Source: Coriobacteriia bacterium (GTDB taxonomy: Bacteria; Actinomycetota; Coriobacteriia; Anaerosomatales; Anaerosomataceae). Taken from it: DNA of 38,009 nucleotides. How positions within the stretch are numbered: the stretch's first letter is position 1; each line of letters opens with the position of its first letter. The DNA is taken from positions 1-38,009 of the forward strand of contig JAFGAG010000017.1 in the NCBI GenBank assembly GCA_016933785.1, read 5' to 3'. The position numbers were made by a program, and so were the translations under genes. The notes under the pieces were generated by a model. The model was not told where the DNA came from. It ran no database searches and saw only the letters and a program-made list of their open reading frames with translations. Below, piece after piece: positions 1 through 38,009 of the stretch.

Positions 1-270
<270 letters not shown>

Positions 271-530
271 TCGGTAGCGACCTTTCGTGGTTGGCGCGAG
301 TGTGTTTCGCTGCAAATCCCCATTGTACGCCCCGGCAGAGACCGACTCCAGGCCGACCCGACGCCCTGCCATTGGGTCGGCAGGGACGCACGGAACACCT
401 GCATCGCAACCTTCATGCCATCGACACACCCCCGAAACACAGCACCCTCACGCTCAGTCTGTCAGTGGGATCGACTCCGGCGCCGGGACACACGGCACGC
501 GCCGGGATGAAGACGGAAGTGAGGGAGCGT

Positions 531-2197
<1,667 letters not shown>

Positions 2198-2207
2198 GCG
2201 ACGCACC

Positions 2208-4475
2208 GTGGTGGCAGCGAACCCCCTGGGATGGTTCGTCGAGCGGCGCGGTGCGCTCATCGAGCGAGTGACCCCGGGGACCGCTGCCGCCGTCGAACTC
2301 GCACGGCTCAGCGATGAAGCCGTCCTCGTTCAGACGAGGGCGGCTTCATCGCGCGTGGGCGTACCGTTCGCGGTGCTCGCCCTCGGAGGCTACGGAGCTG
2401 GCCGCCTGCTACCGGGCTCGGACATCGACCTGCTTATCGTGTCGGCGGGCTCCTCCCGAGACCTCGACCCGCTGGTGCGCTCGGTGCTGTATCCCCTCTG
2501 GGACGCGGGGCTCGCGGTGGGACACCAGATCAGAACGCCGAAGGACCAAGTCCGGGCCGTGCGTGAGGATCTCACGGTAGCGACGTCCTTCCTCACCGCC
2601 CGCTTCCTCGCCGGAGACGCGCAGCTTGCGCACCGCGTGATCGGCTCCGTGTTCACCCGCCTCGCACGAGACAGACGCTCGCTCCTCGAGCGCATCACCG
2701 CACGCGAGAGACCCGGCTCACCGTACCTGCTCGAACCCGATCTCAAGGACGGCGCGGGCGGCCAGCGCGACATCGACGAGCTCGTCTGGCGTGCAGCGCT
2801 CGCGCTCGGGAAGCCGGCACACTCCCCCGCCCTGCTGGTAGAGGCAGGACTCCTCGCCGGACAGGAGGCGGAGCTGCTGGCATCCGCCCAGGATGCGGTC
2901 ACCGCGGCCCGGTGGGCCATCCATCGCGGCGGCGGCCGCGCCCGCAACACCCTCTTCGTGACGGATGAGAGCGACCTGCCGCTTGACGCCAGCGCCACAC
3001 AACGGGCGCTCGAGGCAGTCAACCACACGCTGCTGGACGTGCGCGACCGTGCAGCCGGGCGGCGGGCGATGCCGGAGACCCCGCTCACGTTCGATGATCT
3101 CGTCGGGCTGGCGCGAGCGGAGACGTCCGGCCTCGACACTCTGGAGCGCGCGGTGTATGCGGGGCGTCTCGAGCACGCCGTCCCCCGGTTCCGGGAGACG
3201 ATGACGCTCCGCCGCCCGGCCCTCTCACACCGCTTCACGGTGGGGGCCCACAGCCTCCGCGTGCTTACGGCGCTTTCCGACGGCCCTACCGTGGCAAGAG
3301 ACATGCTGCCAGCTCTCGTGATCGCCGCACTGACGCACGACCTCGGCAAGCGCGAGCCCGGACCCGGTCACGCCCCTCGTGGGAGTGGGTCCGCCGCGGC
3401 GGCGGCCATGCGGTTCGGGCTTCCCGGGCGTGCGGGAGCGGATGCGGCGAAGCTGGTGCGTGAGCACTTGCTGCTTTCCGAGGTGGCAACCACCAGGGAT
3501 CTTGCCGATGAGAACGTCGTGCTGGCCGCGGCGGCCCGCATCGGTTCGGTATCGCTCATCGAACCCCTCTTCGCACTCACTGCGGCTGACATGCGCGCGA
3601 CTGGCCCTGATGTCTGGACGCCGTGGCGCGCGACGCTTGTGGCCGAGCTCGCCGACAAGCTCTCGGTCGCACTGTCACCCGACGTGGACGGGGCAGGCAT
3701 CGTCAGGGCGGCCAAGGCCACCCGGGAGGGTGCACGCACGGCTGCCCTGTCACGAGGTGCATCCCGCGCCGTCCTTGCGTTCATCGAGCAGGCGCCGCTC
3801 CGCTATCTCGCGCGCCGCGATGCCGGCCAGGTGTTGCGCGATGCGTTGCTCGTGCAGTCGATCGCGGGTCCGGGCGCTCCGGGCCGCTTCGCACTCGGCA
3901 TCACATCCGGCCCGGCCGAGGGCACCTGGGTCATCGACGTCATCACCCGCGACCGCCCCGGCCTCTTCGCGACGATCAGCGGCGCACTCACGCTGTCGGG
4001 GCTCGACACTCTGGCGGCCGAGGCGCAGACGGGTGCCGCGGGGATCGCTCTCGACACCTTCACGGTCGGCTCCGCCACGCGCGCGCCCGCAAGCACAGAG
4101 ACCTGGCGCACGGTCGAGCGTATCCTCGCTGCCGCACTGACCAGCCGCTACGACATCGACACACGCCTCGCCGAGCGCCGGAAGCACTATCCCGGGCCCA
4201 CCCGCGTGGAGCAACCGGTGATACGGGTCGGGGCTACTGGACGATTCACCACGACAGTCCGCGTGGAGGCCTCCGACAGGATGGGACTCCTGCACGACCT
4301 TGCGCGCGCCTGTCAGGCCGCCGGACTGGACATCCAGCGTGCCGTCATCACCACCCGTGGCGAGAGAGCCGACGACGTCTTCGAGCTGACCGATCGCGAC
4401 GGTGCCCCGCCCACGGCCGCGATCCTCACCGAGACGCTCGTCCCACTCCTCGAACAGGCCGCTACAGCCCGCTGA
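2208..4475 (+). CDS. glnD: [Protein-PII] uridylyl/nucleotidyltransferase GlnD
   Basis: Nucleotidyltransferase motif GGYGAGRLLPGSDIDLLIV, HD domain (LTHDLGKREPG) and C-terminal ACT-type segments (VIDVITRDRPGLFATISGAL; VRVEASDRMGLLHDLARA); follows amt-glnB. GTG start. Confidence 0.93.
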   Translation: MVAANPLGWFVERRGALIERVTPGTAAAVELARLSDEAVLVQTRAASSRVGVPFAVLALGGYGAGRLLPGSDIDLLIVSAGSSRDLDPLVRSVLYPLWDAGLAVGHQIRTPKDQVRAVREDLTVATSFLTARFLAGDAQLAHRVIGSVFTRLARDRRSLLERITARERPGSPYLLEPDLKDGAGGQRDIDELVWRAALALGKPAHSPALLVEAGLLAGQEAELLASAQDAVTAARWAIHRGGGRARNTLFVTDESDLPLDASATQRALEAVNHTLLDVRDRAAGRRAMPETPLTFDDLVGLARAETSGLDTLERAVYAGRLEHAVPRFRETMTLRRPALSHRFTVGAHSLRVLTALSDGPTVARDMLPALVIAALTHDLGKREPGPGHAPRGSGSAAAAAMRFGLPGRAGADAAKLVREHLLLSEVATTRDLADENVVLAAAARIGSVSLIEPLFALTAADMRATGPDVWTPWRATLVAELADKLSVALSPDVDGAGIVRAAKATREGARTAALSRGASRAVLAFIEQAPLRYLARRDAGQVLRDALLVQSIAGPGAPGRFALGITSGPAEGTWVIDVITRDRPGLFATISGALTLSGLDTLAAEAQTGAAGIALDTFTVGSATRAPASTETWRTVERILAAALTSRYDIDTRLAERRKHYPGPTRVEQPVIRVGATGRFTTTVRVEASDRMGLLHDLARACQAAGLDIQRAVITTRGERADDVFELTDRDGAPPTAAILTETLVPLLEQAATAR

Positions 4476-6447
4476 TCAGATCCTTCACGACCTTGGGATC
4501 CGACAGCGTGGACAGGTCGCCGAACGCCTCGGTCTCGCGCTCGCCTGCCGCGATCTTGCGCAGGATGCGCCGCATGATCTTGCCGCTCCGCGTCTTGGGC
4601 AGGTCGTGCGCGAACTGGATGCGGTCGGGCTGCGCGATCGGACCGATCATCTTGCGGACATGCCCCTTGAGGATCATCGCAAGATCGTCGGAGGCCACCT
4701 GTCCGTCGCGGAGGATGACGTACGCGTGCACGCCCTCGCCCTTGACCGGATGCGGGAACCCCACGACCGCCGCCTCGCTCACAGCGTCGTGACTCACGAG
4801 CGCGCTCTCGATCTCGGCGGTGCCGAGCCGGTGCCCGCTCACGTTGATGACGTCGTCCACGCGGCCGAGCAGCCAGTAGTCACCCTCGGCATCCACCCGC
4901 GCGCCGTCACCGGTGAAGTACCGCCCGGGGAAGCGTTCGAAGTAGACCTCGTGCAACCGCTTCTTGTCGGCATCGTTCCATGTGCCCCGCAGCATGCCCG
5001 GCCACGGCTGTTTGACGGTGAGGTAGCCGCCATCGCCCGGGTCGGCCCGTGAGCCGTCCTCCCGGACGACCTCGGGGAGCACGCCGTAGAACGGCCACGA
5101 CGCGGAGCCCGGCTTGAGCGGCGTGGCTCCCGGGAACGGCGTGATGAGGAAGCCGCCGGTCTCCGTCTGCCAGTACGTGTCCACGATCGGGAGCTCGCCC
5201 CGGCCGATGGTATCGCGATACCACTCCCACACCTCGGGATTGATGGGCTCCCCCACAGTGCCAAGCAGCCGGAGCGAGGTGAGGTCGTAGCGCTGCGGCC
5301 AGCCTGCGCCGTGGCGCATGAGCGCGCGGATGACCGTGGGCGCCGTGTAAAGCGTGTTCACGCGGTACTTCTCGACGACCGCCCAGAAGCGGCCCGGATC
5401 GGGATACGTGGGCACGCCCTCGAACATGAGCGTCGTGGCGCCCGCGGCAAGTGGGCCGTACACGATGTAGCTGTGCCCGGTGACCCAACCGATGTCGGCG
5501 GTGCACCAGTAGACGTCCTCGTCGCGGTAGTCCATCACGGTCTTGAAGCTCATGAGCGTGTAGAGCAGATAGCCCGCGGTGGTGTGCAGGATACCCTTGG
5601 GCTTGCCGGTGGAGCCCGACGTGTAGAGGATGAACATCGGGTCCTCGCCGCCCATCGGCTCCGGTCGGCATGGCTTGCGCACCTCGGGAGCCGTGACCTC
5701 CTGGTGCCACCAGGTGTCGCGTCCCGGCTCCATGTCCACGTCTCCGGCGCCACGCTTCACGACGATGCACGCCTCAACGCTCGGGCACTCGAAGAGCGCC
5801 TCATCGGCAGCGACCTTGAGCGCCACCTTGCGGCCGCCACGGATGCCCTCATCGGCGGTGATGAGGAGCTTGGCGCCGCAGTCCTGGATGCGCTCGCGGA
5901 GCGCACTCGCCGAGAAGCCGCCAAAGACGACCGAGTGTATGGCGCCGATGCGCGTGCACGCCAGCATGGCCATCGCGAGCTCGGGAATCATCGGCAGGTA
6001 GATCGCCACACGGTCGCCGCGCTCGATGCCCTTCTTCTTGAGGACGTTGGCGAAGCGGCTGACGATGTGGTGCAACTGCTGGTAAGTGAACGTGGCGGTG
6101 GTGCCGTCGTCACCCTCCCAGATCAGCGCCGCCTTGTTGCGCCGCCAGGTATCGAGATGCCGGTCGAGGCAGTTGGCCGAGACGTTGAGCGTCCCGTCTT
6201 CGAACCACCGGTAGTCCAGATGCTCGAATCCACCCGTACGTACCGTCTGGAACGGCGTGATCCACTCGAGCTCCTCGCGAGCCGCATCGCCCCAGAATCC
6301 CTCCGGATCCTCGATCGACCGCCGGTACGCGTCTGCGTACGCATCGCGACCTGGCACGACCGCCCGCTCGGTGAACGATTCGGGTGGCGGGTAGATGCGC
6401 TCCGCCGAGGACACATGCTCGATGCTCCCGCGCTCTTCGCTCGTCAT
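4462..6447 (-). CDS. acs: Acetyl-CoA synthetase (AMP-forming)
   Basis: Motifs YTSGSTGKPKGILHTTAGYL, TYWQTETGG, YFTGDGARVDAEGDYWLLGRVDDVINVSGHRLGTAEIES and KTRSGKIMRRILRKIA; GGAGGGAG RBS. Confidence 0.97.
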   Translation of the reverse strand: MTSEERGSIEHVSSAERIYPPPESFTERAVVPGRDAYADAYRRSIEDPEGFWGDAAREELEWITPFQTVRTGGFEHLDYRWFEDGTLNVSANCLDRHLDTWRRNKAALIWEGDDGTTATFTYQQLHHIVSRFANVLKKKGIERGDRVAIYLPMIPELAMAMLACTRIGAIHSVVFGGFSASALRERIQDCGAKLLITADEGIRGGRKVALKVAADEALFECPSVEACIVVKRGAGDVDMEPGRDTWWHQEVTAPEVRKPCRPEPMGGEDPMFILYTSGSTGKPKGILHTTAGYLLYTLMSFKTVMDYRDEDVYWCTADIGWVTGHSYIVYGPLAAGATTLMFEGVPTYPDPGRFWAVVEKYRVNTLYTAPTVIRALMRHGAGWPQRYDLTSLRLLGTVGEPINPEVWEWYRDTIGRGELPIVDTYWQTETGGFLITPFPGATPLKPGSASWPFYGVLPEVVREDGSRADPGDGGYLTVKQPWPGMLRGTWNDADKKRLHEVYFERFPGRYFTGDGARVDAEGDYWLLGRVDDVINVSGHRLGTAEIESALVSHDAVSEAAVVGFPHPVKGEGVHAYVILRDGQVASDDLAMILKGHVRKMIGPIAQPDRIQFAHDLPKTRSGKIMRRILRKIAAGERETEAFGDLSTLSDPKVVKDLISGL

Positions 6448-6538
6448 ACGGCGCTCCCTCCGGTCGTATGGTCAGCATATTCCCTTTGACCGACGCTCGT
6501 GTCGTGTACGATACGCTTACCCGCGACAAGGAGTGCTC

Positions 6539-7360
6539 TTGCCCGCACTGACCCGAAAGTACGACGACCTTCGCAACCGCCTGTCCAATCTGGGCAGCGC
6601 TCTGGTGGCGTATTCTGGTGGCGTCGACTCCACACTACTCGCATTCACCGGCCACGTGGTCCTCGGAGCCAAGTGCCTTGCGGTGATCGCCGTCTCAGAC
6701 GTGCATCCGGCGGCCGAGATCGATGAGGCGCGTGCGACCGCTCGTTCGCTCGGCCTCAACGTGTACGAGGTTGAGACCTACGAACTCACCGACCCGCGGT
6801 TCCAGGCCAACCCCGCGGACCGCTGCTACTACTGCAAGTCCGAGATGTTCTCGCTCTTCCGCACGATCGCCAAGACCCGCGGCATCTCGTGGGTGCTCGA
6901 TGGCACCAACGCCGACGATCCCGCGCAGCGCCGGCCCGGCCGTCGTGCCGCCGAGGAGTTCGGTATCGTGAGTCCGCTCCTGGAGGTCGGCCTGCACAAG
7001 GACGAGATCCGCGCGCTCTCCGAGCAGCTCGGACTGCCGACGTGGGACAAGCCGTCAGGGAGCTGTCTGGCCACGCGCTTCCCCTACGGCACCGCCATCA
7101 CCGACGAGGGTCTGGAGCGTGTCGCGATCGCCGAGGCGGGCGCCCGCGCCCTCGGCCTCAAGCAAGTACGTATCCGCTCGCATGGCGACATCGCCCGCAT
7201 CGAGGTGGACCCCGCCGAGATGGAGCGCGCGTTCGCGCTCCGCGACCAACTCGCCGCCGCCGTCCGCAACGCCGGGTTCGGCTACGTCACGCAGGACCTC
7301 GAAGGCTATCGGTCGGGATCGCTGGACGACGGGATCGAAGACGCGCCTGCCGAGAGCTGA
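6539..7360 (+). CDS. larE: ATP-dependent sulfur transferase LarE family (PP-loop)
   Basis: TTG start with AAGGAG RBS; PP-loop VAYSGGVDSTLLAF; ADRCYYCKSEMF; VLDGTNADD; SGSCLATRFPYG. Confidence 0.9.
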   Translation: MPALTRKYDDLRNRLSNLGSALVAYSGGVDSTLLAFTGHVVLGAKCLAVIAVSDVHPAAEIDEARATARSLGLNVYEVETYELTDPRFQANPADRCYYCKSEMFSLFRTIAKTRGISWVLDGTNADDPAQRRPGRRAAEEFGIVSPLLEVGLHKDEIRALSEQLGLPTWDKPSGSCLATRFPYGTAITDEGLERVAIAEAGARALGLKQVRIRSHGDIARIEVDPAEMERAFALRDQLAAAVRNAGFGYVTQDLEGYRSGSLDDGIEDAPAES

Positions 7361-7370
7361 GCCTCTCCGC

Positions 7371-7811
7371 TCAGGCGGGGCGACCCCAGCGATGCTTGCC
7401 GAGAGTGACGAATGCGATGGCGATGCCGATCACCGCAGGAGCCACAGTGGGGTTCGCCAGGACATCCCGAGGGTCGGTGATCGGCGATGCGAGGACAAGA
7501 CCGACGAGTGGCGCCACCATCAGCGCGGGCCAGATGAGCCACGGCACCTTGGCACGGAACCCGAACACCCGGATCACCCCGTAGATCATGCCCGCGTACA
7601 CAAGAGCGGCCAACGCCATCAGTACCAGGTAGGTCGGGACCCCCCAGGTCTCACCGAACCCCAGCGTCGCCACCACGAACATACCTGCGCCGATTGCGAG
7701 CAGCACCAGCACCCACGGAACGAAGCCGCCCGCTACGACCGCTCCAAGACACCATGCGAGCTTGCGCCCCCAACCCGCCGGCACATCCTGAATGACCGCG
7801 ATCTCACTCAT
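7371..7811 (-). CDS. Small integral membrane protein of unknown function
   Basis: MSEIAVIQDVPAGWGRKLAWCLGAVVAGGFVPWVLVLLAIGAGMF...; four or so hydrophobic segments; GGGGAGGGGGAG RBS upstream of ATG 7811. Confidence 0.75.
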   Translation of the reverse strand: MSEIAVIQDVPAGWGRKLAWCLGAVVAGGFVPWVLVLLAIGAGMFVVATLGFGETWGVPTYLVLMALAALVYAGMIYGVIRVFGFRAKVPWLIWPALMVAPLVGLVLASPITDPRDVLANPTVAPAVIGIAIAFVTLGKHRWGRPA

Positions 7812-7855
7812 GACTCCCCCTCCCCGGACGCCGACTCCCACCGGCGTCTCGCCCC

Positions 7856-9214
7856 CTACACCACCAGCTCACGCAGCGCCGCTCGCACCGCCGCCGGCAT
7901 GCGCTCCCGCAGCCGCACCGGATCGCCCATCGCACGCGCAAGGATGCGCGTGGTGAACGGCTGCGCGGTCTCAACGATGTCGATCTCGGGATACAGCGCC
8001 CGGGCGACACCCTCCACCGTGGCCAGCGACTTGATGAGCAACCCGTACCCGCTCGGAATCGCGACGCCATGCTCGCCGAGCAGCTTCAGGAAGCCCAGCC
8101 CGAAGTGCGCGAAGTCCCGCGTCCCATCGGGACGGACATCGCCGTCGAGCAGGGCGCCAAGGCCCCGGCGCACCGGCTCCACATGCTCCGGCGGCACATG
8201 CACGCCGAGTTTCTCCGAGTATCGCAGCGCGCGATCTGGATCGCGGTAGATGAGCGCCGCCATCACCTGTGTGATGTTCATGCGCTCCTCCGGCGTCAGA
8301 TACCCGACGATGCCGAAGTCGAGATACGCGATCGTGTTATCGGGTGTGACGAATATGTTGGCCGGGTGCAGGTCGGCGTGGTAGCGCCCGTAGACGAACA
8401 CCTGCCGCATGAACGCGGTAGCCCCATGGATCGCGAGACCCTTGCAGTCCACACCCGCCTCGCGCGCGATCTCCAGGTCGCTCAACCGCCAACCCGTGAT
8501 GAACTCCATCGTGAGCACCTTGCCGGTGCTCCTCGTCCAGACGATCCGCGGTGCTTGCACCCTGGCGTCATCGCGGAAGTCGAACGCGAAACGGTCCGCG
8601 AAGCGGCCTTCCTGACGAAGATCGAGCTCGCGGTCGACCGTGGATGAGAACTCGTCGACCAGCCCGACCGGATCGAACCGCCGGGCGAGTCGAGTGCCGG
8701 CCATGCGTTCGGCGAGCCTTCGCACGATGGCGACATCCCCGAGTATGGACTCGGCCGCGCCAGGGCGGACGACCTTCACGACCACCTCGGCGCCTGCGGG
8801 GAGCACCTCTCCCCACACAGGTCGGTACGGGCTCGCGAGCGTCGCCCGGTGGACCTGTGCTATCGAAGCGGCGGCAAGGGGCTTGTTGTCGAAAGTCTCG
8901 AAGAGATCCTCCGGCTCGGCCGCGAACTCCGAGCGGATGACGGCGCGGATCGCCTCGGCAGGCAGTGGCGGAACCGCGTCTTGCATGCGCTGCATCTCGG
9001 CGACCAACTCGGCGGAGAACTCGTCCGGGCGCACGGAGATGAGCTGCCCGAGCTTGATGAACGCCGGCCCGAGCCGCTCGAAGGAGCGTCGCAGACCGCG
9101 CGCCCAGGCGGCACGACGTACGTGAGCCGGTGCGAGCCCGAAGCGCGCGGCGGGAAGCTGGCCTACGAGCTGGCCAACGATGACGCCGGTGATGACAACG
9201 CTGCGGGAGGCCAC
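7856..9214 (-). CDS. ABC1/AarF/UbiB-family atypical protein kinase
   Basis: FERLGPAFIKLGQLISVRPDEFSAELVAEMQRMQDAVPP (KxGQ motif), VFVYGRYHADLHPANIFVTPDNTIAYLDFGIVGYL. GTG start at 9214, 8 bp after the upstream stop. Confidence 0.9.
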   Translation of the reverse strand: MASRSVVITGVIVGQLVGQLPAARFGLAPAHVRRAAWARGLRRSFERLGPAFIKLGQLISVRPDEFSAELVAEMQRMQDAVPPLPAEAIRAVIRSEFAAEPEDLFETFDNKPLAAASIAQVHRATLASPYRPVWGEVLPAGAEVVVKVVRPGAAESILGDVAIVRRLAERMAGTRLARRFDPVGLVDEFSSTVDRELDLRQEGRFADRFAFDFRDDARVQAPRIVWTRSTGKVLTMEFITGWRLSDLEIAREAGVDCKGLAIHGATAFMRQVFVYGRYHADLHPANIFVTPDNTIAYLDFGIVGYLTPEERMNITQVMAALIYRDPDRALRYSEKLGVHVPPEHVEPVRRGLGALLDGDVRPDGTRDFAHFGLGFLKLLGEHGVAIPSGYGLLIKSLATVEGVARALYPEIDIVETAQPFTTRILARAMGDPVRLRERMPAAVRAALRELVV

Positions 9215-9222
9215 GGGGCGCC

Positions 9223-9564
9223 CTAACCGCCGACCTTGCGCAGGATCGTCTCCAGGAGCGACTCCATGGTGTCGAGGCGTCCGCGGAGTTCGGCCACCTC
9301 GAAGCGGATCTCGTCGAGCGCGGGATCGGCCGACTCCTCGCTCGCGACCTCCTCGCCACGAGCGCGAGCGGCAAGATCGGCCTTCAGCTTCTCTTTCTCC
9401 TCCTCGACCATCGCCGCCAGACCGTCGACGAACGCGTCGGGGCCTCCGCTCATCCCCTCGGGACCGCCGCTCATCCCCCGCCGGATGGCAGCTTTGATCT
9501 CCTCGTCGGCAGCCTCGTGCGTGAACAGCCATGTGGCGAAGAACCGCATGACATCGTCGGTCAT
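9223..9564 (-). CDS. Small coiled-coil, phasin-like protein paired with ABC1 kinase
   Basis: MTDDVMRFFATWLFTHEAADEEIKAAIRRGMSGGPEGMSGGPDAFVDGLAAMVEEEKEKLKADLAARARGEE...EIRFEVAELRGRLDTMESLLETILRKVGG; charged heptad-like C-terminus; same operon as ABC1 kinase. Confidence 0.65.
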   Translation of the reverse strand: MTDDVMRFFATWLFTHEAADEEIKAAIRRGMSGGPEGMSGGPDAFVDGLAAMVEEEKEKLKADLAARARGEEVASEESADPALDEIRFEVAELRGRLDTMESLLETILRKVGG

Positions 9565-9669
9565 GGTGCGCCCCCTCTGCTCGTTATTCCGTATCGAATA
9601 CTCCCGCTACCACCCCGACGGCGCAACCCAGACCGCCAAACTCCCTGCAATAGTGGGAGATTCTGCCCG

Positions 9670-12057
9670 TCATCGCTCCGGCGTGCGCCCCAGAAGCCGC
9701 AGCCCGTTTGCGATCACGAGCAGCGCGATCCCGGTGTCAGCGAAGACCGCCATCCACAGCGTCGCCTTACCCACGACCGCGAGTGCGATGAACACGACCT
9801 TCACGGCAATGGACGCAGCCACGTTCTGCCGGATGACACGCATCGTCCGCCTGCCGAGGGCGAGGAAGCGCGGCACGCCCGCGAGGTCGTCACCCATGAG
9901 CGCCACATCGGCGGTCTCGATCGCCGTGTGGCTGCCGGCCGCGCCCATTGCCACGCCGATGTCTGCCGTGGCGAGGGCAGGCGCATCGTTCACGCCATCC
10001 CCCACGAGCAGCACGGAACCGTAGCCCGCCCGCAACTCCTCCACGGCCCCGGTCTTGTCCTGCGGCAGCAGCCTCGACCGTACCTCTGTGATACCGGTCA
10101 TCTCCGCCACCCGGGCCGCGGCCTGCGGACTGTCGCCCGTCAACATCACCACGTGCTCGATGCCGCCCGCACGCAGCCCTTCCACAGCCGAGGCCGCTCT
10201 GGTGCGCACCGCATCGGCCACGCCGATCACGCCCAGTACGCGTGGAGGGACCGTGTCGTGCGCGAGCACGACGAGTGTCGTGAGGCCCTGAGCTTCGAGT
10301 TCGCCGATCGTCGTCTCCGCGCCGCCGGGTCCTGCCCCCTGCTCTGCAGCGCTCCGTGCGCTGACCACCGACACCTCGAGCCCATCCACCACGCCGCTCA
10401 CGCCGCGGCCGGGCTCCTCGCGCACGTCTCTCACTCCTGGAAGCGGACCCCCGACCGCCGCAGCCACCGCGGCGGCCAGCGGATGGTTGGAGTGCGCCTC
10501 GACCGCGGCCGCGAGACGCAGTACGCGGTCGGAGGGTTCATCGCCCAGTGCGACCACTTCGGCCACCACCGGCCGACCCTCCGTGAGCGTCCCCGTCTTG
10601 TCGAACGCCACGACCCGAATGCCCGCCGCCCGCTCGAGGAACGCGCCACCTTTCACGAGGATACCGTCGCGCGTGGCACGGGTGATGCCCGAGACGACCG
10701 CTACCGGCGTCGAGACGACGAGCGCACAGGGGCACGAGATCACGAGCAGCGTGAGGGAGCGATACACCCACTCCCGCCACCCTTCGAAGCCTGAGATGCC
10801 GGTCGCGAACTCGCCGAGCAGCGGACCGCCGACCGCAAGGGCGATCGCCGCGACGACTACGATGGGCGTGTACACGCGACTGAACCGGTCGACGAAACGC
10901 TGCACCGGTGCCCGGGTGGCCTGAGCGGATTCCACGAGCTCCACGATCCGAGCGATGGTCGTGTCAGTCGCCCCGGCGGTTGTGACGATCACGACGAGAC
11001 CCGATGTATTGAGCGTGCCCGCATAGACGAGGTCCCCGGGCCCCCGGTCGGCGGGTAGTGACTCGCCGGTGATGGGAGACTCGTCGAAAGCCGACCGCCC
11101 CTCGGTGATGCGTCCATCGAGCGGCACGCGCTCCCCAGGGCGCACCACCACGGACTCCCCGACGGCGACATCCTCTGGCCCCACCTCGAGTTCGACGCCG
11201 TCCCTGCGAACACGTGCCCGGGCAGGGGCCAGTGACATCAGCTCGCCGATCTCGCGCCTCGTGCGGGCCACGGAGCGTGACTCCAGCATGCCGCCGAGCG
11301 CGAACAGCACGATCACGGTGGCGCCCTCGCCCCACTCGCCAAGCGCAGCCGCACCCGAGACAGCCAGCGTCATGAGCACGTTCATATCGAGCGACCGCGC
11401 CATGAGAGAGACGACAGCACGGCGCCAGACGAGCGAGCCGCCGACGATGATCGCAAGCGCGTGAGCCGCCATCCCGGCGGTCTCGGCACCCGTCCACGAG
11501 AGCAACCATCCCACGATGAGCAGCGCCGCCGAGGCGGCCACGCTGACCTCGGTGCGGTTACGGGTCCACCACGAGACCGGCGGGAGCCCCGTGTCATCGG
11601 CAACAGCCAGCGCCTCGATGCCGTGTCCGGCGCCTACAACGATCGCCACCGCGCGCGCACGAGGGTCGTTCGCACGGTCGTACTCGATCCGAAGCAGGCC
11701 GGTCGCGAAGTTCACGTCGGCCGAGAGCACACCCGGAAGCTGCTGTACGGACTTTGCCACGGTCCGCGCGCAGTCGGGTCAATCAAGCCCTTCGAGGCGG
11801 TACACGGCGTGACCGAACGCATCGGCTTCCTCAAGTGCGCGCCGCTCGATCACGAGGTTCAGTTCTTCGAACGAGACCACCGACGGGTCGAAGGTGACCT
11901 CGAGCTCTCCCGCCTCGCTATCGCAGCGTGCGGTCAGAACACCTTCGAGTCCGCGAACGCCGGCGCAGATCCGCTCGGCGCACGCCACACAGTGCTGCGG
12001 ACCGGGAAGCACCGCGGCCAGGTCGAACCGGTGGGTCTCCGGCGCGGGATCGGCCAT
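9670..12057 (-). CDS. Heavy-metal-transporting P1B-type ATPase with two N-terminal HMA domains; in-frame TGA at 11779-11781 possibly decoded as selenocysteine
   Basis: ORFs 11779..12135(-) and 9670..11760(-) are in the same frame, separated only by TGA plus PDCART before the GTG at 11760. Merged reading: MADPAPETHRFDLAAVLPGPQHCVACAERICAGVRGLEGV...HAVYRLEGLD[UGA]PDCARTVAKSVQQLPGVLSADVNFATGLLRIEYD...; ATPase motifs CPC, DKTGTLTEGRP, GDGVNDAPALATADIGVAMG. ATG at 12057 sits 2 nt after the permease TGA. Confidence 0.8.
11732..11781 (-). promoter_or_regulatory. Candidate bacterial SECIS element (UGA plus downstream hairpin)
   Basis: mRNA after UGA: CCCGACUGCGCGCGGACCGUGGCAAAGUCCGUACAGCAGCUUCCGGG. 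Manual pairing: nt1-4/44-47 (CCCG/CGGG), nt6-9/36-39 (CUGC/GCAG), nt12-17/27-32 (GCGGAC/GUCCGU); apical loop CGUGGCAAA starts 17 nt after UGA with G at loop position 2. Confidence 0.55.
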
Positions 12058-12059
12058 CG

Positions 12060-12857
12060 TCACGCGACGTCCCGCCGCGAGAAGACGACCACCGCCGCGA
12101 TCAGGCTGACAAGCGCGATGCCCCCGTAGAGCCACCAGGCCTCGGAGGCGACCTGCTCGCCGTTGATGAGGAGTCCCGGCTGCCAGTAGGCGATGACGTT
12201 GACGGGGCCGAGCGCCTCAGCGGCCTCCGAGGCGCCAGACAGCAGATCGGCGACCCACAGCGTGCCGAGCAGTCCGGCCGCTATCGCACCCGGCTTGCCG
12301 CCGCCCCGGAAAATGGCCGATAGCAGCATCGCGAATCCGCCCACCGCGAGAACGAACAGTGTGCCGAAGGCGATCAGCATCCCGGTCACGTCCCAGCCGA
12401 GGTTGATGTCGTAGGTCGGCCCGAAGACCTCGAGCGGCACGAAGCTCGCCATGGCGAGCACGACCGCGTACACCACAAGCACGATCACACGCGTCAGCGC
12501 GACTTTCACCCGCGAGACCGGCTGCGAGAGCACGAACTCCATCGTGCCGGCAGCGATCTCACCGGCGAACGCACGCGAGGCGTAGATGATGACCGCCGAA
12601 CTCACGATGAGGATCCACATGATGCCGAGATACTCGGTCTGGAAGTAGCCACCGAGCGATGAGAACGGCACCTCCGAGCCGCCGAACACAGCGAGCAACT
12701 CCGGTGGGAACGTCTCGATGATGTTCGCGTACTCCTCACCGATGGTCGGGTAGAACCACGTCATCATCCAGGCATACGAGACCAAGCCGATCGCGAACCA
12801 GAACATGGAGGTGCGGTGCTGATGCAGTGTGGCCTTGAAAAGTGTCCAGCTCATCAC
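12060..12857 (-). CDS. ABC transporter permease (ABC-2 type)
   Basis: Six-TM-like protein MMSWTLFKATLHQHRTSMFWFAIGLVSYAWMM...AGEIAAGTMEFVLSQPVSRVKVALTRVI; start overlaps stop of the upstream ATP-binding gene. Confidence 0.88.
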   Translation of the reverse strand: MMSWTLFKATLHQHRTSMFWFAIGLVSYAWMMTWFYPTIGEEYANIIETFPPELLAVFGGSEVPFSSLGGYFQTEYLGIMWILIVSSAVIIYASRAFAGEIAAGTMEFVLSQPVSRVKVALTRVIVLVVYAVVLAMASFVPLEVFGPTYDINLGWDVTGMLIAFGTLFVLAVGGFAMLLSAIFRGGGKPGAIAAGLLGTLWVADLLSGASEAAEALGPVNVIAYWQPGLLINGEQVASEAWWLYGGIALVSLIAAVVVFSRRDVA

Positions 12858-13774
12858 TCCTCCCCTCCTTCGGCAGCGACAGGTTCGGCAGTGTCCCGGT
12901 AGTACTCGAGGAAGACGTCCTCGAGACTCGCCTGTTGGATATGCAGATCCAGGACCTGCCGCTCTGCGACACGCTTGATGAGGGCGTCCACCGCGTCACC
13001 CCGAGCGCGGGCGGTCAACGACGTGGCGCTGATGGCTGTCACGTTGTCCACACCGGGCACCTGGGCGAGCAACGCGGGATCGACCGGCTCGGCGAACTCG
13101 ACGCCCACCTGCCGCAGCCGCTTGCCGAGGAGCGCCTTGACGCCCTCCTCGGCTACGAGTTGTCCGCCGCGGATGATACCGACGGTGTCGCACACCCGCT
13201 CGACCTCGGAGAGGACGTGGCTCGAGAGGAAGACCGTGCGGCCCTCGGCCACCCGCTCCTCGATGACCGAGTAGACGGTCTCCTGGTTGAGCGGGTCCAG
13301 CCCGCTCGTCGGTTCGTCGAGAATCAACAGCTCGGGGTCGTGTGCGAGCGCGAGGATGAGCGCGAGCTTCTGCTTGTTGCCCTTGGAGAGTTCGCGGACA
13401 CGTCGCGACGGGTCGAACTCGAACCGCTCCAGCAGCTCATCGGCAAGTCTCCCCTTGCCACCGCGGAAGCCCGCCGCGTACTGCATGTGCCAGCGGCCGG
13501 TCTCCTTCTCGTACAGCCGCACCTCACCGGCCACATAGCCGATATGGTGCCGCAGGTCCGCGCCGTCGAGAGAGACCGCTTCACCGAGCAGAGTCGCACT
13601 GCCAGACGTCGGCTTGAGCATGCCGAGCAGGCAGCGGATCGTCGTCGTCTTCCCGGCCCCGTTCGGTCCCAGGAACCCGTAGACCGCCCCCTGCGGGACG
13701 CTCATGGTGAGATCGGCCACGCCTTTGGTCTTGCCGTAGTACTTGGTCAGCGATCGGGTGCTGATTACATCCAT
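12854..13774 (-). CDS. ABC transporter ATP-binding protein
   Basis: Walker A GPNGAGKTTTIR, signature LSKGNKQKLALILALAHDPELLILDEPTSGLDPL, H-loop LSSHVLSEVERV. Confidence 0.96.
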   Translation of the reverse strand: MDVISTRSLTKYYGKTKGVADLTMSVPQGAVYGFLGPNGAGKTTTIRCLLGMLKPTSGSATLLGEAVSLDGADLRHHIGYVAGEVRLYEKETGRWHMQYAAGFRGGKGRLADELLERFEFDPSRRVRELSKGNKQKLALILALAHDPELLILDEPTSGLDPLNQETVYSVIEERVAEGRTVFLSSHVLSEVERVCDTVGIIRGGQLVAEEGVKALLGKRLRQVGVEFAEPVDPALLAQVPGVDNVTAISATSLTARARGDAVDALIKRVAERQVLDLHIQQASLEDVFLEYYRDTAEPVAAEGGEE

Positions 13775-13953
13775 GCTCCGGCCCCTTCAAGCCACGCGCG
13801 ACAAGCGGCCGCGCAACGCACACCGTTCAAGACTACCCGAAACCAACGCTTCGCCAACCTCTTCTGTGGGCCACTGATGGGTATGGACTGTCCGTGACAC
13901 GGCGCGGATGGGCAGATACTACACAGTCCGGCTGACACTAGGGAGCGCAAAGC

Positions 13954-14610
13954 GTGACTGACTCGGATCACACCCGGCGGATGTTGATCGTGATCGCGGT
14001 CGTTTCGGCCGCGCTCGTGGTGCTCGCCATCGTATGGATGCTGCGACCCGGAAGCATGACCGAGTCCGGGACCACAGAGACTGCAGATACCGGGGAGAGC
14101 ACCGTGGCCGCCTCCGCCGCGGACGTGGAGACGATGCCGGACACGGCCGCCGCGGAGAGCACCGCGCCCGAGACCGAGACGGCTCCTGCTGCCGACGCTC
14201 CCACGACCGCCGAGACACCCGCCCCCTCCGAGCGCGTCCCCGCACTCGTCGTGTCCGTACGGATCGAGGACGGCGCGACCATACTCACCGTCGATTACAT
14301 CCAGTTCCTGACCGGTGATGAGGCCTCTGCCGCCGCCGCCGACCGCGGCGACGAGTCACCGCCGCCGAACGACTACTACATCGTGAATGACAACACCCGG
14401 CTTCGGGAGTTCACGGTGCAGGACGGTATCTCGGTGTTGACGGTCGTGCAAGATGACGGCACCTCGGACCCGGGCGGTCACCTGCTCCCGCTCAACGACT
14501 GGGTGACCCGGCTCTCCGGCCCTGCGGGGGACGCATTCAGGTCGAGTTTCTACTGGCTCACCGTGAGCGGTGAGACGATCACGACGGTCGAGCAGCAGTA
14601 TCTGCCGTAG
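13954..14610 (+). CDS. Membrane-anchored/exported protein of unknown function with Thr/Ala/Glu-rich linker
   Basis: GTG start; N-terminal TM MLIVIAVVSAALVVLAIVWML; low-complexity linker; C-terminal soluble domain VPALVVSVRIEDGATILTVDYIQFLTG... Confidence 0.75.
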   Translation: MTDSDHTRRMLIVIAVVSAALVVLAIVWMLRPGSMTESGTTETADTGESTVAASAADVETMPDTAAAESTAPETETAPAADAPTTAETPAPSERVPALVVSVRIEDGATILTVDYIQFLTGDEASAAAADRGDESPPPNDYYIVNDNTRLREFTVQDGISVLTVVQDDGTSDPGGHLLPLNDWVTRLSGPAGDAFRSSFYWLTVSGETITTVEQQYLP

Positions 14611-14618
14611 ACCAGCCG

Positions 14619-16685
14619 TTACCGCTTGCGCCTGCGGGTGGCGTGCTCCGAGCCTTTGCGCGCGCCCTTCTTGAGCCGTGAAAGCACCTCGTCAGTGGTC
14701 GTCGATTCGATCTCGGCCTTGAGCTTCACGACCTGGTCGCGCAACCGCGCGGCGTTCTCAAAATCGAGCGCCTCAGCGGCGGAATGCATGTCCTCCTCCA
14801 TCGCGGCCAGGATCCGGGCGCGCTCCTCGGATGGAAGGCGGCCAAGCTCGGACGCCACATCCACACTCGGCTCGAGCCCGACCCCGGTCTCGCGCACGTA
14901 CTGCGCGATATCGTGGATGGCTTTCCGGATGGTCTGCGGCTCGATGCCGTGTTCCGCGTTGAACGCGAGCTGCCGGTCGCGGCGTCGCTCGGTCTCATCC
15001 ATCGCGGTGCGCATGGAGTCCGTGACCTTGTCGGCGTAGAGGATGACCTCGCCGGAGACGTTGCGTGCGGCACGGCCGATCGTCTGGATGAGCGAGCGGT
15101 GGTTGCGCAGGAAGCCTTCCTTGTCGGCATCGAGGATCGCCACGAGCGAGACCTCCGGGAGGTCGAGGCCTTCACGGAGCAGGTTGATGCCCACGAGGCA
15201 GTCGATCACACCGGCGCGGAGGTCACGCAGGATCTCCACGCGCTCGAGCGTACCGATGTCGCTGTGCATGTAGCGCACCTTGATGCCGTGCTCGAAGAGG
15301 TAGTCAGCGAGGTCCTCGGCCATCTTCTTGGTGAGGGTGGTGACGAGCGTGCGTTCGTTGCGCTCGGCCCGCTCGCGCACCTCGGCCATGAGGTCGTCGA
15401 TCTGACCGTGCGTGGGCCGTACCTCGATCGCCGGGTCCACCAGGCCCGTGGGACGGATGATCTGCTCGACGACGCGCTTGCTCGTGCGCAGCTCGTAGTC
15501 GCCGGGCGTGGCCGAGACGAAGATCGTCTGCGGGATGCGCGCGCGGAACTCGTCGAACTTGAGCGGGCGGTTGTCCAGTGCGCTCGGCAGGCGGAACCCG
15601 TGCTCCACAAGCGTGAGCTTGCGCGATCGGTCGCCCTCGTACATGCCGTGAAGCTGCGGCACCGTCACGTGGCTCTCATCGATGATGCACAGGAAGTCCG
15701 TGCCAAAGTAGTCGATGAGTGTATGCGGCGGCTCGCCGGGACTGCGGCCATCGAGGTGACGCGAGTAGTTCTCGATGCCGTTGCAGTAGCCCATCTCCTC
15801 GAGCATCTCGAGGTCGTAGGAGGTGCGCATCTCGAGCCGCTGCGCAGCCAGGAGCTTCCCGTCGGCGTTCAGCTGCACGAGCCGCTCGTGGAGCTCTTCG
15901 CGGATCGCACCGATGGCGCCGGTCATCTTGTCCTTGGGCGTCACGTAGTGCGTGGCGGGCCAGATCGGCGTCGCTTCGAAGCGGTTCACCACCTCGCCGG
16001 TGACGTTGTCCACCTCGGTGATCGACTCGATCTCATCGCCGAAGAACTCGACGCGGATGGGCAGATCGGCGTAGGGCGGGAAGATATCGAGCACGTCGCC
16101 GCGCACGCGAAAGGTGCCACGGGAGAGGTCGTAATCGTTGCGGTCGTACTGGATGTCGATGAGATCGTAGATGAGCTTGTCGCGATCGTACGGCGCCGCC
16201 TCGGCGAGGAAGACCGCCATCCCGGCGTAGTCCTCCGGTGAGCCGATACCGTAGATGCAGCTCACGCTCGCGACCACCACGACATCCTTGCGTGAGAGCA
16301 GGGCTGCGGTGGCCGCGTGCCGGAGCTTCTCGACCTCGGCGTTGATCGACGCGTCCTTCTCGATGAAGGTGTCCGTGCTCGGGACGTATGCCTCGGGCTG
16401 GTAGTAGTCGTAGTACGAGACGAAGTACATGACCGCGTTGTCGGGCATGACGTCGCGGATCTCACTGGCGAGCTGCGCGGCGAGCGTCTTGTTGGGCGCC
16501 AAGATCAGCGTCGGCTTCTGAACAGCCTCTATGAGCTTGGTCATCGTGAAGGTCTTGCCCGAGCCGGTCACGCCGAGAAGCGTCTGGTCGGTCAGCCCCG
16601 CGCGTACTCCCTCGGCGAGACCCTCGATAGCTACCGGCTGATCACCTGCCGGCTCGAACTCCGAGACGACCTTCAGCTCCCGCAT
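14619..16685 (-). CDS. uvrB: Excinuclease ABC subunit UvrB
   Basis: [56 protein letters not shown]-terminal UVR motif. Confidence 0.99.
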
Positions 16686-16691
16686 GATCCG

Positions 16692-17303
16692 TTACACCTC
16701 TCTCGGCGCGATCTCCGTGTCCCAGAACGCCGCGATCGCGGCCCGGAACTCGTCCAAGTCGCCATCGTTCTCGATCACGTAGTCGGCGATCTCGCGGCGC
16801 TCTCCGTCGCCGGCCTGGCGTGCGATGCGGTTCTCGGTGTCCTCGCGCGACATCCCACGGGCGATCGCACGCTCGATACGCGTCTCCTCGTGCGCCGAGA
16901 TCGTGAGCACCGCGTCGACCGGCTCGAGGAAGAGTGGGGACTCCACCAGCAGCGGGATGACGAGCACGACCGCCTGGGGCTGCTCGCCCTGGAGAGCGAG
17001 CGTGTCGAGCGCGCCCGCCACGGTCGCGAGGATGGCCGGGTGCATGATCGCGTTGAGTTGCTGGGTGGCCTCCTCCGAAGCGAACGCGGCTGCAGCGAGT
17101 GCCGTACGGTCGATCCGGCCGTCGGCGCCGACGATCTGCTCACCGAACGCCGCCACGACCCTGTCCTGCACCACGGCAGCCTGCTCGAGCAGCACGTGGC
17201 CGATCGTGTCCAGATCGATCACAACAGCGCCACGATCGGCGAAGACCTCGGCAGCGGTCGACTTGCCGGAGCCGATACCACCGGTGAGTGCCAGTACGTA
17301 CAT
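16692..17303 (-). CDS. coaE: Dephospho-CoA kinase
   Basis: MYVLALTGGIGSGKSTAAEVFADRGAVVIDLDTIGHVLLE; VVLVIPLLVESPLF; adjacent to rpsA. Confidence 0.96.
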   Translation of the reverse strand: MYVLALTGGIGSGKSTAAEVFADRGAVVIDLDTIGHVLLEQAAVVQDRVVAAFGEQIVGADGRIDRTALAAAAFASEEATQQLNAIMHPAILATVAGALDTLALQGEQPQAVVLVIPLLVESPLFLEPVDAVLTISAHEETRIERAIARGMSREDTENRIARQAGDGERREIADYVIENDGDLDEFRAAIAAFWDTEIAPREV

Positions 17304-17389
17304 CGTGTGCCTCCAGACGGTTCGGGGCCGGGCCGCGCTCTCGCGTCAGCCCAGCCCCGGATTGTTCTCCTACGTGTGGTGCGGAGAGG

Positions 17390-18724
17390 TTACTCCTCGT
17401 CGCTCTCGGCGTCGGCGGCATCTTCGACTGCCTCGGCCTCGACAACCTCGACGACTTCCTCGGCTTCGACGACTTCCTCAGCCTCGGTGTCCGCAACCTC
17501 GACGACTTCCTCGGCTTCGACGGTCTCGACAGTCTCGACGGCTTCGGCCTCGACACCCTCAACGGCCTCCTCGGCCCCATCCTCGTCCTCGGACGGCGCG
17601 GGGATCGCGTCCGGAAGGCCGAGCTCCTCGTTGGCCGCACGGATCGAGAGCGAGATGCGACGGCGGTCCAGGTCGACATCCATGACCTTGACTTTGATCT
17701 CGTCGGCTACGCGCACGACATCCTCGGGCTTCTCCACGTGGCCGCGGGCCATCTCGGAGATGTGGACGAGGCCCTCGACGTTGTCACCGATCTCGACGAA
17801 GGCGCCGAACGGGACGATCTTCGTGACCTTACCGTCCACGATCACGCCGACGGTGAAGTCCTTGACGAGCTGCTTCCACGGATCTTCCTGGGTCTGCTTG
17901 AGGCCGAGGGAGATGCGCTCGCGGCTCATGTCCACGTCCAGGACCTGCACCTCGACCTTATCGCCCACCGCGACGACCTCGGACGGGTGGTTCACGTGGC
18001 TCCAGCTGAGCTCGGAGATGTGGACCAGACCATCGATGCCGCCGAGGTCGACGAATGCGCCGAAGTCGACGATCGAGGACACGGTACCCGGCAGGATCAT
18101 GCCCTTGACCAGCTTGTTGAGCACGTCCTGACGCTCCTGCTTGCGGTCCTCCTCGAGCACCACGCGGCGCGAAAGGACGACGTTGTTGCGGTTGCGGTCC
18201 ATCTCGATGACACGCGCCTCGAGGCGATCGCCAAGGAACATGTGGAGGTCCTTCACGCGGCGAAGGTCCACGAGCGAGGCAGGCAGGAAGCCGCGAAGGC
18301 CGATGTCCAGGATGAGACCGCCCTTGACGACCTCGATGACCTCGCCCTCGACGTTCTCGCCACCTTCGAACTTCTTCTCGATATCGTTCCACGCGCGCTC
18401 GTAAGCGGCGCGCTTCTTGGAAAGGATGAGTCGGCCGTCCTTGTCCTCCTTCTGGAGAACGAGCGCCTCGATCTCGTCGCCGAGCTGCACGATGTCAGCC
18501 GGATTGGCATCCTTGCGGATTGAGAGTTCGCGCGCCGGGATGACGCCCTCGGACTTGTAGCCGATGTCGAGCAGGACTTCGTCCCGCTCCACCTGGACCA
18601 CGGTACCGGTCACCAGATCACCGTCATCGAAGTCGGTGATGGTGCCATCGATGAGAGCATGCATCTCCTCATCGGTGTACTCGTGATCGTCCTGCTCGAT
18701 GTAGCTGCCGTACTCTTCTACCAT
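17390..18724 (-). CDS. rpsA: 30S ribosomal protein S1 (four S1 motifs, acidic repetitive C-terminus)
   Basis: S1 motifs e.g. GMILPGTVSSIVDFGAFVDLGGIDGLVHISELSW and GKVTKIVPFGAFVEIGDNVEGLVHISEM; C-terminal Glu/Val-rich tail. Confidence 0.97.
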   Translation of the reverse strand: MVEEYGSYIEQDDHEYTDEEMHALIDGTITDFDDGDLVTGTVVQVERDEVLLDIGYKSEGVIPARELSIRKDANPADIVQLGDEIEALVLQKEDKDGRLILSKKRAAYERAWNDIEKKFEGGENVEGEVIEVVKGGLILDIGLRGFLPASLVDLRRVKDLHMFLGDRLEARVIEMDRNRNNVVLSRRVVLEEDRKQERQDVLNKLVKGMILPGTVSSIVDFGAFVDLGGIDGLVHISELSWSHVNHPSEVVAVGDKVEVQVLDVDMSRERISLGLKQTQEDPWKQLVKDFTVGVIVDGKVTKIVPFGAFVEIGDNVEGLVHISEMARGHVEKPEDVVRVADEIKVKVMDVDLDRRRISLSIRAANEELGLPDAIPAPSEDEDGAEEAVEGVEAEAVETVETVEAEEVVEVADTEAEEVVEAEEVVEVVEAEAVEDAADAESDEE

Positions 18725-18892
18725 TGCGGGTGGCCCCTTTCGTGCTTTCGGGGCCCCGGTCCCATGTCGTCTCGGTCGCTTATCTTCCGGTCAGCCATGC
18801 TCTCGGGGGCCAATAGGACTGCTCACTACACGCGCACGCGTAGCCGAGAGAGTATAGCACCGTGATGCAATGGATGCGACACCCCCGGAGCT

Positions 18893-21532
18893 CTACTTCG
18901 CGCGGGACCAGTCGGGCCCAGAGCCCACCCCCACCTCGAGCGGCACCGCGAGCTCCGCCACCCCCGCCATCGCTGCGCTGACCATCGCGGAGAGACGCTC
19001 GAGCTCCGTGGCGGGGGCTTCGAAGACGAGTTCGTCGTGCACCTGCAGCACCATGCGCGACTCGAAACCCTCGGCACGCAGACGGCGGTCGACCTCGATC
19101 ATCGCGAGCTTCATGAGGTCTGCCGCCGTGCCCTGCATGGGGTGGTTCATCGCGGTACGCTCGCCGAACGACCGCATGTTGAAGTTGCTGTTCCGTAGCT
19201 CGGGGATCGGGCGGCGGCGGCCGAACATCGTCTCGGCGTAGCCCGTCTTGTGCGCCTCGGCGATCGTCTCGTCGAGGTATCCCCTCACCCGCGGGTAGGC
19301 GGCGAAGTATCGGTCGATCGTGGCCTGCGCCTCCGCGTATCCGATGCCGAGCGAGTCGCCCAGCCCGTGCGCCGAGATACCGTACACGATGCCGAAGTTG
19401 ACCGCCTTCGCCTTGCGGCGCATCTCCGGATCGACGTCACCGGACTCCACACCGAAGACCCTGGCCGCGGTCGCGGCGTGGAAGTCGGCGCCTGAGGTGA
19501 AGGCCTCGATGAGTCCTTCATCACCGGAGAGGTGTGCGAGGATGCGGAGCTCGATCTGCGAGTAGTCGGCGCTCACCATGAGATCGCCCTCGCGGGCCGG
19601 TACGAACGCTGCACGGATACGTCGTCCGAGTTCGGTACGCACCGGGATGTTCTGCAGGTTGGGACTGCTGCTCGAGAGTCGGCCGGTGGCTGCGACCGTC
19701 TGGTTGAACGTGGTGTGCAGCCGCCCGTCCTCGCCGAGCAAGCGCGGGAGCGTGTCGATGTACGTGCTCGTGAGTTTCGTGAGCTCGCGATACGCGACGA
19801 TCTTGTCGGCTATGGGGTGCAGCAGGGAGAGTGCGGCGAGAACACCCGCGTCCGTGGAGTAGCCGGTCTTCGTCTTCCGCTGTGTGGGCAGCTGGAGCTT
19901 GTCGAACAGGACCTCGCCAAGCTGCTTGGGCGAGTCGATGGTGAACTCCGTGCCCGCAAGCTCGTAGATCTCAGCCGCAAGCGACTCGATCTGAGCGTGC
20001 GTCTCGGTAGAGAGCGCATCGAGCACGCCACGGTCCAGCCCCACGCCGGTCTCCTCCATACGCACGAGGACGGGCACCAGCGGCATCTCGATCTGCTCGA
20101 AGCACCGGGTCGCACCCCACTCCTCGAGCCTGGGAGCCAGTGCCAGTGCCAGCTCTGCGGCGGCGCGTGCCTCAGCGGGGACATCACCCGGTTCGATCGT
20201 GCGGCCAAGGTACTCGGCCGCGAGCGAAACCAGATCGTAGTTGGACCGGTTGGACGCAAGCAGGTAACCCGCCAGTCCACAGTCGAAGAGCCGCGCGGGA
20301 TCGACGTCGCCAGTGGCGCCGGGCACGGTCCCGACGCTCGAGCCCGGGGGGCAGACGCTCTCGACGAGCTCCTTGGTATCCCCTGCGCTCACCCGGCATG
20401 TCCTCATGACCGCGGCAAGCGAGTGAGTGGCATCGGCGCCGACGAGGCTCGCCACAGTGCCCTCGTGCGCGAACGCTATCGAGCGCTCGTCCTCGAAGAG
20501 GCACTCCCCGCCCGCGGCCCCCGCCGCCACCCCGATGGTGCCTCCGGGTGCATCAGCGACGCACGCTGCGACCCACTTGGCCGCCGCGTCACCCTCGAGC
20601 ACGCGCCACTCATCCGCAGGGCACTCCCCAGCGGATCGCTCCTCACACCCCGCTCCGTCGGCACGCATCGATCGCACGCGCGGGATCAGCGACGTGAACG
20701 CGAGATCCGTGAGCGCCTCAAGCGCGGTCGGCTCGTCCCAGACGCCCCACGTCACGGTGCCGAGGTCGACTTCCACCGGCACGTCGCAGCGGATCGTCGC
20801 CACCACCCGGCTCGCGAGCGCGGAGTCCACGTTCTCGCGTACGTTCTCACCGAGCTTGCCTTTGATCTCATCGGCGTGCTCGAGAACCGCGTCGAGCGTG
20901 CCGTACTGCTGCAGCAGCTTGGCTGCGGTCTTCTCGCCCACACCCGGGATGCCCGGGATGTTGTCCGAGGGGTCCCCCTTGAGGCCCAGGAAATCCGCCA
21001 CCTGCCCCGGGGCCACGCCATAGCGCTCGACGACCGCGTCGTGGTCGTAGACGAAGATGTCTGTGATGCCCTTCTTCGTGCTCACGACCCGCACGTTCTC
21101 GTCCACGAGCTGTAGCGCGTCTTTATCGCCCGTGATGAGCAGCACCCGCATGCCCTCGGCGGAACCGCGCGCCGCGAGCGTACCGAGGATGTCGTCCCCC
21201 TCCCAGCCGTCCACCTCGACGATCGGCACCGCAAGCGCGCCGAGCAGCTCCTTGATCATCGGGAACTGCGTCTTCAGATCGGGATCCGTAGGCGGACGTT
21301 GGATCTTGTACTGCGCGAGCGCATCGGTGCGGAACGCCGGCTTCCCGCGGTCGAACGCGACGACCACGCCGTCCGGCCCGAGGTCCGCCACCATCTTGAA
21401 CAGCATCGACATGAAGCCGAAGACGGCGTTGGTGGGCCGCCCGTCGGGAGCGGTCATGGACGGCGGTAGCCCGTGAAACGCGCGGTGAAGCAGGCTGTTT
21501 CCGTCGACGACAGCGATGGTGCGCTCGGGCAT
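18893..21532 (-). CDS. polA: DNA polymerase I
   Basis: MPERTIAVVDGNSLLHRAFHGLP (5' nuclease), polymerase motifs SADYSQIELRILAHLSGDEGLIEAF, RRKAKAVNFGIVYGISAHGL, LQVHDELVFEAP. Confidence 0.98.
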   Translation of the reverse strand: MPERTIAVVDGNSLLHRAFHGLPPSMTAPDGRPTNAVFGFMSMLFKMVADLGPDGVVVAFDRGKPAFRTDALAQYKIQRPPTDPDLKTQFPMIKELLGALAVPIVEVDGWEGDDILGTLAARGSAEGMRVLLITGDKDALQLVDENVRVVSTKKGITDIFVYDHDAVVERYGVAPGQVADFLGLKGDPSDNIPGIPGVGEKTAAKLLQQYGTLDAVLEHADEIKGKLGENVRENVDSALASRVVATIRCDVPVEVDLGTVTWGVWDEPTALEALTDLAFTSLIPRVRSMRADGAGCEERSAGECPADEWRVLEGDAAAKWVAACVADAPGGTIGVAAGAAGGECLFEDERSIAFAHEGTVASLVGADATHSLAAVMRTCRVSAGDTKELVESVCPPGSSVGTVPGATGDVDPARLFDCGLAGYLLASNRSNYDLVSLAAEYLGRTIEPGDVPAEARAAAELALALAPRLEEWGATRCFEQIEMPLVPVLVRMEETGVGLDRGVLDALSTETHAQIESLAAEIYELAGTEFTIDSPKQLGEVLFDKLQLPTQRKTKTGYSTDAGVLAALSLLHPIADKIVAYRELTKLTSTYIDTLPRLLGEDGRLHTTFNQTVAATGRLSSSSPNLQNIPVRTELGRRIRAAFVPAREGDLMVSADYSQIELRILAHLSGDEGLIEAFTSGADFHAATAARVFGVESGDVDPEMRRKAKAVNFGIVYGISAHGLGDSLGIGYAEAQATIDRYFAAYPRVRGYLDETIAEAHKTGYAETMFGRRRPIPELRNSNFNMRSFGERTAMNHPMQGTAADLMKLAMIEVDRRLRAEGFESRMVLQVHDELVFEAPATELERLSAMVSAAMAGVAELAVPLEVGVGSGPDWSRAK

Positions 21533-21614
21533 GAGGTACCTTTCGGGTACGAACTCGGCAAGCGCGCTCCCGTGTGGCCGCGCGCGTGTGATGATTCTAC
21601 CCGAGGTGGCTGAC

Positions 21615-22208
21615 ATGGGTTTCTTCAACTGGGCTGCACCGCTCGTGCGCCGCTACGGCGATCGCTTCACCGCAGAGGACGCGGGAACGATCGCCGAATG
21701 GCTACGCCCGGCGGTGACGCCTGGTGGCCATATGCTCGACGTAGGCGGTGGTGCCGGACAGCTTGCAGCGCTTCTCGCTGCAGCGCTGGATGCCCACGTG
21801 ACGGTGCTCGACCCGACCGCCGAGATGGTGGCGCATGTGCCCACGAGCGAACGCGTCATAGGGGTTCAGGGCACCGCCGAGGCGATGCCGCTTCCCGACA
21901 ACGACTTCGACGCCATCGTCGTGACCGACGCCTTCCATCACTTCCGCGATCAGGGCGCCGCGGTGGCCGAGTTCGCGCGTGTCGTCCGCGACGGCGGCCT
22001 CGTGCTGGTGCTCGACCTCGACCCGCGCCCACTGTCGATGCGTCTCATCCGGCTCGGCGAGATGCTGCTTGGCGAGCCGGGCACGTTCATGACTCCCGAG
22101 CAGATGTGCGCGTTCATGAGCGAGCACGGGGTCGACGGTGAGTGCGAGCCACTCCGCAAGGCCGACTATCGGTTCCTGGGCACGGTCAGGAAGACCGACT
22201 CCCGCTGA
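21615..22208 (+). CDS. Class I SAM-dependent methyltransferase (methyltransferase 11-like)
   Basis: MLDVGGGAGQLAALLA motif I; GTAEAMPLPDNDFDAIVVTDAFHHF. Confidence 0.85.
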   Translation: MGFFNWAAPLVRRYGDRFTAEDAGTIAEWLRPAVTPGGHMLDVGGGAGQLAALLAAALDAHVTVLDPTAEMVAHVPTSERVIGVQGTAEAMPLPDNDFDAIVVTDAFHHFRDQGAAVAEFARVVRDGGLVLVLDLDPRPLSMRLIRLGEMLLGEPGTFMTPEQMCAFMSEHGVDGECEPLRKADYRFLGTVRKTDSR

Positions 22209-22230
22209 ACGCCCGCAGCCGAACAAGAAA

Positions 22231-22265
22231 CGGAGGCCCGCCCCCGCAAGGGAGACGGGCCTCCG
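22231..22265 (-). terminator. Rho-independent terminator of the exported CWB2 protein gene
   Basis: Perfect 10-bp inverted repeat CGGAGGCCCG/CGGGCCTCCG; on the minus strand followed by TTTCTTGTT; lies just downstream of stop at 22302. Confidence 0.75.
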
Positions 22266-22301
22266 CGTACGTTCCACGCTGTGTTGCTGCGTCCTTGATC
22301 G

Positions 22302-24941
22302 CTACTTCACGACGCCGGCGACAGCGTCACGGACCAGCTGTGAGATCGCCCCGGTACCGCCGTAGAAGCGAACGGTGACGATGTCATCGCTGTTGGCGAG
22401 AAGCGCGGCGCGCGTGGCAGCGGTGAGTTCGGTCGAGCGCGTGAGCAGCATGACCGATCCAGCCCTGCCCTGCACAACCCCACCGGCAAGCGCATCGGGG
22501 AAGTCCTCACCCGTGGCGATTCCGACGCCGTCCCACACATGCCCGGCCTCGTCGACCGCATAGGTGGCGATGACCACGGCAGTCGCGTAGCGATCCGCTC
22601 CACCGAGGCGGACGACCGCACCCTCGCCGAGCTCACCTTCGAGATAGTCGGAGACGGGCTTGGAGACGGCGCCGTCACCACCGAGGACGAGGACCTCGGT
22701 CATCTCAGCAAGAGCAGTCTTGGACGCAGCCGTCAGGCCGCTCACCGGTTGCGCGAGGTACAGTGGCCAGCCCTGCGCGGCCGCGAGAGGAGCCGCAGCA
22801 AGCGCGTCAGCGAAGTCGGCTCCAGTCGCGACGAGTGCGGTACCGGCGAATCCGGCACCCTGCTCCTCGATCACGCGAGCAGCCACGGCCTCGGCGGTCT
22901 TGTAGCGGTCATCCCCGGCGATCCGCTCGACGGTGATCGCGTTGTCGATCGCGTTCTCGACGTTCGCCGAGACGGCACCCAGGCCACCGATGATGACGAC
23001 CTTGGTAGCGCCGAGGCGCTCGATCTCATCGGCCACCGACTGGGGCAGTGTTTCGGTACCGGTCAGCAGCACCGGCGCATCCAGCACGCCAGCGAGCGCG
23101 GCACCGCCGAGGGCGTCAGGCCAGTTCATGGCCGTGGCGAGAATGACCACATCCGAGCCCCCGGGGAACGCCATGACGGAGGCAGCGATCGCCGTATCGA
23201 CGCGCGTCGAGCCGACGACCTCGACCACCGGCGGTAGGGCAGCGGCCACCCTGATGGTGACGGTGGCGACATCCGACTGCACCGTGCCGTCGAATGCCCT
23301 GTAGGTGAAGGTGTCCTCACCGGAAAAATCGGCTGCGGAGATATACACGAGACTGCCATCGGCATCGAGCGCGAGCGTGCCATTGGCAGGTCCGGTCACC
23401 TTGATCGCGGTAAGTGGGTCCCCGTCAGCGTCAGTGTCGTTCGTGAGCACGCCTGCGGCCCCGACATACAACGGCTGACCGGATCCGACCTCGTAGGCGT
23501 CATCGGTGGCGACCGGCACGGTGTTGGAAACCGCGATACTCACCGTTCCGAGTGACGAGTACATGCTGTTACTCACGAGATAGGTGAAGCTGTCGACGCC
23601 GGTGAAGCCGGCGCTGGGTGTGTACGTGAAGCTGCCATCGGCCGCAAGTACGGCCGTGCCGTTGGCCGCGTCGCTCTCAAGCGACACAGTCAGCGTCTCG
23701 GCAGCGGCGTCGCTGTCGTTGGCAAGGACACCCTCACTCGCAGCGACCGTGAGCGGCGCACCCTTGGTGGTGGCGTACGCGTCATCGGCAGCTACCGGCG
23801 GTGCGCCGAAGACGAACATCGCGTACAGGTCGTCGCTGTCACTGATACCGTCACGATTGACCGGCTTGCCGAACTCATCGAGCTCCTCGCGATGATCGTG
23901 CCATGCCACGATGCCGTCGGCGGTCGTGGTGCGGCCGGCGTACTGGATCCACTGGCCCGCATCATCGTCGTAGACGGCGGGAACGAGGCATGTCTCTTCT
24001 TCTGAGGCCAGGTCGAAACCGTAGACCTCGTAGACGCCGACGCGGTTATCGTGCCAGGTCACCAAACCGTCGTTGATGACGGGATGGGTGCGATAACTAG
24101 TGTCATCGGCTGTGGAGAGTGTGGTCGTGGTCCGCGTGGCGGTATCGTACATGTGGATCGAGTAGGAGGACCGGCTCCAGTCGTACGTGTACTCCTGGTA
24201 CACGACCTTGCCGCCGTCGGTGGAAGGACCTTCATAGCTCCTGTACTCGACACCGCTGATGTACGAACCCTCGGCGACCAGTGTCGCCTCGCCGGACTCG
24301 AGTTCGTACGCCCAGATGTTGTTGTAGTACCAGCCAGTCGGGACTTCCTCACGGTAGACGACCCAACCATCCCCGATCTCGGCCGCTCGTTGATTTCTCT
24401 GACCTGCAGCGATCGGCATCGATGTATCGGCGGCGGAGAGGTCGTACGACCAGATATCGTAGGTCCATCCAAATTCGGAGTTCCAATACCGGTTGTTGAC
24501 GACGATATCGCCCTCGATGGCGGGGTTGCCTTCGTTCGCCTCCAGGCTCTCGTCCGAGAGCCTCCGCTCTTCTCCGGTGGCGAGGTTGTAGGCGTAGATG
24601 GCGCAGTAGCCTCCGTCTTCTGGATTATGCGAGTACACGACCCAGTCGCCTGAGATGCTGGGGTTGGACTCGGAGCCACGGTGATCGGAGACCTGGACCT
24701 CTTCGCCGGTGATGAAGCTGTAGGCGTAGATGTCCGACTCTTCGTCATTGGTGCAGAAGCGGTTGTCCTTCCACACGATCCATGGATAGTCGATATCCGG
24801 CTGGACCTGTCCCTGGTTGGCGAGCGAGACTGGGAACTCCTCCCCCACTTCGCACACCGGCGCTGCCATCGCCAGGTTCATCGGCATGAGGCCGACCACC
24901 AGGACGATGGCGAGCACTAACGAGAGCGAACGCTTCCGCAT
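22302..24941 (-). CDS. Exported protein: TolB-like propeller repeats, two cadherin/Big-like tandem domains, C-terminal cell-wall-binding repeat 2 (CWB2) domains
   Basis: Signal peptide MRKRSLSLVLAIVLVVGLMPMNLAMAAP; repeats IYAYSFITGEEVQVSDHRGSESNPSISGDWVVY; PANGTLALDADGSLVYISAADFSGEDTFTYRAFDG; VVEVVGSTRVDTAIAASVMAFPGGSDVVILATAMNWPDALGGAALAG. Start ATG 24941 with AAGGGGGG RBS. Confidence 0.88.
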   Translation of the reverse strand: MRKRSLSLVLAIVLVVGLMPMNLAMAAPVCEVGEEFPVSLANQGQVQPDIDYPWIVWKDNRFCTNDEESDIYAYSFITGEEVQVSDHRGSESNPSISGDWVVYSHNPEDGGYCAIYAYNLATGEERRLSDESLEANEGNPAIEGDIVVNNRYWNSEFGWTYDIWSYDLSAADTSMPIAAGQRNQRAAEIGDGWVVYREEVPTGWYYNNIWAYELESGEATLVAEGSYISGVEYRSYEGPSTDGGKVVYQEYTYDWSRSSYSIHMYDTATRTTTTLSTADDTSYRTHPVINDGLVTWHDNRVGVYEVYGFDLASEEETCLVPAVYDDDAGQWIQYAGRTTTADGIVAWHDHREELDEFGKPVNRDGISDSDDLYAMFVFGAPPVAADDAYATTKGAPLTVAASEGVLANDSDAAAETLTVSLESDAANGTAVLAADGSFTYTPSAGFTGVDSFTYLVSNSMYSSLGTVSIAVSNTVPVATDDAYEVGSGQPLYVGAAGVLTNDTDADGDPLTAIKVTGPANGTLALDADGSLVYISAADFSGEDTFTYRAFDGTVQSDVATVTIRVAAALPPVVEVVGSTRVDTAIAASVMAFPGGSDVVILATAMNWPDALGGAALAGVLDAPVLLTGTETLPQSVADEIERLGATKVVIIGGLGAVSANVENAIDNAITVERIAGDDRYKTAEAVAARVIEEQGAGFAGTALVATGADFADALAAAPLAAAQGWPLYLAQPVSGLTAASKTALAEMTEVLVLGGDGAVSKPVSDYLEGELGEGAVVRLGGADRYATAVVIATYAVDEAGHVWDGVGIATGEDFPDALAGGVVQGRAGSVMLLTRSTELTAATRAALLANSDDIVTVRFYGGTGAISQLVRDAVAGVVK

Positions 24942-25135
24942 AGGTACCCCCCTTGTATCGCACGCCGGCAGATTCCGGCGCACTCCTACGATTTTGGCAC
25001 GCCTCAGAGTGTACCTTGAGCGACCCCGCGAATCGGTGACTGTTGACGCAGACGCACCGTGGCCGGGCGATTTCCGACGGATGGCAGCCCGCAGTGGACG
25101 AACGTACGGAACGGGGGGCCGAACGGTCGCCTCTT

Positions 25136-25807
25136 TCAGCTCCGCCAGAGGTACCCTACGCTCCGCACGGTCTCCAGCCGACGGGAGTACTCGGGCCCGA
25201 GCTTGGCGCGCACGCGACGCACGTGCACGTCCACGGTGCGCGCACCGCCGAAGTAGTCTGTCCCCCACACCTTCTTGAGCAGCAGCTCACGGCTGTACAC
25301 GCGGTTCGGGTGTGTCACGAGGAACGCGAAGAGCGCGTACTCGAGATACGTGAACTCCACCGGCCTGTCATCCACGTGCGCCTGGTAGGTCGCTAGGTTG
25401 AGCGTAAGCCCGTCGATGCGCAGGACATCCTGAGCATCCGACTCCTCTCCCGGCCACAGCAGCCCCCGCACCCGCGCCGCAACCTCCTGCGACGACGAAC
25501 CTCGGGTCACGAAATCGGCAGCCAAACGCACCGGCATCCGCAGACGCCCGAGCGCGTCGGGCTCGAGGATGAGCAGTAGCCGCACATCGGAGCCGAGGGC
25601 GGCAGCGGCCTCCGCGAGTTCGATCGCCGCATCAGGCGTGCGCCCTGCATCGACGATGACGAGGTCGGCCGGCTCGGCAGACATGCGCGTGGTGAGATCG
25701 ATCATCGGGCAGTACAGGATGGCCACGTCGAGCGCGCCGATGCCCGCCTGCACCCACGCGCGGGTGTGGACGTCGTCTGCGGCGATGAGCACGCGCTTCA
25801 CATGCAT
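25136..25807 (-). CDS. glnR: GlnR-type OmpR-family orphan regulator with atypical receiver domain
   Basis: C-terminal winged helix [49 protein letters not shown] closely resembles the actinobacterial GlnR signature ([25 protein letters not shown], from memory); lies directly downstream of glnA. Start ATG 25807 ([12 protein letters not shown]) or upstream ATG 25819. Confidence 0.72.
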   Translation of the reverse strand: [223 protein letters not shown]

Positions 25808-25949
25808 CCGGCCAGTCACCCCCTCTGCGTCCTGTGGGTCAGCATAACTCTACGGATACGTGCAGCGCCGGACAGGACCGAAGTCCCGCCCGGCGCCATT
25901 GCCGTCATGCGATCCGCCGGACCGGCACCCGGCGGCAGTGCGTGATCCC

Positions 25950-27296
25950 CTAGAGGATCGAGAGGTACTTGTCCTGCTCCCAGGCCGTGACCGTGGCCAC
26001 GTACTCGCTCCACTCGGCTTTCTTGTTCGCCACGAAGAAGCTGTGGATGTGCTCGCCGAGGACGTCCCGCATGAGCTCCGAGGACTCGAAGCACGCGATC
26101 GCTTCGCCGAGGTCCTTGGGCAGCGTCTGGATGCCTGCCGCCTCGAGCTCCGCCTCGGTCATGTCGAAGATGTTGTTGGTCGCCTCGGGCATGAGGGTCA
26201 GGCCCTCTTCGATGCCTTTGAGACCGGCGCCCAGCATGACCGCGAAAGCCAGGTACGGGTTGGCCGAGGGATCCGGCGAGCGCAGCTCGACGCGGGTCGC
26301 GACTTCCTTGCCGGGCTTGTACATCGGCACACGGACCATGGCAGAGCGGTTGCGGCGCGCCCACGTGACGTACACCGGAGCCTCGTAGCCCGGAACCAGA
26401 CGCTTGTACGAGTTCACGAACTGATTGGTGACCGCGCAGAACTCAGGCGCGTACTTGAGCAGACCGGCGATGTAGCTCTTGCCGACCGCGGAGAGGTTGT
26501 AGCCTTCGGGATCATCGGCATCGAACATCGCATTGCCCTCAGCGGTGAAGAGGCTCTGGTGCACGTGCATCCCCGAACCGTTCTCACCCTGGATCGGCTT
26601 GGGCATGAAGGTCGCGTACACGCCGTTCTTGTGCGCGATCTCCTTCACGGTAAGGCGGTAGGTCATGACGTTGTCGGCCATGGTGAGCGCGTCGGCGTAG
26701 CGCAGGTCGATCTCGTGCTGGGACGGCGCCACCTCGTGATGCGAGTACTCCACCGGGATGCCAAGCTTCTCGAGTGTGAGCACCGTCTCACGGCGAAGGT
26801 CGCTCGCCACGTCGAGCGGCGTGAGGTCGAAGTAGCCGCCGCGGTCGAGCGTCTCCGTGCCTTTGCAGTCGGAGAAGTAGAAGAACTCGAGCTCGGGGCC
26901 CACGTACATCGTGTAGCCCATGTCGGCAGCCTTCGCGAGCACGCGCTTGAGTGCGTAGCGGGGGTCGCCCTCGAAGGGGGTGCCGTCCGGGTTCATGACA
27001 TCGCAGAACATCCGGCCGGTGCCACCGTTGTCCCCACCGTTGGTGCGCCACGGCAGCATGGTGAAGGTGGAGGGGTCCGGGTACGCGACCATGTCCGACT
27101 CCTCGATGCGGGTGAAACCGTCGATCGAGGAGCCGTCGAAGCCCATGCCCTCCTCGAAAGCGCCTTCGAGCTCGCTGTCGGTCACCGCGAAGCTCTTGAG
27201 GAATCCGAGCACGTCTGTGAACCAGAAGCGGATAAAGCGGGTTCCCCGCTCCTCAACGGTCTTGAGTACGTAGTCCTTGTCCAGCGTGGTAGCCAT
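25950..27296 (-). CDS. glnA: Glutamine synthetase type I
   Basis: MATTLDKDYVLKTVEERGTRFIRFWFTDVLGFLKSFAVT...EGMGFDGSSIDGFTRIEESDM; FMPKPIQGENGSGMHVHQSLF; RVELRSPDPSANPYLAFAVML. Confidence 0.98.
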   Translation of the reverse strand: MATTLDKDYVLKTVEERGTRFIRFWFTDVLGFLKSFAVTDSELEGAFEEGMGFDGSSIDGFTRIEESDMVAYPDPSTFTMLPWRTNGGDNGGTGRMFCDVMNPDGTPFEGDPRYALKRVLAKAADMGYTMYVGPELEFFYFSDCKGTETLDRGGYFDLTPLDVASDLRRETVLTLEKLGIPVEYSHHEVAPSQHEIDLRYADALTMADNVMTYRLTVKEIAHKNGVYATFMPKPIQGENGSGMHVHQSLFTAEGNAMFDADDPEGYNLSAVGKSYIAGLLKYAPEFCAVTNQFVNSYKRLVPGYEAPVYVTWARRNRSAMVRVPMYKPGKEVATRVELRSPDPSANPYLAFAVMLGAGLKGIEEGLTLMPEATNNIFDMTEAELEAAGIQTLPKDLGEAIACFESSELMRDVLGEHIHSFFVANKKAEWSEYVATVTAWEQDKYLSIL

Positions 27297-27347
27297 CGTG
27301 GTGTCCTTTCGATGAGTCACGGTTCTAGTGCAGCGTATGGTCGGTGT

Positions 27348-27363
27348 GTTTCGTGAGTGTTTC
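27348..27363 (-). promoter_or_regulatory. Putative GlnR-type site upstream of glnA: GAAAC-ACTCAC-GAAAC
   Basis: Minus strand reads GAAAC-N6-GAAAC 52 bp upstream of the glnA ATG; a related GAAAG-TGTCGG-GAAAC lies at 27413-27428 on the plus strand. Confidence 0.55.
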
Positions 27364-27447
27364 GAGCGCGAGAACGGGGCGAGAAACCTGTTCAACCCCG
27401 GTGGTGCTGTGCGAAAGTGTCGGGAAACCCCCGGGGAGGGAGCGCAC

Positions 27448-28017
27448 ATGATCCGCGGCACCGCCGTCCACCTGACACGTTTCGACGAAGCTAACGCCGA
27501 GCAGGCCCGTGCGTGGCTGAACGACCCCGATGTGAACGAGTGGATGCTCTCCGGACAGCTGCCGATCTCCCGCGCCCAGGAAGCGGGCTTCTACGAGCTC
27601 ACCGAGCGCCAATGGAACGAGGGCTCCGCCTATCGCTTCGAGATCCACGCCGCCGATGACGGCCGCTTCATCGGCATCTGCGGACTGGACTCCACGGACC
27701 TCGTGCACCGCACCGGCGAGGTGGGCATCTTCATCGGGTCGCTCGCCGACCAGAACCGGGGCTACGGGCGCGACGCGATCGTCACGCTGCTGCGCTTCGG
27801 GTTCGATGCCCTCGGCCTGCACCGTATCGCGATCAAAGCCAACGCCGAGAACGAGCGCGCCGTGCATCTCTATTCGTCGATCGGCTTCGTGGAAACCGGC
27901 CGCGAACGCGACGTCGTGTTCATGCGCGGCCGCTTCCGCGACCACGTCTGCTTCGACATGCTCGAGGACGAGTTCCGCGCGCGCTATGGAGGGTCGGCCG
28001 CTCACAGCGAGGCGTAG
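27448..28017 (+). CDS. GNAT-family N-acetyltransferase
   Basis: MIRGTAVHLTRFDEANAEQARAWLNDPDVNEWM...EVGIFIGSLADQNRGYGRDAIVTLLRFGFDALGLHRIAIKANAENERAVHLYSSIGFVETGRERD; GGGGAGGGAG RBS. Confidence 0.92.
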   Translation: MIRGTAVHLTRFDEANAEQARAWLNDPDVNEWMLSGQLPISRAQEAGFYELTERQWNEGSAYRFEIHAADDGRFIGICGLDSTDLVHRTGEVGIFIGSLADQNRGYGRDAIVTLLRFGFDALGLHRIAIKANAENERAVHLYSSIGFVETGRERDVVFMRGRFRDHVCFDMLEDEFRARYGGSAAHSEA

Positions 28018-28835
28018 AGCTTCGCGTAGGGACGGTGGCTCATCGGCGCGATCCGCGTGAACGGTGCCGAGAGGATCTCGTCGGCATCCATCCCCATCGC
28101 CTCGGCGTACTCCTCGACGATCGGCCTCAGCTGCGCGACATCGGCCTCTGTGGCCTCCGTGAGGCCCACCTCGGCACCGCACTGCCACGACTCCACCGTG
28201 CCGCGCACGTAGATGACGCCGCCGTGCATGCCCGCGCCGAGGAACGAACCCGCGATCGGCTGTGCCTCGTCGCGGCCGTTCATACCGAGGAGCACCAGCA
28301 CGCCACCGGCCATGTACTCGCCGAAGAAGTCGCGTGCCTTGCCGCCGCACACGAGCACGGGGACATGCTTCTCGAACGCCTTCATGTGAATGCCGATGCG
28401 ATACCCCACATCGCCGCGCACGAAGACGCGCCCGCCGCGCATGCCGTAGCCGAGCACGTCACCGGCGTCACCGTGCACGATGACGCGGCCCGAGCTCATG
28501 GTGTTGCCGACGCCATCCTGCGCGTTGCCGAAGACCTCGATCTCGGCGCCGTCCATGAACATCGCCGTGTCGTTCCCGACCGTGCCGTGGGCCTCGATGC
28601 GAACGCCCGAGTCGCGGAGCCCGGCGCCGATGTAGCGCTGACCGTTCACGCCGGTGACCCGTACGTCACACACACCGGCATCCATGAGTCGCCTGATCGT
28701 GTCGTTGAGTTGCTGGAAGTACACGCCTGTGCTGTCCACGACCGCGGCCTCGCCGTCCCGTTCCACCATCGGCGCGACCTGCCGGTACCCCTCGATCACG
28801 CCCTGTGGCGGGATGCTCGTCGCTGCTTTCACCAT
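28002..28835 (-). CDS. Glutamate synthase GXGXG (alpha subunit domain 3-like) subunit
   Basis: MVKAATSIPPQGVIEGYRQ...DVRVTGVNGQRYIGAGLRDSGVRIEAHGTVGNDTAMFMDGAEIEVFGNAQDGVGNTMSSGRVIVHGDAGDVLGYGMRGGRVFVRGDVGYRIGIHMKAFE; beta-helix GXGXG repeats. Confidence 0.88.
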   Translation of the reverse strand: MVKAATSIPPQGVIEGYRQVAPMVERDGEAAVVDSTGVYFQQLNDTIRRLMDAGVCDVRVTGVNGQRYIGAGLRDSGVRIEAHGTVGNDTAMFMDGAEIEVFGNAQDGVGNTMSSGRVIVHGDAGDVLGYGMRGGRVFVRGDVGYRIGIHMKAFEKHVPVLVCGGKARDFFGEYMAGGVLVLLGMNGRDEAQPIAGSFLGAGMHGGVIYVRGTVESWQCGAEVGLTEATEADVAQLRPIVEEYAEAMGMDADEILSAPFTRIAPMSHRPYAKLYASL

Positions 28836-28851
28836 CTCCGGCACCCCTTTC

Positions 28852-30363
28852 CTAGAGTCCGGCCGGCTTGACGCCGAGGATCCGGCACGTCTGTTCATCG
28901 AGCCCGATCGCGCGCAGCCGCTCGCGGCTCCCGCGCAGGCTCTCGACTGCGTTCACACCGAGCGCGCCGAGGATCTCCTGCAACTCGTGGCTCCATGCGT
29001 GCACGAGGTTGGTGAGCCGCTCGGCCCCCCACTCGGGATCGATACGTCGCGTCAGTTCGGGCTTCTGCGTGGTGATGCCCCACGAGCACTTACCGGTGTG
29101 GCAGCTCTGGCAGAGATGACATCCGAGCGCGAGCAGCGTTGCCGTTCCGATCGCCACCACATCGGCGCCGAGCGCGATGGCCTTGGCGGCATCAGCCGAG
29201 GATCGGATTGAGCCTGCCGCGACGATCGATGTCTGGTTGCGGATGCCTTCGTCGCGCAGACGCTGGTCAACGGCCGCAAGCGCGATCTCGATCGGGATGC
29301 CGATGTGGTCGCGCACCACCTGCGGGGCCGCGCCGGTGCCGCCGCGGAAGCCGTCCAGGTAGATGTAGTCAGCGCCTGCGCGCACGATGCCCGAGGCGAT
29401 TGCGGCCACGTTGTGCACCGCGGCGATCTTCACGCCCACCGGCTTGTAGCCGCTCGCCTCCTTGAGCGCATAGATGAGTTGCCGCAGGTCCTCGATCGAG
29501 TAGATGTCGTGATGGGGCGCGGGCGAGATCGCATCGCTCCCCTGCGGGATCATGCGTGTGGCCGACACGTCACGATCGATCTTCTCGCCCGGCAGATGGC
29601 CGCCGATGCCCGGCTTGGCGCCCTGTCCGATCTTGATCTCGAGCGCAGCGGCGCGGTCGAGCACCTCGGGGCTCAGCCCGAAGCGCCCGGAGGCGACCTG
29701 CACGATGATGTTGTCCTGGTAGGGGTAGAGGTCTTCGTGCATGCCGCCCTCACCCGTGTTCATCAACGTCCCGAGCCGTGTGGCAGCCATCGCGATCGAC
29801 CGGTGCACGTTCAGTGACACCGAGCCGTAGCTCATGGGCGAGAACATGATGGGGGTGTCGAGCTTGAGCGCCCGCGCAAGGCCGGCGTCCTCGGCCAGGC
29901 GGAACCCGCCGTTGCCGTCAGGCTCGACCTTCACGCTGTCCGCCTTGCGGCCGAGGTAGGTGCGTAGCTCCATCGGCTCGCGCAGCGGATCGATGGACGG
30001 GTTGGTCACCTGGCATGCGTCGAGCACGAGCTTGTCGAAGATGCGCTCGTAGGGCTTGGGATTGCCCATCGAGGTGAGCAGCACGCCACCGGTCTCGGCC
30101 TGGGTCCACACGCCCTTGCGCGCTTCAGCCGACCAGTTGTCGTTGTCGCGGAATGCAAGCGTGTTCTTCTCGATGGTGATGCAGTGCGCCGGGCAATACG
30201 TCACGCACCGGTGGCACGCGCGGCACTTCTCATCGTGCGGGATCGGACGCTCGTTGAAGTCGTAGACGCCCCACCCGCACTGCTGCACGCAGCGTCCGCA
30301 CTTGTGACACTTGTCGTAGTCGATCTTCACCCGGAATTCGGGCTGTACGAGAGTCTGCTGCAT
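28852..30363 (-). CDS. Glutamate synthase FMN-binding (large domain 2) subunit with N-terminal 2x[4Fe-4S] ferredoxin domain
   Basis: CHKCGRCVQQCGWGVYDF...CRACHRCVTYCPAHC; TGEGGMHEDLYPYQDNIIVQVASGRFG, KIGQGAKPGIGGHLPGEKI, DGFRGGTGAAPQ, CHLCQSCHTGKCSWGITTQ. Confidence 0.95.
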   Translation of the reverse strand: MQQTLVQPEFRVKIDYDKCHKCGRCVQQCGWGVYDFNERPIPHDEKCRACHRCVTYCPAHCITIEKNTLAFRDNDNWSAEARKGVWTQAETGGVLLTSMGNPKPYERIFDKLVLDACQVTNPSIDPLREPMELRTYLGRKADSVKVEPDGNGGFRLAEDAGLARALKLDTPIMFSPMSYGSVSLNVHRSIAMAATRLGTLMNTGEGGMHEDLYPYQDNIIVQVASGRFGLSPEVLDRAAALEIKIGQGAKPGIGGHLPGEKIDRDVSATRMIPQGSDAISPAPHHDIYSIEDLRQLIYALKEASGYKPVGVKIAAVHNVAAIASGIVRAGADYIYLDGFRGGTGAAPQVVRDHIGIPIEIALAAVDQRLRDEGIRNQTSIVAAGSIRSSADAAKAIALGADVVAIGTATLLALGCHLCQSCHTGKCSWGITTQKPELTRRIDPEWGAERLTNLVHAWSHELQEILGALGVNAVESLRGSRERLRAIGLDEQTCRILGVKPAGL

Positions 30364-30364
30364 G

Positions 30365-31594
30365 CTATACCGCCACTTCCATGAGTTCGTCGCAGGCCTC
30401 GGCCGCTGTCACGGCACACGAGATCTCTCCGGCCGTCGCATGCAGCTGGTTGTGGAACGGCAGATCCATCCCCTTCACGCGCGCGACGACCGGCTCGCCA
30501 GCCCGTGGGGTCCACAAGACGTCGGGTGCTTCCATGACGGTGCGGATGGCGCTCTCCTCCGAGGCGACCATCAGCGTGCTACCCGTGCGCGCAGCCACGA
30601 GCGGGCGGAGTTTGATGCGGTCGTTCAAGGCGACCATGCCGCCGTTGAAGCCGAGCACGATCGCGAAGGGGCCGTTGAGCATCCCTGGGCCGTAGACGGC
30701 CCGGAGCGACCGCATGAGCGATGCCTGCTCGGCGTCCATACGCTCGATATCGGTCCACAGTGGTGGCGCGAGCACCTTACACGCGAGCTCCACGGGCAAC
30801 TGATGGCGACGGAGCAGGAGGTCGAAGAGGTACGCGGCGACCTCGGTGTCGGTCCCAAGCGAGCACGTGTAGCCGAACTGCTCGAGATAGCGGGAGTTGA
30901 TGCCGTAGCTCGAGATCTCACCGTTGTGCACGATCGACCAGTCCAGGAGCGTGAAGGGGTGCGCGCCTCCCCACCAGCCGGGAGTGTTGGTCGGGAACCG
31001 GTTGTGCCCCACCCACGTGTGGCCCGCGTATTCCTCCAGGCGGAAGTAATGACCGATCTCCTCGGGATACCCCACTCCCTTGAACGCACCCATGTTCTTG
31101 CCCGATGAAGCGACGAACGCGCCATCGACGCCTGCGTTGATCGCCATGACCACACCTACGACGAGGTCCTCAGGAGTGAGCTCCTGCTCCTCGAGGATCT
31201 CCTCGCGCGGCATCATGAAGTAGCGCCACAACAGCGGTGCGTCGTGGATGCCCTTGACCGCGCGCGTGGGCATCGGCTCGGCGTGCTCGATCAAGAAGCG
31301 GCCGGCCAGGATCTCCTCGGCCTCGGTCTTGGCCCGCAGGTCGTGGTACATCATGTGGAAGCAGAAGTGGTCCGGGTAGTCGGGGTAGATCCCGTAACCG
31401 GCAAAGCCGCCACCGAGGCCGTTGCCGCGATCACGCTGGACGGCCATCGCGCGGATCGGCTCCTCGCCGCTCATGAGCGCGCCGCTCTCGTCGCAGATGC
31501 CCATGAGACCGCAGCCGCCGTGGATCTTGAACGGCGACTCCTCGCGGTAGTTCGCGGGCGCGAATCCGTCGTACCGGCTGAGGTCGTATGCCAT
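30365..31594 (-). CDS. Glutamate synthase class II glutamine amidotransferase subunit
   Basis: SPFKIHGGCGLMGICDESGALMSGEEPIRAMAVQRDRGNGLGGGFAGYGIYPDY...HTWVGHNRFPTNTPGWWGGAHPFTLLDWSIVHNGEISSYG. ATG 31594, alternative GTG 31603. Confidence 0.92.
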   Translation of the reverse strand: MAYDLSRYDGFAPANYREESPFKIHGGCGLMGICDESGALMSGEEPIRAMAVQRDRGNGLGGGFAGYGIYPDYPDHFCFHMMYHDLRAKTEAEEILAGRFLIEHAEPMPTRAVKGIHDAPLLWRYFMMPREEILEEQELTPEDLVVGVVMAINAGVDGAFVASSGKNMGAFKGVGYPEEIGHYFRLEEYAGHTWVGHNRFPTNTPGWWGGAHPFTLLDWSIVHNGEISSYGINSRYLEQFGYTCSLGTDTEVAAYLFDLLLRRHQLPVELACKVLAPPLWTDIERMDAEQASLMRSLRAVYGPGMLNGPFAIVLGFNGGMVALNDRIKLRPLVAARTGSTLMVASEESAIRTVMEAPDVLWTPRAGEPVVARVKGMDLPFHNQLHATAGEISCAVTAAEACDELMEVAV

Positions 31595-31599
31595 CTTCC

Positions 31600-32973
31600 T
31601 CACTCCTTTTCCGCTGTGGCCGTGAGTCGACCGGGCGCGTCGCTGGTTCCGGACGCGTCCGAGCCGAGCAACCGGCCGATGACGTCGCCGCCGCCCGTGG
31701 GAAGCGGGGCGAGACCGAGTTTCTTGCGTGCGCCCTCCTTAGGCCGTCCGAGTGCGCCCGTCGAGAGGAACTCGGCGTATGCCGCAGTCACGCTCTCCGG
31801 GCCGCATCCGCGACCCATCGCGAGCTCCTTGAGCTGCCTGAAGACGCCCGCCATACCGATGCGGCTATGGCACATCTCCTGGCACGTGTAGCACTCAAGG
31901 CACTTCCAGAGATCGCCTTCGGCGAGCACCTCATCGAGGCGACCCTCGAGTAACGCCGCGATGATGTCGTTGGGCTGGAAGGAGGGGTCGACCTTGCAGA
32001 CCGGGCAGTCGTCCTTGCACGCCTGGCATGAGTCGCACTTCACGAGAAGCGAGACATCGAAGTGCTCGGCGAGTCGACGCCTGTCTTCGGTGCGCGTCTC
32101 CCACGCCGCGAGGAACGAGTCCACCGGTACGCGGTGCATGCCGAGGCCGATCTCGTCCGGCGCGTGTCCCATCGCGAGCGCGATCAGCTCCGAGAGGTAG
32201 AAGACCGGGACGTGGACGTCTTCGTTGCCCCGCTGGAGCGCGGCCTGGTTGAGATCGAACTGCTGGAAGCAGCTCGGACAGACCACGACGAGTGCGTCGG
32301 CGCCCTCGGCTTGCACGTCGTAGAGCTTGCGACGGCAGAACGCGAGTGAGCCCTCTCGCTCGCCCACGCGGTCGAGCGCGCCCCCGCAGCACTGCATCTT
32401 GGTGGTGTAGTCCACGACCTTCGCGCCGAGCGCCGAGACGAGCTCCTCGACCTTCGTCGGATTGAGCGGATCGTCCCAGCGCACCGCGGGCTGGGGACGC
32501 AACAGGTGACAGCCGTAATGGACGGCCACGCGCATGCCGGAGAGCGGCTTCGTGACCCGGGCTGCGAGCGCCCCGGCGCCCACGGTATCGGCAAGCCACT
32601 CGGCAAAGTGCATGATGTCCAGCGCGCCCTCGTAGCGCAGACCCTCGGCAGCAAGGCGCTGGTTGATGCGCTCCCTGCTCCGCCAGTCGCTGGCGAGGTG
32701 GCTCGCGGCCTCCTTGAACGTGGAATAGCAGCCGTTGCACGGAGTCACGACGCCGAGCGATGCCCGCTCCACGATCGCGAGGTTGCGCGCCGCCGCGGTG
32801 TGAAACGCGTCCTCGTCGTTCGCCTTCACGAGCGTGCCCTCAGGGCAGCACGTGTGGCCGGCGAGCTCGTGGACGGTCGCGCCGAGGTCTTCGAAGACCA
32901 CGCGCGTCGCCTTCTCGATGAAGGGGAACCTCGCGGGGATGGTGCATCCCCAGAAGACCGCGAACTCCCGCAT
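31600..32973 (-). CDS. Fused HdrB/HdrC-like Fe-S protein (two CCG domains plus C-terminal 4Fe-4S motifs)
   Basis: First CCG: FWGCTIPAR...HTCCPEGTL...VTPCNGCYSTF; second CCG: VHYGCHLLRPQ...MQCCGGALD...VVCPSCFQQF; then CDSCQACKDDCPVCK and CLECYTCQEMCHSR; GGAGGTGAG RBS. Confidence 0.88.
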   Translation of the reverse strand: MREFAVFWGCTIPARFPFIEKATRVVFEDLGATVHELAGHTCCPEGTLVKANDEDAFHTAAARNLAIVERASLGVVTPCNGCYSTFKEAASHLASDWRSRERINQRLAAEGLRYEGALDIMHFAEWLADTVGAGALAARVTKPLSGMRVAVHYGCHLLRPQPAVRWDDPLNPTKVEELVSALGAKVVDYTTKMQCCGGALDRVGEREGSLAFCRRKLYDVQAEGADALVVVCPSCFQQFDLNQAALQRGNEDVHVPVFYLSELIALAMGHAPDEIGLGMHRVPVDSFLAAWETRTEDRRRLAEHFDVSLLVKCDSCQACKDDCPVCKVDPSFQPNDIIAALLEGRLDEVLAEGDLWKCLECYTCQEMCHSRIGMAGVFRQLKELAMGRGCGPESVTAAYAEFLSTGALGRPKEGARKKLGLAPLPTGGGDVIGRLLGSDASGTSDAPGRLTATAEKE

Positions 32974-32995
32974 CGTCCACTCACCTCCACTGCCC

Positions 32996-33043
32996 GGAAA
33001 ACGAAAAACGCCCACCCGGACCGTCTATTGGTCCGTGTGAGCG
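32996..33043 (-). terminator. Intrinsic terminator in the 5' leader of the hdrBC-glutamate synthase operon
   Basis: Minus strand CGCTCAC-A-CGGACC-AATAGAC-GGTCCG-G-GTGGGCG-TTTTTCGTTTTCC: 7-bp + 6-bp stem followed directly by a T-tract; ends about 23 nt before the ATG at 32973. Confidence 0.85.
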
Positions 33044-33082
33044 TCGTTGCTCGTCTCTTCTATTCGGCTCGCCATTGAGCCG
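33039..33082 (-). ncRNA. Candidate ANTAR-target dual-hairpin antiterminator RNA
   Basis: P1 (33065-33082) CGGCTC-AATGGC-GAGCCG, P2 (33039-33052) GAGC-AACGAC-GCTC, both hexaloops with A1 and G4; 12-nt linker; P2 3' arm overlaps the terminator 5' arm (33037-33043). Confidence 0.6.
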
Positions 33083-33089
33083 TGCAGCG

Positions 33090-33118
33090 ATTCTAGCAGG
33101 CGCGCGCCCTCATGGGAA
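33090..33118 (-). promoter_or_regulatory. Sigma70-like promoter for the hdrBC-glutamate synthase operon
   Basis: Minus strand TTCCCA (33113-33118), 17-bp spacer, extended -10 TGC-TAGAAT (33090-33095); predicted start a few nt before P1. Confidence 0.6.
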
Positions 33119-33126
33119 GTGGCGCC

Positions 33127-33142
33127 GAAACGCGCGTGAAAC
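33127..33142. promoter_or_regulatory. Putative GlnR-type site upstream of the hdrBC-glutamate synthase promoter: GAAAC-GCGCGT-GAAAC
   Basis: Exact GAAAC-N6-GAAAC immediately upstream of the predicted -35 box. Confidence 0.55.
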
Positions 33143-33174
33143 GAAGCGCGCTCCCATCGCTCCCGGGTCGGGCT

Positions 33175-35130
33175 CTACCAGAGTGCTTCTATCGCGCAGC
33201 GTACGTCCGTGCTGATCGCTCCGGTTCCGCCGAAGACCGTGACCTGTGGGGGCCGTCCGCCGGTGAGATAGCTGGCGACTCCCGCGTGCAGCGCCGTTGG
33301 AGGCGTGATGAGGAGCGGGCCGTTGTGATCCGCGCACAGTACCGCCCCGGTGAGAGCATCCGGAAACGTCGCGCCGGTCGCCACGCCGGCCGATATGCTC
33401 GGCGTCGGCCAGAACTCCCCTGCGATGGCAAGCGATGTCTCGTACCTCGTCGGACCGGCCAGACGCTTCACCGTGCCCGATACGTACGGATCGATCGCCG
33501 CAGCGACCGCAGCGTTCACGACTGACTCGCCCCCGGCGATGTATGCCCTCAAGAACGGTGCATGGCCGGACAGGTAGTCGCGGACCGTGACAGGAAGCTG
33601 ATCGGTGCCCGTGAGCAACACCGGCATCTGGAGATGCGCTGCCGGCGCCGACGCGCTGAGCGCATCGGGGAAGTCGCCGCCGTACGCGAGGAAGAACCGG
33701 TCTGCTCCCGGCAGCTTCTGCGCGACGAGCACCGAGGTCTCGTAACGGTCGGCGCCCCCGAGACGGGTGACCGCGTAGCCCCGCGAGCCGAGCACGGTGT
33801 CGACCGACCCCGGCACGGCGCCCGTTCCGCCCACGACATGGACCCTACCGCCAGGCCGGAGCACTCGATCGAGCTCCGCGAGCGTCGCAGCGGAAAGGCC
33901 AGCCGCATCGCTCAATAGGATGGGCCCACGCTCCTCCGCCGCAAGCGGCCCCGCGACCATCGCGTCGGCGTAGTTCGTGCCGGTGCATACCACCAGCGAG
34001 TCCACCGAGTCCGGCAGAGGATAGAGCGCCTTGCTCACCTCGATAGCGGTCCCGTACCGGTCAGCGCCGTACAGTTCCTCGGCCGAGAGGACCCACCACC
34101 GGGCGACGCCTTCGAACCCGGCGGTGTGCAGGTAGCTGCCGGTGGGGTCGAGCTCCATGAGCGACACACCCTGCCCCGGAGCCTCACCAGGCTGGATCGC
34201 GATGTAGCCTCCGAGACCGCTCGTGGATTGGAAGACGCCACCGGTGTGATCGGTCCCCAGGTCCGTGCCAAGGAACACTCGACCCTTGGAGTCGGTGGTG
34301 ATCGCACGGATCCGGCCGTCACAGGATGTAGTGACCCCGGCCCAGCTGTCGCCGTAGGTGTCGCTGTACCGGAGATAACCGTTGACCGCAGCGTAGACGC
34401 GGCCGAGATGGGCACGGTCGACGCGCACGTCCTTGACCGGGATGTCCGCGAATGCACGGGCCCAGGTGACGCCGTAGTCGCTGCTGTAGTAGAGACCGCC
34501 CCCGGTGCCCCCCGTCCCGTCGTTCGCGGCCACGAACACCCGCCCGGTGGCCGCAACGTCGATGGCGTTGACCGATCCCGGCGTCGCGGTCGGTGTCTTG
34601 ACCTCGCGAGACGTCCAGCTGAGCGCGTTGTTGGTCGTGAAGTCCAGCCACGCACGGGGCGTGGGTACGTTGTTGGCCGCTATGAAGATGCGGTCACTGT
34701 CGCCCGGGTCGACACGGATGTCGATGATGTCGTGCCCAGGGAACGCGCCGAGCGATGTCCACGTCGTCCCCGCGTTCGTCCCGCTCCAGAGAGTGCTGCC
34801 ACCTGCCAGCAGCGCCGCGCCGCGCATCGCGAGCGCCACGTCGCCGATGTCGACCAGTGCGTTGTCACTCCCCGAGATCGGCGCCCAGTTCGCGCCACGA
34901 TCGAGGGACTTGTACACAGCCCCCGGTGGGTCGGTCAGGTATGCGGTGGAAGCGTACAGGCGCGTCGGTAGCGTGGGGTCGACCGCGAGTCCCGTCACCC
35001 AGTTGTTCTCCCACGAGCTGGTATCGAGCTTCTGCGGCGCCAGTTCCCGGACCGAGTCCGCGTGGGCGATGGCCGGCAGCGCCAGCAGGAGCGTGAAGCA
35101 GAGAACGACGGCCGTGATCCCTGACTTCAT
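33175..35130 (-). CDS. Exported protein with BNR/sialidase-like repeats and three C-terminal CWB2 cell-wall-binding repeats
   Basis: Signal peptide MKSGITAVVLCFTLLLALPAIAHA; YYSSDYGVTWARAF, VYKSLDRGANWAPISG type repeats; ELYGADRYGTAIEVSKALY, VTRLGGADRYETSVLVAQKL, VKRLAGPTRYETSLAIAGEF. Confidence 0.88.
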   Translation of the reverse strand: MKSGITAVVLCFTLLLALPAIAHADSVRELAPQKLDTSSWENNWVTGLAVDPTLPTRLYASTAYLTDPPGAVYKSLDRGANWAPISGSDNALVDIGDVALAMRGAALLAGGSTLWSGTNAGTTWTSLGAFPGHDIIDIRVDPGDSDRIFIAANNVPTPRAWLDFTTNNALSWTSREVKTPTATPGSVNAIDVAATGRVFVAANDGTGGTGGGLYYSSDYGVTWARAFADIPVKDVRVDRAHLGRVYAAVNGYLRYSDTYGDSWAGVTTSCDGRIRAITTDSKGRVFLGTDLGTDHTGGVFQSTSGLGGYIAIQPGEAPGQGVSLMELDPTGSYLHTAGFEGVARWWVLSAEELYGADRYGTAIEVSKALYPLPDSVDSLVVCTGTNYADAMVAGPLAAEERGPILLSDAAGLSAATLAELDRVLRPGGRVHVVGGTGAVPGSVDTVLGSRGYAVTRLGGADRYETSVLVAQKLPGADRFFLAYGGDFPDALSASAPAAHLQMPVLLTGTDQLPVTVRDYLSGHAPFLRAYIAGGESVVNAAVAAAIDPYVSGTVKRLAGPTRYETSLAIAGEFWPTPSISAGVATGATFPDALTGAVLCADHNGPLLITPPTALHAGVASYLTGGRPPQVTVFGGTGAISTDVRCAIEALW

Positions 35131-35185
35131 AATGGGTCTCCCCTCCCCGATGGTAGCTACTTCCTACCCAGGCGGAGGGCTGATG

Positions 35186-35755
35186 TCACGCCTCGGCTTC
35201 TGCCGCGAGCACGACCGCGTCTGCAACCTGCCTGAGCGTCATGCGCCGGTCCATCGCGAGCTTCTGCAGCCTCCTGAACGCCTCGGGCTCGGTGAGCCCT
35301 TTGGCCATCAGTACGCCCTTGGCGCGGTCGAGCGCTTTGCGTGTCTCGAGCCTGTCGGAGAGGTCGTCCACCTCAGTCTCGAGCGCCCTGGCCTCGGCGA
35401 ACCGTGTCGCGGCGATCGTCATCGCCGGCACGACGTCGGCGCGGGTGAACGGCTTGACCACGTACGCCATCGCGCCCGCCGCAGTCGCATCCTCCACGTA
35501 AGCCTGCTGGGAGAACGCGGTCACCATCACCACCGGAGCGATCCGCTCCTCGCCGATGACGCGCGCCGCCTCCAGACCGTCGGTGCCCGGCATCTTCACA
35601 TCCATGAAGACGATATCGGGCCGGAGCTCACGCGCCTTGGAGATCGCCTCGGCGCCATCCCGCGCCTCACCCACGACCTCGTGCCCCTCCTCGGAAAGCA
35701 TCTCTCTGAGGTCCATGCGGATGAGCGCTTCATCCTCGGCGATCAGTACGCGCAT
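35186..35755 (-). CDS. ANTAR-domain response regulator (PdtaR-like)
   Basis: Receiver MRVLIAEDEALIRMDLREMLSEEGHEVVGEARDG...DIVFMDVKMPGTDGLE; C-terminal ANTAR LETRKALDRAKGVLMAKGLTEPEAFRRLQKLAMDRRMTLRQVADAVV. Confidence 0.95.
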   Translation of the reverse strand: MRVLIAEDEALIRMDLREMLSEEGHEVVGEARDGAEAISKARELRPDIVFMDVKMPGTDGLEAARVIGEERIAPVVMVTAFSQQAYVEDATAAGAMAYVVKPFTRADVVPAMTIAATRFAEARALETEVDDLSDRLETRKALDRAKGVLMAKGLTEPEAFRRLQKLAMDRRMTLRQVADAVVLAAEAEA

Positions 35756-35764
35756 GCTCTCTCC

Positions 35765-37177
35765 TCACCCCGCCGCGGAAAGCGGCACGACCACGGTCAC
35801 ACGGGTCTCATCGCCCGCATGGAACGCGAGCGTCCCGCGCAGATCGTCTTCCACGACCGTCTTGACGATAGCGAGGCCGAGATGCGATGACGAACCGGCC
35901 TCGAAGCCCGGCTCGAGCGCTCCCGCGCTGTCGCGGACCTCGAGCGTGACGTCGGTCACCCGGCGCTGCAAGGACACGGCGACCGATCCGCTGCCGAGCG
36001 GGCCGACACCGTGCTCGATCGCATTATGCACGAGCTCGGCCACCACCAATGCGAGCGAGGTCGCCACCTGTGCGGGAACGAGCCCGGTGTCACCCTCGAC
36101 CGTGATCTCGATCGCGCTGTCCTGACCCGTCAGCCCACGCCTCACCATGTCCACCACCGTGGACATGGCAGCGGCGAGATCAACCGACTCGTCGGCCGAA
36201 GACGCGAGCATCTCGTGCACGACCGCCATCGAGGAGACACGCTCCACCGCTTCTTCCAACGCGCGGGCCGCCTCCTCGCTCGTCGAGCGGCGTGCCTGGA
36301 TGCGCAGGAGTGACGCGATCGTCTGCAGGTTGTTCTTCACCCGGTGGTGCACCTCGCGGATGGCCATCTCCTTGACGTGCAGCTCCTGGTCGCGGCGGAC
36401 CGCGTCTGTCACGTCTTCCACGAGCACCAGGGCGCCGCCCGCGAGACCGATCGTGCGATACCGTAGGCTCCGGCCACTGACGGCGACGGTGACGCCGCGC
36501 GCGCTGTCACTGCCGAGCACCGGCGCCACCGCCGTGGCGCCTCCGGGGATCGTCGCCGAGGCGCTGCCCTCGAGCGAGCCCTCGAGACCGGCGAGCCGCA
36601 GGATGTTGACCGCGTTAGGGCTTGCATACGCCACGACCCCATCGGTGGCGACCTCCATGACCCCGTCTCCCGCGAGCCGGGACGTCGCGTACAGCCCGCC
36701 GGTGTCCAGGTCGGTCAGAGGTCCTTGCTGCATCCGCTCGAGCACGCTCGCAGCGAGCCGCATGAACGCGACCTCCATCTTGCCCGGCGCTTCGGCGACG
36801 GGTTGCGCCACGTGGCGAACGGCTACCGCATACGGCCGATCGGGTGGACCGATCGGGTAACCGGTGGCGGTGAACGCGATCCCCTTGCGGACCCGCCGCT
36901 TCACACTGCACGCCGGTGCGCCGGTCTCGAGCGCGTCGTAGGCCTCGGGCTCCTCAGTCCGGTCCACGGACTGCCCGAGCCTAGTGACGGGTACTGCCGA
37001 CATCGCGGTCATCGGACGGGCATCGGCCACCACGAGCAGTCGGCCGTCGAGCGGGACGAGCAGCGTGACATCGCCGTAGCCGAGGTCAGCGGTCAGCTGG
37101 AGGTTGGCTGCCACGTTCTCCACGTGAGCGCGCGAAACCGGATCCAGCGTGTCGGGCAGTGTGATGGGATCGTCCAT
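35765..37177 (-). CDS. PdtaS-like sensor histidine kinase (HisKA_2 type, N-terminal GAF/PAS-like sensor)
   Basis: MAIREVHHRVKNNLQTIASLLRIQARRS (HisKA_2 phosphoacceptor), LALVVAELVHNAIEHG (N box), SSSHLGLAIVKTVVEDDLRGTLAF; 9 bp upstream of the ANTAR regulator. Confidence 0.92.
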   Translation of the reverse strand: MDDPITLPDTLDPVSRAHVENVAANLQLTADLGYGDVTLLVPLDGRLLVVADARPMTAMSAVPVTRLGQSVDRTEEPEAYDALETGAPACSVKRRVRKGIAFTATGYPIGPPDRPYAVAVRHVAQPVAEAPGKMEVAFMRLAASVLERMQQGPLTDLDTGGLYATSRLAGDGVMEVATDGVVAYASPNAVNILRLAGLEGSLEGSASATIPGGATAVAPVLGSDSARGVTVAVSGRSLRYRTIGLAGGALVLVEDVTDAVRRDQELHVKEMAIREVHHRVKNNLQTIASLLRIQARRSTSEEAARALEEAVERVSSMAVVHEMLASSADESVDLAAAMSTVVDMVRRGLTGQDSAIEITVEGDTGLVPAQVATSLALVVAELVHNAIEHGVGPLGSGSVAVSLQRRVTDVTLEVRDSAGALEPGFEAGSSSHLGLAIVKTVVEDDLRGTLAFHAGDETRVTVVVPLSAAG

Positions 37178-37319
37178 GCGAGGAGTATACGCGCGCCAGG
37201 TCGCGCAGGAGAATCGGCGTTCGGGCTCTGTTGACACCAGGCCGATACCAACTGGAGCGCATGACCGGTTCGTGTTCGCGTATCATGTCCTCGTAAGCAC
37301 CGGGGGCGCGGAGGGGAAT

Positions 37320-37877
37320 ATGTCGTTCGGTTCGACCACCATGTACATCTATGCGTACATCGCATTCGCGCTCGTGTACCTCATCGGGAGTGCGATTTCG
37401 GCGACCAGCGCCCTGCGGATCTCGCTGCTGCTATCCCGTTCCCACTCCACTGACAGCGGAAACGTCACTCCGGCGCCGCTGGGCCCGGTCCTTGGCTACG
37501 GACGCCGCCTCGTGGACTGCACACAGGCAGCCACCGTGTTGCCGCTCGTCTACATCGTTGGCAGCATGTTCCTCGGCTCGCTGATCGCCCGCGACCCCGA
37601 TGCCGCCCGCGCCATCAACGTCGCGTGGGTCGTCTTCACGCTGGTGTGTGCCGCCGCGAGCATCGTGCTCGCAGCCCTGGCGCTCAAGGCCTACCGCCAG
37701 ATGGGACCGGCGTACCGCCAAACATCGGGTGCCGCGCCTGACGCGCTCCAGCGGGTCGGCGTCAGACTCGGCGTGAGCGCTGCGCTGTTGCTCGTGGTCG
37801 CCGCCTTCACCCTCCTCAACGCGTGGTCGGTGGTCGGCGATCTCGGGGCGCTCCAAGCGGTGGACTTCCTCCTGTAG
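37320..37877 (+). CDS. Integral membrane protein of unknown function
   Basis: GGAGGGG RBS, ATG 37320: MSFGSTTMYIYAYIAFALVYLIGSAISATSALRISLLLSR...; four predicted hydrophobic helices. Confidence 0.75.
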   Translation: MSFGSTTMYIYAYIAFALVYLIGSAISATSALRISLLLSRSHSTDSGNVTPAPLGPVLGYGRRLVDCTQAATVLPLVYIVGSMFLGSLIARDPDAARAINVAWVVFTLVCAAASIVLAALALKAYRQMGPAYRQTSGAAPDALQRVGVRLGVSAALLLVVAAFTLLNAWSVVGDLGALQAVDFLL

Positions 37878-37921
37878 GGGTCCCACGGGTACTATCTCTT
37901 AGGTGATTCACGCGCCCCCAT

Positions 37922-38007
37922 GCCCGGGTGGCGGAATGGCAGACGCGGAGGTCTCAAAAACCTCTGTCCGAAAGGGCGTGTGGGTTCGACTCCCACCCCG
38001 GGCACCA
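37922..38007 (+). tRNA. tRNA-Leu (anticodon CAA), CCA encoded
   Basis: Acceptor GCCCGGG/CCCGGGC-ACCA, anticodon stem-loop GAGGT-CTCAAAA-ACCTC, long variable arm TGTCCGAAAGGGCGT, T-arm GTGGGTTCGACTCCCAC. Confidence 0.95.
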
Positions 38008-38009
38008 TA

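Follow-up and report, generated by a model that had tools for sequence, protein, structure and literature searches.

A candidate selenocysteine at a metal-ligand position of a ZntA-type P1B ATPase in Coriobacteriia

Can a stop codon inside a metal pump gene be part of the pump? The window, by which we mean the whole stretch of 38,009 nucleotides that was analysed, carries on its minus strand the gene of a heavy-metal P1B-type ATPase. The frame of this gene starts with an ATG at 12057 and ends with a stop at 9670. It comprises 795 codons, and codon 93 is its sole internal TGA. ORF calling cuts the gene in two, a 118-aa ORF and a 696-aa ORF that begins with GTG 11760. The original prediction was that the frame runs through the TGA without a frameshift and that the codon is read as selenocysteine (Sec). 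Our 795-residue translation agrees with the first part; around codon 93 it reads HAVYRLEGLD-U-PDCARTVAKSVQQLPGV. Whether the second part is plausible depends on the following features.

9670..12057, minus strand: full P1B-2 ATPase frame, 795 residues with predicted Sec93 (translation, Pfam domains, structure match, homologs)
11827..12039, minus strand: first HMA domain (HMA1), residues 7-77, with CVAC (C23, C26) (Pfam, alignment, model)
11611..11817, minus strand: second HMA domain (HMA2), residues 81-149, with U93-P-D-C96 (Pfam, model)
11779..11781, minus strand: TGA within the frame at codon 93, predicted to encode selenocysteine as first ligand of the UxxC in HMA2 (translation and alignment)
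11758..11760, minus strand: GTG, proposed alternative start, inside the loop of a predicted hairpin (ORF list, alignment, reading by eye)

Conservation of the in-frame TGA

Pfam finds HMA (two stretches, the best at residues 85-128), E1-E2_ATPase and a HAD hydrolase domain in the ATPase. The TGA falls on the first Cys of the second HMA domain (GLD-U-PDC). HMA1 keeps its CVAC, as had been stated, with C23 and C26 confirmed. In an AlphaFold2 model (mean pLDDT 86) HMA2 forms a complete beta-alpha-beta-beta-alpha-beta fold, and residue 93 lies just before the first helix of this domain, which is the usual metal loop. The claim that the TGA occupies a conserved metal-ligand position is supported by the homologs: the alignment column contains Cys or TGA only, and neither unrelated residues nor other stops.

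All 25 aligned Coriobacteriia orthologs that have a TGA have it at the identical alignment column, and their genomes were assembled separately. The remaining two rows of the alignment (L041 and L080) carry TGC, as does a further syntenic ortholog (L084), and more TGC cases occur elsewhere in the order. Named relatives belong to Coriobacteriia, to Anaerosomatales or to unplaced Actinomycetota MAGs. Across 296 surveyed genomes of the class, strong matches occur in 50, every one of them inside the window's own order, the Anaerosomatales. An internal TGA is present in 35 of these 50, with the column verified for the aligned and the later-fetched genes only. The genus g27 is mixed, with TGA in three genomes and TGC in two; the TGC sequences are more divergent in this region, though, and are perhaps not orthologs in the strict sense.

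One could put the TGA down to faulty sequencing, or to a nonsense mutation that a decaying gene has recently acquired. Nothing beyond the stop itself speaks for this. Against it, many separately assembled genomes share the TGA, down to about 53% protein identity, and the window gene has no further internal stops. There is also protein-level constraint on either side of the codon: pN/pS is 0.53-0.66 upstream of the TGA versus 0.26-0.45 just downstream, and HMA1 is the part of the ATPase under the weakest constraint. We give error or decay practically no credence, as it is already refuted by the conservation of the TGA. Judging from the aligned genes, the in-frame TGA is neither chance nor sequencing error, because it recurs at one column in independent assemblies. 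Hence, the statement that it is not a random nonsense mutation holds, on column conservation and on constraint at both sides. A scan for other recoded TGA codons in the window returned none that is convincing. Of the three that were flagged, one marks the border of a gene, and the other two seem to lie in frames that do not code for protein.

A predicted hairpin downstream of the UGA

A conserved UGA could still be a real stop. The locus would then produce a 92-aa HMA1 protein and, from GTG 11760, a separate pump without most of HMA2. This split is what standard ORF calling delivers, and the GTG codon is retained in 20 of 22 Sec genes. However, the GTG has no recognizable Shine-Dalgarno at the expected distance (judged by eye), just as originally described, and it is replaced by TTG in L030 and by GTC in L040. 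The PDCAR codons between the TGA and the GTG are conserved as protein, with C96 invariant, and Cys orthologs of the same neighbourhood are a single, unsplit open frame. The earlier argument against independent re-initiation at the GTG is strengthened by the replaced starts and the syntenic Cys orthologs, and we consider a true stop very unlikely. The conservation of the GTG has another explanation, since it sits in the loop of a predicted hairpin.

11747..11767, minus strand: predicted SECIS hairpin (stem A), 6 pairs, 9-nt loop CGUGGCAAA (stem search, Sec/Cys comparison, peak of synonymous conservation)

Two alternative stems occur in the Sec genes. In stem A, the type found in the window gene, nucleotides 12-17 after the UGA pair with nucleotides 27-32. 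In stem B nucleotides 12-18 pair with 22-28, leaving the loop GUG. One or the other is present in all 22 Coriobacteriia Sec genes examined first. With both stems fixed beforehand, stem A was complete in all five Sec genes fetched later, and neither stem exists at any of 13 Cys sites. The new Sec genes differ from the Cys sites with a Fisher p of 1.2e-4, which is not a strict probability as the sequences are related. In one gene stem A is expected by chance in about 3.6% of cases. A pair of genomes with the same group code gives a direct comparison: G101 (Sec, ARTVAKSV) has the stem, whereas the complete stem is missing from G041 (Cys, AQTVAKSV). Stem B contains two pairs that are changed on both sides, which was seen in none of the slid controls. 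Synonymous conservation in the codon alignment of the Sec genes peaks around the UGA, where the 12-codon window from codon -2 to +9 ranks first of 778.

These results support a SECIS-type hairpin that accompanies the TGA and not the Cys codon. The hairpin lies directly 3' of the UGA with a G in its apical loop. The apical loop of bacterial SECIS elements is small (PMC1088965), and the 9-nt loop of stem A is larger. Single-sequence folding energy is not below that of synonymous controls (z = 0.0 for the window gene). As a set, Sec genes have lower folding scores than Cys genes (Mann-Whitney p = 4e-4, a value uncorrected for relatedness and obtained with a single codon-usage table for all rows).

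Selenocysteine machinery and proposed function

The genome carries selA, selB and two copies of selD. The selA and selB genes lie together on contig C32, where one selD (L018) is also found; the other selD (L017) is on contig C84. Each selD copy holds one in-frame TGA, hence SelD in this genome is probably itself a selenoprotein. Between selA and selB there is a 153-aa ORF (L015:3395-3856, minus strand). Searches of this 77%-complete assembly with Rfam, with a same-genus tRNA-Sec as query and, on candidate loci, with ARAGORN found no tRNA-Sec. The top hit of Rfam is a tRNA-Ser(CGA), and a partial tRNA at which the selAB contig ends looks by eye like Leu(UAA) and not like Sec. A tRNA-Leu(CAA) stands at the very end of the window's contig (37922-38007, plus strand). 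In the same family, 20 of 27 genomes have a tRNA-Sec with anticodon UCA, including both near-complete genomes of the same genus, from which we infer one for this species. The sel genes that the original prediction called for are thus present as far as selA, selB and selD are concerned, while selC is absent from the incomplete assembly and found in same-genus genomes.

The type of pump can be read from the following positions.

10726..10734, minus strand: transmembrane CPC motif, residues 442-444 (invariant in the alignment)
10588..10602, minus strand: DKTGT phosphorylation motif, D486 (invariant in the alignment)
9799..9801, minus strand: K753, equivalent to ZntA K693 (alignment to the ZntA structure)
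9736..9738, minus strand: D774, equivalent to ZntA D714 (alignment to the ZntA structure)

The protein matches the TIGR01525 profile with 568.8 bits (cut-off 346). Among solved structures the closest in sequence is that of the Zn pump ZntA (4umv), and a fold search agrees, with 4umw first. Because it has both ZntA equivalents and the invariant CPC, the protein is by sequence a P1B-2 (ZntA-type Zn/Cd/Pb) pump.

Taken as a whole, it is highly probable that the gene encodes a full-length ZntA-type pump in which UGA-93 is decoded as Sec via SelB, tRNA-Sec and the downstream hairpin, so that the ATPase almost certainly carries Sec in place of one metal-gripping Cys. SelB and tRNA-Sec would insert Sec at residue 93, guided by the hairpin that starts 12 nt downstream. 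From its position, Sec would take the place of the first Cys in the CxxC of the membrane-adjacent HMA domain (U93-P-D-C96) and act as the first ligand of the HMA2 metal site. Ions of the Zn, Cd, Pb or Hg class may then bind to this selenolate/thiolate site, which would serve for regulation or delivery, and afterwards leave through the CPC site, driven by ATP. That the exported ions are of the Zn/Cd/Pb class is suggested by the family features. Sec may, as originally proposed, alter the pKa and the metal or redox behaviour of the site, and its role there might be metal binding, control of redox state or the handling of mercury.

The UGA could also be a selenium-dependent switch. With Sec inserted, the product would be the pump and its selenolate metal site; with termination at the UGA, it would be a free 92-aa HMA1 metal chaperone. 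A CxxC-bearing HMA1 does precede the UGA in the window gene and in most orthologs of the family, an arrangement that can be likened to E. coli copA, where frameshifting yields a one-domain chaperone from the 5' end. Yet several order-level relatives, as well as Firmicutes and paralog Sec pumps, have no HMA1 and still have the UGA, hence the UGA is not kept for an HMA1 product. That HMA1 is the least constrained region does not fit a switch either. A selenium-gated truncated product is therefore improbable, and possible only in members that have HMA1; if it did exist, selenium status would set metal handling in these two-HMA members.

Evolution of the locus and known families

The predicted full-length Sec pump is embedded in the following neighbourhood (all from gene context).

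12854..13774, minus strand: ABC transporter ATP-binding protein gene
12060..12857, minus strand: ABC-2 type permease gene, which stops 2 nt ahead of where the ATPase starts, probably in one operon with it
9223..9564, minus strand: small conserved gene that we label phasin-like (no Pfam match), adjoining the ATPase across the clade
7856..9532, minus strand: ABC1/UbiB-type kinase gene

The listed start of the kinase gene overlaps the phasin-like gene, and the true start is probably downstream of it. Both genes stay beside the ATPase in Sec and Cys orthologs alike, and uvrB is near in many; the upstream ABC-2 transporter genes are kept in part of the clade only. Since Sec and Cys orthologs have the same neighbours, the ATPase gene has the look of a chromosomal locus passed on vertically, rather than of a mobile resistance island.

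Besides the Coriobacteriia pumps, Sec forms are found in a paralog clade, in a clade related to Thermincola and in Natronincolaceae, where Anaerovirgula has Cys instead. A quick protein tree requires at least five changes between Sec and Cys, the direction of which cannot be read from it. The paralog (L042, L043, L049, L050 and L051) is another P1B ATPase of Sec type in the same family, about 45% identical and with the motif GITULDC; its UGA is followed by a separate hairpin of 9 pairs, complete in four of five copies. Among the Natronincolaceae pumps (L106, L112, L122 and L127), three have a TGA and a following hairpin with the loop AGGU, and in the Anaerovirgula Cys sister the hairpin is degraded.

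Most known Sec residues are found in redox active sites. A Sec that a whole order keeps as putative metal ligand in an ion pump would be a clean natural case for selenium as a metal ligand, and the syntenic Sec/Cys orthologs are ready-made comparison pairs. Sec-containing pumps have been predicted earlier, and we know of no experimental follow-up. Such pumps are easily missed, because ordinary gene calling shortens them by about 100 residues.

On the evidence of its profile match and its U93-P-D-C96 motif, the ATPase is a member of an already known family of predicted selenoproteins, COG2217 ZntA / TIGR01525, which has been described since 2008 (example ABB15669.1; PMC2398784, PMC5029168, PMC9312934, PMC13188914). 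One of these papers gives the figures 25 and 32 for the Sec ATPase family, which we take to be organisms and genes (PMC5029168), and a review from 2026 states that the exact roles of such selenoproteins in heavy-metal detoxification need more study (PMC13188914). Coriobacteriia are not mentioned in the main text of two of these papers. Literature searches turned up no paper that joins selenoproteins to heavy-metal-associated domains, to copper-exporting ATPases or to Anaerosomatales, and for Coriobacteriia the single match was off topic. What is new here is the Coriobacteriia clade, the alternative SECIS hairpins, the syntenic Sec/Cys exchange and the second Sec ATPase paralog.

With the known Sec ATPases the window protein shares the P1B profile family (TIGR01525 above cut-off), the UxxC and the exchange of Sec and Cys at one column, ABB15669.1 itself being outside our alignment. 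Unlike them, its clade is in Coriobacteriia, usually has an HMA1 with CxxC ahead of the Sec domain and shows hairpin types of its own. The P1B-2 zinc pump ZntA (PDB 4umv/4umw) has the same domain order, the CPC motif and the K693 and D714 counterparts, but has Cys where the window protein has its predicted Sec. The UxxU metal-binding (seleno)protein NF041115 and the Mer-type transport selenoproteins also place Sec in a small HMA-like metal-binding fold. HMA2 has a weak profile similarity to NF041115 (38 bits, cut-off 95) and is therefore not a member, and in contrast to the window ATPase neither NF041115 nor the Mer-type selenoproteins are P-type pumps.

Follow-up and report, generated by a model that had tools for sequence, protein, structure and literature searches.

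A probable bacterial SECIS element downstream of an in-frame UGA codon in a P1B-type metal ATPase gene of a Coriobacteriia bacterium

The ATPase gene and its in-frame UGA codon

The stretch of DNA analyzed here (termed the window; 38,009 nucleotides [nt]) carries on its minus strand a gene for a P1B-type ATPase that starts with an ATG at position 12057 and ends with an ordinary TGA stop codon at 9672-9670. Codon 93 is an in-frame UGA; if it is read through, the gene encodes a protein of 795 amino acids (aa), and homology runs across the UGA over the full length of this protein. Open reading frame (ORF) calling across the locus gives only a 696-aa ORF with a GTG start at 11760. Reading through the UGA corrects the gene annotation, which automatic callers would truncate or start too late. 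The features of the locus are as follows.

9670..12057, minus strand: P1B-type ATPase gene (ZntA-like, Zn/Cd/Pb), read through the UGA (TIGR01525, PF00122, PF00702, alignment to ZntA 4umv)
11674..11805, minus strand: second HMA metal-binding domain, interrupted by the UGA (PF00403, residues 86-129; aligns with ZntA domain 1mwy)
11779..11781, minus strand: in-frame UGA, probable selenocysteine (Sec) codon, residue 93 from the ATG (aligned codon TGA or TGC/TGT only)
11732..11778, minus strand: candidate SECIS hairpin region, the 47 nt 3' of the UGA (RNAfold and conservation)
11775..11778, minus strand: basal stem arm CCCG, partner CGGG at 11732-11735 (79.3% of cells paired; largely dictated by the protein codons)
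11770..11773, minus strand: lower stem arm CUGC, partner GCAG at 11740-11743 (82.6% of cells paired; less conserved)
11762..11767, minus strand: upper stem 5' arm GCGGAC, nt 12-17 after the UGA (100% of cells paired in the 23 sequences of the same geometry)
11753..11761, minus strand: apical loop CGUGGCAAA, with G at position 2 (from the fold; conserved CGTG loop start)
11747..11752, minus strand: upper stem 3' arm GUCCGU, nt 27-32 after the UGA (pairing conservation)

The protein scores 568.7 bits against the TIGR01525 model for heavy metal translocating ATPases (cut-off, 346.25), as expected of a P1B ATPase core, and contains two HMA stretches together with the E1-E2 (PF00122) and hydrolase (PF00702) domains. 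It aligns with ZntA (PDB 4umv) over 706 residues (E value, 4e-123), and the membrane CPC, K, and ADTG regions are common to both. The CPC, NxxxSIAxK, and ADTG regions presumably place the protein in the Zn/Cd/Pb (P1B-2) subtype. The UGA occupies the first Cys position of the second HMA motif, GLD-U-PDC, which aligns with the G-M-D-C-x-x-C of the ZntA HMA domain (1mwy; GMDCAAC in ZntA). Where ZntA has Cys, the window protein would have Sec, and it differs from ZntA also by an extra N-terminal HMA-like domain with a CVAC motif.

Selenoproteins of the cation-transporting ATPase E1-E2 family with a UxxC motif have been described before (TIGR01525/COG2217 ZntA; reference, ABB15669.1; PMC13188914, PMC9312934, PMC2398784, PMC5029168), and the selenium-containing ATPase family comprised 25 organisms in one of these studies (PMC5029168). 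The match to the TIGR01525 core model and the position of the predicted Sec support membership of the window protein in this family; its UGA takes the place of the first Cys in the CxxC of the HMA domain, and Cys homologs exist. Within the family, it is distinguished by having two HMA domains with the predicted Sec in the second only and by its origin in a Coriobacteriia/Anaerosomatia-related actinobacterial lineage, in which we found no description of Sec ATPases in the open-access literature. Selenium-containing metal pumps and their mechanism are thus already known, and the window gene is very probably a solid new example of them.

Directly upstream of the ATPase gene (12060-13774) lie an ABC permease gene, whose stop adjoins the ATPase start, and an ABC ATPase gene; small phasin-like and AarF/ABC1-kinase-like genes are located downstream (7856-9564). 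These neighbors were named by sequence impression. The upstream ABC genes are conserved in L019, L020, L035, and L066, and the phasin-like and AarF-like genes are conserved more widely than the ABC pair, Cys relatives included.

The hairpin downstream of the UGA

The original prediction, made by manual pairing, held that the 47 nt after the UGA form a long interrupted stem (CCCG/CGGG, CUGC/GCAG, and GCGGAC/GUCCGU) with a 9-nt apical loop, CGUGGCAAA, that begins 17 nt after the UGA and carries a G at position 2. RNAfold returned the identical structure, including the loop. The prediction had also claimed agreement with the general bacterial SECIS (bSECIS) model, and this held throughout. According to that model, a 3- to 9-nt apical loop with a G among its first two positions is carried by an upper stem of 4 to 16 bp at a UGA-to-loop distance of 16 to 37 nt, with a minimum free energy (MFE) of −7.5 kcal/mol or lower (PMC13188914). 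The stem-loop in the window lies inside the coding region, directly 3' of the UGA, with a 6-bp upper stem, a spacing of 17 nt, and a 9-nt loop that begins CGUGG, and its MFE is −18.5 kcal/mol for the 53-nt segment 11784-11732 and −13.9 kcal/mol for 42 nt. It therefore falls wholly inside the model (G then U in the loop; 17-nt spacing). A search of Rfam gave no family match.

The prediction had warned that GC-rich sequence folds easily, a caveat that proved justified. Hairpins that fit the generic bSECIS model follow 18.8% of all 929 TGAs in the GC-rich window and 18.5% of its TGC/TGT triplets. The hairpin does not fold better than dinucleotide shuffles, 30 of 200 of which were equally stable (z = −1.01), and its MFE is likewise unexceptional among synonymous-codon redraws (P = 0.29). 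Since about 19% of these TGA and TGC/TGT triplets pass the bSECIS filter and the energy lies within that of the shuffles, the evidence from the single sequence is weak. Folding-energy tests, both by shuffles and by synonymous MFE redraws, have little power here: the mean z was −1.12 for Sec genes versus −0.19 for Cys genes, and only 12% of the window-type Sec orthologs reached P < 0.05.

Conservation and covariation in Sec and Cys relatives

Homologs were collected by a contig database search and from 296 genomes belonging to the same class; as these two sets overlap, each distinct 51-nt stretch entered the tests only once. The codon aligned with the UGA is TGA in 68, TGC in 56, and TGT in 25 of 149 homologous loci, with no other codon or stop at this site. 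A stem was scored as present if it had at least 5 Watson-Crick pairs, a loop starting at an offset of 16 or 17 nt from the codon, and a G in the first two loop positions, and expected values were obtained by redrawing synonymous codons from each gene's own usage. By this position-specific test, which was shaped after the sequences had been viewed and in which related sequences are not independent, the stem was present in 33 of 34 distinct window-type Sec orthologs (2.2 expected) and in 0 of 29 Cys orthologs (0.37 expected). The Cys homologs thus lack the hairpin, a loss that the original prediction had proposed as a check. Across all sub-families, 36 of 48 Sec sequences (2.25 expected) and 0 of 79 Cys sequences had the stem. 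Phylogenetically independent Sec/Cys pairs favored Sec by 4 or 5 to 0 with 1 or 2 ties, and they are too few to be significant alone (P = 0.06 to 0.125).

Codon choice follows the stem. In the 26 Sec genes that encode Arg-Thr...Ser after the UGA, Arg is encoded by CGG in 23 (6.5 expected from the same genes), Thr by ACC in all 26 (11.4 expected), and Ser by TCC in 23 (6.3 expected). The corresponding codons in the two Cys genes that encode these residues are CGC/CGA, ACG, and TCG.

Two geometries were found among the window-type Sec sequences: 23 have a 9-nt loop (pairs 12-17/27-32), as in the window, and 11, from sister clades, have a 5-nt loop (pairs 12-17/23-28) and a 3' arm displaced by 4 nt. 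The start of the loop and its spacing from the UGA are identical in both, and each class has a single sequence that departs from the CGTG loop start. In the 9-nt-loop class, all cells (100%) of the upper stem are paired, and five of its six pairs are invariant. In the 5-nt-loop class, columns 19 and 27 pair as G-C in 6 sequences and as A-U in 5, and the pair is broken in none, a clean compensatory change within this one geometry class. The A/G change in column 19 replaces Ala by Thr or vice versa, and its partner is the synonymous wobble base of a Gly or Ser codon; none of 500 shuffles reached the observed double changes, and every slid register was worse. The functional core of the hairpin is the 6-bp upper stem with the loop start. 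Of the long interrupted stem originally proposed, this upper part is conserved, and the lower stems, paired in only 83% and 79% of cells, are less so. The original prediction had named a folding energy no better than that of shuffled or Cys-homolog sequences as grounds for its refutation; the raw energy does lie within the shuffles, but the stem, strongly conserved at its position in Sec genes, missing from Cys genes, and subject to compensatory change, supports the prediction.

On the tree, 3 changes are needed between the 9-nt and 5-nt geometries. The tree also requires 10 changes between Sec and Cys, 6 of them forced by well-supported branches. At one locus (L148, in genome G022, 99% complete), a TGC Cys codon is followed by CAGACGGTGGCCAAGTCCGT, which resembles a decayed 9-nt-loop SECIS; selA, selB, and selD were not found above cut-off in this genome, suggesting loss of the Sec trait. 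With its natural Sec/Cys switches and two SECIS geometries, the lineage offers a large sample of Sec metal pumps that is useful for testing the requirements of SelB and the reason for selenium use by a metal pump.

Selenocysteine machinery and interpretation

The source genome bin (77% complete; contamination, 4.97%) contains selB (378.8 bits; cut-off, 242), the gene on whose presence the original prediction depended, and adjoining it selA (614.6 bits). It also contains two selD genes (C84:5582-6499 and C32:5798-6715), each with a Sec codon in the motif KAG-U-AAK; their products are identical at 269 of 306 residues (88%), and they are either paralogs or a product of partial contamination of the bin. 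A tRNA-Sec was not found in this 77%-complete bin, nor by ARAGORN on the contigs with selAB and selD. The RF01852 matches in the source genome were ordinary tRNAs (e.g., tRNA-Ser and tRNA-Leu) and were rejected. The selB contig ends about 1.5 kb beyond selB. In two genomes of the same genus (G016 and G095), tRNA-Sec lies within 0.1 kb of selB, and in some other members of the family it lies about 5 kb away.

A window-type Sec gene is present in 35 genomes, and in 29 of these (hand count) selB scores above cut-off. In two of the other six, G047 (98% complete) and G051 (96%), which have the ATPase gene with UGA, selA, selB, and a clear tRNA-Sec were not found; the SelD of both carries an in-frame TGA, which makes a missing contig likelier than true absence of selA and selB, and the finding is probably a gap in the bins. 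In one other family of the class, selB was found in none of the 9 Cys genomes checked.

Together, these data make it very probable that the hairpin is a true bacterial SECIS element and that the gene around it encodes a selenoprotein. A ribosome at the UGA (11781-11779) would meet SelB, loaded with Sec-tRNA-Sec and bound to the hairpin 17 nt downstream; SelB would recognize the upper stem GCGGAC/GUCCGU and the loop starting with CGUG, and the UGA would be decoded as Sec. The product would be a metal exporter of the P1B-2 (Zn/Cd/Pb) type whose second cytoplasmic HMA domain binds metal via U-P-D-C instead of C-P-D-C, with Sec acting perhaps as a metal ligand or as a redox-sensitive residue.

Were the UGA a true stop codon, or the gene a decaying pseudogene, the hairpin would be a coincidence of GC-rich sequence and the 696-aa ORF would be translated alone from the GTG at 11760. 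The presence of that start and a folding energy within the range of shuffles would fit, but 48 distinct sequences, spread over many genera and several sub-families of the protein, have the same UGA, nearly all flanking codons stay homologous while the site itself is only TGA or Cys, and the stem is conserved far beyond expectation (33 of 34 versus 2.2). A start at 11760 would moreover remove the metal-binding loop along with the beginning of the second HMA domain. We regard this explanation as very improbable.

Still less credible is a UGA read as an ordinary amino acid, by an alternative code or near-cognate read-through and with no SECIS involved. The frame is indeed open through the UGA, but the same gene terminates at the TGA at 9672-9670 and close relatives align to about this point, which indicates that TGA is a stop codon in the source genome, and the Sec machinery is present. 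It is similarly hard to believe that protein sequence and codon bias alone account for the conserved codons after the UGA, with the real SECIS, if any, elsewhere. The conserved peptide PDCARTV(A/G)(K/A)S does fix most first and second codon positions; redraws from each gene's own synonymous usage nevertheless retain the stem in only 2.2 of 34 sequences against 33 observed, and in Cys orthologs that share a peptide of the ARTV-KS type, the codons CGA/CGC, ACG, and TCG disrupt the stem.

If the hairpin is accepted as a SECIS, a further reading can be offered tentatively, and we consider it possible though rather less probable than its negation: Sec would be a direct soft-metal ligand and not a redox catalyst, and the SECIS would have been rebuilt several times inside the coding sequence, the 5' arm and CGUG (nt 12-21) staying fixed and the 3' arm jumping by 4 nt, for which the tree needs at least 3 changes. 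In that case, recognition by the SelB of this lineage would depend on the 5' side and on the spacing, and loop size would play no part.

A second sub-family of Sec-containing P1B ATPases, with the motif GIT-U-LDCAAKFEKNV, was encountered in the same order and often in the same genomes (L151 to L163; examples are G031, G057, G045, G113, G028, G013, G121, G003, G117, G079, G049, and G105). The hairpin after its UGA reads GGCCA-A-GUUC-GAGAA-GAAC-G-UGGCC, and in L151 both sides of one pair are changed (GGCGA/UCGCC).

Follow-up and report, generated by a model that had tools for sequence, protein, structure and literature searches.

A conserved ANTAR-type leader predicted to act as an antitermination switch ahead of an HdrBC-linked glutamate synthase operon in Coriobacteriia

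How does RNA polymerase reach the genes of a glutamate synthase operon when a strong terminator stands directly ahead of the first of them? In the window, the whole 38,009-nt stretch of Coriobacteriia DNA that was analysed, a sequence-only reading had placed an ANTAR-type leader at this point, made up of an extended -10 element, a hairpin P1, a 12-nt linker, a second hairpin P2 and a terminator, and all of these parts were found where it had put them (Table 1). The structure of this leader, the mutual exclusivity of P2 and terminator, their conservation and covariation and the co-occurrence with an ANTAR gene were established computationally. Judged from sequence, the leader is predicted, at a probability of about 0.9, to be an ANTAR-controlled transcription-antitermination switch of the hdrBC-glutamate synthase operon. 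Very probably, the ANTAR regulator encoded just upstream flips the leader and prevents early transcription end.

Table 1. Features of the leader, its operon and the associated regulatory genes in the window
Feature	Position (nt)	Strand	Remarks
Leader, whole	33082-33004	-	two A1/G4 hexaloop stem-loops, then intrinsic terminator reusing the P2 3' arm
Extended -10 element TGCTAGAAT	33098-33090	-	TGnTAn(A)nT across 46 aligned loci
ANTAR hairpin P1, CGGCTC[AATGGC]GAGCCG	33082-33065	-	6-bp stem, hexaloop
P1-P2 linker, 12 nt	33064-33053	-	no sequence conservation
ANTAR hairpin P2 / antiterminator, GAGC[AACGAC]GCTC	33052-33039	-	4-bp stem, hexaloop
Intrinsic terminator including U-run	33004-33045	-	5' arm includes the P2 3' arm
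GlnR-type direct repeat GTTTC-n6-GTTTC-n6-(A)CTTCC	33115-33142	-	11-bp period, last repeat at about -35
HdrB-HdrC-like fusion, operon gene 1 (two CCG domains + 4Fe-4S)	31600-32973	-	Pfam CCG 1e-30
Glutamate synthase glutaminase (GATase) subunit	30365-31603	-	Pfam GATase_2
Glutamate synthase catalytic subunit, N-terminal ferredoxin domain	28852-30363	-	Pfam Glu_synthase 8e-136, Fer4
Glutamate synthase GXGXG subunit	28002-28898	-	Pfam GXGXG 2e-31
glnA, glutamine synthetase	25950-27293	-	TIGR00653 above cutoff
GlnR-type box between glnA and divergent GNAT gene	27348-27363		exact repeat
GlnR-like OmpR-family regulator, candidate GTTTC-repeat binder	25136-25819	-	best PDB 8hig/8hih (2e-29), weak Pfam GlnR_1st
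PdtaR-like response regulator (receiver + ANTAR)	35186-35755	-	Pfam Response_reg, ANTAR
PdtaS-like cytosolic histidine kinase	35765-37177	-	Pfam GAF_PdtaS, HisKA_2, HATPase_c; PDB 2ykf PdtaS

The leader has the anatomy of an ANTAR RNA: its hexaloops are closed by stems of 6 and 4 bp (3 bp being the minimum for this class), the 12-nt linker falls inside the accepted range of 2-25 nt, and A is found at loop position 1 (A1) and G at position 4 (G4) in both hairpins. The terminator hairpin spans about 33045-33007, with the core CGCTCAC...GTGGGCG at 33043-33009 and a U-run at 33008-33004. The hdrBC gene starts with ATG at 32973 on the minus strand, preceded by GGAGG 10-11 nt upstream. The distance from terminator to ATG, previously given as about 23 nt, is about 30 nt from the first U-run and about 24 nt if a second T-run is counted. 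Rfam contained no family matching the leader, ANTAR RNAs included, and its hits to the SAH riboswitch (15 bits) and mir-4888 were dismissed as chance.

RNA folding reproduced the two alternative states. An RNA ending ahead of the 3' arm of the terminator folds as P1 plus P2, and the complete leader folds as P1 plus terminator with P2 dissolved (-41 kcal/mol, z -4.7); the terminator part has a z of -5.7 against shuffles. A plain-rule scan based on the published pattern, requiring a P1 stem of at least 5 and a P2 stem of at least 4 pairs, A1/G4 hexaloops, a short linker and an overlapping terminator, returned exactly one site in the 38-kb window, namely the hdrBC leader, and none in 60 dinucleotide shuffles. 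Without the terminator requirement, the dual hairpin appeared 0.07 times per shuffle.

With the first operon gene as query, species genomes yielded 61 loci of relatives, mostly from MAGs labelled Coriobacteriia, Anaerosomatales or just Actinobacteria. Of these, 48 have promoter, P1, P2 and terminator directly ahead of the hdrBC-like gene; the full leaders were scored with our own covariance model, R1, which was itself built from 41 of these 48 together with the window. Three loci (L014, L053 and L055) are cut by contig ends, and the leader is absent in nine, comprising five from actinobacteria seemingly of other classes and four from Deltaproteobacteria. One further locus, L022 (the same record as G051), keeps the -10 element and P2 at about 4755-4865 and has lost P1, a possible natural single-hexaloop case. 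The -10 element precedes P1 by 7-10 nt in 43/43 measured loci, and the transcript should therefore begin at P1.

Covariation among relatives, named as a check in the sequence-only reading, was evident in P1 and in the terminator. Double-sided changes affect six of the seven P1 pairs in the relatives' alignment, where 92.5% of cells are paired, with compensatory variants such as GGCUC/GAGCC, GGCAC/GUGCC, GAUAC/GUAUC and CGCGC-type pairs. For P1 and P2 together, seven pairs show double changes and 87.6% of cells are paired; slid controls reach no more than 42%. P2 is near-invariant, as expected because the element serves two pairings, and the linker measures 8-20 nt in nearly all relatives. The loop signature claimed for the window extends to these leaders as well: G4 is invariant in both P1 and P2 (46/46), and A1 is nearly so, being present in 44 of 46 P2 loops and 37 of 46 P1 loops, the other nine of which have G. 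The proposed exclusivity of P2 and terminator, seen in the window folds, likewise holds in relatives, where the P2 3' arm is paired within the terminator in 45 of 46 minimum-energy folds. In addition, the next base after GCTC and the terminator base with which it pairs change together, as A-U in 22 leaders and G-C in 21.

These data bear on three simpler explanations of the locus. The terminator does sit 3' of a CWB2 gene (33175-35130) in the window and might be its ordinary terminator, with the preceding hairpins incidental, as the sequence-only reading itself had allowed. However, a conserved promoter separates the CWB2 gene from the terminator, the P1 covariation speaks against incidental hairpins, and the CWB2 gene, lodged here between ANTAR gene and leader, is missing from that position in relatives, which nevertheless retain promoter, P1, P2 and terminator. 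This conservation refutes termination of the CWB2 gene as the sole role, and we regard the explanation as extremely unlikely. A leader-peptide attenuator has practically no chance of being correct: the window leader can be read from an ATG in the P1 loop as a 16-codon frame (ATG GCG AGC ... TAG), but in most relatives this loop is AACGGC or similar and has no ATG, so that the peptide, not conserved, is refuted. Alternatively, the RNA could control translation of hdrBC by hiding the ribosome-binding site, and not termination. Other actinobacterial ANTAR RNAs lend this some weight, few of them standing before terminators and many overlapping the ribosome-binding site (Mehta 2021; PMC8164766), which by analogy would count against antitermination. 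Yet P2 ends here 65 nt before the ATG, and in all but one of 46 leaders its arm also forms part of a strong terminator with a U-run; control of translation appears very unlikely.

The antitermination reading requires a partner protein, and a candidate is encoded close by. The PdtaR-like protein matches, over its full length, PDB 1s8n (3e-62), which is PdtaR of Mycobacterium tuberculosis, and EutV 6wsh (1e-37), and its gene is the sole ANTAR gene found in this genome, which is 77% complete. The neighbouring kinase has a GAF-PAS-HisKA_2-HATPase arrangement, the PAS domain being assigned only from the alignment with PdtaS. The PdtaS of M. tuberculosis uses a dicysteine in its GAF domain as a sensor of Cu and NO (PMC8131098); in the alignment this pair is not conserved here, CVAQC being matched by VVADA, with V and A at the two cysteines. 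In two relatives, L044 (3744-4820) and L045 (1674-2660), which are suggested by their isolate names to be insect-gut samples, the sensor region of PdtaS (GAF, PAS-like) is fused directly to ANTAR, with loss of kinase and receiver; the fusion gene lies immediately upstream of the leader. Such fusions support a chain running from sensor to ANTAR to leader.

The first gene of the operon is named HdrB-like, since its match to TIGR03288 remained below the HdrB cutoff (260 vs 345 bits, 2e-77). The order PdtaS, ANTAR, leader, hdrBC, GATase, GltS, GXGXG and often glnA is shared by most relatives with enough flanking sequence.

Leader and ANTAR gene also go together at the level of whole genomes. A covariance-model search, the check put forward with the original reading, gave about one strong match per genome when run with R1. 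In the genome of the window the leader is the one strong match (E 7e-12, the next being 0.047); further matches there (E 0.05 and worse) were taken as chance. Exactly one ANTAR gene was found in 56/61 genomes of the order, and in the covariance-model search of 60 relatives nearly all genomes had one strong leader match, as a rule sharing its contig with the only ANTAR gene. Among 251 genomes of the class, 59 have both leader and ANTAR gene, 3 the leader only, 13 the ANTAR gene only and 176 neither, a tight tie that supports the proposed ANTAR target; the Fisher p of 1e-40 ignores shared descent within one order, which inflates the co-occurrence. The leader-only genomes are G002 and G050 (70% and 64% complete) and G228, whose match is weak. 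Weak extra matches in G008 (C17) and G228 were put down to chance, as both fall inside long open frames that have no relation to the operon. The 13 ANTAR-only genomes include G051 with its P1-less leader, G081 (by coordinates the genome of L044) with a weak leader, and G162 and G137, in which the operon is cut by a contig end. ANTAR gene, leader and a close hdrBC homologue are all missing together from G029, G045 and G053, and all five actinobacteria of other classes carry the operon without leader and have no ANTAR gene genome-wide. In two outgroups, G079 and G091, the operon is still preceded by the leader even though the ANTAR gene is on a different contig; therefore, the tie is not merely one of neighbourhood.

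It is also conceivable that the terminated leader RNA serves mainly to sequester the ANTAR protein in trans, in the manner of the sponge EutX/Rli55. Such sponges are known (discussed in PMC8934654 and PMC8131098), and termination would always yield a short RNA containing P1. As the genome has no other strong site and the leader precedes this one operon in all cases, there is no evident second target that a sponge could protect, and this role seems highly unlikely. PdtaS and ANTAR are kept in G057, G059 and others in which neither operon nor leader was seen, and the ANTAR protein may therefore have further targets. In L133 and L134 (G057 and G137), the PdtaS/ANTAR pair stands beside a gene resembling an MgtE-type transporter and not the glutamate synthase operon; this gene is possibly another target or a mere neighbour. 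The four-gene HdrBC-glutamate synthase operon also occurs in Deltaproteobacteria (L058-L061), which have several ANTAR genes and lack such a leader.

Besides the leader, the promoter carries a GlnR-type repeat, whose occurrence at hdrBC and glnA is new beyond the earlier observation. The exact GTTTC-n6-GTTTC is found upstream of the promoter in 30/48 loci, and it is only the spacing of 6 that recurs at the hdrBC promoter, spacings of 3-5 and 7-11 giving 0 or 1. The remaining exact matches in 447 kb of relatives (15 loci) are all just upstream of glnA. The genome of the window has two exact matches only, one at hdrBC and the other in the interval that separates glnA from the divergent GNAT gene; a copy with one mismatch lies near the amtB start (423-438). 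The best structural matches of the candidate binding protein, 8hig and 8hih, are presumably GlnR structures; in L044 and L045, a GlnR-like homologue is located after the operon. The glnA gene has the box and no ANTAR leader. We infer that glnA and the glutamate synthase operon would both be subject to GlnR-type control of initiation, with an ANTAR checkpoint added at the latter only.

In the mechanism proposed for the antitermination switch, the RNA would start at or just before P1 and by default fold into P1 and the terminator, which absorbs the P2 3' arm, so that transcription would halt ahead of hdrBC. The PdtaS-like kinase is expected to phosphorylate the PdtaR-like protein, whose dimer would grip the A1/G4 hexaloops of P1 and P2 and keep P2 closed, allowing RNA polymerase to continue into hdrBC-gltS. 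A GlnR-like factor probably sets the frequency of initiation at the same promoter, and the operon would thus require both nitrogen need for the start and the PdtaS signal for read-through. Somewhat better than even, in our estimate, is the fuller picture in which PdtaS-PdtaR forms a one-target switch for read-through into a HdrBC-linked ferredoxin-type glutamate synthase and a GlnR-like activator acts at initiation. Together they would form an AND gate whose inputs are nitrogen status and a PdtaS signal, perhaps a nucleotide or the redox state; judging by the GAF-PAS-ANTAR fusions, phosphotransfer may not be needed for this signal to act on the RNA.

The type of switch itself is already known. 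Antitermination by EutV is established, and the eut leaders of Enterococcus (EutV/EutW) resemble the present one in having two A1/G4 hexaloop hairpins with a short linker, a P2 exclusive with an intrinsic terminator and a two-component ANTAR regulator (PMC3369931, PMC8934654). Whereas several sites occur there, one per genome is found here, with a PdtaS-like kinase, another target and a promoter bearing a GlnR-type box. In Desulfotomaculum, ANTAR RNAs have also been predicted ahead of nitrogen genes, those for glutamate synthase among them, and the link to nitrogen metabolism was stressed (Ramesh 2012; PMC3369931). Several such sites together make up a regulon there, in Firmicutes, in contrast to a single dedicated leader for an HdrBC-linked split enzyme in Coriobacteriia-type actinobacteria. 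Neither this earlier prediction nor the GlnR-type box upstream of the promoter had been noted in the sequence-only reading. Among actinobacterial ANTAR RNAs and the mycobacterial PdtaS/PdtaR pair, the likeness lies in the PdtaR-like protein and PdtaS-like kinase; the main text of Mehta 2021 (PMC8164766) makes no mention of Coriobacteriia. The GlnR box of actinomycetes, gTnAc-n6-GaAAc, is a comparable 5+6+5 direct repeat with a period of 11 bp, found at glnA among other nitrogen genes (PMC10704036), and a GlnR-like protein is encoded nearby here too; the present repeat differs in reading GTTTC-n6-GTTTC and in being stacked on an antitermination leader. No such arrangement was described in the titles and abstracts retrieved for Coriobacteriia with ANTAR and glutamate synthase, or for GlnR with ANTAR and antitermination. 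New are the order-wide one-protein, one-RNA arrangement, its HdrBC-linked split glutamate synthase target and PdtaS/PdtaR identity, as well as the sensor-ANTAR fusion and the stacking of the leader on a GlnR-type promoter.

Although PdtaS/PdtaR is conserved, how it directly affects gene expression in mycobacteria is still poorly defined. In the present case the system is paired with a single clear candidate target, an RNA of the terminator type, and all components lie side by side, which makes both the PdtaS signal and the mechanism directly testable with one reporter. Iron-sulfur-based glutamate synthesis would also come under a further level of regulation in addition to GlnR-type nitrogen control. 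The window is rich in nitrogen-assimilation genes, with amtB and the genes for PII-like and GlnD-like proteins next to one another at 291-4475, and two genes for CWB2-repeat surface proteins are set among them, that next to the leader and another at 22302-25268.
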